This document shows positions 1-58,273 of a DNA stretch of 58,273 nucleotides, piece by piece. This DNA comes from an uncultured Rubrobacteraceae bacterium (lineage in GTDB: Bacteria > Actinomycetota > Rubrobacteria > Rubrobacterales > Rubrobacteraceae). The stretch covers positions 1-58,273 of the forward strand of contig CADCVF010000082.1 in NCBI GenBank assembly GCA_902806095.1, read 5' to 3'. The stretch's first letter is position 1. The number at the start of each line of letters is the position of its first letter. The notes under the pieces are model-generated. The model made no database searches and had not been told where the DNA came from. It saw nothing but the letters and a program-made list of their open reading frames with translations. A program made the position numbers and the translations under genes.

Positions 1-308
1 TTTTTGTGGAGCGATAGCGATACTCTGCATGGACGGCCGTCTCTTTGGTGGCTGGCTTTGGATTTGGCGTCTTTACCATGCCACAGGAGATGGCCGTCTG
101 TTCAATTATCCTGTGCATCCGTCTAGAGAGGGGTGCGCTGCGAGTGCCTAAGCTTGGACGACTGCGCCCTGATAGGCAAAGGAATGTCAGCCAAGCTCAC
201 GTAGTAGAGTGCATATCGCCCTATTCAGTCGAGTGCTTGTAAGGGGAGTTGTGCGAAGACCACATCCGAGCCGCCCGTATGGGAGAATTCCTCCTAAGGG
301 GTGAGAGC
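1..308. other. unassigned stretch before first gene
   Basis: I see no frame with coding character here. The only readable signal is the purine-rich AAGGGGTGAG at about 296-305, which serves as the ribosome binding site of the creatininase-like gene that follows. Any promoter for that gene should lie in this stretch, but no convincing -35/-10 pair was found. Confidence 0.4.
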
Positions 309-1061
309 ATGTTCTCCGTTAACAACTCGACCAAGGATCTCTCAGACGCAGGGATAGACACCGCCATCCTAAGCGTGGGCGCCACCGAGCAGTGCGGCCC
401 CAACCTGCCCCTGAACATCGACACCCTCGTGGCCGACTACTACGCCCGAGCGTGGGGCGAGGTGCTGGGAGCCTACGTGCTGCCCACCTTGCCCTTCAAC
501 ACCTCGGAGGAGCACGCCTCTTTCAAGGGCACCGTCTCGCTGAGCCCTTCCACTTTGATGCTGGTGCTTGAGGAGGTCGTGGAGGGGCTACGCGCCCAGG
601 GCTTCCGCAAGCAGGTGCTCACCGTGGGGCACGGCGGCGCGCTCTGGGTGGGAGCGTTCGTAAAGCACGTCAACCACCATTTCGGGGACGCGGTGGTGAT
701 CGACGCCCACCGGAGGGCGGGTCCGGTCTGGGAAGAAGCGCTGCGCGAGAGCGGGTTGGCGAGCAGGGGCGAGGTGCACGGCGGCGCGCTCTCGCGCGCC
801 TTGGCACTCTACCTGGCGCCAGGGTTCGTGAAGGAGGGAGCATACGGCACACGGGTCTCAGAGCGGATGGAAGCCTACGCGGACTACGTGGGATGGGAGA
901 GGTTCGCCCCCGACGGCAGCTGGGGCCGCTACGAGCCGGAGGCGGACTCCGCAGCGGCCACGGCCGAGGCGGGAAGGGTGCTGCTGGAGCACTTCGTCAG
1001 GGAGCAGGGGGCAAGGCTCAAGGAGCACCTGCAGGAGGCGTGCCACATCAAGGGTATCTAA
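309..1061 (+). CDS. creatininase-family protein with altered metal ligands
   Basis: 250 aa, the usual length of the creatininase / creatinine amidohydrolase family, metal-dependent cyclic amide hydrolases. The family blocks are visible in order: GATEQCGPNLPLNIDT near residue 24, GTVSLSP near 75, TVGHGG near 103, DAHRRAGPVW near 128 and VHGGALSRAL near 153. The classical first block is E-x-H-G-x-H-L-P; here both histidines are replaced (E-Q-C-G-P-N-L-P), and the later H-A-G-E-type block reads H-G-G-A. Those positions include metal ligands in characterised creatininases, so this protein may be catalytically inactive or bind metal differently. I chose ATG 309 over an upstream ATG because AAGGGGTGAG sits just ahead of it. 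It is followed 56 nt later by a GNAT gene on the same strand. Family assignment is firm; substrate is unknown. Confidence 0.8.
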   Translation: MFSVNNSTKDLSDAGIDTAILSVGATEQCGPNLPLNIDTLVADYYARAWGEVLGAYVLPTLPFNTSEEHASFKGTVSLSPSTLMLVLEEVVEGLRAQGFRKQVLTVGHGGALWVGAFVKHVNHHFGDAVVIDAHRRAGPVWEEALRESGLASRGEVHGGALSRALALYLAPGFVKEGAYGTRVSERMEAYADYVGWERFAPDGSWGRYEPEADSAAATAEAGRVLLEHFVREQGARLKEHLQEACHIKGI

Positions 1062-1117
1062 CACCTATTCATCCGATTTACCATTGGTACGCGAACCATA
1101 CCGGAAGGGCAAAGAAG

Positions 1118-1618
1118 GTGATCGACATCGTGCCCTACGACGCCGTGCGCCACCGAGGAGGCGTCCGCGAGATTCTAGCGAAGAACGGTTGGGAAGAGCA
1201 GTACATCGCAGGCCAACTGGCCGGGCTTGACGTCCTCTCGGGCGACCAGCTACCTGGGACGCGCGCTAAGGTCTGCGTCTCGGAAACGGAGGACAGCTTG
1301 AGCGGTTTTGTCTCCGTCGAGTACCGGGAATGGAACCGCCTTGGTCAACTGCAGGGGCTCGCGGTGGACCCGGCCCTCAAGCGGCGGGGGATCGCTTCCA
1401 CACTCGTCCACCGAGCCGAACAGTTCGTGCGAGGAGCAGGCGGGCGCGGGCTCTATGTGGATACGCCAGTAACCAACGCGCCCGGTCGCAGCTTCTACGA
1501 GGCTTTGGGCTACGGGCAAGCCTACGTGATGCCCGAGTACTACGACGAAGGGCTCGATGGCGTCACCTACCTCAAGCTCTTTGCGAAAGTATATACACTC
1601 AGAGCCGGAGGAGTTTAG
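1118..1618 (+). CDS. GNAT-family N-acetyltransferase
   Basis: 166 aa. The acetyl-CoA binding motif A is clear: LAVDPALKRRGIASTLV at about residues 83-99 contains the R/Q-x-x-G-x-A pyrophosphate loop, and a C-terminal SFYEALGYG block (about 126-134) is the usual GNAT beta5/alpha4 region. The acceptor cannot be read from the sequence. Start GTG 1118 is preferred: it has GGAAGGGCAAAGAAG just before it, whereas extending the frame upstream only runs into the antisense-like shadow of the creatininase gene. Same strand as, and close behind, the creatininase-like gene, so the two may be co-transcribed. Confidence 0.8.
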   Translation: MIDIVPYDAVRHRGGVREILAKNGWEEQYIAGQLAGLDVLSGDQLPGTRAKVCVSETEDSLSGFVSVEYREWNRLGQLQGLAVDPALKRRGIASTLVHRAEQFVRGAGGRGLYVDTPVTNAPGRSFYEALGYGQAYVMPEYYDEGLDGVTYLKLFAKVYTLRAGGV

Positions 1619-2410
1619 CTGCCCCGACGAGGAGAGCCGCGGTCCCCGTTAAGTGTCCCGAACATACCGCCCGCACCGCCCGCAACCAGTGTCGGTGAGA
1701 AGGGAGGCCTGCTAGAGCGCCATTACGCGCTTTCAGTTCGCGGGCGCTACTTGCGACGGCGGTCGATAACCCTATCCTTTGGGTCGGCGATAACGAACGG
1801 TACCGACCGCACCAATCCTCACCGGGGGGCGCGCTAACGACGCTGCGGGCGATGCGGGCGGTATTCGCGGATGATCGTCCTCAGGGTCACTCGTCCGCTA
1901 TCCTGACTTCGACTATGGTCCTTCTAAGCCGTCTGAAACGCCGCTGAAGCCGCGGCGCGGGTCCTCGCCGACCCGGGGGCTCAACCCCGTGTTGCGTCCT
2001 CCAAACCGGCCCATACACACATCCATCTCAGGTGAGCCGTACCTCTCGTATTGGGCCACCCCCTAAACTCCTGGTACTCCTCCCCGCCCCCTGTTGGCGT
2101 GTTGACGGGGTGTCGCGCATGCGCCCGAGCGCATCTTTCTTAATACGGATGTGCGATACCTAGCGGTCGGTTCTCAGGGCCGATAAGGCTCGGAGCGACC
2201 ATAGGGTCGCCAACGAGCGGGGCCATGCAGTAGCCTGCATACCAGTTTCTGAGAACGCCTCTTCCACGCACTCGGGTGAATAAGCCACACTCAGGCGCCA
2301 CCTACAGTGGTCTAGGACGGTGTTGAGTACCACGCCAACCACGATCAGCACTATGCCCAAGACGTGTACAAGGCCCTACGACCTCCTTCCAGATCACCAA
2401 CCCCAAGCGA
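1619..2410. other. 792-bp stretch without supported gene
   Basis: G+C-rich sequence with no frame of convincing codon use. A small G/C hairpin is visible near 1975-1992 (CGGGGG, loop, AACCCCG). A 66-codon minus-strand frame at 2160-2360 begins with a hydrophobic run but then loses protein character and has no clear ribosome binding site, so I do not call it. No tRNA, rRNA or riboswitch was recognised. Confidence 0.4.
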
Positions 2411-3133
2411 TCACGGCTCCTCCTCTCGGCCCGCCAGGAAATCGATGACGATCCCGGCGTCGAGGCTGCCATGGCCGGCGCCTGGCAGGACGGTGAGCCG
2501 CGCGTTGGGGAGTCCTTCGCGCAGGGCGAGGGTGTGCTCCATGGGGATCTCCTCGTCGTGATCGCCGACCATGATTAGCGCCGGCCCGGAGTAACCCCCA
2601 ATGTCCTCGACCGTGAGGGTCGGCTCCTCGCGATGCATCCGGTCGAGCTTCTCCTTCACGACCCAGAAGTGCTCCCGCCCGTCGGGGGCAACGGCACCCC
2701 AGTAGTCGATGAAGAACGCAAGCGTCTCCTCGTCCAGCTCGATCGCTCCCGGAGCCCAACCATCATGATGGAACACTCCAGCGCTAAAGACCAGCTTACG
2801 CACGAATTCGGGACGCTCCAGGGCGGCAAGCAGCGCGACTATCGCACCGTCGCTGTGGCCGAGTAGGTAGGCCGGGCCGCCGACGACCTGCTCGAGGAAG
2901 GCGATCGTGTCACGAGCCATCTGCTCGTAGGTGATCGGACCCTCGACGTCGGGCGTGCGCCCGTGCCCGCGCCGGTCGGGCCGGAAGACGCGGAAGTGCC
3001 GCGCGAACTCGGGGACGTACTCTTCGAACGCCCGCGAGTCCGCGAGTCCCGGGTGCAGGAGTACGAGGGCTTCGCCCGCGCCGTCCTCCTCGTAGTAGGT
3101 GTGGACGTCAGCGAGCTGTACGTAGTTGGACAT
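2411..3133 (-). CDS. alpha/beta-fold hydrolase
   Basis: 240 aa, typical of small esterase/lactonase-like alpha/beta hydrolases. The nucleophile elbow is LLGHSDGA (Ser near residue 94), the oxyanion strand is LVLLHPGLADSRAF near 23-36, the acid is in MVGDHDEEIP near 190-199, and the catalytic His is in GAGHGSL near 219-225. All three members of the triad are therefore present. The start ATG at 3133 is preceded on the minus strand by an A-rich AAAGGAGCAGC box. No partner gene indicates a substrate; 3-oxoadipate enol-lactonase-like and generic esterase roles are both possible. Confidence 0.85.
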   Translation of the reverse strand: MSNYVQLADVHTYYEEDGAGEALVLLHPGLADSRAFEEYVPEFARHFRVFRPDRRGHGRTPDVEGPITYEQMARDTIAFLEQVVGGPAYLLGHSDGAIVALLAALERPEFVRKLVFSAGVFHHDGWAPGAIELDEETLAFFIDYWGAVAPDGREHFWVVKEKLDRMHREEPTLTVEDIGGYSGPALIMVGDHDEEIPMEHTLALREGLPNARLTVLPGAGHGSLDAGIVIDFLAGREEEP

Positions 3134-3456
3134 CCGAGCTGCTCCTTTAGTTGCCTGAATTTACGGGCGGGCGTAGCGCAGCAAGATGAGGGCACCATCG
3201 AACGTCCGTGCTTTGGCTAGGGTCTGGGTGCTCGCGCTCGCCCACCCTCAAAGGATACGTCAGAGGCGGCGCATTCTCTAAGCCTTCTAGAACTCTCTGC
3301 CCCGGGCCAGTATCGACTGATCGGACCGGGGCTATGCGAACTTCGGAGAACCCCCTCAAGGCAACTTCCGAGAACGCTCCTTCTAGGACGTACGGTGAAT
3401 AAGGGCAAGATGAAGGGCCGGGACGCCGCCGACCACGGGAGTCAGCGTCTGACGTC
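3134..3456. other. intergenic stretch without supported gene
   Basis: No frame with coding character on either strand. It separates two divergently placed minus-strand loci (the intact hydrolase on the left and a decayed RibD/DHFR-like gene on the right). No terminator with a T-run was found. Confidence 0.35.
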
Positions 3457-3911
3457 TTAGACCAGGTGGGTGACCCGGTCGCCGGGCACGATCGTGGTCG
3501 GGTTCTCCAACAGCTGCGGCTCGGCCAGGGCGCCCGTGGCGAAGAACGGGCGGCCGGAGCCGAGAACCTCCGAGACGAGGTTGACGACCACCTGGTCGAT
3601 CAGCCCGAGCTTGCGCGCCTGGCCGCCGATCCGACCGGCGGCCACGTCGACGTCTCGCCCGCCGGCTTGCCGTTCCAGCCGTTAGTCAGGTCGAACACAC
3701 GCCGTCCGATGACCATCGCCGCCACGTCGCGGTAGAGGCTCTGCATGAAGTCGGCCGAGGCTTGGGTGGTTCGGAACTCCTCGTCGGTGCCCGGGAAGCT
3801 CCAGGTGACGTCGCCGTTACCGTACCAGTCGAGCAGCGGCCTGACGTCGTCTCTGTCTTCGGCGATGAACCCGGCCAGCGAGACCACCGCTCCCATAATC
3901 GCCTTACCCAT
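3457..3911 (-). pseudogene. dihydrofolate reductase-like (RibD C-terminal domain) gene, internally deleted
   Basis: The 5' part (3600-3911) encodes MGKAIMGAVVSLAGFIA..., with the family segments VTWSFPG and VIGRRVFDLTNGW; the 3' part (3457-3660) in another frame encodes DVDVAAGRIGGQARKLG then LIDQVVVNLVSEVLGSGRPFF, the characteristic end of this fold. In intact proteins of about 190 aa, some 40 residues separate NGW and the DVxVAGG block. Here GETSTW joins directly to the DVDVAAGR frame near 3655, so a deletion removed the middle and shifted the frame. The gene is therefore dead or makes a truncated product. It starts with a clear ATG at 3911 with GGAAGGAG upstream. Confidence 0.75.
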
Positions 3912-4015
3912 GTGTATCTCCTTCCTCGGTCGCTGTCTGCGGCCAGTCGGCCGCGGTGATGCGGGTAAGGCTCTCCTCCATCAATCGGTACGCATGAGCA
4001 TAGTCCATTCTCTCC

Positions 4016-4225
4016 TCAGCTTAGGGCAAGGACAACCGACGTATAGAGATGACGAAGGTTGTGCTCCTCCACCGGACCGATCTCCCCTATGGTGTAGAAG
4101 CCTGCCCATGGCACATCCGGGTCAACGGATTGGCGCAACCGCTTGAGGAGCTCCCGTTTCTCCTGCTCGCGGAACATCCTGGGATTGTGATGGCGGCTCA
4201 TGCCGACCCCGGCCTTGATAGCTAT
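4016..4225 (-). pseudogene. FIST-domain protein remnant, start codon and middle lost
   Basis: Reading the minus strand from 4225, an AGGAGGT box is followed after the usual spacing by ATA (not ATG), then AIKAGVGMSRHHNPRMFREQ, which matches the N-terminus of FIST sensory proteins. It runs straight into KRELLKRLRQSVDPDVPW and AGFYTIGEIGPVE...LYTSVVLALS, which matches the extreme C-terminus of the FIST_C domain. About 300 residues that should lie between are missing. So the original start appears mutated to ATA and the core is deleted in frame. An internal ATG at 4201 could still give a 61-aa peptide. FIST proteins bind small ligands and signal to histidine kinases or GGDEF proteins; this one is not expected to work. 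The identification rests on remembered family ends, not on an alignment. Confidence 0.6.
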
Positions 4226-4438
4226 GAGTAGACCTCCTACTCTTTGGGGAAATCTTAGCTTAGGCAGGGTTGGGCAGCATCTTTTAGGATGCCCTATCTC
4301 TCCTCACCATATGGAGGATTGGTAGGTGTCTGGCTATCTTGCTTCGGAGCCGCATACCAGTGCACAGTCGTAGCGAGGCGTGCGTCTGTGATAGGCATAC
4401 GGATCAATGTCATTGCAAGGTGCTGTAAGAAGTCTCAG

Positions 4439-4729
4439 TTACTTGGCTTCGTACACAATGACTTGCCCCTCGGCGAACTCCGGGGACGGAAGGAGCTCGC
4501 TCAGGTTTTGCCTGACCCACTCCTCTGCCTTCAAGTGGCTCTCCTCTGCGCCCGACTGCTCCTCAAAGACGCTAACCGAAACGATCTCGCCCTGCCGGGG
4601 AGCCAGGACGAAGTAAGACACGAACCCCGGCGTCTCCCTGATGATGGGCACAAAGCCTTCTTTGGCCCGTCGCACCACCGAATCAATCGAATCGGGGTCC
4701 GTGCGGTAGTAGCGTATGGCCGCAAACAT
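4439..4729 (-). CDS. antibiotic-biosynthesis-monooxygenase-like (ABM) domain protein
   Basis: 96 aa, a single dimeric alpha/beta-barrel style domain. The pattern MFAAIRYYRTDPDS..., an amphipathic helix (VVRRAKEGFVPIIRETPG), a beta strand with FVSYFVLAPRQGEIVSVSVFE, and a second helix ending QNLSELLPSPEFAEGQVIVY is typical of the ABM/DUF-type stress proteins widespread in actinobacteria. Members degrade haem, oxidise quinone-like compounds or have no known activity, so no substrate is assigned. ATG 4729 follows an AGGAGTGTCAG box on the minus strand. It stands alone between the FIST remnant and the P-type ATPase. Confidence 0.75.
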   Translation of the reverse strand: MFAAIRYYRTDPDSIDSVVRRAKEGFVPIIRETPGFVSYFVLAPRQGEIVSVSVFEEQSGAEESHLKAEEWVRQNLSELLPSPEFAEGQVIVYEAK

Positions 4730-4927
4730 CTGACACTCCTTCTATTCGTTCAACCGGCGAACTCGCATGTCCAGACCTAACCTTACCCGGTGAGGTCGAA
4801 TAGCAACATCGGTAGGACTCAAGCTCGACTCCAGATCGTTGCCACGTCTTCGCCGTCGAGTCCGACCTTTGGCACCAACGTCATCTGAACCAACCACCAA
4901 GGAGAGCTCCCCTAATCGCAGGAGTCC

Positions 4928-7708
4928 TTACGCATACAACTCCTCGCGCGATGATTTCCTCCGAGCCAGCCACTTCTCGACTTCCACGGCCCAAAAGATG
5001 ATAGTGCTCAACGCGACAGCGATAGCGAGGTCCGCAAGCGGCAGCGCCTCGGTCTCTAGAAATCGCTGAAAGAAGGGGGTATAGATAGCCAAGAGCTGCA
5101 GTACGAACGTGAGTGCGACCGCCCCAAGGAGCGGCATGTTCGAGAGCGGGCCCACGCTGAAGAGCGACTCGTCGCCGGAGCGAATGGCCATCACATGGCT
5201 CAGCTGGGAGAGAGTAAGGGTGGTGAAGACCATCGTCTGCCAGATTTCGGGCGCAGTTTGCGAGTACCACAAGCCCGTCGCGAGCGACACGAGCGCCATC
5301 AGCACCCCGACCCAGACGACGTGGCGGCCAAGGCCTCGGGCAAAGACGCTCTCGCCGGGAGGACGAGGCGGACGGCGCATGATGTCACGCTCGGCCGGCT
5401 CCGTGCTCAGGGCCAGGGCGGGTGGACCGTCGGTGACCAAGTTGATCCAGAGTATCTGAAGCGGCAAGAGTGGTAGCCCGAGACCCAGGAACGGGCCCAC
5501 GAGCATTACCAGGATCTCGGCGGAGTTGCTTGTAAGTAGATACTTGATGAACTTGCGGATGTTGTCGTAGATGACCCGGCCCTGCTCAACCGCTGCGACG
5601 ATAGTCGCAAAGTTGTCGTCGGTCAAGACCATATCGGCAGCCTCCTTGGAGACGTCAGTGCCCGTTACACCCATAGCCACGCCGATATCAGCTCTCTTCA
5701 AGGCCGGGGCATCGTTTACTCCGTCGCCTGTCATGGCGACGATATGGCCTCTCGTTTGCAAGGCTTCGACTATGTCGAGCTTGTGCTCCGGCGAGACCCG
5801 TGCGTAAACAGGCACCTCCTCAACGAGGTCCACGAGATCCTCCCCCGGTATGCTGGCGAGATCTCTCTCCGTCAGGATGCGCTTGTCTTGGGCGATGCCG
5901 AGCTCGGTGGCGATGTGCCGAGCGGTCAGGGGATGGTCGCCCGTGATCATCACCGGTCGGATACCCGCTCGCTTGCAGGTCTCTACGGCGTCCTTAGCCT
6001 CAGATCGGGGCGGGTCGATCATACCAACCATTCCCAAGAAGGTGAGGTCACGCTCAAGCTCTTCCCCAATATCATCGACTGACCGCAGGCGCCTCAACCC
6101 CACGCCCAAGACGCGGACGCCGTCCTCTGCCAGCCGCTCGTTTGCGGTCGAGATCCTCTCTCGCCATCCTTCCGTCAAAGGCTCGATTTGCCCGTCGTCA
6201 GTCCAAACATCGCTCGAGATCTCCAGCAGGCTGTCCACGGCACCCTTGGTGAAAGCTATGTAGGAGGCACTCCCCTGTACCACATTCAAGATGGACTTAG
6301 GGACCTCCAAGGTCTCTAGGCCCGATCCAGAAACCACTTCGTGAACGGTTGTCATCCGCTTGCGCCCAGAGTCGAAGGGAACCTCTCCGACTCGGGGGAG
6401 TGTGCCCTCGATTTCTGGTTTCTTCAAGCCCTCGCGGGCAGCTGCTACCACCAAGGCGCCCTCGGTCGGATCGCCTACCGCGCGGAAATCACCCTCCTCG
6501 TGGTCCTCCAGCAAGGAGTCGTTGCACAAAGCGCCGCCGGCAAGGAGCATAGCGAGCGTCGGATCGTCACCGACCGCCAGCGGCGTCCGACCGTCCGGGC
6601 CAGGCTTCGAACCGACGAAGCTTCCTTCACCGAGCTCCACAGTGTGGCCGGCTACATCGAGCACGGTGGCGGTCATGCGGTTCTGGGTCAGAGTTCCTGT
6701 CTTGTCTGAGCAGATGACGGTAACAGAACCCAGGGTCTCCACCGCAGGTAGCTTGCGGATCAAGGCCCTCCGCCTGAACATCCTGTGGGCGCCTAGGGCG
6801 AGGGCAATGGTTACCACCGCTGGCAGCCCCTCGGGTACGGCCGCGACGGCCAGGCTCACGGCGGTGAGGAACATTACCTCCAGATCCTCTCCGCGTAGCA
6901 GGCCAAGGGCGAAGACAACCCCGACGATGGCCAGGGCAGCGAGGGCCAGCACCTTGCCCACCTGGTTCAGGCGTCGCTGCAAGGGCGTCTGCTCTCGGTG
7001 GGTGGTCTGGATCATGGATGCGATCTTGCCGAGCTCGGTAGCCATACCGGTCTCGGTGACGACGAACAGACCCCTACCCATGGCGACCAGCGTGCTCGAG
7101 TAGACCATGTTAGCTCGCTCTCCAAGGGGCGTCTCTTCCTCTTCCAGTGCCGCCGGGTTCTTCTCCACCGGTTCCGATTCCCCGGTGAGGGCCGCCTCCT
7201 CAACTCGCAGGTTCGCGCTCTCCAAGAGCCTACCGTCGGCCGGCACCAGGTTCCCCGCCTCGAGCAAGACCACGTCTCCGGGCACCAGTTCGCTGGCCGA
7301 GATCTCCCGCACCCGAGCTTCCCTGCGGACCTTCACCCTCGGGGCAGATAGCTGCTGCAGCGCGGCCATCGCCCTCTCGGCCCTATATTCCTGGCCGAAT
7401 CCCAAAGCCGCATTGAGCACGACGATGACCGCGATGGCTATCGAATCCTCATAGTCACCAAGGAGAGCAGAGACGAGAGCTGCGACGATCAGGATGACGA
7501 TCATGATGGAGGTGAACTGCTCCCACAGGATCGTCCAGGGACTCCTTGTGCCCCTATCTTCGAGCTCGTTCGTACCCCGCGCTTCCAGCCGACGAGCGGC
7601 CTCCTCGCTGCTCAGCCCCGAAGCCGCGTCGGTTTCAAGAGCCCGAAGTACCTCCGCCGCCTCCGAGATGTGCCAGGCGCCTCGCTCCTCGCTCCGGGGC
7701 TTACCCAT
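4928..7708 (-). CDS. cation-translocating P-type ATPase, P2A (Ca2+) type
   Basis: 926 aa, full length for a PacL-like P2-type ATPase in the cytoplasmic membrane. N-terminal cation-ATPase domain (about 10-75), two membrane helices, actuator domain with TGES near 185, M4 with PEGLPAVVTIALALG near 305, phosphorylation site CSDKTGTLTQN near 347, nucleotide-binding domain, hinge TGDGVNDAPALKRADIG near 650, and M5-M10. M5 reads NSAEILVMLVGP and M6 NLVTDGPPALAL, which keep the polar residues used for Ca2+ sites in this class; a Na+ or Mn2+ role cannot be excluded. The ATG at 7708 follows a GGGATCGGCGG stretch. A tandem universal stress protein lies 114 nt upstream on the same strand, so ion homeostasis and stress response may be co-regulated. 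Confidence 0.92.
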   Translation of the reverse strand: MGKPRSEERGAWHISEAAEVLRALETDAASGLSSEEAARRLEARGTNELEDRGTRSPWTILWEQFTSIMIVILIVAALVSALLGDYEDSIAIAVIVVLNAALGFGQEYRAERAMAALQQLSAPRVKVRREARVREISASELVPGDVVLLEAGNLVPADGRLLESANLRVEEAALTGESEPVEKNPAALEEEETPLGERANMVYSSTLVAMGRGLFVVTETGMATELGKIASMIQTTHREQTPLQRRLNQVGKVLALAALAIVGVVFALGLLRGEDLEVMFLTAVSLAVAAVPEGLPAVVTIALALGAHRMFRRRALIRKLPAVETLGSVTVICSDKTGTLTQNRMTATVLDVAGHTVELGEGSFVGSKPGPDGRTPLAVGDDPTLAMLLAGGALCNDSLLEDHEEGDFRAVGDPTEGALVVAAAREGLKKPEIEGTLPRVGEVPFDSGRKRMTTVHEVVSGSGLETLEVPKSILNVVQGSASYIAFTKGAVDSLLEISSDVWTDDGQIEPLTEGWRERISTANERLAEDGVRVLGVGLRRLRSVDDIGEELERDLTFLGMVGMIDPPRSEAKDAVETCKRAGIRPVMITGDHPLTARHIATELGIAQDKRILTERDLASIPGEDLVDLVEEVPVYARVSPEHKLDIVEALQTRGHIVAMTGDGVNDAPALKRADIGVAMGVTGTDVSKEAADMVLTDDNFATIVAAVEQGRVIYDNIRKFIKYLLTSNSAEILVMLVGPFLGLGLPLLPLQILWINLVTDGPPALALSTEPAERDIMRRPPRPPGESVFARGLGRHVVWVGVLMALVSLATGLWYSQTAPEIWQTMVFTTLTLSQLSHVMAIRSGDESLFSVGPLSNMPLLGAVALTFVLQLLAIYTPFFQRFLETEALPLADLAIAVALSTIIFWAVEVEKWLARRKSSREELYA

Positions 7709-7822
7709 CCGCCGATCCCCTTTGTGGGTCCCGTCCTCGGCGTACCTCGCTAGACCTCGGGCGGAGGCCGACCGTGATCTCGAAGGTCGTCAGCCAAGTC
7801 TGGGCCCGCGCTTTGCTTGCCG

Positions 7823-8677
7823 TCATCTGCGCAACCTACCGTCCCCCACGGGCGGATAGACCAGAACCGCTCCTAACCCTGCCCTGACCACCTTGGTGGA
7901 GACGCTCCCCAGCCTCAAGCGTCCTACCAGCCCCAAACCCCGGCTGCCGACCGCGACGAGGGTAGGTTCCTCATTTTCCTGTGCTCCCTCTATGAGAACC
8001 TCTGCAGAGTCGCCTGCGACTATCCTGGTCTGTGGCCGCTGTTGAAGGATGTCTTCCAGCTCACCCGCCCGGTCTTCAAGCTTCGCTTCGACTGCCTCAC
8101 TGGATGCGTGCGGTAGCCGCGGGACGGCATGCAGCAGCAACATCCGGGCACCGAAGAGCTTCCCCAGGTTCGCGGCAAGCTCCGCCGCTTTCCTGGCGTC
8201 TTCGGAAAAATCGTCGCCTACTACGATCCGGGCGGGCGGCCAAACGTCTTCCTCGCGCCGCACCACTAGGACCGGACGGTGCGCGTGGTGGGCGATGTCT
8301 TCGGACTGGCTGCCCATCAGCATGCGTCTTACGCCTCTGTAGCCACGGCTCCCCACCAGTAGCAGGTCGGCTTCGAGCTCATCGCCCAGCTTGAGGACCT
8401 CCTCAAAGGTGCGTCCTTCGCGGAGGTCTGATCGAGTGACGGTTCCTCCCATCTCTCCGATCCGTTTTACCTCCTCGTCGAGGATCTCGCGGCCCTGCCG
8501 CCGAAGCTCACTCTTTACGAAGGCATGTGCGTGGGGTGTGTGCACATCGTGCCAGACGTGGATCAGATGAATCTCGGAGCCACTCCTTCTGGCGATATCG
8601 ACCGCCGCCTTGGTCGCCTGGACAGTGTTCTCGGAGCCGTCGGTGGCCAGCAACATCTTCTTCGGGAAGCGGTTCAT
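7823..8677 (-). CDS. tandem universal stress protein (two Usp domains)
   Basis: 284 aa, two UspA folds in one chain. Domain 1 (about 5-145) begins KKMLLATDGSENTVQATKAA and ends with the ATP-binding loop GSRGYRGVRRMLMGSQSEDI then PVLVVR; domain 2 (about 150-278) begins RIVVGDDFSEDARKAAELA and ends GSRGLGLVGRLRLGSVSTKV then AVLVYPP. The G-x2-G-x9-G(S/T) ATP signature is present in both halves. The start ATG 8677 has AGGGAGGCAAAG upstream. It precedes the P-type ATPase on the same strand. Such proteins commonly bind ATP and act in stress survival; the exact target is not readable. Confidence 0.9.
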   Translation of the reverse strand: MNRFPKKMLLATDGSENTVQATKAAVDIARRSGSEIHLIHVWHDVHTPHAHAFVKSELRRQGREILDEEVKRIGEMGGTVTRSDLREGRTFEEVLKLGDELEADLLLVGSRGYRGVRRMLMGSQSEDIAHHAHRPVLVVRREEDVWPPARIVVGDDFSEDARKAAELAANLGKLFGARMLLLHAVPRLPHASSEAVEAKLEDRAGELEDILQQRPQTRIVAGDSAEVLIEGAQENEEPTLVAVGSRGLGLVGRLRLGSVSTKVVRAGLGAVLVYPPVGDGRLRR

Positions 8678-9229
8678 CTTTGCCTCCCTTCCGCTTCTCC
8701 CATCGGACGGCGCCTAAGGCCGCTCTCGCCACGAGCCTCACGGGTATGGTGGTGCTCTGCACGAACATGACCCCGATCATCTGCCCTAAAGTAAGGGTAT
8801 CCGTGTCCACAACCCAAGAGAATACCCCCGAAGATCTGCACCTCACGCTTAAGGAAGCAGGCGCCGAGAAGGATTGTTACAGGGGCTGTTACGAACTTCA
8901 CTATGGCTGGGAGCACGCTCAATAGCTGCTCCCTCGGGCGGCAGACCCAGTCACTCTTAGCTGTGGGACGGCGCCTACGAACGGGAAGCGCGATCGACAA
9001 GGCCACCTCTCTTACGGACGGGCCGCGTGAATCACGAGAACCCACTACGGCCAAGCCAAGCCTACATGGTGGTCTCGCCTGTCGCGTTCGGCTAACGCGA
9101 GTGGCCGGCCGGGAGCAATAGCTCCGTAATGACGACCGAGCCTTCCATCCCTAAAGATGGACGGCTACTCCCCAATACTACAGAGAGTATATCCACTGGC
9201 GGTTCCGCGTCAATTTGGAAGTATTCAGG
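8678..9229. other. unresolved stretch with a broken hydrophobic reading frame
   Basis: On the minus strand, roughly 8690-8960, two different frames carry membrane-protein-like text: AIVKFVTAPVTILLGACFL followed in the next frame by TLGQMIGVMFVQSTTIPVRL then ARAALGAVRWEKRKGGKDE. Together they look like the end of a small membrane protein broken by a frameshift, lying immediately upstream of the Usp gene on the same strand. I could not identify the family, and no start codon with a good ribosome binding site is visible. The rest holds nothing I can support. Confidence 0.25.
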
Positions 9230-9277
9230 AGGGTGACCGACGGGACTCGAACCCGCGACCTTCGGAGCCACAATCCG
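9230..9277 (-). repeat. tRNA-His 3'-half duplicate (left attachment-site copy)
   Basis: These 48 bp are identical to 15737-15784, the 3' half of the intact tRNA-His gene (anticodon loop, T arm, acceptor 3' strand). The identity stops immediately past the anticodon loop. A truncated 3' tRNA copy at one end and the whole gene at the other is the standard footprint of a tyrosine-integrase element that inserted into tRNA-His. The copy cannot fold into a complete tRNA. Confidence 0.85.
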
Positions 9278-9455
9278 CTGTCATCCGTTTCTGGGCGTTG
9301 CTGCTGGTTGCAGAATCGGCTTATTTAAGCCCATTTCCTTGCTCACGGTTGCCCACCGTTTCTGCGTGTTGCGCCCTGAGTGGTGTCAGTAGTGGTGTCA
9401 AACGACGGCATCAAGGCTCGGCATTTGCACACGATTTGCAGGCTTCTCAAGAGGA
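9278..9455. promoter_or_regulatory. presumed integrase arm region next to tRNA-His fragment
   Basis: Beginning 30 nt past the tRNA fragment is GTTGCAGAATCGGCTTATTT (9307-9326), which matches 18 of 20 positions at 37021-37040, itself 34 nt past another tRNA fragment. Two GTGTCA hexamers follow at 9383 and 9395, spaced 12 nt; the second site has a pair spaced 11 nt. Repeated short motifs beside a core site are what integrase arm sites look like. An alternative is that TTTGACAC read on the other strand is simply a -35 element. Confidence 0.4.
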
Positions 9456-9482
9456 GGTCGCGGGCTGAAACCCCGCGACCTG
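9456..9482. terminator. 10-bp perfect hairpin downstream of SnoaL-like gene
   Basis: AGGTCGCGGG at 9456-9465 pairs perfectly with CCCGCGACCT at 9473-9482 across a 7-nt loop. It lies 57 nt beyond the stop codon of the minus-strand SnoaL-like gene, where a terminator would sit, but no T-run follows on that strand, so intrinsic termination is only possible. Confidence 0.35.
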
Positions 9483-9538
9483 CGAACTAGAACCTCTTTA
9501 ATTAGGCTGAGCTTGGCGATTTCTACCTTACTAGCTAC

Positions 9539-9967
9539 CTACGCATGCTGCGGCATCGGGATTACCCCCAACTGCTGCATCATGTCCAGAGTGTCGGTGA
9601 TGCGCCAATGCTCCCGAATCTTGCCGTCCGACACCCGCTCCACAGAGATGCTCTTGATGCTCAGATGCTGGCCCGTGGGCGGGATGCCAAAGAGTTCGCC
9701 CTCGTGCGCACCTTCCAGCGTGTAGCGAGTGGCCACCTTGTCGCCCTCGGCGATCATGTCCTCGATAATCACCCTGAGATCGGGCATGCCGCTCCGAAAC
9801 ATGGCCACAACTGCCCTGACCCCCTCCGAGCCTTCTGGCTGGTCGGGAATGCCGGGGCTGTGGTTGACGTAGTCGGGCGCCAGCAACTCATCGACTAGGC
9901 CGATATTGCCTTCATCCCACACGCCCCAGAACTGGCGCACAATGGCCTTGCTTTCCTCTGCCGACAT
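9539..9967 (-). CDS. SnoaL-like / ester cyclase family protein
   Basis: 142 aa, one cone-shaped alpha+beta barrel of the SnoaL polyketide-cyclase / NTF2-like class. Diagnostic features are the start MSAEESKAIVRQFWGVWDEG, the block LLAPDYVNHSPGIPD, PDLRVIIEDMIAEGDKVATR in mid-protein (Asp/His-lined pocket), and GIPPTGQHLSIKSI. Enzymatic and non-enzymatic (ligand-binding) members are hard to tell apart. It is transcribed away from the HTH-ATPase regulator whose start is 244 nt away, an arrangement often used when the regulator controls the neighbour. The same fold, with similar opening residues, is fused to a phosphatase at 19760. Confidence 0.85.
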   Translation of the reverse strand: MSAEESKAIVRQFWGVWDEGNIGLVDELLAPDYVNHSPGIPDQPEGSEGVRAVVAMFRSGMPDLRVIIEDMIAEGDKVATRYTLEGAHEGELFGIPPTGQHLSIKSISVERVSDGKIREHWRITDTLDMMQQLGVIPMPQHA

Positions 9968-10210
9968 TAGCGATGCCTCCTTTCTCTAGCCCTTGCCCTG
10001 CTGGGCACTTGCCTCGTACCTACTGCTCTCCATCATGCGCGCAGTACCCGTCGCCTTCCACCGACAAATCGTAGAAACGCCCGGATAATTGGCGAATAAA
10101 TCGGTGTATCGACAATCTCCGGGGGTTGGTCGCGTGCTATCATGCGCGCGCACCAGCAGGGTATGGTAGTGGCGAGCGTCCCTGAGCATAGACGCGAGGG
10201 AGAGCGAGTA
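9968..10210. other. divergent promoter region between SnoaL-like gene and regulator
   Basis: A 243-bp interval between two outward-facing genes. It must hold both promoters. TGCTATCATG near 10135-10144 could be a -10 for the regulator, but I cannot pair it with a good -35, and no obvious operator palindrome was seen. Confidence 0.35.
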
Positions 10211-12679
10211 GTGAACGCCGGCGAGCATCTAATCTTCGGCGATCTCCTGCGGCAACACCGGAACGCGGCCGGCCTTACGCAGGAGGACTTGGCCGAACGC
10301 TCCGGGCTGAGCGTAGATACGATCAGTCTTCTCGAGCGCGGGGAACACCGGCGACCCCACAGATATACTATGCAAAGCCTCGCAGACGCCTTGGGGCTTT
10401 CTCGATCAGACCGTATCCGTTTCGAGGCGTCAGCACGCAAGCCCACCGGCAGCGCTACCGCTCGTGTCGCTCAACCCGCCGGTCTTCCCTCTCCGCTCAC
10501 TACTTTCATTGGCAGGGAGCGAGAAGTAAAGGAGGTGCAGCAGAAGCTGCTGCAACCCGACGTACGTCTCCTTACACTCACGGGCCCCGGCGGGGTAGGC
10601 AAGACTAGGCTGAGCCTCGAGGTGGCAAGGCAGGTTAGGGACCGATTCGCCGATGGTGTGTGCTTCGTCGCGCTCGCTCCCATCAGCGACCCAGTCCTTG
10701 TCCCATCGGCCATCGCCCAAGCGCTTCAGGTCAAGCAGGAGGCGGGACAGAGCGTGGTTGAAGCGTTGGAGCAGCACCTGCGTGAGAGGCAAATGCTCCT
10801 CGTACTGGACAACTTCGAGCGCTTGCTGGAAGCAGGACCACCGATGGCACAACTCCTGGCGGCCTGTCCACGTTTGAGGGCGCTCGTGACCAGCCGGGTG
10901 GTGCTACGCCTCCAGGGCGAGCACGACTACGAGGTGCCGGCGCTGACGCTACCCTCGGCTGTACATCGATCGTCCCCAGAGGAACTGGGCCGGTACGAGG
11001 GGATACGCCTGTTCATGCAGCGGGCGCAGGCTACGAACGCGCGGTTCACGATCACAACTGAGAACGCACCCGCCGTGGTCGAGCTCTGCCGGCAGTTGGA
11101 TGGGTTGCCCTTGGCCATAGAGCTTGCCGCGGCACGCGCCAACGTGTTGCCCGCGGAGGCCATGGTGGCGCGGCTAGGCAACCGGTTCGGGCTGTTGACT
11201 GGCGGAGCGCGGGACCTGCCAGACAGGCAGCGTACGCTCAGGGCAACCCTGGACTGGAGTTATGACCTGCTCAGCGACCCTGAGCGGCTGCTGTTAGCGC
11301 GGTTGGCCGTGTTCGCAGGTGGTTGGACCCTGGAGGCGGCGAGAGCCGTGTGCGACCTCGGCGACAAGGCGGAAGCGTTAGAGCACATGTCCGCGCTCGT
11401 GGACAAGAGCCTGGTGCAGCGACGAGCCAGCGATCGGCACGAACCCCGGTTCGCGATGCTGGAGACGGTGCGCGAGTACGCGTTGGAGCGGCTCGGGAAG
11501 AGCGGGGAGTCGGAGATGCTGCGCCGGCGGCACGCCGCCTACTTCCTGAAGCTGGCAGAGGAGGAAGAGCGGGCGTCGCAGGGACCGCTGCAGAGGGCGT
11601 GGCTAGACCGGCTGGAGACCGAGCACGACAACTTACGTGCTGCGCTATCGTGGAGCCTTACCTCCCAAGGCGATACGGAAATGGGCTTGCAGCTAAGCGG
11701 TGCCCTGTCGCACTTCTGGTACGTCCGCGAACACCACAGTGAGGCTCGTATGTGGCTGCAACGCGCCCTAGAGCAGCCTAGCGAGGCCACAGCTGCGCGT
11801 GCCAAGGTGCTGGTCGGGGCCGGGCGACTCGCCTGGTTTCAGGGAGAGCTTAGGCGAGGTAACTTGCTGCTTGGAGAAAGTCTCGCCCTATATAGGGATC
11901 TGGGCGATGATGCGGGTACCGCCTTTACGCTTCTTGTGCTAGGGCGCATCGCCGTTTCGCAAGGAGCCCGTAAGCGGGGAGTACCCCTCGTCGAGGAGAG
12001 CCTGGCGTTGTTCCGCCAGCAGGGAAACGAGTGGGGCATCGCCCGGGCGCTCCTCGTACTCGGGGATGCAGCTCTCTTCGAGGGCGAGGTCGACCGCGCA
12101 ACGACCAACTTCCAGAGGTCACTGGATGCCTCCCGGGACCTTGAGGATGCTGAGGGAATCGCCTTGTCACTGCTCTACCTGGGACGCGTGGCGCACATGA
12201 AAGGAGACGCAGCCCACTCGGAGACGCTGCTGAAGGAGAGCCTGGGGGTGTTCACGGAATCGGGCGATTCGCGCGGGATTGCGGAGGTGTTCCTCGAGCT
12301 GGGGCGGGTGGCACGCTTGCAGGGGGACAGCGCGCGTGCTCTAGCGATGTGCCGGGAGAGCCTGGTCCTCAGCCAGAAGCTCGACAACAAAGCCTATGTA
12401 GCATTCTGTCTAACGGCGCTTGCCGGAATATTCCAGGCTACCGGAGACCCTGCACGAGCGGCACGGCTCTTTGGTGTAGCGGAGGTGCTGCTGGAATCGT
12501 CTAATGCTGTGCTCGATCCTCGCGGTCGTCTGGAATACGATAACGACCTCGTCGCCGCGCGCCTTCAACTAGGGAAGGAAGCCTTCGCGAAGGCGTGGCA
12601 AGAAGGGCGAATGCTGAAGCCCGACCAGGCCTTGATAGAGGCGATGAGCAATGGAGCGCACGGAGCGGCAGTAAGTTAA
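10211..12679 (+). CDS. HTH-XRE / NB-ARC-like ATPase / TPR transcriptional regulator
   Basis: 822 aa. Residues about 8-70 are an XRE-type helix-turn-helix (LLRQHRNAAGLTQEDLAERS, then TISLLERGEHRRP). An AAA/NB-ARC-like STAND ATPase follows: FIGREREV near 99, Walker A TGPGGVGKTRL near 124, Walker B LLVLDNFERL near 197, and a DGLPLAIELAAARA GxP-type block near 298. The C-terminal half (about 500-800) is built of TPR-like repeats with A-x-Y/F-rich helices (LGRIAVSQGARKRGVPL, LGRVAHMKGDAAHSETLL). This is the architecture of signal-integrating regulators related to AfsR and MalT. GTG 10211 is preferred over ATG 10142/10163 because GAGGGAGAGCGA precedes it and the HTH starts at once. It lies divergent to the SnoaL gene and 51 nt upstream of an alpha/beta hydrolase. 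Confidence 0.85.
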   Translation: MNAGEHLIFGDLLRQHRNAAGLTQEDLAERSGLSVDTISLLERGEHRRPHRYTMQSLADALGLSRSDRIRFEASARKPTGSATARVAQPAGLPSPLTTFIGREREVKEVQQKLLQPDVRLLTLTGPGGVGKTRLSLEVARQVRDRFADGVCFVALAPISDPVLVPSAIAQALQVKQEAGQSVVEALEQHLRERQMLLVLDNFERLLEAGPPMAQLLAACPRLRALVTSRVVLRLQGEHDYEVPALTLPSAVHRSSPEELGRYEGIRLFMQRAQATNARFTITTENAPAVVELCRQLDGLPLAIELAAARANVLPAEAMVARLGNRFGLLTGGARDLPDRQRTLRATLDWSYDLLSDPERLLLARLAVFAGGWTLEAARAVCDLGDKAEALEHMSALVDKSLVQRRASDRHEPRFAMLETVREYALERLGKSGESEMLRRRHAAYFLKLAEEEERASQGPLQRAWLDRLETEHDNLRAALSWSLTSQGDTEMGLQLSGALSHFWYVREHHSEARMWLQRALEQPSEATAARAKVLVGAGRLAWFQGELRRGNLLLGESLALYRDLGDDAGTAFTLLVLGRIAVSQGARKRGVPLVEESLALFRQQGNEWGIARALLVLGDAALFEGEVDRATTNFQRSLDASRDLEDAEGIALSLLYLGRVAHMKGDAAHSETLLKESLGVFTESGDSRGIAEVFLELGRVARLQGDSARALAMCRESLVLSQKLDNKAYVAFCLTALAGIFQATGDPARAARLFGVAEVLLESSNAVLDPRGRLEYDNDLVAARLQLGKEAFAKAWQEGRMLKPDQALIEAMSNGAHGAAVS

Positions 12680-12729
12680 CTATGCCGCGTAAGACTCGTC
12701 GGCCAGCCCGGGGCGAAAAAGGGGGAGCG

Positions 12730-13551
12730 ATGGCCCATCCGAACGGCAAGGAGTTCGTCACCACCCGCCTCGGCACGGGCCCGAGGCTCCACTATGCCGA
12801 GCAAGGCGATAAAGAGGGAGAAGCCATCGTCTTCCTTCACGCCTACGCCGACTCGTGGTTCTCCTACGGCCGGGTGCTTCCCCTTCTTTCCCCCGCCTAC
12901 CATGCCCTCGCGCCCGACCAGCGTGGGCACGGGGACTCCGACAAGCCCGAGTGCTGCTACGCAGCCGACGACTTCGCCGCCGACGTAGACGCCTTTATGG
13001 AGGCGATCGGGATCGAAGCGGCGATCATCGTGGGTGACTCCTCCGGTGGCCTGATCGCCCAACGGGTGGCGCTTGAGTATCCACACCGTGTCAGCCGCCT
13101 CGTCCTGATCGGCTCGCCGACGACGTTGGTGATCAACGAGACCGTCATGGAGGCGGGGGAGGATATGCTCGCGCTGGAAGATCCCATCTCTCCCGAGTTC
13201 GTCAGGCAATTCGCGGAGAGCACGATCCACCACCCCGTGCCGGAGGAGTTCCTAGAGAGGGTGGTCTCCGAGAGCCTCAAGGTTCCTGCCCGCGTCTGGC
13301 GCGACTACTACGAGGGGGTGCTCACGGTCGATGACACGGCCCGCCTCGGTGAGATCGGTGCACCGACGTTGATCTTGTGGGGCGAGCAGGACATCGTATT
13401 GCCGCGCAAGGAACAAGAGGGGCGCGCGGCGGTGATACCCGATGCCACCTTGAGGGTGTACCCCGATACGGGCCACCTGGTGCACTGGGAGCGGCCCGAG
13501 TGGGTCGTGCGGGACCTGGAGGCCTTCATCAAAGACACGTCTCGTGCCTAG
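12730..13551 (+). CDS. alpha/beta hydrolase
   Basis: 273 aa with a complete catalytic triad: oxyanion strand FLHAYADSWFSYGRVLP near 38, nucleophile GDSSGGLIAQRVALEYP (Ser near 103), acid in WGEQDIVLPRKEQEG near 221, and His in YPDTGHLVHWERPE near 248. The DQRGHGDSDKP loop near 66 is typical of epoxide-hydrolase/haloperoxidase-like members. ATG 12730 has AAAAAGGGGGAG upstream; ATG 12682 just after the regulator stop is an alternative that adds a basic 16-residue N-terminus. It follows the regulator closely on the same strand, so it may be part of its operon or its target. Confidence 0.85.
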   Translation: MAHPNGKEFVTTRLGTGPRLHYAEQGDKEGEAIVFLHAYADSWFSYGRVLPLLSPAYHALAPDQRGHGDSDKPECCYAADDFAADVDAFMEAIGIEAAIIVGDSSGGLIAQRVALEYPHRVSRLVLIGSPTTLVINETVMEAGEDMLALEDPISPEFVRQFAESTIHHPVPEEFLERVVSESLKVPARVWRDYYEGVLTVDDTARLGEIGAPTLILWGEQDIVLPRKEQEGRAAVIPDATLRVYPDTGHLVHWERPEWVVRDLEAFIKDTSRA

Positions 13552-13607
13552 ACCTTTCTCGTGGCTTCCCACAATTCGCCTACCCGAACTCACCCGAGTG
13601 CGTGTAA

Positions 13608-14141
13608 GTGGTTCTCGAAAGTTTGCCTACCCGGCTTTCGCAAGCACCGTGTCCCACGTACTACGGCCTCCAGCGGACCGCCGACACCGGATCCTACCGC
13701 TCCTACGGATCCTACGACCCCCCGGAGGCCACCGAGATTACGGGCGTCGCAGGTCGCACCAACGTAGGCGGCGAGGAAGAGCTAAGGGTGCAGAGAAGCG
13801 AGGAGGAACTGGTCGCAGGCACCCGCAAGGTCCAGTCAGGAGCCATGAGGGTCAGAAAGCGCGTGAGGGTCGACCGCGAGCAGATAGAGGTACCCACCCG
13901 CCATGAGGAGGTATCGGTGGAGAGGGTGCCGGTCAGCGGTAAGGCCTCCGAGGCGGGGATCGGCGAGGACGAGGTGGTGGTGCCGGTCACCGAGGAGGGG
14001 ATAGTGGTGGAGAAGCGCCCGGTGGTCAAGGAAGAGGTCCGCATCAAGAAGGACGTGGTCGAAGACACCGAGGTGGTCGAGGAGGACGTAAGGCGCGAGG
14101 AGATAGACATCGAGGACCATACCGACCGCCACGCCCGGTAA
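13608..14141 (+). pseudogene. 5'-truncated PRC-barrel/DUF2382 (YsnF/AvaK-like) gene
   Basis: The C-terminal two-thirds is an intact DUF2382 domain: EEELRVQRSEEELVAGTRKV, MRVRKRVRVDREQIEVPTRH, then EDEVVVPVTEEGIVVEKRPV and KEEVRIKKDVVEDTEVVEED. Ahead of it, TYYGLQRTADTGSYRSYGSY looks like the usual Gly/Tyr/Ser linker, but the PRC-barrel that should precede it is absent; the first 15 residues have no protein character. The domain closely parallels the one in the complete gene at 16579-17832. The stub begins right after the alpha/beta hydrolase with no clear ribosome binding site. It is likely a truncated, silent copy, although a GTG at 13608 leaves the frame open. Confidence 0.6.
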
Positions 14142-14228
14142 ACCCTCGGCACCGATACAGCGCTTCGAAGAAAGGCCGAAGCTTCAACCCTCCCGCTTGC
14201 CCTATTCACCCGAGTGACGCTCCTATGG

Positions 14229-15347
14229 TCAAGCGACGCTGCTGTAGGCCTCCTCTCGTGGCTCCGTCGGCGAGGAATGGCTGCCGCAAGAGACAAGCAC
14301 GCGGTAGACCTCCCGGGCGATGTAGCGCTTTAGACAGCGGATGATCTCTCGTTTGCTCTTGCCCTCCTGTGTGCGCCTAGAGCGACGTACTCCTGCGTGC
14401 GCTGATCCCGGCGCATCCGGGACAGGCAGACCATGTACAGCGCCCGGTTGGCCTCCCGGTTGCCACCGCGGTTGAGGCGATGCCTCAACACCTTGCCGGA
14501 GGAGGCTTCGATGGGAGAGACCCCGCACAGACTGGCGAAGGAGGCCTCGCTCCTGAGCCTCTGGGGGTTGTCTTTAAGGCCACGATCAAAAGCGTCGCGG
14601 CGCTGTCGGTGCCGATGCCAGGCAAAGAGACCAGCTCCGGGGCGGCTTGCCCCACCAGCCGGTCGAGATGCGCCTCTAACTCGAAGATCTCCTCGGAGAG
14701 GGTCTCGTAGCGGCGGGCCACCGAACGGAGCGCGAACCTGGTGGCCGCGGGCACGTCAGTAGGGACATCTGCGAGGCGAAAGCGTGCGGCTACCGAGACG
14801 AGCTCCTTCGTCGAGAGCCCGCGCAAACGGTTGCGCAGTTGCTCAGGTGCCGTCACGCGCAAGCCCTGCAGCTGGTTGGCGGCCTGCGTCCTGGCCTTTA
14901 CGGCCGAGCGGCGTACCGAGCGCAGGGCCCTGATCATCTCCACTTGCCCATCGCCACTCTTAGGTACGCCCGAGGCTTCTCCGGCCAAGACCGCTCGCGC
15001 AGCGGCTTCGGCATCGGAGGGGTCGGACTTCTGGAGGTTGCGTCGCGAACTTCGCCGCCGGTGCTTGGGGCGCTCCACCTCAAGAACCTCGATCCCCTCG
15101 GCCCTCAAATGGCGGGTGAGCCCGGCCCCGTAGGAGCTGGTACCTTCTACCCCTGAGCACCTCACGCGACCGAAACCCTCCGCCCAGCGCAGGAGCCTCT
15201 CGTAACCCTCCGCGGTCGTAGGCACGCTGGCCTCGCCCAGGCTTCTCTGCCCAGATGGTCCACGCCCACACCCACGTGGGAGTCGAGGTGCGTATCCACG
15301 CCCAGGATCACCGCAAGCTCCGTCTCCGTCCTCTCGGTGCCGATCAT
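14229..15347 (-). pseudogene. IS110-family transposase with at least three frameshifts
   Basis: The parts of an IS110 DEDD transposase can be read in order but in different frames. N-terminus: LAVILGVDTHLDSHVGVGVD (15347-15240). Then VPTTAEGYERLLRWAEGFGR, VEGTSSYGAGLTRHL, KSDPSDAEAAARAVLAG and the LVSLPGIGTDSAATLLIVA block (15228-14570). Next frame: DNPQRLRSEASFASLCGVSP, then IEASSGKVLRHRLNRGGNRE (about 14575-14390). Last: EIIRCLKRYIAREVYRVL (about 14350-14290). The catalytic Asp/Glu positions survive but the frame does not, so the element is dead. It lies inside the tRNA-His-bounded segment. Confidence 0.8.
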
Positions 15348-15736
15348 CTCCACGTCAGAAAGCTCCTTTCGTAACCCTTCGCGGTCACTACACGACCCGA
15401 GGAGCGAGAGAGGACGGACGATACTGTGAGGGGTCACCTAAGAGGCGAGCTCCTATGAGGTCAGGACGCTGCTCCGGTCCCGGGCGGCCTTAGGGCGACG
15501 CCAGGGCGTCCGGCCGACGAGTCACTCGCAAGGCACCTTTTTGGCCCGCGTGGAAGGGGGTCAGGCCGCTCCGAGGCGTCGCCCACAGCCATTCTCCAGG
15601 ATACTCACAGCGTGGAAGGGGGAGGTCTACGAAGTACGCACGGCCCCGGTCCGGTGCCCAAGGTCTCAGGAGGACTTACAGCGCCACCCGTGCGCGTCCT
15701 GATTCCGCGGTTTCGGCATACCTATGCAGAATGTAT
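15348..15736. other. non-coding end of the tRNA-His element
   Basis: About 390 bp between the IS110 remnant and tRNA-His. A short direct repeat, CGTGGAAGGGGG, occurs at 15550 and 15612. No gene or att-type arm repeat was recognised at this end. Confidence 0.3.
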
Positions 15737-15738
15737 AG

Positions 15739-15812
15739 GGTGACCGACGGGACTCGAACCCGCGACCTTCGGAGCCACAATCCGATGCTCTACCTACTGA
15801 GCTACGGCCACC
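15739..15812 (-). tRNA. tRNA-His (anticodon GTG)
   Basis: On the minus strand the 74-nt gene starts with the extra G(-1) and GTGGCCG, which pairs with CGGTCAC plus C73 at the 3' end, an 8-bp acceptor stem typical of tRNA-His. D-arm block TAGCTCAGTAGGTAGAGC, anticodon arm CGGATTGTGGCTCCG with anticodon GTG, and T arm CGCGGGTTCGAGTCCCG are all present. CCA is not encoded. The 3' 46 nt are duplicated at 9231-9277, marking an old insertion. Confidence 0.95.
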
Positions 15813-15880
15813 ACGCGCAGGGGGATTCTATCAGCGAAAGGACGCGTAGCAAACGTGGTGTGGGTCGCGGCTGGGCGGGT

Positions 15881-16276
15881 TCAGTCTCCCCAGCCGAGGA
15901 ACTCTGTCTTCTTGTCGTCGCGCTTGCCTTCATCGACTACGCGGAAGAGCCTCGAGGGGCTCGGGGTCTTGATGATCACGACGTTGCCGTTGGTGTCGTA
16001 GACCTGGATGGAGACGCAGAGGTAGTCTCCTGGCTCGTGCTCGTCTGCCACTTTGCGTGTGAGCTCCACTGTGGCCTGTTGCTGGCCGTTGCCGTTGCCA
16101 CGCAACTCGAGGGTGTCGTTCGGGTCGAGGCCCCTCGGGCCAAGCTCCCCTGCGTACCTAAGGCGCCGGAAGACGGCCCTGACGTGGGCCACGCCATCCT
16201 CGTCGCGCAGCACTATGGGGACACGGATCACATCGTCTATAGAGTAAGTCTCGAGCTCTACTCTCTCTCGTGGCAT
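15881..16276 (-). CDS. conserved-looking hypothetical protein, beta-rich
   Basis: 131 aa, family not recognised. It starts with a very good AGGAGGT box six bases before ATG 16276 and uses codons like its neighbours, so it is likely real. The sequence is rich in beta-type patterns (IRVPIVLRDEDGVAHVRAVF, TLELRGNGNGQQQATVELTR, DYLCVSIQVYDTNGNVVIIK) with one predicted Ig-like or C2-like flavour, no signal peptide and no membrane segment. It stands beside tRNA-His, transcribed toward it, and divergent from the DUF2188-PRC-DUF2382 gene. Confidence 0.7.
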   Translation of the reverse strand: MPRERVELETYSIDDVIRVPIVLRDEDGVAHVRAVFRRLRYAGELGPRGLDPNDTLELRGNGNGQQQATVELTRKVADEHEPGDYLCVSIQVYDTNGNVVIIKTPSPSRLFRVVDEGKRDDKKTEFLGWGD

Positions 16277-16578
16277 TGCAACCTCCTGTGAAGATAACGC
16301 AAGAGAGTATGCCTCAATCTACTCTCCGGGAAACACTTCATCAGGCTTCAGGTAAGGATGATGCCTAGCTTGATGCTTTGTTGTGGGTCACGGTCCACGT
16401 ACTGCTCGTAGGTGTGGGGACTCTATTGGCCTTCGGTGCGGTGGGTAGCGTAACCTCATACTCTTCTCGTTCATCAAACATATATGGACGGCGTAAAGGG
16501 TAGAGTATTGAGGGAGACGTGGCAACTGCCCGGGAGCGTCGGAGTCTCGCGAGGCCTGGACGAAAGGGAGTAGACGAT

Positions 16579-17832
16579 ATGGCGCAAAAACCCGCTGTGC
16601 ACATCGAGCTTCGGGGGGATGAGTGGGCCGTAGTCCGCGAGGGAAACAGGCGGGCGACGTCCATCCACCCGACCCAATCGGAGGCGACCGAGAGTGGTAG
16701 GGACCTCGCCCGTCGGGATGGGACGGAGTTCTTCCTCCACGGCCAGGACGGCCAGATCAGGGAACACCGCGATTACGGCGAGGGACAAACGTCCTCGGAC
16801 GAGGGGATCGTGGACACGGTGTCTGAGACGGTTGGTACGGTCACCGACCTGGTTGGCGATACAACAGGCGGCGCGAGGCAGGATACTGAGCCGGACCGAC
16901 GTACAGACCAGCGCGCGGGCGTCGCTGACACTGCCTCGAGTACCGAGAGTTCCGGCCAGGGAATCACGGAGGAGCTGCGCGGCATGATCGACGCCGGGCG
17001 TGAAGAGCTATTCGGAACGCCCGAAGAACGGTATGCAGACTACGAGATCTACGACCAGTACGGAGAGAGGATCGGGCCGATCAACGATCTCTTCGTCGAC
17101 GAGAACGACGAGCCCGAGTACGTCGGGGTCGGGAAGATCCTTCCCGAGAACCGGTCGGTGCTCGTCCCTGCGGAGGCCATTACCGTCGACGATCGGCAGC
17201 GGCGCATGGTGGTCTCACACCCCCGGAGCGTGATCGAAACGGCGCCGAGCCTTGGCTACCAGGAGGAGGTTACGCCCGAGTTCGAGCGGCGGGTCCGCGC
17301 CCACTACGGGCTCGTCACCGAAGAGAGGTCCGCCTTCGGATCTCCTTTCACCGGCGAAGCCAAGCCGGCTGAGATAAGAGGCGCCGACCCGGTGCCAGAT
17401 CTGCCCGACCGTGAGGATGAGGACGTCAGGGTGCGGCGCTCGGAGGAGGAGATCCGGGTCGAGACCAGGGAGCGCGAGGCTGGAGAGATGCGGGTGCGCA
17501 AACGGGTGCGTACCGAGAGGGAGCGCCTCACCGTGCCCAAGAAGCGCGTCGAGGTAACCGTGGAGCGTGTACCCGTCGAAGGAGCCGCCAGGACGGGAGA
17601 GGACGCCACCACGCCGCAGATCGGGGAAGAAGAGATCGTGGTTCCCGTGGTGGAGGAAGAGATCGTTGTAGAGAAGCGGCCTGTGGTCAAGGAGGAGATC
17701 AGGATCCGCAAGCAGGTCGTCGAGGACGTCGAGGTTATCGAGGAAGACGTGCGCAAGGAGGAGGTCGAGATCGTCGACGAGACCGGCCGCGACGCGGAGC
17801 CGAAGGAGGGTACTGAGCGCGACGACAGGTAG
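16579..17832 (+). CDS. DUF2188 - PRC-barrel - DUF2382 stress protein
   Basis: 417 aa with three recognisable parts. Residues 1-60 form a DUF2188-like domain (VHIELRGDEWAVVREGNRRA, then HPTQSEATESGRDLARRDG). Residues about 135-235 form a PRC-barrel (ADYEIYDQYGERIGPINDLF, YVGVGKILPENRSVLVPAEA). Residues about 280-405 form a DUF2382/YsnF-like domain with highly charged repeats (DVRVRRSEEEIRVETREREA, EEIVVPVVEEEIVVEKRPVV). A Thr/Asp-rich linker lies between the first two. These domains are common in stress-response proteins of radiation- and desiccation-tolerant actinobacteria; the biochemical role is unknown. ATG 16579 follows AAAGGGAG. Its DUF2382 domain is mirrored by the truncated copy at 13608. 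Confidence 0.85.
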   Translation: MAQKPAVHIELRGDEWAVVREGNRRATSIHPTQSEATESGRDLARRDGTEFFLHGQDGQIREHRDYGEGQTSSDEGIVDTVSETVGTVTDLVGDTTGGARQDTEPDRRTDQRAGVADTASSTESSGQGITEELRGMIDAGREELFGTPEERYADYEIYDQYGERIGPINDLFVDENDEPEYVGVGKILPENRSVLVPAEAITVDDRQRRMVVSHPRSVIETAPSLGYQEEVTPEFERRVRAHYGLVTEERSAFGSPFTGEAKPAEIRGADPVPDLPDREDEDVRVRRSEEEIRVETREREAGEMRVRKRVRTERERLTVPKKRVEVTVERVPVEGAARTGEDATTPQIGEEEIVVPVVEEEIVVEKRPVVKEEIRIRKQVVEDVEVIEEDVRKEEVEIVDETGRDAEPKEGTERDDR

Positions 17833-18165
17833 TAAAGGCCTCAGGCCACAGGCTTCCGAAAGCGAGGTCCCTGCGTCGAGTAGTAACGCCCGGCCCTCGG
17901 CGGCCGCAGCGGTGCCCCGGGGTCGGGCGGGTCGCAACCAACAGCCACCCAGTCCCCGAGACGGCATCATCCCCTACCCTGTGGCCCGCTAGCCACACGG
18001 TAGTACACAGCTCTGATAGAGCTGGATCATGCGATACGCTGGCGACTCTAGGGCGGATTGTTCGCTCGAGTAGAAGCGCGCTTCCCAGGAGCGTACTGGC
18101 TCGTGTTGGCCGTAACGCGGATGGTATCCTAGGAGTTGTAAAGAGGAGAGAACAATGTCAACGCT
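17833..18165. other. intergenic stretch upstream of diguanylate cyclase
   Basis: No gene recognised. AAAGAGGAGAG at 18141-18151 is a strong ribosome binding site but points best to ATG 18155, which is out of frame with the GGDEF protein; see that gene. A GC-rich block CGGCCCTCGGCGGCCG near 17890 can form a weak hairpin. Confidence 0.35.
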
Positions 18166-19089
18166 ATGCGCGATGCGGAGGCGGCACACGTGGGTGAAGA
18201 CCAACTCAGGCTGTATCGCATTCTGTCTCGGGCGCCGTTTCCGAAGAGCTACGTGGGCAAGGGCTTCCTCACCGCCTTCCTCGGAACCCACTTGCCGCTT
18301 CTAGCCTTGCTCGTCTACTTCGTGCGCCACCGCCGCTTCGGGTTGGGGGGTGTGCTGCGCATCCTTTCTGTCATGGTGCCGGCCACGCTGGGAGGGACTG
18401 CGTTGACGCTCTGGGCGATGTACTCGCTCTCTGCGCCCACGGCGCTGGCCTCCAAGGCCCTGAGACGCTACCTCGACAGCGGTGAGCTCCCCGAGTTGCC
18501 TGTGGGCTACACAGACCGTGCCGGGAGGCTAATGGCTGACGTGCAGTACACCGTCGAGCGCCTAGACGGGGCCATGCGCTCCCTGGGGGAAATGGCGACC
18601 AGGGACCATCTCACGGGCACCTACAACCGCAGGGCCGCGGAGGAGCGCCTTGGCGAAGACGTCAAGCGGGCCGAACGCGGAGGAGGGACGCTCTCCCTGA
18701 CGTTGTTGGATCTCGACCAATTGAAGCCCGTCAATGATGCGCACGGCCACCGCGCAGGGGATGCCTGCGTCGTACGCTTCGCCGAGGTACTGTGCCGAAA
18801 CATACGCGCGGGGGACTGGGTTGCGAGGTGGGGAGGCGACGAATTCGTGGTGGGCATGTGGAACACGCAAGAAGGACAGCCGACAAAGCGGGTACTGGAG
18901 CGCATCGTCGAGGACCTGCTCGAGCATCCCGTGTTGCTGTCCGACGGCGAGGAGGCGCGCCTCACCTTCAGCGGAGGGGCTTGCCGGTGGACACCGGGGG
19001 AGGACGTCCGTGGGCTGCTCTCGAGGGCTGACGAAGCCCTCTACCGGGCCAAGGCCGAGGGAGGGAATACCGTCGTACACCTCGACTAG
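18166..19089 (+). CDS. membrane-anchored diguanylate cyclase (GGDEF)
   Basis: 307 aa. Two N-terminal hydrophobic segments (about 34-53 LPLLALLVYFVRHRRFG side and 62-88 ILSVMVPATLGGTALTLWAM) anchor it in the membrane, a short HAMP-like helix follows, and the C-terminal GGDEF domain (about 145-305) carries DHLTGTYNRRAAEERL, the metal/substrate block LDLDQLKPVNDAHGHRAGD, and the signature WGGDEFVV. The catalytic GGDEF residues are intact, so it should make c-di-GMP; no RxxD inhibitory site is evident ahead of GGDEF. The best ribosome binding site leads to ATG 18155, whose frame ends in nonsense; ATG 18166 is used here, so a small indel at the 5' end is possible. An adjacent phosphatase (19760) suggests a signalling neighbourhood. 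Confidence 0.85.
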   Translation: MRDAEAAHVGEDQLRLYRILSRAPFPKSYVGKGFLTAFLGTHLPLLALLVYFVRHRRFGLGGVLRILSVMVPATLGGTALTLWAMYSLSAPTALASKALRRYLDSGELPELPVGYTDRAGRLMADVQYTVERLDGAMRSLGEMATRDHLTGTYNRRAAEERLGEDVKRAERGGGTLSLTLLDLDQLKPVNDAHGHRAGDACVVRFAEVLCRNIRAGDWVARWGGDEFVVGMWNTQEGQPTKRVLERIVEDLLEHPVLLSDGEEARLTFSGGACRWTPGEDVRGLLSRADEALYRAKAEGGNTVVHLD

Positions 19090-19095
19090 GGCAGG

Positions 19096-19123
19096 TTGCA
19101 ATGAGGTTCAGACCTCATTGCAA
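19096..19123. terminator. 12-bp perfect stem hairpin after diguanylate cyclase
   Basis: TTGCAATGAGGT pairs perfectly with ACCTCATTGCAA around a TCAG loop, 7 nt past the stop codon. It is followed by GCATTTCAGC, and the same 3' tail follows a related weaker hairpin at 27016-27043 after another plus-strand gene. No long T-run follows, so it may be a terminator or a small dispersed repeat. Confidence 0.55.
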
Positions 19124-19288
19124 GCATTTCAGCACGCTCAGGCTTCGCCTTCGCTTGTCAGCACTTCAGCACGGGCCTGTCAGTGAGACTCCCAGGCTCC
19201 GTGATGAGCGATCCCGGGTCTTATCTATCGCAGAGCAAAACGAACACGGGGCGCTTCCCAACAAAGCTGACTTGCTGACAAGCGGGGA

Positions 19289-19492
19289 TTATCTGAGACC
19301 CCGCCGATTATTGTCGTACTTGCCAGCGCCGACCCCAGCGCCGACATGCTCACCGTTATCTTGTAGGTTCCTGTAATCCCCGTAATGGTTGCCGTTATTG
19401 CCCGGGGGAAGGGCCGACGCAGAACCGGCTACGGCCGCCATCGCACCGAACATCATCGCCAGCGCCAGCAAGAGCGAGAGGCTTTTCTTCAA
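19289..19492 (-). CDS. small secreted Gly/Asn-rich protein
   Basis: 67 aa. TTG at 19492 is preceded by AAGGAGTGAAACC, a good ribosome binding site, and gives LKKSLSLLLALAMMFGAMAA then VAGSASA, a textbook signal peptide with an AxA cleavage site. The mature part is only about 39 residues, rich in Gly, Asn and Asp (LPPGNNGNHYGDYRNLQDNG). No family was recognised. It is likely secreted; the gene lies between the diguanylate cyclase and the phosphatase, on the opposite strand to both. Confidence 0.65.
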   Translation of the reverse strand: MKKSLSLLLALAMMFGAMAAVAGSASALPPGNNGNHYGDYRNLQDNGEHVGAGVGAGKYDNNRRGLR

Positions 19493-19759
19493 GGTTTCAC
19501 TCCTTATTTTCGGCGCCACAGCCAAAGGTACAGTAGCAAGCATGAAGATCTGGCGCATCCCCCAAATGGGCTATTTTCTCTTCGAGTCGTCTTTGAAAGT
19601 TCCAGTACGTGGGCCTGGGGTAGGGTCTTCCAGACCAACCCACCGAACGCGACGTAGCGTGGAGGTTGCCTTCCATCTACTGTTGTAGCATGCTGGACGG
19701 GGCGACGGTAAGTGACGGAAGGGTCCGTCAGCAAGGGCAGCTGGCAATGAGGAGGTGCT
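19493..19759. other. intergenic region before phosphatase fusion gene
   Basis: No gene recognised. A GAGGAGG box at 19748-19754 serves the GTG start at 19760. The interval must contain the promoters of the secreted peptide (minus) and the phosphatase operon (plus); no clear consensus pair was found. Confidence 0.3.
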
Positions 19760-20929
19760 GTGTCAGCGGAAGAAAACCTGGCTCTGGTGCGGCGTTTCTT
19801 CGAGGCACAAGGCGAAGGGGACCTCGACACACTGGATGAGATACTGGCCGAAGACTTCGTCGACCGCAGCTTGCTTCCCAGCGAAGACCCGGATCGCGAG
19901 GGTTACAAGAGGTCGGTAGCCGAGGATCACGCGGCCTTCTCCGATCTCCGCTACATCATCGAAGACCAGGTAGCAACGGGTGACAAGGTGGTGAGTCGCC
20001 TCACCATAAGGCGCGTCCACGACCGGGGTGATTTTGTGGGCATAGCGCCGACCGGTGAGGAGTACGAGGCGACGGGCATTGTTATCCATAGAATAGTTGG
20101 GGGCAGGATCGCCGAGGAGTGGAGTGAGGGGAGCGGAATTCTGGGACTGACCCAACAGCGCCTGGAGCAAGAGATAAGCGAGCGCGAATACGTCGAGCAA
20201 GAGCTGCTCGTGGCGCGCCGCATCCAACAAGCCTCTCTCCCAAAGGAAGTGCCCACACTGGAGGGGTGGGAGGTCTCACCCCATTACCAGCCTGCACGCG
20301 AGGTAGGCGGCGACTTCTACGACTTCTTCGAGTTGGAGAATGGCCAGTTTGGCCTCGTAGTAGGGGACGCTACGGGCAAAGGCATGCCGGCAGCCCTCGT
20401 CATGGCCACGACCTGCGGCATGCTGCGCGCCGTCGCCCAGTCTTCGGGTTCGCCGGGCGAGGTGCTCGGGCGGGTCAACGAAGCGTTGTCTGCCCGCATC
20501 CCACCCAATATGTTCGTCACCTGCTTCTACGCTCTGCTAGATCCAGAGACAGGACGCCTCAGTTACGCCAACGCCGGACACGACCTGCCTTACTTGCGGC
20601 GCGGCAACGATGCAGAGCAACTCAGGGCGAGGGGAATGCCCCTTGGCCTGATGTCCGGTGTGGGCTACGAGGAGGGTCATAGCTTCTTGCGAGGAGGGGA
20701 CGGCATCCTGTTCTACAGCGACGGGCTGGTGGAGGCCCACAACCAGGACCGCGAGATGTTCGGCTCTCCGAGACTCAGGCGGCTCATCATGGAACACGAT
20801 GAAGGGAGGTCGCTTGGCGAAGTCCTCCTGGAAGAGCTTTACACGTTCACCGGGGAGGGTTGGGAGCAGGAGGATGACATCACCCTCCTCACGCTACGAT
20901 CCTCGGCGGTCCGAGATGGTCGTCATTGA
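19760..20929 (+). CDS. SnoaL-like domain fused to PP2C-type (SpoIIE) phosphatase
   Basis: 389 aa. Residues 1-130 form a SnoaL/ester-cyclase-like fold (SAEENLALVRRFFEAQGEGD, LAEDFVDRSLLPSEDPDREG, FSDLRYIIEDQVATGDKVVS, GIAPTGEEYEATGIVIHRIV). A helical linker about 140-170 (LEQEISEREYVEQELLVARR) is the usual bridge in RsbU-type phosphatases, and residues about 180-385 form the SpoIIE phosphatase. Its metal-binding aspartates are in VGGDFYDF, VGDATGKGMPAALVMA, FYSDGLVEAH and EQEDDITLLTLR. The role is expected to be dephosphorylation of an anti-sigma antagonist in response to a signal sensed by the SnoaL part. GTG 19760 follows GAGGAGG. It overlaps or abuts the KbaZ-like gene downstream. Confidence 0.9.
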   Translation: MSAEENLALVRRFFEAQGEGDLDTLDEILAEDFVDRSLLPSEDPDREGYKRSVAEDHAAFSDLRYIIEDQVATGDKVVSRLTIRRVHDRGDFVGIAPTGEEYEATGIVIHRIVGGRIAEEWSEGSGILGLTQQRLEQEISEREYVEQELLVARRIQQASLPKEVPTLEGWEVSPHYQPAREVGGDFYDFFELENGQFGLVVGDATGKGMPAALVMATTCGMLRAVAQSSGSPGEVLGRVNEALSARIPPNMFVTCFYALLDPETGRLSYANAGHDLPYLRRGNDAEQLRARGMPLGLMSGVGYEEGHSFLRGGDGILFYSDGLVEAHNQDREMFGSPRLRRLIMEHDEGRSLGEVLLEELYTFTGEGWEQEDDITLLTLRSSAVRDGRH

Positions 20930-22331
20930 TGAGGGCGGCGCCGTGCCTCCAAGAATCCTACGCGCCTTACGACGACAGGCGCGTCCTCGTCTCCGCGACT
21001 GGCGCGCCATCGTGAGCCGTCGATTACTGGACACTGTAGAAAGGCACAAGTCCGGCGAGGCCTTGGGTATCTACTCTGTCTGCTCGGCGCATCCTTTGGT
21101 TATCGAGGCCTCGGTTCTGCGAGCGCTCGACGACGATGGCTACCTCCTTGTAGAGGCCACGTCGAACCAGGTAGATCAGTTCGGTGGTTACACGGGGATG
21201 AAGCCTCAGGATTTTCGGAGGCTTGTGCTGGGCTTGGCACGGCGGCATGGATTACCTGAAGATCGCATCGTCCTGGGCGGCGACCACCTCGGTCCCAACC
21301 GCTGGCAGGAGCGTCCGGCTGAAGAAGCGCTGGCCTACGCGGGAGATCTCGTTGCTTCCTACGTCGCTGCTGGATTTACCAAGCTCCATCTCGACTGTAG
21401 CATGCCCTGCGCAGACGACACGAGCCCGTTGGATGATAAGGTGGTTGCCAAACGGGCCGCGAGGCTCGCTAACAAAGCCGAGCAGGAAGCATCAGCCCGC
21501 TCTCAGGCACCCGCCGACGACCTTGTCTACGTCGTTGGGACAGAGGTGCCCGTACCGGGCGGCGCTCACGAGGCTCTCGAGAGACTCACCCCCACCTCTG
21601 CCGACGCGGCGCGCACCACCCTGGCGGCCCACGAGGCAGCGTTCTATGCGGAGGGTCTGGAGGGGGCGTGGAATCGGGTGATAGCCTTAGTAGTGCAGCC
21701 TGGCGTGGAGTTCGACCTCGAGCGGGTGGTCGACTACGACAGATCCGCGACCGGAGAGCTTCGACGGGTGCTCGACGATCGCGGGCGGCTGGTCTTCGAA
21801 GCCCACTCCACGGATTACCAGACCAGGGCGAACCTCAGGGATCTCGTCGAGGATCACTGGGCCGTGCTCAAGGTTGGCCCTGCGCTCACCTTCGCGATGC
21901 GGGAGGCGCTGTTCGCGCTCGCCGCGATCGAGGACGAACTGGTGGCGGAAGGACAGCGGTCGGAGTTGCTCTCCGTCGTCGAGCACCGGATGCAAGAGGA
22001 GCCGGGGTACTGGGAAGGCTACTACCCTGGCGACCCTGCGACCAAGCGGCTCCTACGCCGTTACAGCTACAGCGACAGGATTCGCTACTACTGGTCGTAT
22101 CCCGACGTCGAGGATGCGAGGAAGCGCTTGTTTTCCAACCTGGCTGCCCGCGAGATACCACAGACCCTGCTAAGTCAGTACCTGCCGCGCCAGTACGAAC
22201 GGATGCGGCAGGGCCGACTGGCAGGCGACCCGGAAGCCCTCGTCTTCGACCGCATACGCGAGACGCTCCAGGACTACGTCGTCGCCTGTAAACCGAAGGG
22301 AGAGGAGGCCCGGATTTGGGCGGACATCTAG
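20916..22331 (+). CDS. D-tagatose-bisphosphate aldolase non-catalytic-subunit-like protein (KbaZ/AgaZ/GatZ family)
   Basis: About 471 aa, slightly longer than the usual 420-430 because of an N-terminal extension. Family blocks are clear: GIYSVCSAHPLVIEA, EATSNQVDQFGGYTG, VLGGDHLGPNRWQ, KLHLDCSM, VYVVGTEVPVPGGAHEA, EAHSTDYQT, LKVGPALTFAMREALFAL and YSDRIRYYW. The family helps or forms part of tagatose-1,6-bisphosphate aldolase in galactosamine/galactitol catabolism. No catalytic KbaY/GatY partner lies nearby. The start is uncertain: ATG 20916 overlaps the phosphatase by 14 nt, GTG 20943 is the alternative. It overlaps the following isomerase gene, so the two are translationally coupled. Confidence 0.82.
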   Translation: MVVIDEGGAVPPRILRALRRQARPRLRDWRAIVSRRLLDTVERHKSGEALGIYSVCSAHPLVIEASVLRALDDDGYLLVEATSNQVDQFGGYTGMKPQDFRRLVLGLARRHGLPEDRIVLGGDHLGPNRWQERPAEEALAYAGDLVASYVAAGFTKLHLDCSMPCADDTSPLDDKVVAKRAARLANKAEQEASARSQAPADDLVYVVGTEVPVPGGAHEALERLTPTSADAARTTLAAHEAAFYAEGLEGAWNRVIALVVQPGVEFDLERVVDYDRSATGELRRVLDDRGRLVFEAHSTDYQTRANLRDLVEDHWAVLKVGPALTFAMREALFALAAIEDELVAEGQRSELLSVVEHRMQEEPGYWEGYYPGDPATKRLLRRYSYSDRIRYYWSYPDVEDARKRLFSNLAAREIPQTLLSQYLPRQYERMRQGRLAGDPEALVFDRIRETLQDYVVACKPKGEEARIWADI

Positions 22332-23470
22332 AGCAGAGCGCCAGGCACGGCGGTGAGGCAACGGCACGCGAGATCTCCCAGCAACCGGCCGTCTGGCGTG
22401 AAGTGGACAACATCGTGACTTCGCGTCGGGACGACATTGCTGCGTTTCTTCGACCGCTGCTGGAACATCCGGATCTGCGAGTCGTCTTGACGGGCGCGGG
22501 CACATCGGCGTTTGCTGGAGAGATCCTGGCCCCGGCGCTCTCACGACGAATGGGGCGTCGCGTGGATGCCGTTGCGACGACGGATATCGTCTCAAACCCG
22601 GAAGAATATTTCGCCGATGACAGGCCAACCCTGATGGTCTCGTTCGCGCGCTCGGGTAACAGTCCGGAGAGCGTGGCGGCGACCGAGTTCGCTGAGCAAT
22701 GCCTTTCAGAGTGCCATCATCTGGTGCTGACCTGCGACGGGAGCGGTCGACTCTACGAGAAGCACGCGCAGTCGGCCGGGTCGTTCGTCCTTCTAATGCC
22801 AGAGGCCACGAACGACCAGGGCTTCGCCATGACGTCGAGCTTCACGTCGATGACCCTAGCGGCGTGGCTGGTCCTGGGCACCGTAGCCGACTCTGACGAA
22901 CTGGTAGGGCGTCTTGCGAGGGCCGCAGAACGGTTACTGGCCACCCGCCAGGGGGACATCGAACGCTTGGCCTCCTCGGGCTACGAGCGGATCGTCTACC
23001 TCGGCAGCGGGCCTCTCAAGGGGCTCGCCCACGAATCCTCCCTCAAACTCCTGGAGTTGACCGCAGGCGAGATCGTAACTTACTTCGAGTCTCCATTGGG
23101 TTTCAGGCACGGACCGAAGTCCATCCTCGACGACCGGACGTTGGCCGTATGCTATATCTCGGGGGATCCGTACACGCATAAGTACGACCTTGATCTCCTC
23201 GCCGAGCTGAAACGTTCGATGCGTCCCGGAAGCGTCATCGCGATCGCCGCGACGGATGCGGGAGCAAATGATCCAAGCTTCTGGATTCTGGAAGGTCTTC
23301 AGGGAGTGGAGGATGTGGCGCTCGCGCTGCCTTTCGTTGTGGTCGCCCAGCTCCTCGGCCTCTGCTTCTCGCTCGCCCTCGGCTACACGCCGGACGATCC
23401 GTTCCCCGACCAGAAAGTGAATCGTGTGGTACAGGGCGTTTCCATCCATCCTCTACCGAAGATGAGTTGA
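22316..23470 (+). CDS. AgaS-type SIS-domain sugar isomerase
   Basis: 384 aa with two SIS sugar-isomerase domains. Domain 1 contains VVLTGAGTSAFAGEILAPAL, SFARSGNSPESVAATEFAEQ and LTCDGSGRLYEK; domain 2 contains VYLGSGPLKGLAHESSLKLL, LTAGEIVTYFESPLGFRHGP and KSILDDRTLAVCYIS. This is the pattern of AgaS, proposed galactosamine-6-phosphate isomerase/deaminase and tagatose-6-phosphate ketose/aldose isomerase. Start TTG 22316 lies inside the end of the KbaZ-like gene with AGAGGAGG ahead. Its neighbours, KbaZ and a BadF-type kinase, make an amino-sugar catabolic set. Exact sugar (GalNAc or other) is inference. Confidence 0.85.
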   Translation: MGGHLEQSARHGGEATAREISQQPAVWREVDNIVTSRRDDIAAFLRPLLEHPDLRVVLTGAGTSAFAGEILAPALSRRMGRRVDAVATTDIVSNPEEYFADDRPTLMVSFARSGNSPESVAATEFAEQCLSECHHLVLTCDGSGRLYEKHAQSAGSFVLLMPEATNDQGFAMTSSFTSMTLAAWLVLGTVADSDELVGRLARAAERLLATRQGDIERLASSGYERIVYLGSGPLKGLAHESSLKLLELTAGEIVTYFESPLGFRHGPKSILDDRTLAVCYISGDPYTHKYDLDLLAELKRSMRPGSVIAIAATDAGANDPSFWILEGLQGVEDVALALPFVVVAQLLGLCFSLALGYTPDDPFPDQKVNRVVQGVSIHPLPKMS

Positions 23471-23472
23471 AG

Positions 23473-24450
23473 ATGTATCTCGGCGTCGACGGTGGAGGCA
23501 CGAAGACTGCTCTTTGTCTTCTGGATGAAGGCGGGCACGTCGCCGCTCAGACACAGGCCCCTTCCTGCTACTACTTCACAGAAGGCATAGCCCTTGTGGG
23601 CCGGGTGTTGCAGGAAGGAATCGACGAAGTATGCGAACAGGCCTCGGTCACGCCAGCGGACGTTCGCTACGCGTTCTTCGGTCTTCCGACCTACGGTGAG
23701 GTCAGCGGCGACATGCCAACTCTCGATGCGACGCCGGGAGAGGTTCTCGGGCACAGCCGGTATGCCTGCGACAACGACATGGTCTGCGGGTGGGCTGGTT
23801 CGCTTGGCGGGGTCGACGGCATAAACGTCGTAAGCGGGACGGGATCGATAACCTACGGTGAGAGGTTTGGTCACGGCGCGCGGGTTGGGGGTTGGGGCGA
23901 GCGCTTCGGCGACGAAGGTTCAGCATACTGGATTGCCATCAAGGGTCTGAACGCCTTCTCCCGGATGAGCGACGGCCGCTTGCCGGTTGGTCCCCTGCAC
24001 GAAGCCCTTCGCACCCACCTGGAACTGGCGGGAGACCTGGATCTCGTCGATGTCGTTCTCAACCGCTGGCAGGGTAGGCGGAGCGAGATAGCAGCCCTTA
24101 GCCGGATAGTCGTCAAGGCGGCGGAAACCGGGGACGAATGCGCGGCGCAGATCCTATCGGAGGCGGCAGACGAACTCGCAAGGCTCGTGGATACCACCAG
24201 GCGTATCCTGGATTTCGGTCCGGAGGAAAAGGTTCCGGTATCCTACTCCGGCGGTATGTTCAATGTACGCTCCATCGTCGACGGCTTCGAAGTGGCCCTC
24301 GAGGATCTTCACGACGGGTATGAGCTGCGGCAGCCCTTGTATTCGCCCGTTATCGGGGCGGCGATCTACGCGGCCAAACTCGCGGGCGAACCACTGGGTG
24401 CCGAGGCGCTAGGCCACCTGGAAGCGACGCAACAAGAGTCAAGCACCTAG
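23473..24450 (+). CDS. BadF/BadG/BcrA/BcrD-ATPase-family kinase (N-acetylhexosamine kinase-like)
   Basis: 325 aa of the ASKHA fold. Phosphate 1 is YLGVDGGGTKTALCLLDEGG at the N-terminus, phosphate 2 is VVSGTGSITYGERFG near 119, GGWGERFGDEGSAYWIAIK near 134 is the adenosine/connect region, and the C-terminal adenosine block is VPVSYSGGMFNVRSI near 253. Members include N-acetylglucosamine and GalNAc kinases. In this operon it would phosphorylate the imported amino sugar before AgaS and KbaZ act. ATG 23473 is used; TTG 23467, which overlaps the previous stop, is possible. 20 nt separates it from the EamA gene. Confidence 0.85.
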   Translation: MYLGVDGGGTKTALCLLDEGGHVAAQTQAPSCYYFTEGIALVGRVLQEGIDEVCEQASVTPADVRYAFFGLPTYGEVSGDMPTLDATPGEVLGHSRYACDNDMVCGWAGSLGGVDGINVVSGTGSITYGERFGHGARVGGWGERFGDEGSAYWIAIKGLNAFSRMSDGRLPVGPLHEALRTHLELAGDLDLVDVVLNRWQGRRSEIAALSRIVVKAAETGDECAAQILSEAADELARLVDTTRRILDFGPEEKVPVSYSGGMFNVRSIVDGFEVALEDLHDGYELRQPLYSPVIGAAIYAAKLAGEPLGAEALGHLEATQQESST

Positions 24451-24469
24451 ACAAAGGAGGAGAATCGAG

Positions 24470-25435
24470 ATGACTACACGAAGCTGGATACCTTACGCGG
24501 CGCTCCTGGTCGTGTTCTGGGGTGTGTGGGGCGCTTTCTCGAGCCTGCCGACGACGGAGTACGGCTACCCGGACGAGATGGTCTATATCCTCTGGTCCTT
24601 GACCATGCTCATCCCCGCCTTCTTTATCCTGCGCAGCGAGAGGACATTCGACTGGCGGCCGATCGCGGCACTCTACGGGTTGCTGATCGGGCTCACTGGG
24701 GCTGGCGGACAGCTGGTGCTTTTCAAGGCGCTCACGATAGGGCCAGCGTATCTTATCTTCCCGATCATTGCCCTGTCGCCAGGGATCACGGTACTCATGG
24801 CGACCTTCCTCCTGCGCGAGCGGCTCCTCGGCCTGACCAAGGTCGGGATAGTGCTTGCCCTGATCGCGCTTGTGTTCTTCAATATCTCGGGCGGGAGCGG
24901 CGACGCAGGCGTCGGCCCATGGCTGGTTCTGGCCCTGCTTATCACGCTGGCCTGGGGGGTTCAGGCATACTACATGCGCAAGGCCGCGATGGTCGGGGTC
25001 AACGACGGTACCACCTTCGGCTATATGGCGCTGAGCGGTCTTCTGCTCGTCCCTGTTGCTTTCATAATGATGGGAGGTTTCCCTGGAGGCGCCCCGTGGC
25101 AAGCCTCGACGCTCACGTTCGCTACACAGCTTTTGAACGCAGTCGGCGCACTCTTCCTCGTGATGGCCCTGAGCCGTGGCAAGGCCTCGATCGTGGCGCC
25201 AACGACCAACGCCCTTGCGCCGGTGTTGACCGTACTGATCTCACTCGCCGTGTACCAGACGCTACCTTCCATCTACGGTGCCGTAGGCATCGTGCTGGCC
25301 ATAGTCGGCTCGACGCTAATGGTCTACGGGGATGAGAAGCGTGGCGAGGTTAGCGCCGACGAACAGGCCGCCATCGCGAGCGAAGACTCAGACGCTTCCC
25401 CCGACCGAAGCGAAGCAGAAAAACCGACCGTGTAG
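24470..25435 (+). CDS. EamA-family (DMT superfamily) transporter
   Basis: 321 aa with about ten hydrophobic segments in two EamA repeats (residues 5-145 and 150-295), e.g. WIPYAALLVVFWGVWGAFSS, LVLFKALTIGPAYLIFPIIA and SIVAPTTNALAPVLTVLISL. The C-terminus (about 295-321) is hydrophilic and acidic. The start is well set by AAAGGAGGAGAATCGAG before ATG 24470. As last gene of the amino-sugar operon it likely moves the sugar substrate or a derivative; direction cannot be read from sequence. The acidic tail is unusual. Confidence 0.85.
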   Translation: MTTRSWIPYAALLVVFWGVWGAFSSLPTTEYGYPDEMVYILWSLTMLIPAFFILRSERTFDWRPIAALYGLLIGLTGAGGQLVLFKALTIGPAYLIFPIIALSPGITVLMATFLLRERLLGLTKVGIVLALIALVFFNISGGSGDAGVGPWLVLALLITLAWGVQAYYMRKAAMVGVNDGTTFGYMALSGLLLVPVAFIMMGGFPGGAPWQASTLTFATQLLNAVGALFLVMALSRGKASIVAPTTNALAPVLTVLISLAVYQTLPSIYGAVGIVLAIVGSTLMVYGDEKRGEVSADEQAAIASEDSDASPDRSEAEKPTV

Positions 25436-25538
25436 CTAAGGTTTCAGAATTCTCATGCCGTTCACATCCAATACACATGTTCACCCACGACACTCCACCC
25501 AAGAGCCAACCAAGTAGAAGGAGATGTGGAAAGTGGAC

Positions 25539-26006
25539 ATGAAGAAGGTGCTTCTGGCAGTAGCGGTCGCCATGGTGGTGCTCGTCGGGGCCGGCGTAGC
25601 GTATGCCGCCGGCAACAGCTCCTCGGAGATGACCATCGGGAACCTTGACGCAGATGAGTCCTACAAGGGTAGCGTCTCCATCGCAGGTAAGAACGAGTCT
25701 TCTGTGCATAAGCTAGCCAACATAGACCAAGCCGCCGCCGAGCAAGTCGCGCTCGGGGCTGTGCCTGGCACGGTACACGAGACGGAGCTAGAAGCGAGCG
25801 ATAACGGTTACGTGGTCTATGACATCGAGATCTCAGGCGACGACGGCAAGGGGCACGAAGTGATAGTGGACGCTGGCAACGGGGAGGTACTCCACCAGGA
25901 TCTCGAAGAGGAATCCGACGAGTCAGACGAGCGTGGCGATACCGAAGACGCCGATGGTGGGGCGAACGGTAAGGAAGGCGCCGATCTCGGAGGCTGTGTC
26001 GGCTAA
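25539..26006 (+). CDS. secreted PepSY-domain protein
   Basis: 155 aa. A signal peptide (MKKVLLAVAVAMVVLVGAGV, cleavage after AYA) precedes a PepSY domain (about 60-130) with ANIDQAAAEQVALGAVPGTV, DNGYVVYDIEISGDDGKGHE and VIVDAGNGEVLHQDLEEES, followed by a very acidic tail (ESDESDERGDTEDADGG). PepSY domains bind or inhibit proteases or sit in iron and redox contexts; function here is unknown. ATG 25539 is used; ATG 25524 has its AAGGAG box too close. It is a plus-strand gene between the transporter and the phosphoesterase. Confidence 0.8.
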   Translation: MKKVLLAVAVAMVVLVGAGVAYAAGNSSSEMTIGNLDADESYKGSVSIAGKNESSVHKLANIDQAAAEQVALGAVPGTVHETELEASDNGYVVYDIEISGDDGKGHEVIVDAGNGEVLHQDLEEESDESDERGDTEDADGGANGKEGADLGGCVG

Positions 26007-26107
26007 TGACAGGGCCTCGTAGACTAAGAGAGGGAGCCGAATGAATCGGTTACCCTAACTTCATGGGTAACTGGCAAGTGCTCGGAGATATCGGAGCAAG
26101 TAAGAGG

Positions 26108-27001
26108 ATGGCGACGGAGGTCATCGTGGTTACCGTTGCTATCCTGATCGCCGCCGGGTGCAACCCGGAGAAGACGCCTCCCCCAGAGGTCGCCGGCCCA
26201 CCGGTGGTCATCGCGGCGGGCGACATCAGCAGTTGCGGCACCGAGTCCGACGATGCAACCGCCGAGCTGGTCGGGGGCATCGATGGCACGGTCCTAACCC
26301 TGGGCGACAACACCTACCCGGATGGGTCCGCCGAAGACTTCGACGAGTGCTACGATCCCGTCTGGGGTCACTTCAAGGACCGCACCACGCCCTCTCCCGG
26401 CAACCACGAGTACATCACCGAAGGAGCGGAAGGGTATTTCGACTACTTCGGTGATGCCGCCGGAGACCCCAATGAGGGCTACTACTCTTACGATCTGGGG
26501 ACCTGGCACCTAGTCGCCCTCAACAGCAACTGTGGAGATGGAGAGATCCGCTGCGGTCCCGGCTCCCTCCAGGGGCGGTGGCTCAAGGAGGACCTCGCCG
26601 CCAACGACGAGGAGGCGTGTACCCTTGCCTACTTCCACCACCCGCTGTTCGCTTCGGGGGCGTATCGGCCCGGCATTGCACGGGTGGAGCGTCTTTGGGA
26701 GACCCTCTACGCCGCTGGCGTCGACGTGGTGCTCAACGGCCACGACCACAACTACCAGCGTTTTGCCCCGCAGGACCCCGGGGGGAAGGCGGATCCCGAA
26801 GGTGGCATCAGGCAGTTCGTGGTGGGCACCGGAGGAAGGAGCCTCTATGAGATCTCGGACCCGATCGCCAACACCGAGGTCCACAACGACGACGCCTACG
26901 GCGTGCTCAAACTCACCCTGCACCCGAAGAAATACGAGTGGGAGTTTGTCCCCGTGGAGGGCGAGACCTTTAGCGACTCCGGCGACACCCGGTGCCACTG
27001 A
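26108..27001 (+). CDS. lipoprotein metallophosphoesterase (calcineurin-like)
   Basis: 297 aa. A short hydrophobic leader ends in LIAAGC (residues about 12-17), a lipobox for membrane anchoring. The metallophosphoesterase blocks are all present: AAGDISSCG, LGDNTYPDGSAEDF (Asp/Asn ligands), SPGNHEY, TLAYFHHPLFASG and LNGHDHNYQRF. The overall order and the GDNTYP block resemble purple-acid-phosphatase-like enzymes. A surface phosphomonoesterase is the most likely role. ATG 26108 is chosen because the leader and lipobox follow directly; ATG 26063 would add 15 residues before it. It ends seven nucleotides before a hairpin at 27016. Confidence 0.85.
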   Translation: MATEVIVVTVAILIAAGCNPEKTPPPEVAGPPVVIAAGDISSCGTESDDATAELVGGIDGTVLTLGDNTYPDGSAEDFDECYDPVWGHFKDRTTPSPGNHEYITEGAEGYFDYFGDAAGDPNEGYYSYDLGTWHLVALNSNCGDGEIRCGPGSLQGRWLKEDLAANDEEACTLAYFHHPLFASGAYRPGIARVERLWETLYAAGVDVVLNGHDHNYQRFAPQDPGGKADPEGGIRQFVVGTGGRSLYEISDPIANTEVHNDDAYGVLKLTLHPKKYEWEFVPVEGETFSDSGDTRCH

Positions 27002-27015
27002 GAATCTAGGACAAT

Positions 27016-27043
27016 TTGCAAGGAGGTTGGCACCCCTTTGCAA
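27016..27043. terminator. imperfect hairpin after phosphoesterase, related to 19096
   Basis: TTGCAAGGAGG faces CCCCTTTGCAA with one wobble and one mismatch, followed by GCATTTCAGC, the same tail that follows the perfect hairpin at 19096. It sits 15 nt past a stop codon. Terminator or dispersed repeat. Confidence 0.4.
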
Positions 27044-27202
27044 GCATTTCAGCTGGTCAGCTTGGTCTCACCGGGTGGAATTCCTTCGTTAGCACGGACA
27101 CGTTTACCCTACGCGACCCTAGCGCCTCCCATTCTATCCTACTCGTAGTCGGCGGGGAAGTTGGGCCGAGGCTGCTAGAGACCCCGACCCTCTCACCGTG
27201 GC

Positions 27203-27787
27203 TTACGGATACTGCTTAGCCGGAGACACAGGAGGTGACGACTCAGGGATCGGAGACGACTCAGGAGAGGCGGACGACTCAGGAGAGGCGGACGACTCAG
27301 GGATCGGAGACGACTCAGGAGAGGCGGACGACTGCTGCTGAGGCGGGGACACAGGAGGTGAGCCGGAAGGTGAGTCGGTCTCCGGCTCGAGTGATGCCTC
27401 AGGAACTGACTTGCCACTGGCCCCTGAATCTGAACCACTACTAGCCCCACGAACTGGCTCACTACTAGACTCTGAATCAGACCCACCACCCGCCTCAAGC
27501 ACAGTCTTACTGCTAGCATCGGAATCTGACTTACCACTAGCCACTGAATCCGACTCATTACTAGCATCGGAATCTGACTTACCACTGGCCTCTGAATCAG
27601 ACTTACCACTAGCATCAGGAAGAATAGCCTCGGGAAGGGAGGTGCCAAGAGAGTGTACGTTCGTGATAAGCGGCGTCACCCTGGGCACAAAGATGCCGAA
27701 GTACAGCAAGATGTTCAATGCCACGGCGACTACCCCGACGACGAGCACGACCATAGGCTTGTTGAGTGTCTGCTCTAACCTATTCAC
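27203..27787 (-). CDS. single-pass membrane protein with Ser-rich repeat stalk
   Basis: 194 aa. Residues about 12-35 form one transmembrane helix (VVLVVGVVAVALNILLYFGIF) after a short basic/polar N-terminus. Everything else is low-complexity: a Ser/Asp block of KSDSDAS-like units (about 60-130), then a Pro/Ser block of SPESSxSPESS units (about 140-185). No lipobox or LPXTG was seen. It looks like an extracellular spacer or mucin-like stalk. The DNA is tandemly repetitive (18-nt period near 27238-27340), so length may vary between strains. ATG 27787 has AAAGGTGGTGAAC upstream. Confidence 0.65.
   Translation of the reverse strand: MNRLEQTLNKPMVVLVVGVVAVALNILLYFGIFVPRVTPLITNVHSLGTSLPEAILPDASGKSDSEASGKSDSDASNESDSVASGKSDSDASSKTVLEAGGGSDSESSSEPVRGASSGSDSGASGKSVPEASLEPETDSPSGSPPVSPPQQQSSASPESSPIPESSASPESSASPESSPIPESSPPVSPAKQYP
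27225..27345. repeat. tandem repeat in the stalk gene
   Basis: The unit GACGACTCAGGAGAGGCG and variants with GGATCGGAGACGACTCAG recur about six times in a row. The repeat is in coding sequence (it codes for the Pro/Ser units), which argues against a CRISPR or regulatory array. Confidence 0.7.
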
Positions 27788-27937
27788 TTAATTGTTCACC
27801 ACCTTTCTCTGACCATCCAAGAACGTAATAATAACGCAAATCGCGAAGCTTCGTCCGAGAAGCTCCGTTAATGCGGCATATACTTCGGAGGCATGGCGTC
27901 GCCTTTGGCGAGAACATTCAGCCAGAAGGCCGGTGTC

Positions 27938-28537
27938 TCAGGATCCGGCACCGGCGCGGTCGAGGAAGGCGAGCACGCGCCTCCACATCGCCTCCGATGT
28001 GGCGCGATCGTACTCGGGCAGGTCGGGGTCTGTGAACAGGTGGCCCGAGCCCGGGTAGGTATGCTCCTCGAATGCGGCCTCGGCTAGCCCGACGGCGTCA
28101 CGCAGGGCTTCCACTTCTTCCGCCTCCACCCAGGGATCCTCGGCGGCGTAGTGCACCTGCACAGGCACCCCCTCAGGCCAGGCCTCGACGCCGAACCCGC
28201 TCAAGCCCTCGACGGGGACGGCGCTGTGCATGAGCAACGCCCCCCTGGCGCCGGGCCTCGAGGCGGCCAGCAGCTCAGCGGGCACGGCTCCGAGGGAGAA
28301 GCCGGCGAAGATCAGCCCTGCGGGCAGCTCGGACACGGCCTCCCGCGCCCTTCGCACGATCTCCTGGTAGCCGAGCACGTCGCATTTGCGCAGGCCCCGG
28401 TCCAGATCTTCGAACATTTCGCCGTCGTAGTAGTCGGGCGTGTGGACCGTGTGCCCGGCCGCGCGCAGCCGATCAGCCGCGGCTCTCACCCCTGGCCGCA
28501 GCCCCAGGGCGGAATGGAACAGAACGACCTCGGCCAT
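27938..28537 (-). CDS. dienelactone hydrolase-family protein
   Basis: 199 aa. The alpha/beta hydrolase core is short and lacks a cap, as in dienelactone hydrolases: AEVVLFHSALGLRPGVRAAA at the start, HTVHTPDYYDGEMFEDLDRG, the nucleophile region LIFAGFSLGAVPAELLA (Ser in G-F-S-L-G; Cys in classical DLH), acid in YAAEDPWVEAEEVEALRDA and His in YPGSGHLFTDPD. A Ser nucleophile replaces the family Cys. ATG 28537 is supported by GGGAGGAG upstream; the frame continues further 5' but without protein character. It stands alone on the minus strand. Confidence 0.85.
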   Translation of the reverse strand: MAEVVLFHSALGLRPGVRAAADRLRAAGHTVHTPDYYDGEMFEDLDRGLRKCDVLGYQEIVRRAREAVSELPAGLIFAGFSLGAVPAELLAASRPGARGALLMHSAVPVEGLSGFGVEAWPEGVPVQVHYAAEDPWVEAEEVEALRDAVGLAEAAFEEHTYPGSGHLFTDPDLPEYDRATSEAMWRRVLAFLDRAGAGS

Positions 28538-28717
28538 CGAAACTCCTCCCAACAAGACGACATCCTCAGCTACGTCGCCCTCCTTCCGAAAGCGGGTCCC
28601 AAGTCTACGGGCCTCTTCGCGTCCTCCCAACGAGAGTCTCATTCGCCCGCCAACTTTGGTGGGCTTACCTACGCGCCATTTGCGGCTAGACTCACCTGTC
28701 ATCGATGATCTTGCCTT

Positions 28718-28875
28718 GTCATACCGAGTCCGTTTGGATACTGTTGTGTTCTTGGTCCGGCACCGTGGATTCCCGCGAAAGCGGGAATCCACGGTCTTTC
28801 GCCGGTCCACGCGGTTGCGGACAGAGAGTTCCCAACCCAGGCAATGCGTCATTGTTCTACCAAACTTGGTATGAC
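28718..28875. mobile_element. MITE-like element with terminal and internal inverted repeats
   Basis: Ends are GTCATACCGAGT...TTTGG (28718-28737) and CCAAACTTGGTATGAC (28860-28875), imperfect inverted repeats. In the middle ACCGTGGATTCCCGC (28762-28776) and GCGGGAATCCACGGT (28781-28795) form a perfect 15-bp stem capped by a GAAA tetraloop, extended by CCGGC/GCCGG. No transposase frame is inside the 158 bp. ATTCCCGC-GCGGGAAT repeats of this sort are common dispersed elements in some bacteria. Confidence 0.6.
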
Positions 28876-29042
28876 GTGCTCAGGATCACGGCAAGCGATT
28901 CGCTCGTCAACGTCGGGCTACCGCCCTGCCAAGGTTCCTCCTACACTCGCCTTGCGCACGATCGCAGCATTTCCTACAATACAAAATATCTACGAGATTG
29001 CGGAAGGGGAACGCACCGCTCGAGTAACGGAGGAGGTCACGC

Positions 29043-30221
29043 ATGGCACCCTACGATGTGCTGATCGCTGGCGGGGGGAACCTTGGCTTGTGGACTGCAT
29101 ACACGCTCGCGCTCCGAGGTTTCGGACGCATCGCAGTCTGCGAGCGAGGTTGGGCTGGAGGAGGTGCTACCAGCCGCTCCGCAGGGGTAGTGCGTCAGCA
29201 AGGTGGCTCAGAGACTGCGGTAAAGTTGGGCAGGCTCTCCCGGGAGCTTTACCTGCGACTCGGTGAGAAGTTAGGACTCGACTCGGGCTTTATCGAAACT
29301 GGTTACTACATTGTAGCGGAGACTGAGGAGGAGAAGGAGGGTTTCCTACGGCTGGTCGAGGTGCGACGGGAGGCGGGCGTCGATAACGAGTGGATCGAGC
29401 CAGACGAAGGCAGGCGTCGCTTCCCGGACCTGAACTGGGATCGGTTCGTCGGTGCCACCTACACTCCGGATGACGGGTATGTACACCCGCCGATAGCGGC
29501 CCGCAACGTGACCTACGCCGCGGTGCGCTCGGAGGCGGTGGACCTCTTCGAGATGTGTGAGGTTCGAGACATCGAGCACATTGGTGAACGCTTTTCCGTA
29601 AGGACCACCCGCGGCACCTTCGAGGCAGAGAAGGTTGTGAACGCGGGAGGACCACGAGGTGCGCGCAACGTGGGGGCCATGGTCGGCCTGGATGTGCCGG
29701 TAATGGCCGTTCGTCACCAAGTCGTCACCTTTCCGACCCTCGCCGAGGGTTCCTCTCATCCTTTCCCACTCTTCTTCGCCGTAGGCAAAGGCTACTATGT
29801 CCGTCCAGAGGAGGAGGGGGCCGCTTTGGGTCTCAGCAACCCGGTGGACGAGGCCGACACATCGGGACGCTACCAGATCGATTTCGATTGGGACTACTAC
29901 GAAGAGATGCGACCGGACTGGGAATCGGCATTCCCGGCCTTGAAGGATCTGTCCGTTTCGCGGGTATGGGCGGCGTCCATCGACTACACGCCCGACCACC
30001 TTCCCATCATCGACGAGCCGATGGAGGGATTCTACGTCCTCGCCGCCGGCGGTCACGGGATGATGTGGGGACCGGCTTTGGGGTACAAGATGGCCGAACT
30101 CGTCGAGGAAGGCGGGGTCACGGACCTGCCCGGCGACGAGATAGACCTCGGACGGTTCACCAGGGAGCGAGACCCAAACCGAATGCAGGACACCATCGCG
30201 CTTCCCTTCCCGAAGAAGTGA
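29043..30221 (+). CDS. FAD-dependent oxidoreductase (DAO family, sarcosine/glycine-oxidase-like)
   Basis: 392 aa with an N-terminal dinucleotide-binding motif (YDVLIAGGGNLGLWTAYTLA, about 4-24), the acidic end of beta2 (VCERGWAGGGATSRSAG), family block VVNAGGPRGARNVGAMVGL near 199, and C-terminal SIDYTPDHLPIIDE and YVLAAGGHGMMWGPALGYKM typical of DAO-type flavoenzymes. Residues G-G-G-x-x-G are intact. Substrate is likely a secondary amine, amino acid or similar, but no pathway partner fixes it. ATG 29043 follows AACGGAGGAGG. It is followed by a sodium:solute symporter pair that may import its substrate. Confidence 0.88.
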   Translation: MAPYDVLIAGGGNLGLWTAYTLALRGFGRIAVCERGWAGGGATSRSAGVVRQQGGSETAVKLGRLSRELYLRLGEKLGLDSGFIETGYYIVAETEEEKEGFLRLVEVRREAGVDNEWIEPDEGRRRFPDLNWDRFVGATYTPDDGYVHPPIAARNVTYAAVRSEAVDLFEMCEVRDIEHIGERFSVRTTRGTFEAEKVVNAGGPRGARNVGAMVGLDVPVMAVRHQVVTFPTLAEGSSHPFPLFFAVGKGYYVRPEEEGAALGLSNPVDEADTSGRYQIDFDWDYYEEMRPDWESAFPALKDLSVSRVWAASIDYTPDHLPIIDEPMEGFYVLAAGGHGMMWGPALGYKMAELVEEGGVTDLPGDEIDLGRFTRERDPNRMQDTIALPFPKK

Positions 30222-30272
30222 GCGCCTTGTCGTGGACAAGACAGTGCCCTAATTGAGCAAGGGAGGTTTCAA

Positions 30273-30386
30273 ATGACGACGTCGGCCCTGATTGTCGTGC
30301 TGTACTACGGGCTCGTTCCGCTCGTCGCCTCGGTGGTGGCGTACGCGGTCATCAAGCGCACCTATTCGAGGGGTGGAAGGCGATGA
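30273..30386 (+). CDS. 37-aa membrane protein, symporter small accessory type
   Basis: ATG 30273 has GGGAGGTTTCA ahead. The 37 residues are TTSALIVVLYYGLVPLVASV, VAYAVIKRTYSRGGRR: one transmembrane helix and a basic C-terminus. The last codons overlap the next gene as ATGA, so the two are translationally coupled. Short one-helix proteins just upstream of SSS transporters are known as small accessory proteins; the functional link is inferred from position. Confidence 0.7.
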   Translation: MTTSALIVVLYYGLVPLVASVVAYAVIKRTYSRGGRR

Positions 30387-32005
30387 TCTTCGCCGCAGGT
30401 GTCATCTGCAGCTTCCTGGTCTACCTCGTTATAGGCACGCTGGTCGGGAGGCGGGTGAAAAACCAGTCGGACTACTACGTCGCAGGCCGCTCCGCGCCGA
30501 CCATCCTCGTCTCGGGTACACTCGTCGCCTCCTTTCTCAGCACGGTGGCCTTCATGGGCGAGGTCGGCTTCGCTTACGACGGTTACGCGGTGCTGATGCT
30601 CATACTGACCCCGCTCAACGCGTCGGGGTACGTGATAGGCGTGCTGCTCTTCGGACGCTACCTCAGGCGTTCGGAGGTGCTTACCGTCCCCGAGTTCTTC
30701 GGCAAGCGCTTCGACTCGCGGGCGCTGCAGGCCGTGGCCGGCGGGACTGTGCTGGTCGGGATCGGCGCCTACCTCGTCGCCGTCACCCAGGGGATGAGCC
30801 TGCTCGTCTCGGATCTGATGGGCATAAACTTCGGGATAGCACTGCTCGTGGTCTGGGTGGCCTACACCGCGTTCACCCTAATCTCCGGTTCCCCCGGCGT
30901 CCTGATAAACGACACCATCATGTTCTTCATATTCATGGTCGCCGGGGTTTTGGGCATGCTCTACCTGATCGGGGAGGCGGGAGGTCCTTCCGCCATGGTC
31001 TCCGAGCTGGTCGGTCTAGAAGGAAAGCAAGGCATCCTTTCCCCACACGGCGTGGTGACCGGTCCCAACGCCGCTTATGGTAGTCCAGCCGAAGCGGTGC
31101 TGTGGGCCGTGACATTGGGGATCGTGTGGGCCACGATCGTCGCCGTGAGCCCCTGGCAGAGCAGCCGCTACCTGATGGCCAAGAACGAGCACGTGTCTGT
31201 CAGATCCGGCTTCGTGGCCATGATCTGCGTGCTTTTCCTCTACATCTTCCTGATGCTGGGAGGAGCGACCATCAACGTCTTCAACCCCGACATCTCTCCG
31301 TCGGAGACCGCGTTCATCTGGGCGGCCAAGAACGTGCTCCCGGTGTGGCTAGGAGTGATCGTGGTGACGGGCATAGTGGCGGCCGGTCTCTCCTCGGCCG
31401 CGGCGTTCCTGGCCTTGATCGGCTTCAGCGCCGCCCACGACATAGCGCCGAACTTCCTGAGGACGGAGAGGGATGAGCGGACGGCCCTACGCTTCAGCCG
31501 CGCCGTCATGCTGGCCCTGGGCCTCGTGGTCCTGGCGGTGACCTACTTCTCGCCGCCGGCGGTGTTCACCATCGGCTACTTCGCCGCGACCCTGTTCGCG
31601 GCCTCCTGGGGGCCGGTTGCTGTACTCTGCATCTACAATGAGAGGATAACCGCCCGCGGGGCCATCGCGGGCATGGTAGCAGGGTTCCTGACTGTGCTCG
31701 TGCTGCAAGGTCTCGTCGAGTTCGCAGGGGTCGTGCTGCCGATCTGGGCAGACCCCGTAGTCCTCGGTTTCGCGGCGAGCTTCCTCGGCATCTTCGTCGG
31801 CAGCCTGGGACAGCGCCAGAACGAAGCCGGGTTGGAGTTCCGCCAGTCTATCCTCACGGTCCCGACCGAAGACACGGAGCCCGGCAAGGTTACGAGGACT
31901 GGACGCTTCGCCCTCGTTACCGCGGCCTTGTCCGGCCTGCTGATCCTGACCCTGTTCATATTCTACTTCCTGCCCCTCTCGCAGACGCTCACCGCCGGCA
32001 CCTAG
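30383..32005 (+). CDS. sodium:solute symporter (SSS family)
   Basis: 540 aa with about 13 hydrophobic segments typical of the SSS family, beginning IFAAGVICSFLVYLVIGTLV. Signature stretches include YYVAGRSAPTILVSGTLVAS, MLILTPLNASGYVIGVLLFG, LTVPEFFGKRFDSRALQAVA, and the GxxG/SS-rich IVVTGIVAAGLSSAAAFLAL that lines the sodium sites. The C-terminal third is hydrophilic with two more membrane segments at 505-535. ATG 30383 overlaps the small upstream protein by 4 nt. Substrate is not readable; amino-acid-like or acid substrates are likely given the preceding oxidase. Confidence 0.9.
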   Translation: MIFAAGVICSFLVYLVIGTLVGRRVKNQSDYYVAGRSAPTILVSGTLVASFLSTVAFMGEVGFAYDGYAVLMLILTPLNASGYVIGVLLFGRYLRRSEVLTVPEFFGKRFDSRALQAVAGGTVLVGIGAYLVAVTQGMSLLVSDLMGINFGIALLVVWVAYTAFTLISGSPGVLINDTIMFFIFMVAGVLGMLYLIGEAGGPSAMVSELVGLEGKQGILSPHGVVTGPNAAYGSPAEAVLWAVTLGIVWATIVAVSPWQSSRYLMAKNEHVSVRSGFVAMICVLFLYIFLMLGGATINVFNPDISPSETAFIWAAKNVLPVWLGVIVVTGIVAAGLSSAAAFLALIGFSAAHDIAPNFLRTERDERTALRFSRAVMLALGLVVLAVTYFSPPAVFTIGYFAATLFAASWGPVAVLCIYNERITARGAIAGMVAGFLTVLVLQGLVEFAGVVLPIWADPVVLGFAASFLGIFVGSLGQRQNEAGLEFRQSILTVPTEDTEPGKVTRTGRFALVTAALSGLLILTLFIFYFLPLSQTLTAGT

Positions 32006-32149
32006 GGAGTCAGCGCCCCAACAAGGAGCCGTGGAAGCAGGGGCCGGTGCGCCTGTCGTGGCGATGGCACTCGCTCGGGGACAACTCTAGCGTATCCAGT
32101 AGCGCACCGGCTAACACGTTTCACCCGCAAATTGGCTGCTTTTAGGAGT

Positions 32150-32195
32150 GCGCCCGACAGGATTCGAACCTGCGACCGGCGGATTAGAAGTCCGC
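32150..32195 (-). repeat. tRNA-Arg(TCT) 3' fragment (left copy)
   Basis: On the minus strand: GCGGA-CTTCTAA-TCCGC is a complete anticodon arm with anticodon TCT, followed by variable loop, T arm CGCAGGTTCGAATCCTG and acceptor strand TCGGGCGC. No D arm or 5' acceptor strand follows upstream, so it is a fragment. The part from the anticodon loop to the 3' end (32150-32190) is repeated at 36947-36987 with one mismatch in 41 nt, bounding the integrase island. Confidence 0.85.
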
Positions 32196-32441
32196 GAAGG
32201 TCGGTTATCGCCGGGTGCCGCTGCGTGCCGTAAAGTGCTTTCTATACGACAAATACGTTCCTTCATGGGTCGAATTCTGTGCCACCAAGTACCGCCTTGT
32301 GTCACCCCTACTGCTGAACAGTTTGTTGTCTTAAACAGGCGTGTTGCGCATATCGTGCAATAGTATATTTTCAGGCAACACATCCGTCCACCTTCCAGTA
32401 GTGCGTGACAGCTGATCTGATTGCTCAGCGATAGAGTGGGT
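32196..32441. other. island left end with possible arm motif
   Basis: No gene. GTGTCA at 32299-32304 and the sequence around it recalls the motifs found beside the tRNA fragments at 9230 and 36947, but the longer GTTGCAGAATC block is absent here. The first gene starts after an unpromising leader. Confidence 0.3.
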
Positions 32442-32837
32442 ATGTTTGTGTCCATTAGGAAGAAAAAGTATCCCGTAATCCTCACACAAACCGAACGAGA
32501 CAACCTCAAGAGCCTGATCGCGGCTAACACAGTCCCTGCCCGCAAGCTCACCCACGCGCGCATCTTGCTCAAAGCCGACCAGGGCTCGGAGGGTCCTGGC
32601 TGGGTAGATGAGCAGGTAGCAGATGCGGTGGAGGTGAGCCAGCCCACCGTCTGCAGGGTGCGCAAGCAGTATGTGGAGGAGGGCCTTCAGGCAGTCCTTA
32701 ACCGACGCCCACCCAACCGGGAGTACCATCGAAAGCTCGTGCGCGATTCCGCGGAGCAAGAGGGCCTGACCGACATGAACCAAGCGGAGGTAGAAGCGGA
32801 GATCGCGGCGGCGCGTAGCGAGCGTGCTAGGCGGTGA
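32442..32837 (+). pseudogene. IS630 N-terminal HTH fused to antitoxin remnant
   Basis: The first 90 residues (LTQTERDNLKSLIAANTVPA, RKLTHARILLKADQGSEGPG, EVSQPTVCRVRKQYVEEGLQ, LNRRPPNREYHRKL) are the helix-turn-helix N-terminus of an IS630-type transposase. At about residue 100 the transposase stops and GLTDMNQAEVEAEIAAARSE with RARR follows, which is the typical C-terminus of an antitoxin partnered with a PIN-family toxin. The stop codon TGA overlaps a GTG start as GTGA, as in such pairs. So an IS630 end appears to have been joined in frame to the tail of an antitoxin gene. Neither part is functional by itself; a chimeric DNA-binding protein is conceivable. Confidence 0.6.
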
Positions 32838-33050
32838 GCCCGGAGAGGGTGGTGCTCGACACGAACGTCGTGGTCTCCGCGCTGCCGATCAGATTCGAGG
32901 CACCGGCAGGGTACTCGACCTGGTGCTCGCCAGCGAGCTGACCGTCGCCTACGACCACCGCCACCTGGCCGAGTAGCGGCAGGTAGGCGAGTACAGGCGC
33001 AATGCAAAGCGGGCCGAGTGCGAGGCTTCGGGAACCGGAGCCGATGTTCA
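32834..33050 (+). pseudogene. PIN-domain toxin gene fragment
   Basis: From GTG 32834, SPERVVLDTNVVVSALP is the PIN opening strand with its first catalytic Asp (LDTNV). A frameshift then moves the reading to GTGRVLDLVLASELTVAYDH and RHLAE, followed by a stop. This matches the VapC-like family that begins 'LDTNVLVSAL... GRVLDLVLAGELTLAYD'. Later catalytic residues are gone. It directly follows the antitoxin tail with GTGA coupling, showing a decayed second toxin-antitoxin locus in the island. Confidence 0.55.
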
Positions 33051-33064
33051 GGAATTGATACAAT

Positions 33065-33079
33065 AGGTCAAAATGACCT
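33065..33079. promoter_or_regulatory. operator palindrome for Phd/VapC pair
   Basis: AGGTCA-AAA-TGACCT is a perfect 6-bp inverted repeat. TACAAT at 33059-33064 immediately before it can be a -10 box, so bound repressor would block the start of transcription. It sits 24 nt before the antitoxin ATG, where autoregulated antitoxin operators usually lie. Confidence 0.5.
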
Positions 33080-33102
33080 GTTCAGCGAGGATGGAGGTGG
33101 TC

Positions 33103-33411
33103 ATGGTCAAGAAGGTGAGGGTAACGGAGGCGAAGGCGCATCTCTCGGCGCTGATGGCGCGGGCCGGCTACGCCGGGGAGCGTTACCTCATTGAGCGGCG
33201 CGGAAAACCGCTCGCCGCGCTGGTGGGCGTCGAGGACCTGGAACGACTGGAAGCAGAAGGCGGGTCCCCTCGTTCGAGCCCCCGGGGGGCGCTTGCTCTG
33301 GTAGGGGCGTGGGGCGAGTTTGTGGAGGATGATGAGATCGACGCGATGCTGGGGGAGATCTACGCCGTGCGGGAGCGCGACACCGGGCGTCCGGTAGACT
33401 TGGAAGACTGA
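33103..33411 (+). CDS. type II antitoxin, Phd/YefM family
   Basis: 102 aa. VKKVRVTEAKAHLSALMARA is the classical Phd/YefM N-terminal DNA-binding fold, followed by GERYLIERRGKPLAALVGVE. The C-terminal half (EFVEDDEIDAMLGEIYAVRE and DTGRPVDLED) is acidic and would wrap the toxin. ATG 33103 follows GGAGGTGGTC; ATG 33091 is possible. It overlaps the toxin gene by one nucleotide (TGATG), and a palindromic operator precedes it. Confidence 0.85.
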   Translation: MVKKVRVTEAKAHLSALMARAGYAGERYLIERRGKPLAALVGVEDLERLEAEGGSPRSSPRGALALVGAWGEFVEDDEIDAMLGEIYAVRERDTGRPVDLED

Positions 33412-33818
33412 TGTATTTGCTGGACACCGATATCCTGAGCAACCTCATGAAGCGTGCTCCGGCGAGGGCGCTTGTGGCCAGGTTGGCCCGGGTACGTCCA
33501 GAAGATCAGTTCACTTCGAGTGTGACCCTTGGGGAACTCCTGTACGGCGCGCATCGGTCGAGGCGCACTGCCGCTCTACTGGAGCGTATCGAAGAAACGC
33601 TCCTGCCGGAGCTGCCCGTCCTTCCTTTCGATGCTGCCGCGGCCCGGCGCTACGGGGAGCTCAGGGCGGAACTCGAGCGGAGGGGCACCCCCATAGGCGA
33701 CGCAGACACGCGTGTTGCGTCCATCGCCCTGTCGCGTGGCCTTGCGGTGGTGACCGGCAACGAGCGTCATTTTCGGCGGGTACCGGGGCTAGAGATAGAG
33801 AACTGGCTGAAGGATTAA
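33411..33818 (+). CDS. VapC-type PIN-domain ribonuclease toxin
   Basis: 135 aa. PIN catalytic acids are in place: YLLDTDILSNLMKR (Asp near 5), the Glu in SVTLGELLYGAH near 41, and IGDADTRVASIALSRGLAVV near 95-112 (Asp), followed by TGNERHFRRVPGLEIENW. These match the family that cleaves tRNA or rRNA. It is coupled to the antitoxin at TGATG and lies just upstream of the integrase. The pair probably stabilises the island. Confidence 0.88.
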   Translation: MYLLDTDILSNLMKRAPARALVARLARVRPEDQFTSSVTLGELLYGAHRSRRTAALLERIEETLLPELPVLPFDAAAARRYGELRAELERRGTPIGDADTRVASIALSRGLAVVTGNERHFRRVPGLEIENWLKD

Positions 33819-33839
33819 GGGCCGCAAGGAGGAGCGAAT

Positions 33840-34970
33840 ATGGCCAGGAAGCGGGAGCGCGGCAACGGGGACGTGTGGCCGCGCAAGTACAAGCAGGGCA
33901 AGATCATCGGCTACCGCGCCTCGTACTGGTTGGACAAGCCGAGCGGCCCCAAAAGGCGCTACGTCTCCGGCAAGAACAAGGGCGAGACGCGCACGGCCCT
34001 CAGCAAGGCCAAGGCGGGTAAAGAGGACGGTTTCGTCCTCGACGCCAGCGCCACCACCCTCGGGGATTACCTGGACGGCTGGCTCGAGGACACGCGCGGC
34101 ACCGTGCGGCAGCGCACGTGGGAGCGCTACGAGCAGATCGTCCACGTCCACATAAAGCCCACGCTGGGCAGGGCGAAGCTCAAGACCCTCAACCCCGCCC
34201 AGGTCCGCGCCCTCTACCGCGAGAGGCTCGCAGGGGGTTCGTCGCCGCGCACGGTGCAGTACGTACACGTGACGCTGCACAAGGCCCTGGAGCAGGCGCA
34301 GGGCGACGGCCTGGTGGCTCGCAATGTCGCCAAGGGGATAAAAGCGCCGAGACCGAAGAAGAAGGAGATCGTCCCGCTGACGCCGGATCAGGCCCGCGCG
34401 TTCCTCGAAGCGGCGCGCGGGGACAGGTTCGAGGCCCTGTTCGTCCTGGCCCTGCAATGCGGTCTCAGGGAGGGCGAGCTGCTGGGCCTGAGGTGGGACG
34501 ACGTCGACTTGGAGGACGGCACTCTGCGGGTGAGACGCACGCTGTCCGAGACCAGGGACGGCCCCATCTTCGAGCCCCCGAAGAACGGCAAGGGCCGCAA
34601 CGTGCCACTGACCGGCGCCGCGGCGGAGGCTTTGAGGGATCACCTCGCTCGACAGATGCGGGAGATAGGCGACGAATACCAAGATAAGGGTCTCGTCTTC
34701 GCGTCGCAGACGGGCAAGACCATGAGCGCTTCCAACGTTGTCAATCGCCACTTCAGGCCGCTACTGCAGCGTGCCGGGTTGCCGAGGGTAAGGCTGCACG
34801 ACTTGAGGCACACGTGCGCCACCTTGTTGCTCATCAAGGGCGTCCATCCGAAGTACGTCCAGGAGCTCCTCGGGCACGCCAACATCTCCATAACCCTCGA
34901 CACCTACAGCCACGTCATACCAGGCATGGGCAATCAGACCATGGACGCGATGGAGGAGATCTTTTCCTGA
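33840..34970 (+). CDS. tyrosine recombinase / phage-type integrase
   Basis: 376 aa. An N-terminal AP2-like/SAM-like arm and core-binding region (about 1-160) includes DGWLEDTRGTVRQRTWERYE. The catalytic domain carries the R-H-R-H-Y set: LQCGLREGELLGLRW (Arg near 206), LHDLRHTCATLLL (H-x-x-R near 320), and LLGHANISITLDTYSHV (His and nucleophile Tyr near 342-353). All are present, so it can be active. It sits between two tRNA-Arg fragments, the expected target of such enzymes, and next to toxin-antitoxin genes that are usual passengers. ATG 33840 follows CAAGGAGGAGCG, 22 nt after the toxin stop. Confidence 0.92.
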   Translation: MARKRERGNGDVWPRKYKQGKIIGYRASYWLDKPSGPKRRYVSGKNKGETRTALSKAKAGKEDGFVLDASATTLGDYLDGWLEDTRGTVRQRTWERYEQIVHVHIKPTLGRAKLKTLNPAQVRALYRERLAGGSSPRTVQYVHVTLHKALEQAQGDGLVARNVAKGIKAPRPKKKEIVPLTPDQARAFLEAARGDRFEALFVLALQCGLREGELLGLRWDDVDLEDGTLRVRRTLSETRDGPIFEPPKNGKGRNVPLTGAAAEALRDHLARQMREIGDEYQDKGLVFASQTGKTMSASNVVNRHFRPLLQRAGLPRVRLHDLRHTCATLLLIKGVHPKYVQELLGHANISITLDTYSHVIPGMGNQTMDAMEEIFS

Positions 34971-34984
34971 ATTCCGCGGTTGGT

Positions 34985-35377
34985 CTAGGTTTGGGCATCC
35001 TCCGTATCCGGTGAAGCCGAAGTTGCTCCCACGGGTACGGCGATCTCCTCCTCGGGGTGACCGGGAAAGGTGGCGTGTAGCTCCAGGCGGCCCCCGAGGG
35101 CCTCGATGTATCCGGCGAGCGTAGAGAGGAGCATGTCGCTGCCGGAGACGCCCCCTCCGGAGGCGGCAGTCTCGAGCTTGGAGATCGCCGGCTGGCTAAC
35201 GTTTAACGCCTCGGCCAGCTCGGCCTGGGTCAGTCCGCGCTCCCGGCGGAGCTCCGAGAGCTCTGAGAGCCTGACCAGTACATCGTAGGCCTTCCTCTTC
35301 TCGTCCATCCGTGCACGGCGTTCCGGGTCCGCGTCGATTTTTGCGCGGAGCTTGCCGAAGCTGTTTCGCCCACTCAC
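34985..35377 (-). CDS. HTH antitoxin (HigA-like) of a HigBA pair
   Basis: 130 aa. The N-terminal 40 residues are charged and helical (KLRAKIDADPERRARMDEKR), then an XRE helix-turn-helix (ELRRERGLTQAELAEALNVS, QPAISKLETAASGGG, about 60-100), and a short beta end (GGRLELHATFPGHPEEEIAV). The start overlaps the preceding toxin gene by ATGA. It lies downstream of the toxin, the usual toxin-first order of HigBA systems. The antitoxin frame is intact even though the toxin frame is not. Confidence 0.8.
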   Translation of the reverse strand: MSGRNSFGKLRAKIDADPERRARMDEKRKAYDVLVRLSELSELRRERGLTQAELAEALNVSQPAISKLETAASGGGVSGSDMLLSTLAGYIEALGGRLELHATFPGHPEEEIAVPVGATSASPDTEDAQT

Positions 35378-35732
35378 GGTATCTCTCCTTCCTCCCGGAG
35401 CTCGTCCAGGTACTCGTCGTAGAGGTCGTCGGCCACCGGGATCATCTCCTCGTAGAATTCTCGCCAGCGTCCCGTCTTATCGCCCCCGATCAGGAGTATC
35501 GCCCTCCGTCGCGGGTCGAAGGCGAATAACACCCGGATGTTCGAGCCCGGCGGCCTGAGCTCCTTCATATTCGCGTGCCGTGAGTTTTCGAGCGTGTCCG
35601 CCAGCGGCCTCCCGAGGCTCGGGCCCTGCTCTTCAAGTTTTTCAACCGCGAGGGCTATGTCCTCCTGCTCCTCCTCTGAGATCGAATCCCACCACTCCTC
35701 GAACTCATCAGTGTGTTCGACCTCCCACGCAT
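35374..35732 (-). pseudogene. HigB-like toxin gene with start-proximal frameshift
   Basis: The body reads EVEHTDEFEEWWDSISEEEQ, DIALAVEKLEEQGPSLGRPL, LENSRHANMKELRPPGSNIR and VLFAFDPRRRAILLIGGDKT, a HigB/RelE-like (Gp49) toxin. The only suitable ATG is at 35732, placed exactly 8 nt past a TATACT -10 box, as a leaderless start should be, but the distance to the stop is 359 nt, one short of a multiple of 3, so ATG is out of frame with the body. In frame with the body no ATG, GTG or TTG occurs upstream of residue 60. One base appears deleted after the start codon. An internal ATG at 35568 gives a 64-aa C-terminal piece. Confidence 0.65.
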
Positions 35733-35739
35733 CGTAGTT

Positions 35740-35768
35740 AGTATAACCTGAGAGTTATAATGAGGCAA
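35740..35768 (-). promoter_or_regulatory. promoter and operator of the HigBA-like pair
   Basis: On the minus strand, -35 TTGCCT (35763-35768), a 17-nt spacer, and -10 TATACT (35740-35745). The spacer holds a perfect palindrome TATAAC-CTGAGA-GTTATA (35742-35759) that overlaps the -10. A repressor bound there would block transcription, fitting autoregulation by the antitoxin. The ATG of the toxin gene lies 8 nt past the -10, implying a leaderless transcript. Confidence 0.65.
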
Positions 35769-36163
35769 GACGCAACCGAGGCTCACCTAAGTCGGACGAA
35801 AACCGAGGGAAACGGTGACCCGAAATGGTTGACGCCAGCGTGCAGCAGACAATACCCCGCTACCTCCTTACTGCATACCAATGAAATAGGCGGCGCCATC
35901 TGATCACCTTATTGCAGAATGTGGCTCGATAATGAAATAAGGTTCCCCAACTGCCACGGGCGGGGCAAAGGCGGCGAGCGTTCGCACCGAGGCCGCGACC
36001 CATCGTCGAGCGCCTGAAGTGCCCACTCTTCCGAGGTTGTGCGTCCAAGCCTGAGTATTTATGGTATGGGGTAAAGGGCCCGCAAGGATGGCGTGGTTTG
36101 CAGTGGTCGAGTGGTTTGGAAGACCCGAGATCGAAACGGACGAAGCCAGAGAGCCGGATCACC
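35769..36163. other. intergenic stretch with no supported gene
   Basis: Nearly 400 bp between the toxin promoter and the CcbP-like gene. No protein-like frame, tRNA piece or repeat was recognised. Confidence 0.35.
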
Positions 36164-36487
36164 ATGGAGGCTGTCGTCGATGCCTACAACGAACAAGAAC
36201 GGGCTATAGGCTGGTACTACTACCTCGAAAAGAAAATCAACTTCCCCTTCGTTGCACGGTGCGCTGCCAGCAGATCCACCTCTCCGCTGAAGGTGGGAGA
36301 CGAGGTCGAGGTGATCGGCATGGCACCCGTGGAGGAATGCGAACACGATATGTTCGTCGAGATGAACTGGGATGAGGAAGAATTGGCGGTTCCTCTCTCC
36401 CAGCTCGAAGTGGTCGATGCTGACGACGAAACCCGGGAGGCGGTAGAAGACTGGCTCTACTGGAACAAGAAGGGCTACCAGGTCTGA
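36164..36487 (+). CDS. CcbP-like calcium-binding protein
   Basis: 107 aa. EAVVDAYNEQERAIGWYYYL, EKKINFPFVARCAAS, SPLKVGDEVEVIGMAPVEEC, VEMNWDEEELAVPLSQLEVV and AVEDWLYWNKKGYQV match the CcbP calcium-binding domain (first known from Anabaena, small acidic cytoplasmic proteins that buffer Ca2+). The acidic residues spread over the second half fit Ca2+ binding. ATG 36164 is used as the domain begins there; the frame extends upstream to 36098 without similarity. It is passenger DNA of the integrase island. Confidence 0.75.
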   Translation: MEAVVDAYNEQERAIGWYYYLEKKINFPFVARCAASRSTSPLKVGDEVEVIGMAPVEECEHDMFVEMNWDEEELAVPLSQLEVVDADDETREAVEDWLYWNKKGYQV

Positions 36488-36572
36488 GCTGACGCCGCGC
36501 TGCCGAGCGCACATGGCGCCCCATCGCGGCAAGCCCTGTGGCGACCGGAGGCGAAGGTCTTAATGGGAGAGG

Positions 36573-36800
36573 ATGAGGCAAGTGGCGACTTCATTCGAGA
36601 AGAGCTATCCGAACATTACCCGCTGGGTGACATCGCAGGGTTGGATAGAAGTGGGGCAGGACGAATACAGTTCCTCGCTGGTAAGGGCGCTAGATGAAGG
36701 CGGCATGGTTTGGGAAGGCAGCACTTACTACGGAACCCTGGAGGAAGCCTTCGACGCGTTGGAGACGGCCCTTGCGGAGTGGTCGGAGAATAACCATTGA
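36573..36800 (+). CDS. small acidic hypothetical protein
   Basis: 75 aa, family not recognised. Codon use is plausible and GGGAGAGG lies just before ATG 36573. The sequence (SFEKSYPNITRWVTSQGWIE, GQDEYSSSLVRALDEGGMVW, TYYGTLEEAFDALETALAEW) has a beta-strand to helix pattern and ends in an acidic amphipathic helix. It follows the CcbP-like gene by 85 nt within the island. No membrane segment. Confidence 0.6.
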   Translation: MRQVATSFEKSYPNITRWVTSQGWIEVGQDEYSSSLVRALDEGGMVWEGSTYYGTLEEAFDALETALAEWSENNH

Positions 36801-36946
36801 AGACAAATACATATCTCGTCCGCTCCCGCTCGGCCACGATTTTCCCGTACATCCGAGGCGAATTTTTCGCCTACTGCTGCCACAGGGCCGAGAACCGGTA
36901 ATTTCGGTCTTTTCACTTTTCCGCGTTTTGCAGGTATTTCATAAGC

Positions 36947-36987
36947 GCGCCCGGCAGGATTCGAACCTGCGACCGGCGGATTAGAAG
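36947..36987 (-). repeat. tRNA-Arg(TCT) 3' fragment (right copy)
   Basis: 41 nt matching 32150-32190 with one mismatch: anticodon loop CTTCTAA, TCCGC, T arm GCAGGTTCGAATCCTG and acceptor strand. Unlike the left copy it does not continue into the 5' anticodon strand (AGCGGGGC instead). A complete tRNA-Arg is not found on either side, so this is not a simple single integration. Confidence 0.85.
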
Positions 36988-37479
36988 AGCGGGGCGACGG
37001 ATTTCAGCCTGTTCCTGGGTGTTGCAGAATCAGCTTGTTTGCGGGTAATTCTTTCGTCCGATGTTGCTGCAAGTTTCGTGTTGTAGCGTTCGGTTAGTGT
37101 CAAACTAGTGTCAGCCAAGCTACTGTTCCACTCCGCTTATCGCACCGAGATCTGACGGTCCCCTCGTGGTTTCCCGACAGTCGCAGGAGACAATCCCCTT
37201 CTTAGCAGCTACCCGAAGTGATGGCAGCATAAGGATCTGTGTCTCGACGCCGATTTGCGAGGAGCCGAAGGGCGAACTGGCGCTAGTCTAGCCGCCCACC
37301 GCTGTCGTCGGGACTGCCGAGTAGGAGCTAGGCTATTGAAGAATAAGTTCTGTGCCCACATTCGCCCGAGACCGTGTACCAAACACCTCGCTTTTGGAGC
37401 ATTCGAAGACCGATTTCTGCTCGTAACCAGCTCGACACCGACCTTTTCAGCGGGCTGGAGTGTTCTAGGCTCCTCTTTG
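36988..37479. promoter_or_regulatory. presumed integrase arm region of a further element
   Basis: GTTGCAGAATCAGCTTGTTT (37021-37040) matches 9307-9326 at 18 of 20 positions, and a pair of GTGTCA hexamers lies at 37097 and 37108, as at 9383 and 9395. Both regions lie at the same distance (30-34 nt) from a tRNA 3' fragment although the tRNAs are different. The remainder up to the IS110 gene shows no gene. Confidence 0.4.
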
Positions 37480-38523
37480 TCAAGCGGCGCTGCGCGAAGG
37501 CGCTCGCGAATCTGCTATGAGGCTCTTGAAGACGGCATCGGAGATGCGCCTCTTGAGACACCGCAGCGCCTCCTTACGGGACTTGCCTTCCGCGATCTTC
37601 TTGCGGTAGTAACTCCCGCCCCGAGCGTCCGATCTGGCTTGGCAGATGGCGACCATGTGCAGAGCGTAGTTGAGCTTGCGGTTGCCTGCCAGCGAGAGCC
37701 TGTGGCGCATCACATCGCCGCTTGAGGCCTCCACTGGGGCCGTGCCCGAGTAGGAAGCGAAGTGTGCCCTGGTCGGGAAGCGCGCCACGTTGCCGACCGT
37801 GCCGATGATCCTCGCGGCCAGTATGGGACCCACGCCGAAGATTTCGGTAAGGGTGGTGCCGGAAGCTTCTACCTCGGCCTCGATGCGCTCGTTTAGGTCC
37901 GTGATCTTCCGATCCAGCGTCTGAATGTCGCGCAGGACCTCCGAAGCCAACCGCCGTCTGAGGCGGGCCGAGGCGCCGCCCTTGGGACGTATGCCGCGCA
38001 GAATGCGTGCGGTTCGGTGGGCCGAGAGCGTTCCGGCTATCCCGCCGGGCACGAGGTCTCGTAGAAGCCCGTGCAGGCGGTTGAGCGCCCTGGTACGTTC
38101 GGCCACCAGATCTTCGCGCCTCTCGGAGAGCAGGCGCAGCACCTCCTTCTCGGCCTCGGGCTCTACGTGCGCCAGCCTTTCGTTGCGCGAGGCGGCCAAC
38201 GCGGTGGCGAGCGCATCGACCCCGTCGTTCTTGCGAGCGTTGCCGGTTGAGAGCACCCTCACCCGTGCCGAAAGCTTCGGCGGCACGTCCACCACTGACT
38301 CGCCCGAGGCCGCTAACCTCCCCGCCAGGTGCCTACCTAGACCACCGGCGTTCTCCACCGCCCAACGCCGCTCGGGGAACCGTTTCGCCCAGCTCTCGAG
38401 GGCTCTCAAGCCGGCGCGGTTTTGAACAAAGCTAGCGCGCTCGAGGAGCTCGCCTAAGGCTTCGTCGATCACCGCGACGGCGACCGATCCTTTGTGGGGA
38501 TCGACCCCGATCAACGCCTTCAT
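37480..38523 (-). CDS. IS110-family transposase
   Basis: 347 aa, full-length. DEDD catalytic motif: GVDPHKGSVAVAVI near 5 (Asp), VENAGGLGRHLAGRLAASG near 59 (Glu), KNDGVDALATALAA near 100 (D-x-x-D), then the Tnp C-terminal serine domain with GVGPILAARIIGTVG near 229 and ASYSGTAPVEASSGDVMRH near 255 (Ser). The frame is intact, so it may still be active. IS110 elements lack terminal inverted repeats; the boundaries are not visible. ATG 38523; a longer upstream frame has no protein character. Confidence 0.92.
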   Translation of the reverse strand: MKALIGVDPHKGSVAVAVIDEALGELLERASFVQNRAGLRALESWAKRFPERRWAVENAGGLGRHLAGRLAASGESVVDVPPKLSARVRVLSTGNARKNDGVDALATALAASRNERLAHVEPEAEKEVLRLLSERREDLVAERTRALNRLHGLLRDLVPGGIAGTLSAHRTARILRGIRPKGGASARLRRRLASEVLRDIQTLDRKITDLNERIEAEVEASGTTLTEIFGVGPILAARIIGTVGNVARFPTRAHFASYSGTAPVEASSGDVMRHRLSLAGNRKLNYALHMVAICQARSDARGGSYYRKKIAEGKSRKEALRCLKRRISDAVFKSLIADSRAPSRSAA

Positions 38524-38903
38524 ACGCACGCACCTCCGTTTCGGTCGGATCCCTGCCATTGGCGTGCACGAAGGACAATCCGACTTCGGGCGGTGCTCCC
38601 ATACCTCTTTTGAGTCACTCCGCACGCCGCGGTCGCCGGCGGGACGCAAGCCTAGAACAAGCCAACCCATCCCAGGGGCGGCAGGAAGTTCGCGAGCGAT
38701 CCCTACCGGCGCCCTAGAAGCTTAGCGGCTGCAGACCACCGAGCTCCTGCTCGGAGTTAAACAAGTCGGAAGTTCGCTCTGCTTGACCCCAAGTGTCCTT
38801 AGCCTTGAAGGCTTCAGTATTTCTTGTTTTGGGTGCAGCCTTGCGAAGCTCATGCCCGCATAAACGCTGTCATCCTCTTTGCCACACTCAGGAGGAAAGC
38901 ATC
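38524..38903. other. flank between IS110 and amidase remnant
   Basis: About 380 bp without a supported gene. Part is presumably the left end of the IS110 element. No direct repeat of the target was seen by eye. Confidence 0.3.
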
Positions 38904-39398
38904 TCAACCATCTGCTGCCAGCAGCGACAAACCGATCGGTACGCCGTCGGAGGACTCCGCCACGGGCAACGACACTTGCGGCAGCCGTCCGATGCCAGCT
39001 ACGGAAGTCAGGGAGAGTGCACGGGAATAATAGTCGCTACCAGCCGATGCATGCCCGCGCAGCGCTATGGTGCACTTGAGCGGCGCCGAGGCCGGCGGCG
39101 TCGGTATGCACAGCAGATCGTTCGGCCCCAAGAACACCCTTAGCCTTCGGAAATACTCCTCACGGCGCTGAGTGGTCGGCCTCACCCTGCAGCGGTCCAA
39201 ACTCCTTACGAGATCGAAGTTCTGCGAGGCTTCTGGACCGAACGCGGATTTAGCCACCTCTACCCAGGCGCCGAGACGGCTTTCGATCTCCGCCCATTGC
39301 AGCACGCCGTAGGTATCGTGCCACGTTTGGAAGTCCGTGCCTTCCGATCCTCTTGCCGGCTCGCCGCCGATCTCCTCGATGATTGCTCCCTGTTTCAT
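38904..39398 (-). pseudogene. amidase-signature enzyme, C-terminal fragment
   Basis: The 164 residues read GVLQWAEIESRLGAWVEVAK, FGPEASQNFDLVRSLDRCRV, LRVFLGPNDLLCIPTPPASA and LSLTSVAGIGRLPQVSLPVA then GVPIGLSLLAADG, which is the C-terminal third of an amidase. The N-terminal catalytic half with the Ser-cisSer-Lys triad is absent, and the last few residues (about 10-20) are also missing. The fragment begins next to the GT1 gene with no start typical of amidases, so it is dead. Confidence 0.7.
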
Positions 39399-39408
39399 GC
39401 TTTTATTC

Positions 39409-40716
39409 TCATGCTCTCCCTCGGCGGGAACTCGCGAACAGCTGCTCGATCGCGTCGCAGGCGTCGCCCACGCCGTCCTCCAAGCGCACCACCCCGGCGA
39501 CCTCCCCAGCCCGACGGGCGTATTCCGATTCCGCTAGGAGGCCGCCGAGGCGCCTAGCGACGCGAGGGGCAGTATATTGCCGCGGGTAGAGAATCTCGGC
39601 ACCCCCCAACCTCTGGACCCTTAGGGCGTTGTCGGGCTGGTCAACTGCGAAGGGAACCACGAGTTGAGGGCGCCCGGCGCGGAGCGCGTGACCGATGGCG
39701 CCGATTCCCCCCTGGTGCACCACGGCTGCGGCCCGCGGGAAGAGTTTCGAGTACGGCGCGCGATCGACGGCCGCGACCCCCTCGGGCAGTGGCACGGGAA
39801 GGTGGTTCTTCGGGTCATTGCCGACCAGAAACAACGACCGGAGTTTGAGAATGCGCGTTGCCTTTAAGCTCTCGCGGTAGAAAGAACCTGCTGCGGGCCC
39901 CTTTCCCACCAACGAGGTGCCCAGCGTGAAGACGACCGGGGCCGGACCCGAGGCGAGGAACCGCTCGAGGTCCGGGGAGAGCCCGTCGCGGCCCGATCCG
40001 TCGTAGAAGACGTGTCCCGTGATCCTGGTATTCGGTGGCCAGTCCGGCCGGGGCTCCGCGAGCACGCGCGAGAACATGGCGAGCACGAGCTCGGGTGAGA
40101 ATTGCCCCTCATGGATGGGGTGCTTGCCTGGGGACAGACCGATCTCCGCCCGCAGCCGCCCAACCGGCTCCGGCCAGTGCCGCGTGGCCCGCTTGGCCAG
40201 CCCGACCACGGCGCGTCCCGTTCCGGGTCCGAGTCGCCGGAGCACTACTGCCAGGCGCGTGAACACGGGGAGGGCGGGGAAGTCGTAGGCCGAGAAGAAG
40301 GAGACGGGGGCAAGCACGGTCGAGACCCACGGGATGCTCACCTTCTCGGCCACTAGTGGCCCGGCGAAGGTGAGGGGGTGGGTCAGGAGCACGTCCGCTC
40401 CCCGCGTCGCCTTCGAGAGGTCCTCGTAGGATTCCTGCAGGCGTGGGAAGAGAAGCTCTTTCATGAGGTACCCGGGCGTCCGCCCGGGGTTCACGATCCG
40501 GCGAACCACTTCAGTATCATGGAGATTGCGGTCGGGGCGGACCGGTCTAAACCCGATCCCCTCAGCCTCGACGAAGGGTCGGTAGGACTCGGCTGTCGCG
40601 ATCGCAGGGTCGTGCCCGCGTGCTCTCAAGCCGAGGGCGAGACCGAGGTAGGGGTTGAGGTCCCCAAAAGAGCCAAAGGTCGTGATCACCACGCGATTAC
40701 CCACCAGCCCTCCCAT
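39409..40716 (-). CDS. GT1-family glycosyltransferase (macrolide/UGT type)
   Basis: 435 aa, GT-B fold. N-terminal domain begins RVVITTFGSFGDLNPYLGLA and LGLRARGHDPAIATAESYRP; the C-terminal nucleotide-sugar domain has PAPVVFTLGTSLVGKGPAAG, VDRAPYSKLFPRAAAVVHQG, GIGAIGHALRAGRPQLVVPF and VDQPDNALRVQRLGGAEILY. The H-Q-G-G (HQGGIGA) donor-site loop is intact. Such enzymes glycosylate lipids, sterols or polyketides. It is separated from the sulfolipid-like operon by 600 bp with an IS630 remnant and lies on the same strand, so involvement in the same pathway is plausible, not shown. ATG 40716; GTG 40704 is possible. Confidence 0.88.
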   Translation of the reverse strand: MGGLVGNRVVITTFGSFGDLNPYLGLALGLRARGHDPAIATAESYRPFVEAEGIGFRPVRPDRNLHDTEVVRRIVNPGRTPGYLMKELLFPRLQESYEDLSKATRGADVLLTHPLTFAGPLVAEKVSIPWVSTVLAPVSFFSAYDFPALPVFTRLAVVLRRLGPGTGRAVVGLAKRATRHWPEPVGRLRAEIGLSPGKHPIHEGQFSPELVLAMFSRVLAEPRPDWPPNTRITGHVFYDGSGRDGLSPDLERFLASGPAPVVFTLGTSLVGKGPAAGSFYRESLKATRILKLRSLFLVGNDPKNHLPVPLPEGVAAVDRAPYSKLFPRAAAVVHQGGIGAIGHALRAGRPQLVVPFAVDQPDNALRVQRLGGAEILYPRQYTAPRVARRLGGLLAESEYARRAGEVAGVVRLEDGVGDACDAIEQLFASSRRGRA

Positions 40717-41043
40717 GTCGCCCGATGCCAGGATTACATCGCTGGTGGCGAGGCCGAGTGGGCCGATCCCGCAACGAGATCTCGGGCCACCGCCGAGTTC
40801 GTCTCCGAGTCTTCCCATCTATGTCTTGAAAACCGTCGGCGAAGGCCGATCGACACGCCATTGTTTTAGCCCGTCTGGGAACGAAGTGGGACGCATGGCC
40901 AGCAAGGCAGGAAGTAGCGACAACCCGCCGGCGGTTGTGCGCCATCACCGCCCTCTCCATCGCCCTCCAGTTCTCCCACAACCCGATGTCTGAATCGCAC
41001 AAGAACAGTCTTGCGACCCGCTCTGTCCGTGTTCTAGCCGAAA
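40717..41043. other. intergenic stretch before IS630 remnant
   Basis: 327 bp without supported gene. The frame of the GT1 gene extends into it but without similarity. No promoter was identified with confidence. Confidence 0.3.
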
Positions 41044-41220
41044 TACGCCACCTGCCTCAACCCCATCGGGCCGTAGTGGAAGACGCTGAAGTACCTGGCC
41101 ATCAAGGGGCGCTTCTTTCGAACCTGGGAGCAAGTAGGAGAGACCGTGACACGTGCCGTCGACTATTGGAACGGGCCCCGCTATCCGTACGTTTGGGGGA
41201 GGCGCCGGCGGCACCGTCCG
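41044..41220 (+). pseudogene. IS630-family transposase, C-terminal remnant
   Basis: Plus strand, in one frame: YATCLNPIGP, a TAG stop, then WKTLKYLAIKGRFFRTWEQV, GETVTRAVDYWNGPRYPYVW and GRRRRHRP, matching the end of IS630-type transposases (NPIE.xWKxLKxxA region). The N-terminal part is missing. An IS630 N-terminal HTH is separately present at 32442, but the two are 8 kb apart and not a single element. It marks a boundary of the lipid operon. Confidence 0.6.
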
Positions 41221-41312
41221 GTCCGATGGCCTGGCATCGGAGTCATGCTGACGGTCCCGGCTATGATTGCATAAAAATGCACCGAACTTATCGGACACGC
41301 CGAATGCTATCG

Positions 41313-42071
41313 TCACCCCGTATACTGCCAGCATGATGATCGCAAGTTGTGTTCGTCCACGACTAGTGCGGCAGCGTAGCCGGGGCCGGGAATCAGCTCT
41401 TGCATAGCCCATCTGAAGGGCTCACGAATGTCCTCCTCGACTTTCAGGAGCATGGCTGGCTGTCCTGGAGTTAAGGTGACCTCGAACCGGCTGAAGGGAA
41501 GCGTGAGTCCTCTGCCTTTGGCCTTTACGAAAGCCTCCTTCCGGGTCCAGCAGGCGAAGAACGCTTCCTTACGCGAGCTGTTGGTGAGCGAGCGGAGCGT
41601 GGCAACTTCCCGAGTTGCGAAATGACGTGAAGCAATCTCATCGAGCCCGAGATCGTCCCGCAAATGCTCGACGTCTACGCCGATATCTCTGTCGCGAACG
41701 AAGGCAAGGAGGACCAGATCGTGCGAGTGGGACGTGCTGAAGCGAACTCCGGGCGCGCCGACGAGAAAGGGTTTCCCATACGGATTGTAGCCAAATACGA
41801 GGCTGCCGGGTTGCGCCCGCAGGTAGCGCCCCAGAAGGACACGCAGCACCCCTCGCGAAACGACGAACCGCTTCCGATCGCCCTCGAAAACTAAATCGGT
41901 TGCCTTCTGCCGTTCGTCCTTTGCCAGGACGCGCCACAAGTCGTTCCTACGAGCGTAGGCGGATCTCACGTCCACGCGCCACACGTGGACCTCGTCGCCG
42001 GCCAGCATCAACGCGGCCGGCGGTGACACCCAAAACGGATCACGGGGCGTCGCACGTGTCAGTCCCGTCAC
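41313..42071 (-). CDS. 4'-phosphopantetheinyl transferase (Sfp type)
   Basis: 252 aa, the usual Sfp length. Motifs: GYNPYGKPFL near 92, the CoA/metal block FSTSHSHDLVLLAFVRDRDI near 111, IGVDVEHLRDDLGLDEIA near 130 (Mg2+ Asp and Glu) and FFACWTRKEAFVKAKGRGLT near 169. It would attach phosphopantetheine to the ACP of the PKS. The start GTG 42071 overlaps the stop of the MMPL gene as GTGA, making it the last gene of the operon. Cluster-borne PPTases are common in heterocyst-glycolipid (HetI) and PKS loci. Confidence 0.92.
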   Translation of the reverse strand: MTGLTRATPRDPFWVSPPAALMLAGDEVHVWRVDVRSAYARRNDLWRVLAKDERQKATDLVFEGDRKRFVVSRGVLRVLLGRYLRAQPGSLVFGYNPYGKPFLVGAPGVRFSTSHSHDLVLLAFVRDRDIGVDVEHLRDDLGLDEIASRHFATREVATLRSLTNSSRKEAFFACWTRKEAFVKAKGRGLTLPFSRFEVTLTPGQPAMLLKVEEDIREPFRWAMQELIPGPGYAAALVVDEHNLRSSCWQYTG

Positions 42072-44998
42072 ACCTGTCCCTTTTCTTGCTCTTTCTTCCT
42101 CAGTTGCTCGAGTCGTTCCATCTCCCTCCCTCGTAATTCCTCGAGGCGTCGGACTTCTGAGGACAGTCGTTGCTCTTGTTCGGCGGCCTGTGCGTAAGCC
42201 TTCCGGGCAACTTCTAAAGATCCGACTGCCTCATGCGCTGCCTTCCGAGCCAGCTTGTGTTCCGCTTCAACTACCTTCAGCCGCTGCGTCAGACGCTCAT
42301 AGTGCAGCTCGGTCCGCATAAGATCGGCTTCCTTGGTGAATTGGTCGAGGTTTTGGAGGAAGAGCCTGAACTCCTCAGGGTCTCCGTCCTTGCGTATGAC
42401 CTGTTCGAGCATGGTCCCGATCCGCCTCTTCGTCTCCACATAGCTGCGGTACGTCTCTTCGGCCTGCTCGATCTCGTTTTGTGAGCTCTGTCCCTTCATG
42501 CCGTCCTCCTCAGCACCAATGCCTGAACGCCGACTCGGCCGCTTCCGACCCGGCGTGAAAGTGCTCTTGCGACCGCCGGGCCACCAGTTCCAATCTCCGA
42601 GGATACGCATCGTGGCCGGGACGAGAAGGATCCGGATTATCGTCACGTCCACGAAGACGGCGACCGCGATGCCGAGGCCGATGGCCTTGGTAGTGCTGAT
42701 CTCGGTGAAGGCGAATGCACCGGTAACGCTAATGATGATCGCCGCTGCAGAGGTGATGATCCCGGCGGTGGAGACTAGGCCCTTGGCAACGCTGGCGGTG
42801 TTTGAGTCCCCGTTCTCGTAGGCCTCTTTCATCCGGGATAGCAGGAAAACCTCGTAGTCCATGGAGACCCCGAAGATCGTGCAGAACATCAGGATCGGAA
42901 GCGTCGCATCCACGAAGCCTAAAGGAGTGAAATTTAGCAGGCCGGAGAGGTTCCCGTCCTGAAAAACAAGGACCATCACTCCGAAGCTCGCCGTGAGGCT
43001 CAAGATGTTCACGATCACGGCCTTCAAAGGGATAATGAACGAGCGGAAGGTGAAGAAGAGAAGCAGATAGGTCACTCCCAGCACGAAGGCAACCGCGTAC
43101 AGGGCCTTGTCGTAGAGGCTGCCTATAAAGTCTCTTTGCCCGGCGGAAAGCCCGCCCACCAGGAAGCTAGTCCCCTCCGGCGGCTCGATGGACCGGATGT
43201 CCTCGATTGTGGCGCGGGCCTGCTCGCTGTAGGGATCGCTCTCGGTGACCGCCCGCAGCATGGTACGGTCGCCTCCAACGTAGGAGTCTATAGCCTGCTG
43301 TATCTCAGCCGACTCGCGGGCCTCGGGTGTGTCGAGAAAGTTAGCAATCCCCTGTGGTGTAACCTTGCCGGCGGCGGAGATGCCCTCCGGAAGCTCTGGG
43401 ACCTGCGACTCGATCTCTTCAGCTGCACGCGCCTCCGCCTTCTGGCGCACCCTCTCCTCGGCACCCGGCGGCACCACACCGAGCCTCCACTCTATGTTGG
43501 CGAGGCGCTGCTCGACCTCCGCATCCACCCGCCCACGGAACTCTGCTCTAGCCTTCTCGCGAGCTTCGGAGACGCGCGCGGCATACTCTCGCGTACCCTC
43601 CTCTCCCACAGTGTAGATGCTGTTGATGCTCTCTATACCCTCAGTGCTGCGCACTCGTTCACCAAGCTCTTGCGTGGCGGCGAGGCTCTCGACGCCCAAG
43701 GGGTCTCCGGGCGTGGAAACGAGCAACTGTATAGGGTTCAGACTCGCGTAGTCGAACTCCTCCCTGAGGATGTCGTCCCCGGTGCGGGACTCATAGCGTT
43801 CCGGGAGGACGCTGGCCTCGGGGATGCCGACCTTCATGTGCAGCACGGGGTGCAACAGGGCGGTGAGAACGGCGCCGACGGCGAGGAGCACAATCACTGG
43901 GCGGCGCATCACCAGCTCCGCGCTGCGTTCCCAGAACCAGGACCGTGTGGAGTCGAAGGAGCGGCGGCGAAGAGCGAGGGCGTTCACCCAGTAGCCCAGG
44001 ATGCCGAGGATTGCCGGTAGAAGCGTCAGCGCCGCCGCGACCGTGACGAAGACCACCACCACGCCCGCAACCCCGATCGAGCGCATGAACATGAACGGGA
44101 AAAAGAGTAGGCCGCTGAGCCCTATGAGGACCGCCGTGCCGGAGAAAAAAATCGAACGCCCTGCGGTAGCCATCGTGCGCGGCACGGCCTCCGCGACCAA
44201 ATAGTTCCCGAGTTCCTCCCGAAAGCGGCTCACGGCGAAGAGGGCGTAGTCTATCCCTAGGCCTAGCCCCAGCATCGTCGCGATGGATAGTGAGAAGACG
44301 GACATGTCATAGGCGCCAGAGAGAAAGTACAGCACGGCGAGCGTGGTTACGACACTCGCGCCTCCGACCAGGACAGGCACCCCGGCCGCCACGATGCTAC
44401 CGAAGGCGACCACTAGGATAATGAGTGCGAGTGGGAAGACGTAAGCCTCTGCTCGCCGGACACCTTCGCTGCTCGCCTTCTGGATGTCAAGGTAGACGGC
44501 GGGCGCGCCCGTCACGTAAGTCTGTGACCCTTCGGGGGCGTTTTCCTTCACTATCCGCCGCACCCGGTCCACCTGCTCTTGCGTCTGGTTTTCGGAGACC
44601 TCGAAGCCGACTACCGCGTAGCTATCATCGCCATCTTGGGAGATAAAGCGCCTGTCTTGAGAGTCAGAGTACGTGGTTACGAAGCGTGTCTCCTCTACCT
44701 CACGAACGCCTTCCAGGGAGGCGTTCTGCTCCTGCTGGAACTCCTCGCTGCGCGCCGGCGGGCTACCGTCGCCCCCAAAGACGATAAGGAGCCTCGCTGG
44801 CGAGGCCCCAAAATCCTCGCTCATGATGTCGCGCACCCGCTCGGATTCGGTGTCCGCACCCTCGAAGCCCCCGCCCTTGAGCCGCTCAGGTAGATTGGGC
44901 GCGAAGAACGCACTGCCTAGCACAACGAGCCCCCACAAAAGCACCACGAGCCACCTGTAGCGGTAGGTCAGGCGTCCGATGACGTTGAAGCCGCTCAA
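42068..44998 (-). CDS. MMPL-family lipid exporter with coiled-coil tail
   Basis: 976 aa. Two MMPL/RND repeats, each with a first helix, a large extracytoplasmic loop (about 40-180 and 420-615) and a five-helix bundle: repeat 1 with AFGSIVAAGVPVLVGGASVV and MLGLGLGIDYALFAVSRFRE; repeat 2 with FRSFIIPLKAVIVNILSLTA, FCTIFGVSMDYEVFLLSRMK and EISTTKAIGLGIAVAVFVDV. GIDYALF and SMDYEVF are the proton-relay Asp-Tyr motifs of MmpL proteins. Residues about 834-976 are an extra, charged coiled coil (RLKVVEAEHKLARKAAHEAV, RLSSEVRRLEELRGREMERL), not found in typical MmpLs. An internal ATG at 42500 with GAGGACGGC before it could release this tail separately. It begins 18 nt after the sulfotransferase gene. 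Confidence 0.9.
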   Translation of the reverse strand: MSGFNVIGRLTYRYRWLVVLLWGLVVLGSAFFAPNLPERLKGGGFEGADTESERVRDIMSEDFGASPARLLIVFGGDGSPPARSEEFQQEQNASLEGVREVEETRFVTTYSDSQDRRFISQDGDDSYAVVGFEVSENQTQEQVDRVRRIVKENAPEGSQTYVTGAPAVYLDIQKASSEGVRRAEAYVFPLALIILVVAFGSIVAAGVPVLVGGASVVTTLAVLYFLSGAYDMSVFSLSIATMLGLGLGIDYALFAVSRFREELGNYLVAEAVPRTMATAGRSIFFSGTAVLIGLSGLLFFPFMFMRSIGVAGVVVVFVTVAAALTLLPAILGILGYWVNALALRRRSFDSTRSWFWERSAELVMRRPVIVLLAVGAVLTALLHPVLHMKVGIPEASVLPERYESRTGDDILREEFDYASLNPIQLLVSTPGDPLGVESLAATQELGERVRSTEGIESINSIYTVGEEGTREYAARVSEAREKARAEFRGRVDAEVEQRLANIEWRLGVVPPGAEERVRQKAEARAAEEIESQVPELPEGISAAGKVTPQGIANFLDTPEARESAEIQQAIDSYVGGDRTMLRAVTESDPYSEQARATIEDIRSIEPPEGTSFLVGGLSAGQRDFIGSLYDKALYAVAFVLGVTYLLLFFTFRSFIIPLKAVIVNILSLTASFGVMVLVFQDGNLSGLLNFTPLGFVDATLPILMFCTIFGVSMDYEVFLLSRMKEAYENGDSNTASVAKGLVSTAGIITSAAAIIISVTGAFAFTEISTTKAIGLGIAVAVFVDVTIIRILLVPATMRILGDWNWWPGGRKSTFTPGRKRPSRRSGIGAEEDGMKGQSSQNEIEQAEETYRSYVETKRRIGTMLEQVIRKDGDPEEFRLFLQNLDQFTKEADLMRTELHYERLTQRLKVVEAEHKLARKAAHEAVGSLEVARKAYAQAAEQEQRLSSEVRRLEELRGREMERLEQLRKKEQEKGQV

Positions 44999-45016
44999 GA
45001 GACCGCCACCCGTCCT

Positions 45017-46141
45017 TTAAGAATCGCGGGGGTACCCCCACTCCTCAAAACTACGCTCCCAAGCATGCGCGATCTTCTCGCGCAACCCCGCCGGAAGCTC
45101 CGGGAATTCGTTCTTACGATAGCCTGAGACGCAGCCCACGTACTGCTTCAGCGAAGGCTCGAACTCCTCGAAGCCATGAATATCGAGGTGCTCGTAGATC
45201 CTCCTTACCACCCCAACCGGATCGCTTTCCAGTTCCTTGAAGCTGAGTTCGTGGAACCGGCCCTCGGGGATGAGATGCCTCTCTTCGAAAAACGAGTCGT
45301 ACATGATTCTGTAACGGCGGATGATCCGGGCGTCAGGATCCGGCGAACCCGGGGCCTGCAGGCAGAGGGTCTTATCCATTCGTAGCGTCCCCTTGGTGGA
45401 ACGGAACACTGCGTAGGGGTCGCGGTGGATGTGCACAAAGCGCGCGTCGGGAAACATCTCGAGAAGTAACCGGATTCGGCACGTGTGCGGCGGGGACTTG
45501 AGGACGAGTGGCCGGCCGAACTTCCAGGTCATCTTTTTGTAGAACAACATCAACGACTTTCGCCAGCGGGCCACCTCCTCTTCCGGGACGCCCCGGAAGG
45601 TTAGGTACTGGTCGTAGTGCTCCGTAGCCTCGGGGAAGGCGCCGGCCAAGAAAGGCGAGCACAGGGTGCCGCAGGTGGCGAACTCATCCTCGAAGGGGAC
45701 CTTGGCGCCGAGGTCCATACTGTCGATGAGGCGCGTCTTCGGCGAGGCAAGTTTGACGATATCCGAGTACCGCTCGGTGGTGAGGAAAGTGTGAGGGTTG
45801 AGGACTCGCCACACGTTGGGGTGCGCGAACTGCTTATCTAGGGCGAGCAGGTTGTGCAGGTACGTCGTGCCGCTGCGCCAGTGCCCGAGAACAAACAAAG
45901 GCTCCCTGACTTCGACGTTTGCGAACTCGGGGCCATACCTCCTATCTTCGTAGGCCCGGATCAGGGATGTTAAGGTGCAGGAGAGGATCATGAACGCCGC
46001 CCGGGGTAAGTAGGATGCGTCCACAGCGAAGCGATGCTTGCGGAGCAACGCTAAATACTCTTCCAGGGCCATCCCGTACAGGCTAGTGAACAGCCAGTGG
46101 GTCAGAAACACGCGGACCCTCTCTGCCGAGGCGCCGTTCAC
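45017..46141 (-). CDS. sulfotransferase family protein
   Basis: 374 aa of the Sulfotransfer_3 type. PAPS 5'-phosphosulfate loop: VLGHWRSGTTYLHNLL near 84-100; 3'-phosphate region VHIHRDPYAVFRSTKGTL near 235-253 (Arg and Ser). Family segments also include DEFATCGTLCSPFLAGAFPE and LVLKSPPHTCRIRLLLEMFP. It would transfer sulfate from PAPS to a hydroxyl, most probably of the sugar or the lipid alcohol made by its operon neighbours. Sulfation before export fits sulfolipid-1 of Mycobacterium (Stf0 with MmpL8). The start overlaps the glycosyltransferase stop by 4 nt. Confidence 0.92.
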   Translation of the reverse strand: MNGASAERVRVFLTHWLFTSLYGMALEEYLALLRKHRFAVDASYLPRAAFMILSCTLTSLIRAYEDRRYGPEFANVEVREPLFVLGHWRSGTTYLHNLLALDKQFAHPNVWRVLNPHTFLTTERYSDIVKLASPKTRLIDSMDLGAKVPFEDEFATCGTLCSPFLAGAFPEATEHYDQYLTFRGVPEEEVARWRKSLMLFYKKMTWKFGRPLVLKSPPHTCRIRLLLEMFPDARFVHIHRDPYAVFRSTKGTLRMDKTLCLQAPGSPDPDARIIRRYRIMYDSFFEERHLIPEGRFHELSFKELESDPVGVVRRIYEHLDIHGFEEFEPSLKQYVGCVSGYRKNEFPELPAGLREKIAHAWERSFEEWGYPRDS

Positions 46142-47346
46142 CGTATCTTCCTACCAACGAGCTCGACTGTACCGTCCGAGGCGACCCGCATCCTCCGCCC
46201 CCGCCAGACAACCTCATTCGTGAAAGCGGCGTATAACACAAGCGCCAGCCGCACCGCCTCCTGCACTAACACGACCCACAGGTACCGCCAAAGGCCCTCA
46301 TCCTTGACGAACCGCGCATTGACCACAGCCTGCGAGACCAGCGGCGTGCCGAGGGCTGCGGCCAAGAGGCAGGCACCGAAGACGAGGCTCTCACCTGCAA
46401 GCAGCGAGACCAGTAGGTAGAGCAGGGCCCACCAGGGCGCGAGGTCCATCACACTTGTGATGAGGAAGTTGTTCGGCCAGTAGCAGCGGATGGTCACCAT
46501 CCACCGGTGGAGGTGCGACCACCAGCCCTCGAAGCTGTAGTTCCTGTGGATGATCCGGGCCGGTTGCTTGAGCAGGTGAATCTGGTAGCCTTTGTCGCGT
46601 ATCGCCCTGGCGAGCGGGAGATCGTCTGCTATCTGGCGTCCGAACTGTTCGAGGCCCCCGGCCTGCTCGATCACCTCTTTACGCGCCACCATCGTGGTAC
46701 CTACGGCCCCGTCGAAGGCCCCGAAGAGGCACATAGACGCAAGCCGCAGGACGAATGCGTTCGCGGTGACGGCCATCAGAGCGGCCGCCCAGTTCTGCGC
46801 GCCCTCGTACGCCTGGGCGCCAAAGCCGAGCCCTATCTTCGTGATCTCGGTACACGCAACCGTCTCCCTCAAAAAGTTCGGCGGAACGTGGGCGTCGGAG
46901 TCACTGAAGATAACAACCTCGTACGAGCTGTGAGCGTAACCGGCGATCATGTTCTTTAACTTGCCCACCGACCTCGCATCCTCGGGGTCGCTGAAGATCA
47001 AGCGTACGTCCCTATCTGGGTACTCCTCGATGATCCTCTCTATCACAGGGACGGAAGGATCGTCCCGCCCCTCGACACAGAAGACGACCTCGTACGCGCT
47101 CGGGTAGTCCTGCTCGCAGAAGCCTCGGAAGTTACCCGACGCCGACTGGTCGATCCCTCTTGTGGGCTTGATGATCGACACGGGCGGCGCGTGTCCCTTC
47201 GTGGGGAAGCGACGGTCGTAGGACGCGAAGTAGTACCAGGCGAAGGCGTGCGAGAACAAGGTGCCGAGAACAGAGAGCGCCACGAGGGCGAGAAGCACAA
47301 GCTGCAGGACCTCCACGACCACGCGGATCCCCGACGCCTCATCCAC
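46138..47346 (-). CDS. ceramide-glucosyltransferase-like glycosyltransferase (GT21/GT2)
   Basis: 402 aa. A membrane helix (about 12-38) precedes a GT-A domain with PVSIIKPTRGIDQSASGNFR, VVFCVEGRDDPSVPVIERII, VIFSDSDAHVPPNFLRE (D-x-D), GTTMVARKEVIEQAGGLEQF and RQIADDLPLARAIRDKGYQI; then WWSHLHRWMVTIRCYWP (the RW motif) and three C-terminal helices. This matches ceramide glucosyltransferases and hopanoid HpnI-like enzymes, which glycosylate lipid acceptors at the membrane. It overlaps the reductase by 8 nt and the sulfotransferase by 4, so all are co-translated. Acceptor: presumably the reduced polyketide product. Confidence 0.9.
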   Translation of the reverse strand: MDEASGIRVVVEVLQLVLLALVALSVLGTLFSHAFAWYYFASYDRRFPTKGHAPPVSIIKPTRGIDQSASGNFRGFCEQDYPSAYEVVFCVEGRDDPSVPVIERIIEEYPDRDVRLIFSDPEDARSVGKLKNMIAGYAHSSYEVVIFSDSDAHVPPNFLRETVACTEITKIGLGFGAQAYEGAQNWAAALMAVTANAFVLRLASMCLFGAFDGAVGTTMVARKEVIEQAGGLEQFGRQIADDLPLARAIRDKGYQIHLLKQPARIIHRNYSFEGWWSHLHRWMVTIRCYWPNNFLITSVMDLAPWWALLYLLVSLLAGESLVFGACLLAAALGTPLVSQAVVNARFVKDEGLWRYLWVVLVQEAVRLALVLYAAFTNEVVWRGRRMRVASDGTVELVGRKIR

Positions 47347-48655
47347 CGGTAGGGGAGGCCAAAAAGCCGCTCCGAACGAGGTACACGAGGTACTTCTCGA
47401 AGGTCCCAGCGTCCACTGGCGGGCAGGAAATTTCGGTGCTCGCGAGCGCCGCCGTGGTGTTACGGCGGTCGAACTCAGGGATCGCCCGAACCATCTTCGG
47501 CCCTTCTATGGCCGCACTCATCGAGAGTAGGGGGGCCAAGGAGTACATCGCGTCCTCCCGCAGACCCTTCGCGGGGTTCAGCAGCTCCGTCCGCCACCCG
47601 TCGAACGGGATTCGCTTGAGTGGGTAACCGAACGCCTCGATCCAGGAAACAAGCTCGTCTACCTTCACAGGTTGAGGGTTGGCCAGGTGGAACCGCTTGC
47701 CTAGCGACCCTTCTTGTAGCGACAGGCGAACTATCGCCCGGCTCACGTAGTCCACCGGGACCATGTTCATCTCCGTGTCCACGTCGGGGACGTTGCCGAG
47801 GCCGACCCAGCTCTTGATCATCTTGCACGTGAAGTCGTCCTCGTTCCAGGCCCCCGTCTGGCTGTCGCCCGTGATCAGAGACGGCCGATAGATGCTCACG
47901 GGCAACCCCCTCGCACGCGCGATCTCCACCAGTTTCTCGGCGACCCACTTTGTCTGGGTGTACCCGTTGTAGAGAGACCCGCCGTGATCAAGGTCGTCGT
48001 CCTCCCGGACGACACCCGCGTCGGACCTGCCAACTAGGGGGAATATTCCTAAGGTGGACACGAAGTGCACGGGCTTCGCCCCGTGTCGGGACGCTAGTCT
48101 CAGCACCTCTAGCGTCCCGAGGACGTTGGTCGGCTTGAGCGCCTCGTACGGGTAGACCCAGTTCACCGAGGCACCGTTATGGTAGACGGCGTCGATCTCG
48201 GCCGCCAGCTCCTCGAACCGCTCGGCCCCGAGCCCGAGGAGCGGTTCGGAGAGGTCCCCTGCGACCGGGACGATCCTGGATGACCGCTCCTCGTCCCACA
48301 GTGCGTACGCTTCGAGCGACCCTCGAGTCCTCCTCTCGCCCTCCGCGACGTTGGGGGCACGCACTAGACAGTAGATCTCCGCACGCGTGTGCCGGAGTAG
48401 CTCGGAGAGCAGGAACGAGCCGAGAAAGCCCGTAGCCCCGGTCAGCAGAACGCGCTCCGGCCTGGGCGCGACCTGCGTGGAGACGGTACCAGTGGGCCGA
48501 ATTTCGGGGTCGAGTGCGGCCTCGGCCTTCAGATCCTTCACATTGATGGCGGCCTGTTCGAGCAGCTTGTCAAGGGTCCCGGACTTTTTCCGCAGCAACT
48601 GTGCAAGGAGGGCACGTTTCTCTTTCGGCGAGAGGTTCGACAGACGGTCGCTCAC
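47339..48655 (-). CDS. stand-alone thioester reductase (SDR-type R domain)
   Basis: 438 aa. Residues 1-50 form a helical segment (RLSNLSPKEKRALLAQLLRK) resembling a docking region; the remainder is an NAD(P)H-dependent R domain: LLTGATGFLGSFLLSELL near 70, EIYCLVRAPNVAEGERRTRG, AVYHNGASVNWVYPYEAL, FVSTLGIFPLVGRS, NGYTQTKWVAEKLVEIARAR (YxxxK) near 233 and IYRPSLITGDSQTGAWNEDD. It releases ACP-bound acyl chains as aldehydes or alcohols, as in heterocyst-glycolipid HglB/HetM and carboxylic acid reductases. Start ATG 48655 overlaps the PKS stop by 4 nt (ATGA). Confidence 0.93.
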   Translation of the reverse strand: MSDRLSNLSPKEKRALLAQLLRKKSGTLDKLLEQAAINVKDLKAEAALDPEIRPTGTVSTQVAPRPERVLLTGATGFLGSFLLSELLRHTRAEIYCLVRAPNVAEGERRTRGSLEAYALWDEERSSRIVPVAGDLSEPLLGLGAERFEELAAEIDAVYHNGASVNWVYPYEALKPTNVLGTLEVLRLASRHGAKPVHFVSTLGIFPLVGRSDAGVVREDDDLDHGGSLYNGYTQTKWVAEKLVEIARARGLPVSIYRPSLITGDSQTGAWNEDDFTCKMIKSWVGLGNVPDVDTEMNMVPVDYVSRAIVRLSLQEGSLGKRFHLANPQPVKVDELVSWIEAFGYPLKRIPFDGWRTELLNPAKGLREDAMYSLAPLLSMSAAIEGPKMVRAIPEFDRRNTTAALASTEISCPPVDAGTFEKYLVYLVRSGFLASPTGG

Positions 48656-51600
48656 CCGCTGGCTTCCTGCCCTTCCTCCACCAGATCGCGCAGCAGGGTA
48701 TCGACCTCCTCGTCCGACAGCTCTTCCACCTGAGCCTCTACTAGTCCTTCTCCGGTTTCCCCTAGCGCCGAAACCGACGCAGCATCGGCGGCAGTGGGTG
48801 CATCCAGCCCTTCAAGCAGGTGCGTGGCCAATTGGGAGAGGCTGGGACCTTGGAGCAGCGCTGTCACCGGCACGGACGTTTCGAGGTCCGCTTCCACTCG
48901 GTTCTTCAACTCGACAGCCATGAGGGAGTCAATGCCGAGGCGGTTGAGGGGCTGGTGGATGTCCACCTTGGAGGTAGGGCACCTCAGCACTGCAGCTAGT
49001 TGCTCCGCAAGGAAGTTCTCAGCAAGCGGGCGACGCTCCTCAGGCGGCGCGGCTCGTAGTTTCTCCTTGGTGAGGCCGTCCCCCCTGCGCCTGTGGCTTG
49101 GGGAGTTGGAGAGGTTCACCTCCCCAGCCAGCTCCGAGAGCAGCGGCGACGAGTAGGAGCTGAGCAGGCGGGTCCAGTCCACGGCGGCGGCCATCACCTG
49201 CACTGGGTTGCGTTCGAGGATCCGTCCCAGCAGCCGTGCTCCTTGATCCGGAGTGAACGCAACGAGGCCCTGGTTTGAGAGGTGCTGCGCCCGGTCCTCT
49301 CGGACCGCGAGGCCCACCTCGGCCCACGCCCCCCAGTTAATGGATACGGCGGGTAGACCGGCCGCCCGACGGTAGTGGGCCAGGGCGTCCAGAAACTCGT
49401 TGGCCGCAACATAGTTTGCCTGACCTGGGGACCCGAGCACCGAGGCCCCTGAGGAGAAGAGCATAAAGAAATCCAACTCGTCGTCCTGGGTTAGGCAGTG
49501 GAGGTTCCAGGCTCCGTCTACCTTGGGAGTCATCACGCTCTCAAAGCGCTCGCGGGTCTGTTGGATGAGGATACCGTCGTCCAGGACGCCGGCTGCGTGA
49601 ACGACACCCCTCAAGGGCAGACCCTCACGCCGCACCTCGTCGAGAATCTTGGCGACCTGGCCCTCCCTGGCCACGTCCGCCGCAGCGACTACGACCCGTG
49701 CGCCGGACTCCTCCAACTCCTGGAGGACCTCCCGGATCGCGTCGGAGGGACCGTTTCTCCCTACCAGCACCAAGTGCTGCGCTCCCTGCTCAATGAGCCA
49801 CCGCGCGACCGTCAATCCGAGTCCGCCGAGTCCACCCGTGACGATGTAGGTTCCGTCGGGGCTTATCGTTACTGGCTCTTCAGCCTTGGGGACGACCCGT
49901 ATCTCGTCCTCGTCGAGGGTCACGATGACCTTGCCTATGTGCTTGGCCTGCGCCATATGCCTGAAGGCGTCAACGGCCTTGGAGATCGGGAACGTTTCGA
50001 AGGGCAAAGGCTCGAGTTCATCCTCCTCGAAGTATCGCACGGCCTCGCGCAGGAGATTCCTGCTCAGGGCGGGCTGCGTCTGCATCATCTGCGAGAGGTC
50101 TATGGCAAAGAACGAGATGTTTTGTTCGAGCAGCCCGAGGTCCAGCCGGGTGTTACGTAGGAAGTCAACCTTGCCGATCTCGAGAAATCTCCCGCCGGAC
50201 CGGAGGATCGAGAGGCTCTTGGGGATAAACTCCCCGGCCAAGGAGTTGAGCACCACGTCCACGCCCTCGCCGCCCGTCAGCTTCATCACCTCATCGGCGA
50301 AGTCCAATGACCTCGAGTTCATAACGTGCTCGATACCGAGGGACTCAAGAAACGCGCGCTTCTCGGCGCTCCCAGCGGTGGCGAAGATCTCGGCCCCCTT
50401 CCACTGGGCTATGCGTACTGCGGCCTGCCCGACACCCCCGGCGGCGGCGTGAATCAGCACCCGCTCTCCCTCCATGAGCCTGCCGAGGTGACTCAGGGCG
50501 TAGTGCGCGGTGAAGAAGGCGATTGGGACGGTCGCGGCTTCCTCGAAGCTCAGGCCCTCGGGCTTGGGCATCACGAACGTGGCGCCCGTCGTAACGAAGG
50601 AGCCCAGGCAGGACGGGGCGAAAGCAACGACACTGTCCCCAATCTCGACACCCTCGACGCCCTCCCCAACCTCCGAGATCTCACCCGCGCACTCGAACCC
50701 GATGTCCAGCGAGTCCTCGAGCACTGGTGGGACGAGGTCCATCGCGATCAAGACATCCCTGAAGTTCAGGCCGACCGACCGCACCCGGATCTCTACCTCC
50801 CCGGGCCCTGGCTTCTTGCGCTCGGTTTCCCGCAGCTCGAGCGCATCCAAAATGCCGGGCTTCGGCACCTCTAGCCGAAAGGGTTCTGCTGCGGAGACCG
50901 CCTTCCTCTCTTCCGTCTCCTCCGGCGCGTACCGTACCAGCCGCGGCGCGAGGCGCGCGTCTTTGCGCAGCGCCACTTGATCCTCCTCGCCCTCCGACCA
51001 CAATTCTTGGAAGAGCGCTTGCGTTCCCTCGGGCCCCATCCCGGGATCGAGGTCTATCTTCGTGCAACGGAGTTCCGGGAGCTCGATGGAGACGACCTTC
51101 CCAAAACCCCAAAGCGGCGCCTGAGCGACGGCCACGGGCGCGGGGTCCCTCGCATCCTGGGACCCGCGTGTCACCAGCCAGAGTCGGGGGAATCCGGCAC
51201 TTCCCGCCTCGGCCTGGGCCCCCACCAGGGACTGGACTAGATGCAGTCCGCCAACGCACCCCATCAGCGCCGACGATTCGAGGGAGTCAAGCGTGGTCTC
51301 CTCCGATGGGGCGGCGTCCAGGCTCCACAGGTGGACCACCCCCCGTAAGGGCGGTTGGTCGGGTCCGAGAGCGTCAGCGAGCAGTCTTTTGAAGTCCTCA
51401 AGGCTCGCGGCGCGGAGCTCGTACGAGTCCGCCTCCCTTTCACGGTATGCTTCTCCCTGAGAGACGACAACGCACCTCTCACCGCGCTCCACGAGTAGCT
51501 CGCGCAACCCTCTCCAGAAGTCGCTCTCATCGGCCAAGACGAGCCAACTTCCTTCTCCTTCAAAGGCGGGTACCTCTTCTTGCGACGGAGAATCCAGCTC

Positions 51601-54600
51601 TCGCCACTGCACCTCGTACAGCCAGTCGTCGAGGTCCTCCGCGGTGCCACGTTCCGGGTTGGCCTTTAGGGCCTGGAGTCGCATTCCCCGCGCCTCCAGG
51701 ATCACCTGCCCGGCATCGTCGAGCAAGAATACGTCTCCCTCAAGCGCCTCTGTTGTCCCTTCGCCAACCTCTGAGCGCAGGAGCGCGTGGCTCCACACCC
51801 CGATGGCGGGATCGCCGAGGAGCCGCAGCTCGCTCAACCTCACCGGCAGGTATATCTCCCCCTCTTCGGCATCATTCCCCATAAGGGTGGCAGCCAGCAC
51901 CTGGAAGCAGGCGTCTAGCACGGCGGGGTGGATCCTGTAGGCGGACGCCTCGGAAGCCACCGCATCCGGGACGCGCAGTTGGCCTATGGCCTCCCCATTC
52001 CGGCGCCAGATTCTCTCGACCCCCCGGAAGCTGGGGCCGTACTGCAACCCGTGCTTCTCCATTGCCTCGTATAGCTCCTTGGCCGAAGCCTCCACCTTGC
52101 ACCTGGCTCTTATCGCCTCTGGCGACTCGTGCTCCGTCGCCTCGACAGCCGCCTTGTTCGGGCGCACTGTTCCGCCAGCGTGCAGCGTCCAGGGTTCCCC
52201 GTCGGTGGCGCCCGCCGGTGGACTGTAAAGCTGGATGGAGGCGTCGCCGACCATCCGCGGGGAGAGAACCAGCTGCACCTCCCCCTCGCTGTCTTCGGGA
52301 ACGAAGAGAGCCTTTGAGAACTCCATCCCTTCTACGGCATGAGACCCCGGGCCGTAGACCTCCTCCGAGGCGCTTAGGGCCATCTCCAAGTAGGCCGCCG
52401 CCGGCAGCAATGCGACCCCCTGCACCCGATGGTCGCCAAGGTAAGGGAGCAGGTGGGTGTTGAGCTCCATCTCCCAGAAGTGTGTCCGTGAATCGGCTGC
52501 CGACCTGAGGTGCGTCCCGAGCAGGTGTCCCTTCCCGTTCCTTCGCGCGGCCCGCTTCTTCCATCCGTTGCTGGCCTCCGCACCCTCGAGCCAGAAGCGT
52601 TCTCGTTGCCACGGATAGAAGGGCAGCCGGACGCACCGGCTGCCCGGCCAGCCGACCGCCTCCCAGTCCACCGGGTATCCAAGGGTGTGTAGGGCGCCGA
52701 ACGAGCCCAACATCACCACCCGGTCCTCACCCTCGCGGAGGGAGGGCAAGACCCTGCCCTCGCGGCCGAGGTGGCGCAGCCCCTGCTCGACAGCGCCAAG
52801 GAGGACGGGGTGGGGGCTGATCTCCAGAAAGACCTCGTGGCCGTCCTCCGCCAGCCGCTCCACCGCCTTCGAGAAGAGCACGGGTTGGCGCAGGTTTTCT
52901 ACCCAATAGACGCAGTCGAAGTCCCCGCCGTCGCCGGCTTCACCCGTGACGGTCGAGTAGATCGGTACCGACGAAGATTGTGGCCGAATCCCCTCCACCG
53001 CCTTCAGGAGCTCGGGGCGCAAGGGCTCCACCTGCGGGCTGTGGGAAGCGTAGTCCACCTTAATCCAGCGCCAGAAGACGCCCTTCTCCTCGAGCCTCGC
53101 CAGGATCTCCTCGAGCGCTCCAGGGTCCCCGGAGAGCACCGTGGAAGATGGGCTGCTGCTGACGCCGATGGAGACGCAGTCCTCGTAGCCCGCGAGGGTG
53201 CTCTGCGCCTCCTCCAGCGAGAGTGCCACGACGGCCATCCCGCCTCGCCCGCTCATGGACTTCACCAGTCGGCTACGACGGCAGATGATACGGGCAGCAT
53301 CGTCCAAGCTGAGAGCGCCTGCCACGTGGGCCGCCGCAACCTCGCCCAGGCTCTGTCCCACCACCGCGTCAGGCTCGACGCCCCAGGAGCGCCACAGTGC
53401 CGCCAGGGCCACCTGCACTGCGAAGATGGCTGGCTGGATGACGTCGACCTCCTCCAGCCGGGACTGCTCGCCGTCGGCGGCGAGCTCCTCCAGCAAGAAC
53501 CAGTCAACGTACTTTTGGATCACCTTGTCGCAGCGCTCCATTGCCTCGCGGAAGACGGGCTCTTGTTTCATCAGCTCCTGCCCCATGCCGATCCACTGCG
53601 ATCCTTGGCCGGAGAACACGAAGGCCAGCTTCGGACGGCGACCCGGGACCCGGCGGCCGGCGTGTAGGCCGGGACGGAATTCGTCGCTCAAGAACGCCTC
53701 CAACTGCTCGGCCATCTCCTCCTGAGAGGAGCCCAGCGCCACTAACCGGTGGTCGTGGTGGCTTCTCCTGACGCCGGCGGTGTAGCAGATGTCCCGCAGC
53801 GAGGAAATACCTTCCTCGGCCCGCAGGTACTCAAGATGGGCTCGCGCTGCGCCTTTGAGGGCTTCCGGGCTATGGGCGGACAGTGGCAGCAGGTGGGAGG
53901 TCGCTTCAGTTGGAGCCCCCGCTACTACTGGCAGAGCTTCGGGGGCTTCCTCCAGGACGACGTGGGCGTTGGTGCCGGAGATGCCGAAGGAGCTCACCCC
54001 GGCGCGAGCGGAGCCGGGATGGTCCGGCCAAGGGCCAAGCTCCCGTTGGACTACGAGGGGGAGCGCTTCCCAAGGTATGTTAGGATTCGGCTCTTGCAGG
54101 TGCAGGCTGGGCGGGACAGTCTTGTGCCGCAGGGCGAGCGCGACCTTGATCAGGCCGGCTACCCCGGCCGCACCTTCTGCGTGCCCGATGTTGGTCTTGA
54201 CGGAACCGACAACACAGGGAGACCCCTCGTGCCGACCCTCGCCGACCACCGTCCCGAGGGCCTGCACCTCCACAGGGTCGCCAACCGGTGTGCCCGTACC
54301 GTGCACCTCAACGTACTGGACCTCGCCCGGCGAAATACCGGCACTTCGGTAGGCCTCCCGGAACACCGCCTCCTGTCCCGGGCGGCTCGGCGTCATCAAC
54401 AGGCCGCCGGAATCTCCGTCGTTATTGACCGCGCTACCCCGGATAACAGCGTAGATGGGGTCCCCGTCCGCGAGGGCTGAGGATAACCGCTTGAGCACGA
54501 CAACCCCGGCGCCTTCACTGCGCACAAAGCCGTCCGCGCGGGAGTCGCCGAACTTACAGCGCCCGTCGGAGGCTAGCATCTGAGCCCCGGCGAAGCCTAT

Positions 54601-55299
54601 GTAGGGGTGGGGTGAGAGGATCAGGTTGACCCCCCCGGCGAGGGCTACCTTACTCTCCTCGCTCCACAGGCTCTGGCACGCGAGGTGAACGGCGACCAGC
54701 GACGTCGAGCAGGCAGTGTCCACCGTCATGCTGGGTCCCTGCAGACCCAATACGTAGGAGAGGCGTCCAGAGAGCACACTCAAGGCGTTCCCCCCGGCGA
54801 CGTAGATATCGATGTCGGCGATATCTTCGAGTAGGTGGATGTAGTCGGTATTACATGTACCCGCGAATACCCCGGTTCGGCCAGCGTCCAAATCCTCTGG
54901 TACCAGACCAGCGTCTTCGATAGCCTCCCAGGTCACCTCCAACATCAACCTTTGCTGAGGATCCATGGCGGAGGCTTCGCGGGACGAGATTCCGAAAAAG
55001 AAGGGATCGAACTCGTCAATCCCTTCAAGAAAACCACCCCACTTGGTGTTGATCTTACCTGGCATTCCAGGTCTAGGATCGTACACCTCCCCGACGTCGA
55101 ATCGGGTGGCGGGGATTTCTGTGATAGCGTCCACGCCCTCGCGCAGGAGCTCCCAGAAAGCCTCGGGGCCCCTGGCGTTCGGGAACCGGCAGCCGATGCC
55201 AATTATTGCGATCGGCTCCCTCTCCGCCCCTTCCATCCGGAACCTACCATTCTGCGAGCCAGTGGCTGGTCCTGCAACAGAACGTTTCTCCAACTCCAT
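48652..55299 (-). CDS. type I polyketide synthase, KS-AT-DH-ER-KR-ACP
   Basis: 2215 aa, one complete fully reducing module. KS about 27-450: Cys 197 in DTACSTS, His 333 in EVHGTGT, His 373 in NIGHAEG. AT about 555-870: Ser 650 in GQSLGE and the specificity motif YASH at 750-753, usual for methylmalonyl-CoA (malonyl types have HAFH). DH about 935-1220: His 957 in GDHRVQGVALLP and Asp 1129 in HPAVLDACFQ. ER about 1480-1800: NADPH site IHAAAGGVGQAA at 1616-1627. KR about 1815-2000: TGGLGGLG, LDD loop (B-type) and Tyr 1963. ACP about 2085-2170: Ser 2125 in GIDSLMA. The tail VEELSDEEVDTLLRDLVEEG is acidic and helical. No thioesterase, loading domain or NRPS part. Iterative use, as in mycocerosic acid synthase, is likely. 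ATG 55299 has GGGGAGGAG upstream. Confidence 0.95.
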   Translation of the reverse strand: MELEKRSVAGPATGSQNGRFRMEGAEREPIAIIGIGCRFPNARGPEAFWELLREGVDAITEIPATRFDVGEVYDPRPGMPGKINTKWGGFLEGIDEFDPFFFGISSREASAMDPQQRLMLEVTWEAIEDAGLVPEDLDAGRTGVFAGTCNTDYIHLLEDIADIDIYVAGGNALSVLSGRLSYVLGLQGPSMTVDTACSTSLVAVHLACQSLWSEESKVALAGGVNLILSPHPYIGFAGAQMLASDGRCKFGDSRADGFVRSEGAGVVVLKRLSSALADGDPIYAVIRGSAVNNDGDSGGLLMTPSRPGQEAVFREAYRSAGISPGEVQYVEVHGTGTPVGDPVEVQALGTVVGEGRHEGSPCVVGSVKTNIGHAEGAAGVAGLIKVALALRHKTVPPSLHLQEPNPNIPWEALPLVVQRELGPWPDHPGSARAGVSSFGISGTNAHVVLEEAPEALPVVAGAPTEATSHLLPLSAHSPEALKGAARAHLEYLRAEEGISSLRDICYTAGVRRSHHDHRLVALGSSQEEMAEQLEAFLSDEFRPGLHAGRRVPGRRPKLAFVFSGQGSQWIGMGQELMKQEPVFREAMERCDKVIQKYVDWFLLEELAADGEQSRLEEVDVIQPAIFAVQVALAALWRSWGVEPDAVVGQSLGEVAAAHVAGALSLDDAARIICRRSRLVKSMSGRGGMAVVALSLEEAQSTLAGYEDCVSIGVSSSPSSTVLSGDPGALEEILARLEEKGVFWRWIKVDYASHSPQVEPLRPELLKAVEGIRPQSSSVPIYSTVTGEAGDGGDFDCVYWVENLRQPVLFSKAVERLAEDGHEVFLEISPHPVLLGAVEQGLRHLGREGRVLPSLREGEDRVVMLGSFGALHTLGYPVDWEAVGWPGSRCVRLPFYPWQRERFWLEGAEASNGWKKRAARRNGKGHLLGTHLRSAADSRTHFWEMELNTHLLPYLGDHRVQGVALLPAAAYLEMALSASEEVYGPGSHAVEGMEFSKALFVPEDSEGEVQLVLSPRMVGDASIQLYSPPAGATDGEPWTLHAGGTVRPNKAAVEATEHESPEAIRARCKVEASAKELYEAMEKHGLQYGPSFRGVERIWRRNGEAIGQLRVPDAVASEASAYRIHPAVLDACFQVLAATLMGNDAEEGEIYLPVRLSELRLLGDPAIGVWSHALLRSEVGEGTTEALEGDVFLLDDAGQVILEARGMRLQALKANPERGTAEDLDDWLYEVQWRELDSPSQEEVPAFEGEGSWLVLADESDFWRGLRELLVERGERCVVVSQGEAYREREADSYELRAASLEDFKRLLADALGPDQPPLRGVVHLWSLDAAPSEETTLDSLESSALMGCVGGLHLVQSLVGAQAEAGSAGFPRLWLVTRGSQDARDPAPVAVAQAPLWGFGKVVSIELPELRCTKIDLDPGMGPEGTQALFQELWSEGEEDQVALRKDARLAPRLVRYAPEETEERKAVSAAEPFRLEVPKPGILDALELRETERKKPGPGEVEIRVRSVGLNFRDVLIAMDLVPPVLEDSLDIGFECAGEISEVGEGVEGVEIGDSVVAFAPSCLGSFVTTGATFVMPKPEGLSFEEAATVPIAFFTAHYALSHLGRLMEGERVLIHAAAGGVGQAAVRIAQWKGAEIFATAGSAEKRAFLESLGIEHVMNSRSLDFADEVMKLTGGEGVDVVLNSLAGEFIPKSLSILRSGGRFLEIGKVDFLRNTRLDLGLLEQNISFFAIDLSQMMQTQPALSRNLLREAVRYFEEDELEPLPFETFPISKAVDAFRHMAQAKHIGKVIVTLDEDEIRVVPKAEEPVTISPDGTYIVTGGLGGLGLTVARWLIEQGAQHLVLVGRNGPSDAIREVLQELEESGARVVVAAADVAREGQVAKILDEVRREGLPLRGVVHAAGVLDDGILIQQTRERFESVMTPKVDGAWNLHCLTQDDELDFFMLFSSGASVLGSPGQANYVAANEFLDALAHYRRAAGLPAVSINWGAWAEVGLAVREDRAQHLSNQGLVAFTPDQGARLLGRILERNPVQVMAAAVDWTRLLSSYSSPLLSELAGEVNLSNSPSHRRRGDGLTKEKLRAAPPEERRPLAENFLAEQLAAVLRCPTSKVDIHQPLNRLGIDSLMAVELKNRVEADLETSVPVTALLQGPSLSQLATHLLEGLDAPTAADAASVSALGETGEGLVEAQVEELSDEEVDTLLRDLVEEGQEASG

Positions 55300-55680
55300 C
55301 ACGCGCTCCTCCCCGAAGCAGCAGGCAAAACGGCCCAACCAGCGATGTTACGAAACTGTAGCGCTTTGCGTACGGGCCGCCTAAAGGACGAATTATCCGA
55401 GTTTCGAGCAGGCCTTACCGAAAAGGCGGCGAACCGCGCAGAAAAGCGAAGGGGGTCAGCACAAGGACCCACGCAAACGTTTTTCGACCTCCGGGAGAGT
55501 TTCCTTAGCGATTGAACCAAGAGGTAAACCACGTTCGTATAGAGGTTTCGCAAATGCTGCTCATGATTCGATCGTTCCATAACCCCCAAAAGCATCCTCA
55601 GAAGTACGACGAGCGCGCCATCGTAACGTAGCCACCTTGATGGCTCGATTACTTGCAAACGGTGTTGATCGATGCGCCAC
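55300..55680. other. long leader upstream of the PKS operon
   Basis: 381 bp between the candidate promoter and the PKS start with no gene; no riboswitch fold was recognised. Confidence 0.35.
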
Positions 55681-55708
55681 GATATAAGCGTCCCACGCTT
55701 AGTGTCAA
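55681..55708 (-). promoter_or_regulatory. candidate promoter of the PKS operon
   Basis: Minus strand: TTGACA at 55703-55708, 16-nt spacer, TATATC at 55681-55686. Transcription would begin about 375 nt before the PKS start, leaving a long leader. The -35 matches the consensus and the -10 has four of six bases. TTTGACAC also occurs beside the tRNA fragments, so the match could be chance. Confidence 0.45.
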
Positions 55709-55827
55709 ACACTCCGCAGACACCGGTTACCGGAACCTCCCCAGAAGCAGGACGGAACGCGCCGACTTCACAACCGGAAAAACCCGTCAGTGGCTCCAAG
55801 CGCCTATCTCGATCAATGGCTTGCCGC

Positions 55828-56166
55828 CTACGGACGCCGCACCTTATCGTTGGCCGTGGTGGTAAAGGTGTACACGCTGGTTGTGGAAGCCTCGCCCTGT
55901 CCTGCCCAGCTCGCACTGAATGTGTGCGGGACGATGCCCGGGTCGGGTGTGCTGTTGCCCCGATCGAAGCTCACGGTATGGTAAGTGCGCCAGACCTTAG
56001 TCCCGGTAAAGCTCACGTAGTCGAAGTTGGTGATGTCGAGGCCGCCAACGTGAGGACCGACGAGGTCCACGTTGGGCGTCGCGTAGTTGTCCGCTTTCAA
56101 GCTTTCAGCCTCGTGCCGCGTAGGTGAACCGAGCAAGGTTAGCCTGCGGGACCCCAGAGACCCCAA
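55828..56166 (-). other. protein-like frame overlapping the propeller gene end
   Basis: A frame that overlaps the last 62 nt of the beta-propeller gene and then continues with protein-like text (GLDITNFDYVSFTGTKVWRT, YHTVSFDRGNSTPDPGIVPH, SASWAGQGEASTTSVYTFTT), beta-rich and Thr/Ser-rich, as in secreted C-terminal domains. It may be the original C-terminus of the propeller protein, cut off by a frameshift near 56104. Family not recognised. Confidence 0.35.
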
Positions 56167-57388
56167 TGAACCCGCCGCCGACCCATACGTGGTCGCCGAC
56201 CGTCGTCAAAACCCAGGCCCCGTCGTAGTCGGGCCGCTTCTCCTGATCCAGGGAAGGGATCCAACTGCAGTCTACCGCGCCGTTGTCTAGATTCACGGCG
56301 ACGAGACCCTTGAGGTACTTGTCGCCGCAGACCCGCTGGTCGCGCTTGCTTATACCAAAATGACCGCCGATGATGAGTCGGGATCTGTCGGGAGAGAAAG
56401 CCAGACTCTGCGGGTTCCCCACCAGCTTAAAGCGCCACACCAACTTGCGGGAGTTGCCGTCGTCGAGGCGGAACGCCGCGACCCAGTTTTGCCTGGGTCC
56501 GCCGAAACCGGCGTAGAGTCGCGTGGACGTTACCTTGAGGTCCCAGACGGGTACCGGGTCTCTTTTTAACGGTCCGCTCGAAACCGCCCGCCTTGGAATC
56601 GCCCACGGGTTCACGTTGCCCGAGCGCGTGCCGAAGCGCGCCAAACTCCAGCGTTCGGCTGTGGTGCCGTCGGAACCCGTGACGGAGGAGAACGCACCAC
56701 CGGCAAAGATTGTGCCCCTGCCCGAGGCGAACTTCAGCTTGCGAACGGTAGAGTTGGCCTTTGCTTGCCAGTTCGAGTTGAGGCTGCCAGAAGGCAAAGT
56801 GAAGGACGCTAGATTCTCGCGACTCTTACCATTGACCTTTTGGAACCTACCGCCGATGTAGAGTCTGGAGTCGCTCGGTAGTACCGTATACACGACGGAG
56901 GTGCTGCCACCCACCGTCGGGGCGAACGGGCTGACCTTTCCGCCGTTTGCGCGCACCGCGGCGAGGTTCCGCCTCGGCTGACCGTCGACGGAGTTGAATG
57001 TCCCGCCGATATAAACGTGGCGATTCATTACGGCCAGCGCCCGTACCTCCGTTACTCCATCACCGTTATTCACATTGGGATGCCACTTCCTTATGGGAGT
57101 GCCGGTTGCCACGTCTATAGCGGCCACGTTGTTTACCTTAAAGACTTTACCGCCTTGCCCCACCGGGTTCTTTCGCAGCTGCGTGAACTTTCCTCCTATA
57201 TAGAGGGTCTTTTTGTCTGCGGAGAGGGCCTGAGCGTAGACGTTCCCGTTGGTCATCCACGTCTGATCCGGGGTCGGGCGCAAACCCAGCGTGGCGTGGG
57301 CAGACGGGGCCACGGCAACGGCCGCCGCAACGGCTGCCATCACCGCAAGCATTATCATCGAGAAAACCAACCTGAGCTGTATTGTCAT
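56105..57388 (-). CDS. secreted beta-propeller protein (delta-60-repeat-like)
   Basis: 427 aa. A signal peptide (IQLRLVFSMIMLAVMAAVAA, cleavage near APSAHA) precedes six or seven repeats of a beta-propeller with the recurring pattern 'LYIGGxFxxV': KKTLYIGGKFTQLRKNPVGQ, RHVYIGGTFNSVDGQPRRNL, SRLYIGGRFQKVNGKSRENL, GTIFAGGAFSSVTGSDGTTA, SRLIIGGHFGISKRDQ and DHVWVGGGFIGVSG. It is exported and likely binds or scaffolds at the cell surface; no catalytic residues are apparent. ATG 57388 follows GGGAGGGAC. It lies upstream of the PKS operon on the same strand, 1 kb from it. A frameshifted tail may follow at 55828. Confidence 0.8.
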   Translation of the reverse strand: MTIQLRLVFSMIMLAVMAAVAAAVAVAPSAHATLGLRPTPDQTWMTNGNVYAQALSADKKTLYIGGKFTQLRKNPVGQGGKVFKVNNVAAIDVATGTPIRKWHPNVNNGDGVTEVRALAVMNRHVYIGGTFNSVDGQPRRNLAAVRANGGKVSPFAPTVGGSTSVVYTVLPSDSRLYIGGRFQKVNGKSRENLASFTLPSGSLNSNWQAKANSTVRKLKFASGRGTIFAGGAFSSVTGSDGTTAERWSLARFGTRSGNVNPWAIPRRAVSSGPLKRDPVPVWDLKVTSTRLYAGFGGPRQNWVAAFRLDDGNSRKLVWRFKLVGNPQSLAFSPDRSRLIIGGHFGISKRDQRVCGDKYLKGLVAVNLDNGAVDCSWIPSLDQEKRPDYDGAWVLTTVGDHVWVGGGFIGVSGVPQANLARFTYAARG

Positions 57389-58055
57389 CCTACGTCCCTC
57401 CCGCGCATTCGCGCCCAACCACCGATGTCAGCCGATCTCTTCGCCAATGGGTGAGATGCTGATAGATGGCCCCATTAAGTAACAAAATATCACGCTCGTA
57501 TGCACGGTTGCTACATAAAACTCACGGGACCGCCATATCTGGGGGCTCTGGTGGTAGCTATGGTCAATATTGTGGCATTACGGTTATGCGGCCTGCTGCC
57601 ACAGCTCAAACTGATCTACCTCTTCGTCAAGGTGGCTTGTGGGCCGACGTCCGCGCCGTCGCGCAAACTACCCAACCCAAGTCTGGGCTATCTCGACTTC
57701 CACCTCGATTGGAATATGTGACCTCTCAACTTCGAGACGAGACTATTGAGTACGACCTCCATGCTGTTGACTATCGCCTCCTCCAGCCAGATCCCGGCTT
57801 GCTCGAATCGGTCCTCGTCCGCCTCGGCGACTTGCGTTTGGGTTTGCCCCGTCTTCACGGACTGCGCGTATACCTTCCCCACTCCAAAGAGATGAACCTC
57901 AACCGCGACGGCGGTGTCACACCATTTCTGGAGTCCTAACTACCTCCCCCAATCCTCCCTTACGTCACCTGTGTGGTGTCAAAGTCCCCTGCGCTTGCAC
58001 CGAGACGATTTTTCCTTTCCGCGTATCCGGCTTACTTATGCGGAATTGAAGAGGG
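57389..58055. other. window-end stretch without supported gene
   Basis: Contains GTGTCAAA at 57976 and a minus-strand 64-codon frame at 57688-57882 that looks protein-like in places (QTQTQVAEADEDRFEQAGIW) but could not be assigned and lacks a ribosome binding site. No RNA gene. Confidence 0.3.
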
Positions 58056-58090
58056 TGAACGGCGGGGCTCGAACCGGCGTCTATTAGTTG
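58050..58090 (-). repeat. possible decayed tRNA 3' end
   Basis: GGGTGAACGGCGGGGCTCGAACCGGCG resembles the 3' half of tRNA-His (GGGTGACCGACGGGACTCGAACCCGCG) at about 23 of 27 positions, including the T-loop CTCGAACC, but the T stem has a mismatch and the anticodon arm is not recognisable. It may be another integration scar or chance similarity. Confidence 0.25.
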
Positions 58091-58273
58091 GAGGCTTTGC
58101 TGAAAATACTGTTGGGGAAATACTTCGAAGACGAGCCGACCGGGTTCGATGAGATTGATCTCGAGGGGTGGGAGATTGACTTCTGAAAAGGTGTGCGGGA
58201 ACCCATCGATCCCCGAGATCAGTTCAGCGTTACCCTGCACCTCTACGAGTGCCCTGACGCCTATCGGGTGAAC

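Follow-up and report, generated by a model that had tools for sequence, protein, structure and literature searches.

The analysed window, a stretch of 58,273 nucleotides that corresponds to contig C82 of a 3.8 Mb Rubrobacteraceae assembly (98.6% complete), carries six consecutive genes on its minus strand. From the upstream end, these encode a type I polyketide synthase (PKS; 48652..55299, 2215 aa), a free-standing thioester reductase (TR; 47339..48655, 438 aa), a membrane glycosyltransferase of the GT21/HpnI-like type (GT; 46138..47346, 402 aa), a PAPS-dependent sulfotransferase (ST; 45017..46141, 374 aa), an MMPL/RND exporter (42068..44998, 976 aa) and an Sfp-type 4'-phosphopantetheinyl transferase (PPTase; 41313..42071, 252 aa). 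The PKS/TR, GT/ST and MMPL/PPTase junctions overlap by 4 nt each and the TR/GT junction by 8 nt, and a gap of 18 nt (44999-45016) lies between ST and MMPL. Re-checking the open reading frames confirmed the coordinates, the common strand and all of these junctions as given in the first-pass annotation, and the enzyme identities and the operon proposed there are likewise upheld by Pfam, NCBIfam and PDB matches and by intact motifs. All six frames are intact, with GC3 values of 0.70-0.82, and the named domains reach Pfam E-values between 1e-18 and 1e-97, so the six-gene set is not a product of chance. The PKS has two in-frame starts, a TTG at 55338 and an ATG at 55299; the latter is the better one, with a good ribosome-binding site (GGGGAGG) just before it. 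A 16S rRNA gene was looked for in the host assembly and not found. The genes around the operon had brought Chloroflexota into consideration as the host phylum; this was rejected because WhiB occurs in other members of the phylum and because a congener is on public record as Rubrobacteraceae.

As for the surroundings, some 500 nt past the end of the PPTase gene and on its strand there is an intact EryCIII/UGT-like glycosyltransferase gene (39409-40818, minus strand), which could be either a second glycosyltransferase of the pathway or unrelated to it. Farther downstream there are an amidase remnant (38904-39398), an IS110 transposase (37480-38670) and a phage-type integrase (33840-34970), which suggest that this part of the contig is mobile or has been rearranged. 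The window also encodes a helix-turn-helix/NB-ARC/TPR regulator-like protein (10142-12679) and a SnoaL-SpoIIE fusion (19760-20929).

Predicted enzymes of chain building and release

The KS-AT-DH-ER-KR-ACP order proposed earlier for the PKS was found again, with every catalytic motif intact, and together with the methylmalonyl-type motif of the AT domain it comprises all the features of a reducing PKS of the MAS type. Among solved structures, the nearest is that of mycocerosic acid synthase, or MAS (9d2z, matched over residues 28-2175). The score against the Pks2-family model NF041183 is 1511 bits, below the cut-off of 2400, and that against the PfaA model is 409 bits, below a cut-off of 1010. 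The AT domain carries the GQSLGE and YASH motifs, as does that of the relative in the congener G017, and this pair is usually taken as methylmalonyl-specific; the related PKS of Gloeothece has instead HAFH, which we take to be the malonyl type. The enzyme is thus predicted to use methylmalonyl-CoA as its extender, and the two methylmalonyl-CoA mutase genes matched in the host genome are in keeping with a supply of this precursor. On these three grounds (the YASH motif, the MAS-like PKS and the two mutase genes), the methyl-branched chain put forward in the first-pass annotation gains support as a prediction from sequence. No fatty-acyl-AMP ligase that would load a starter is found among the six genes of the operon.

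The TR scores 370 bits against TIGR01746 (cut-off 213) and its closest PDB entry is the R domain of MxaA (4u7w, E=3e-113). It is 42-52% identical to cyanobacterial reductases, including those of hgl islands, for which the range is 44-51%, a measure of pairwise identity and not of fit to an HglB-specific model. The best matches retrieved outside Rubrobacteraceae are cyanobacterial, many of them from loci with a PfaA-like KS and a PPTase, a list that is biased towards cyanobacteria because the search patterns drew partly on cyanobacterial sequences. In the one of these loci that was scored against the HetI model, the PPTase exceeds the cut-off. R domains of the myxalamid type are reported to carry out a four-electron reduction that yields primary alcohols (PMC2835699), and the TR is predicted to be of this alcohol-forming type and to release a primary alcohol in the same manner. 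A different protein, in which an AMP ligase, an ACP and a TR are joined, is encoded in most Rubrobacteraceae genomes in frames of ~1010-1140 aa; in the host it lies near mutS/mutL (contig C39, 42812-43972; locus L075, 9777-13157). Regarding the PPTase, it matches PF01648 (E=2e-18) and shares 36-41% identity with HetI, and it scores 192 bits against the HetI model, below the cut-off of 370 (Nostoc hetI reaches 447).

Predicted tailoring and export enzymes

The GT belongs to the GT21 type by its match to PF13506 (108 bits, cut-off 21.7) and by its closest structure, the ceramide glucosyltransferase 26qf (E=4e-33), and the motif alignment shows that it keeps three motifs of its HpnI-like relatives, DSD, ADD and HxxRW. 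HpnI and ceramide glucosyltransferase share these catalytic motifs with it and act on lipid-alcohol acceptors. It differs from HpnI in scoring 212 bits against TIGR03472 (cut-off 310), in its identity of 26-28% and in lying outside any hopanoid locus. Besides itself, only generic relatives (21-28% identity) were found among 396 genomes of the phylum, and the GT used alone as a query against genome contigs retrieved no relative. Neither its acceptor nor its sugar can be read from the sequence, since both GT and ST are only ~25-35% identical to anything found.

The identification of the ST as a sulfotransferase holds (PF13469, E=4e-36, 126 bits against a cut-off of 27), with the correction that it belongs to the Sulfotransfer_3 group, its closest solved structures being 2z6v and 2zq5. 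Both PAPS loops (the GHWRSGTT and HRDPYAVFRS regions) align with those of 2z6v, as in a PAPS-dependent sulfotransferase, and the three full-length APS kinase matches in the host genome (contig C70, 10643-11089; C54, 84591-85040; C53, 5662-6108) are in keeping with a supply of PAPS. A weak match to 4gox, the sulfotransferase domain of a polyketide synthase, has E=0.002. Within the order (39 genomes, all of one family) the ST has only weak partial matches, and in the phylum sample the best match is 33% identical. Relatives elsewhere occur in diverse contexts: directly after a GT gene in the carotenoid clusters of Azospirillum and Palleronia, next to a P450 gene in a mycobacterium-like genome (with PE/PGRS genes) and inside a cysC-cysD-cysN cluster in Parabacteroides, an arrangement that is known for the cholesterol sulfotransferase BT_0416 (PMC9417993).

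The exporter was correctly assigned to the MMPL proteins (PF03176), a feature that it shares with the sulfolipid-1 locus, and the PDB match to 7nvh makes it MmpL3-like. The earlier annotation is amended in that a Rubrobacteraceae MMPL is present twice in this genome, the operon protein being the second copy and not one shown to be sulfolipid-specific: strong relatives exist in 38 of the 39 genomes of the order (59-71% identity where the match is full-length), among them another host copy on contig C36 that is 63% identical. In the tree, the operon copy groups with one from another genus (G012; support 99/99) and not with sequences of its own genus, and the C36 copy groups with those of the congeners, so that the operon copy is a second one whose history in the family has been its own. 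Most other matches stop near residue 825, and the last 151 residues (826-976; 42071..42523, minus strand), a charged C-terminal extension, matched only their own locus by tblastn among all loci compared. That this extension might dock the synthesis enzymes is a guess, one that agrees with proposals of a coupling of synthesis to transport by MmpL proteins (PMC4183827).

A separable core and its relation to known loci

The PKS occurs in 2 of the 39 genomes of the order, and close matches to GT and ST are confined to the present one. In the second genome, that of the congener G017, the PKS, the TR (75% identical) and the PPTase (62%) form one group, in which 68 nt separate the last two genes and neither GT nor ST nor MMPL intervenes; the neighbouring genes also differ, being glycerol-3-phosphate dehydrogenase genes there and a beta-propeller gene here. 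The two parts are therefore separable, and the comparison indicates that GT-ST-MMPL form a block of their own set inside a three-gene fatty-alcohol core of PKS, TR and PPTase. A gain of the block in this genome is favoured over its loss in the congener because GT and ST are absent from the rest of the order, within the limits of what two genomes can decide. The KS of the congener is 86% identical and the remainder of its PKS ~62%, which suggests that the KS has undergone gene conversion or has evolved unequally, and its PKS gene (contig C223, 2541-9180; locus L073) is split over frames in a draft contig, reflecting either decay or an assembly error.

How does the operon relate to the two systems of which the first-pass annotation had called it a mixture? 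The mycobacterial sulfolipid-1 locus comprises Pks2, PapA1/PapA2, MmpL8 and FadD23, together with Stf0. In common with it, the operon has a reducing PKS of the MAS/Pks2 type predicted to use methylmalonyl-CoA, an MMPL exporter and a sulfated glycolipid as product, the last being only predicted here. However, the chain is transferred by PapA enzymes in the sulfolipid-1 pathway, whereas the operon has a release reductase; trehalose acylation has its counterpart in a GT21-type enzyme; and FadD is part of one and not of the other, the exporter of which is MmpL3-like. Neither PapA acyltransferases nor FadD were found in the six reading frames or in the neighbouring ones scanned. Hence, the analogy stands for the PKS and the MMPL and fails for PapA and FadD, and, with the PKS below the Pks2 cut-off, membership in the sulfolipid-1 locus type was rejected.

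With the hgl island of heterocystous cyanobacteria, the operon shares a TR similar to the hgl-island reductase, a HetI-like PPTase and the logic of a PKS followed by a reductase, a GT and an exporter. In that system, knockout of HglT, the final glucosyltransferase, leads to accumulation of the fatty alcohol in Anabaena (PMC7360850). Unlike the operon, hgl islands have an ABC exporter, HglT as GT and no sulfotransferase. Their PKSs are PfaA-like and related to PUFA synthases (PMC11804610), and the KS of the operon is only ~31% identical to those of hgl loci, for which reason the operon cannot be counted among the hgl islands; the absence of the PfaA-like PKS set and the sub-threshold HetI score led to the same rejection. 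That analogy is thus retained for the TR and the PPTase, which resemble HglB and HetI, and dropped for the PKS. Taken in this way the idea of a mixture is supported, with PKS and MMPL on the mycobacterial side and TR and PPTase on the hgl side.

By its logic, the nearest cluster is that of Pleurocapsales cyanobacterium LEGE 06147 (KS 60%, TR 49% and PKS 39% identity, the last over 1723 aa), which combines a reducing PKS and a PKS-TR protein with an adjacent GT28-like glycosyltransferase and DevBCA-like exporter. It differs in having two PKSs, a reductase fused to a PKS, a GT28-like instead of a GT21 enzyme and an ABC exporter, and neither a sulfotransferase nor a PPTase was found in the stretch examined. 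A plasmid cluster of Gloeothece verrucosa PCC 7822 unites a related PKS (40%) with a related ST (30%), but contains an acyl-AMP ligase, an ACP, a weakly AurF-like protein and the HAFH-type AT, and no TR-GT-MMPL set. Across 80 loci with related reductases, no relatives of GT, ST or MMPL appeared within the stretches examined. The six-gene order was found here only, in samples that were not exhaustive, and the open-access literature yielded no description of a Rubrobacter cluster of this kind. Each enzyme is of a known kind, and their combination was met in no other genome searched.

A proposed pathway for an exported sulfoglycolipid and its alternatives

The enzyme classes, their intact motifs, the supply genes of the host and the four overlaps of a tight operon can be observed directly, and they fit a single pathway. 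In it, the PPTase would prime the carrier domain of the PKS, which would act iteratively with methylmalonyl-CoA to build an acyl chain that is fully reduced and probably bears methyl branches; the TR would free this chain as a fatty alcohol through two hydride transfers; the GT21-type enzyme would place a sugar on the alcohol at the membrane; the ST would transfer sulfate, with PAPS as donor and the sugar as the most likely target; and the MMPL would move the product outwards. This follows the earlier reading of a fatty alcohol that is glycosylated, sulfated and exported, of which the enzyme set stands as observed, and we infer the flow of substrates between the enzymes (including the action of GT and ST on the PKS product), the chain, the sugar, the site of sulfation and the export. 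We consider the chances evenly balanced that the operon serves the synthesis and export of a sulfated glycolipid. The narrower proposal, in which a methyl-branched polyketide alcohol is made into a sulfated glycoside and exported, forming a new class of Rubrobacteraceae envelope lipid made by a pathway with a block inside a core, is tentative and stands at less than an even chance.

Do the core and the block act on the same molecule? The alcohol made by PKS, TR and PPTase might be used elsewhere, in a wax ester or an ether lipid, while GT, ST and MMPL glycosylate, sulfate and export a different lipid. The core does exist without the block in G017, and the AMP-ligase-ACP-TR protein of most family genomes represents fatty aldehyde/alcohol chemistry apart from the operon. 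Nonetheless, the block sits inside the core with overlaps of 8 nt and 4 nt at its edges, which favours co-expression and one pathway, and we regard such a division as unlikely, if deserving of some weight. The acceptor of the ST could also be the lipid alcohol or some other molecule: if the enzyme sulfated the alcohol or a chain hydroxyl directly, alkyl sulfates would result and the GT would make a parallel alkyl glycoside. The relatives in the cysCDN cluster of Parabacteroides, as with the sterol sulfotransferase BT_0416, and beside a P450 gene agree with this, but the 4-nt GT/ST overlap and the relatives that a GT gene precedes in carotenoid clusters speak against it, and the direct route seems rather improbable.

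A role of the ST as in CurM and the olefin synthases, activating a beta-hydroxyl for decarboxylative loss to give a terminal alkene, is hinted at by the weak match to 4gox. It is made highly improbable by the lack of a thioesterase in the operon, and a fully reducing PKS followed by a reductase and the better matches to 2z6v and 2zq5 point the same way. Finally, the presence of the PKS in so few genomes of the order, the nearby integrase and IS110 transposase and the broken frame in G017 would suit a laterally acquired island that is silent or decaying and has no current product; six intact frames with their GC3 values argue against such an island, and we give this little credence.

If the exported sulfoglycolipid is indeed the product, a family of actinobacteria that lacks WhiB (absent in 13 of 13 members tested and present in other members of the phylum) would join chain building and export of the mycobacterial type with reductive release of the cyanobacterial type. 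A group that has been little studied would thereby gain one more class of lipid, and the operon would show cleanly how a block for tailoring and export has enlarged a pathway whose shorter version is kept in the congener G017.
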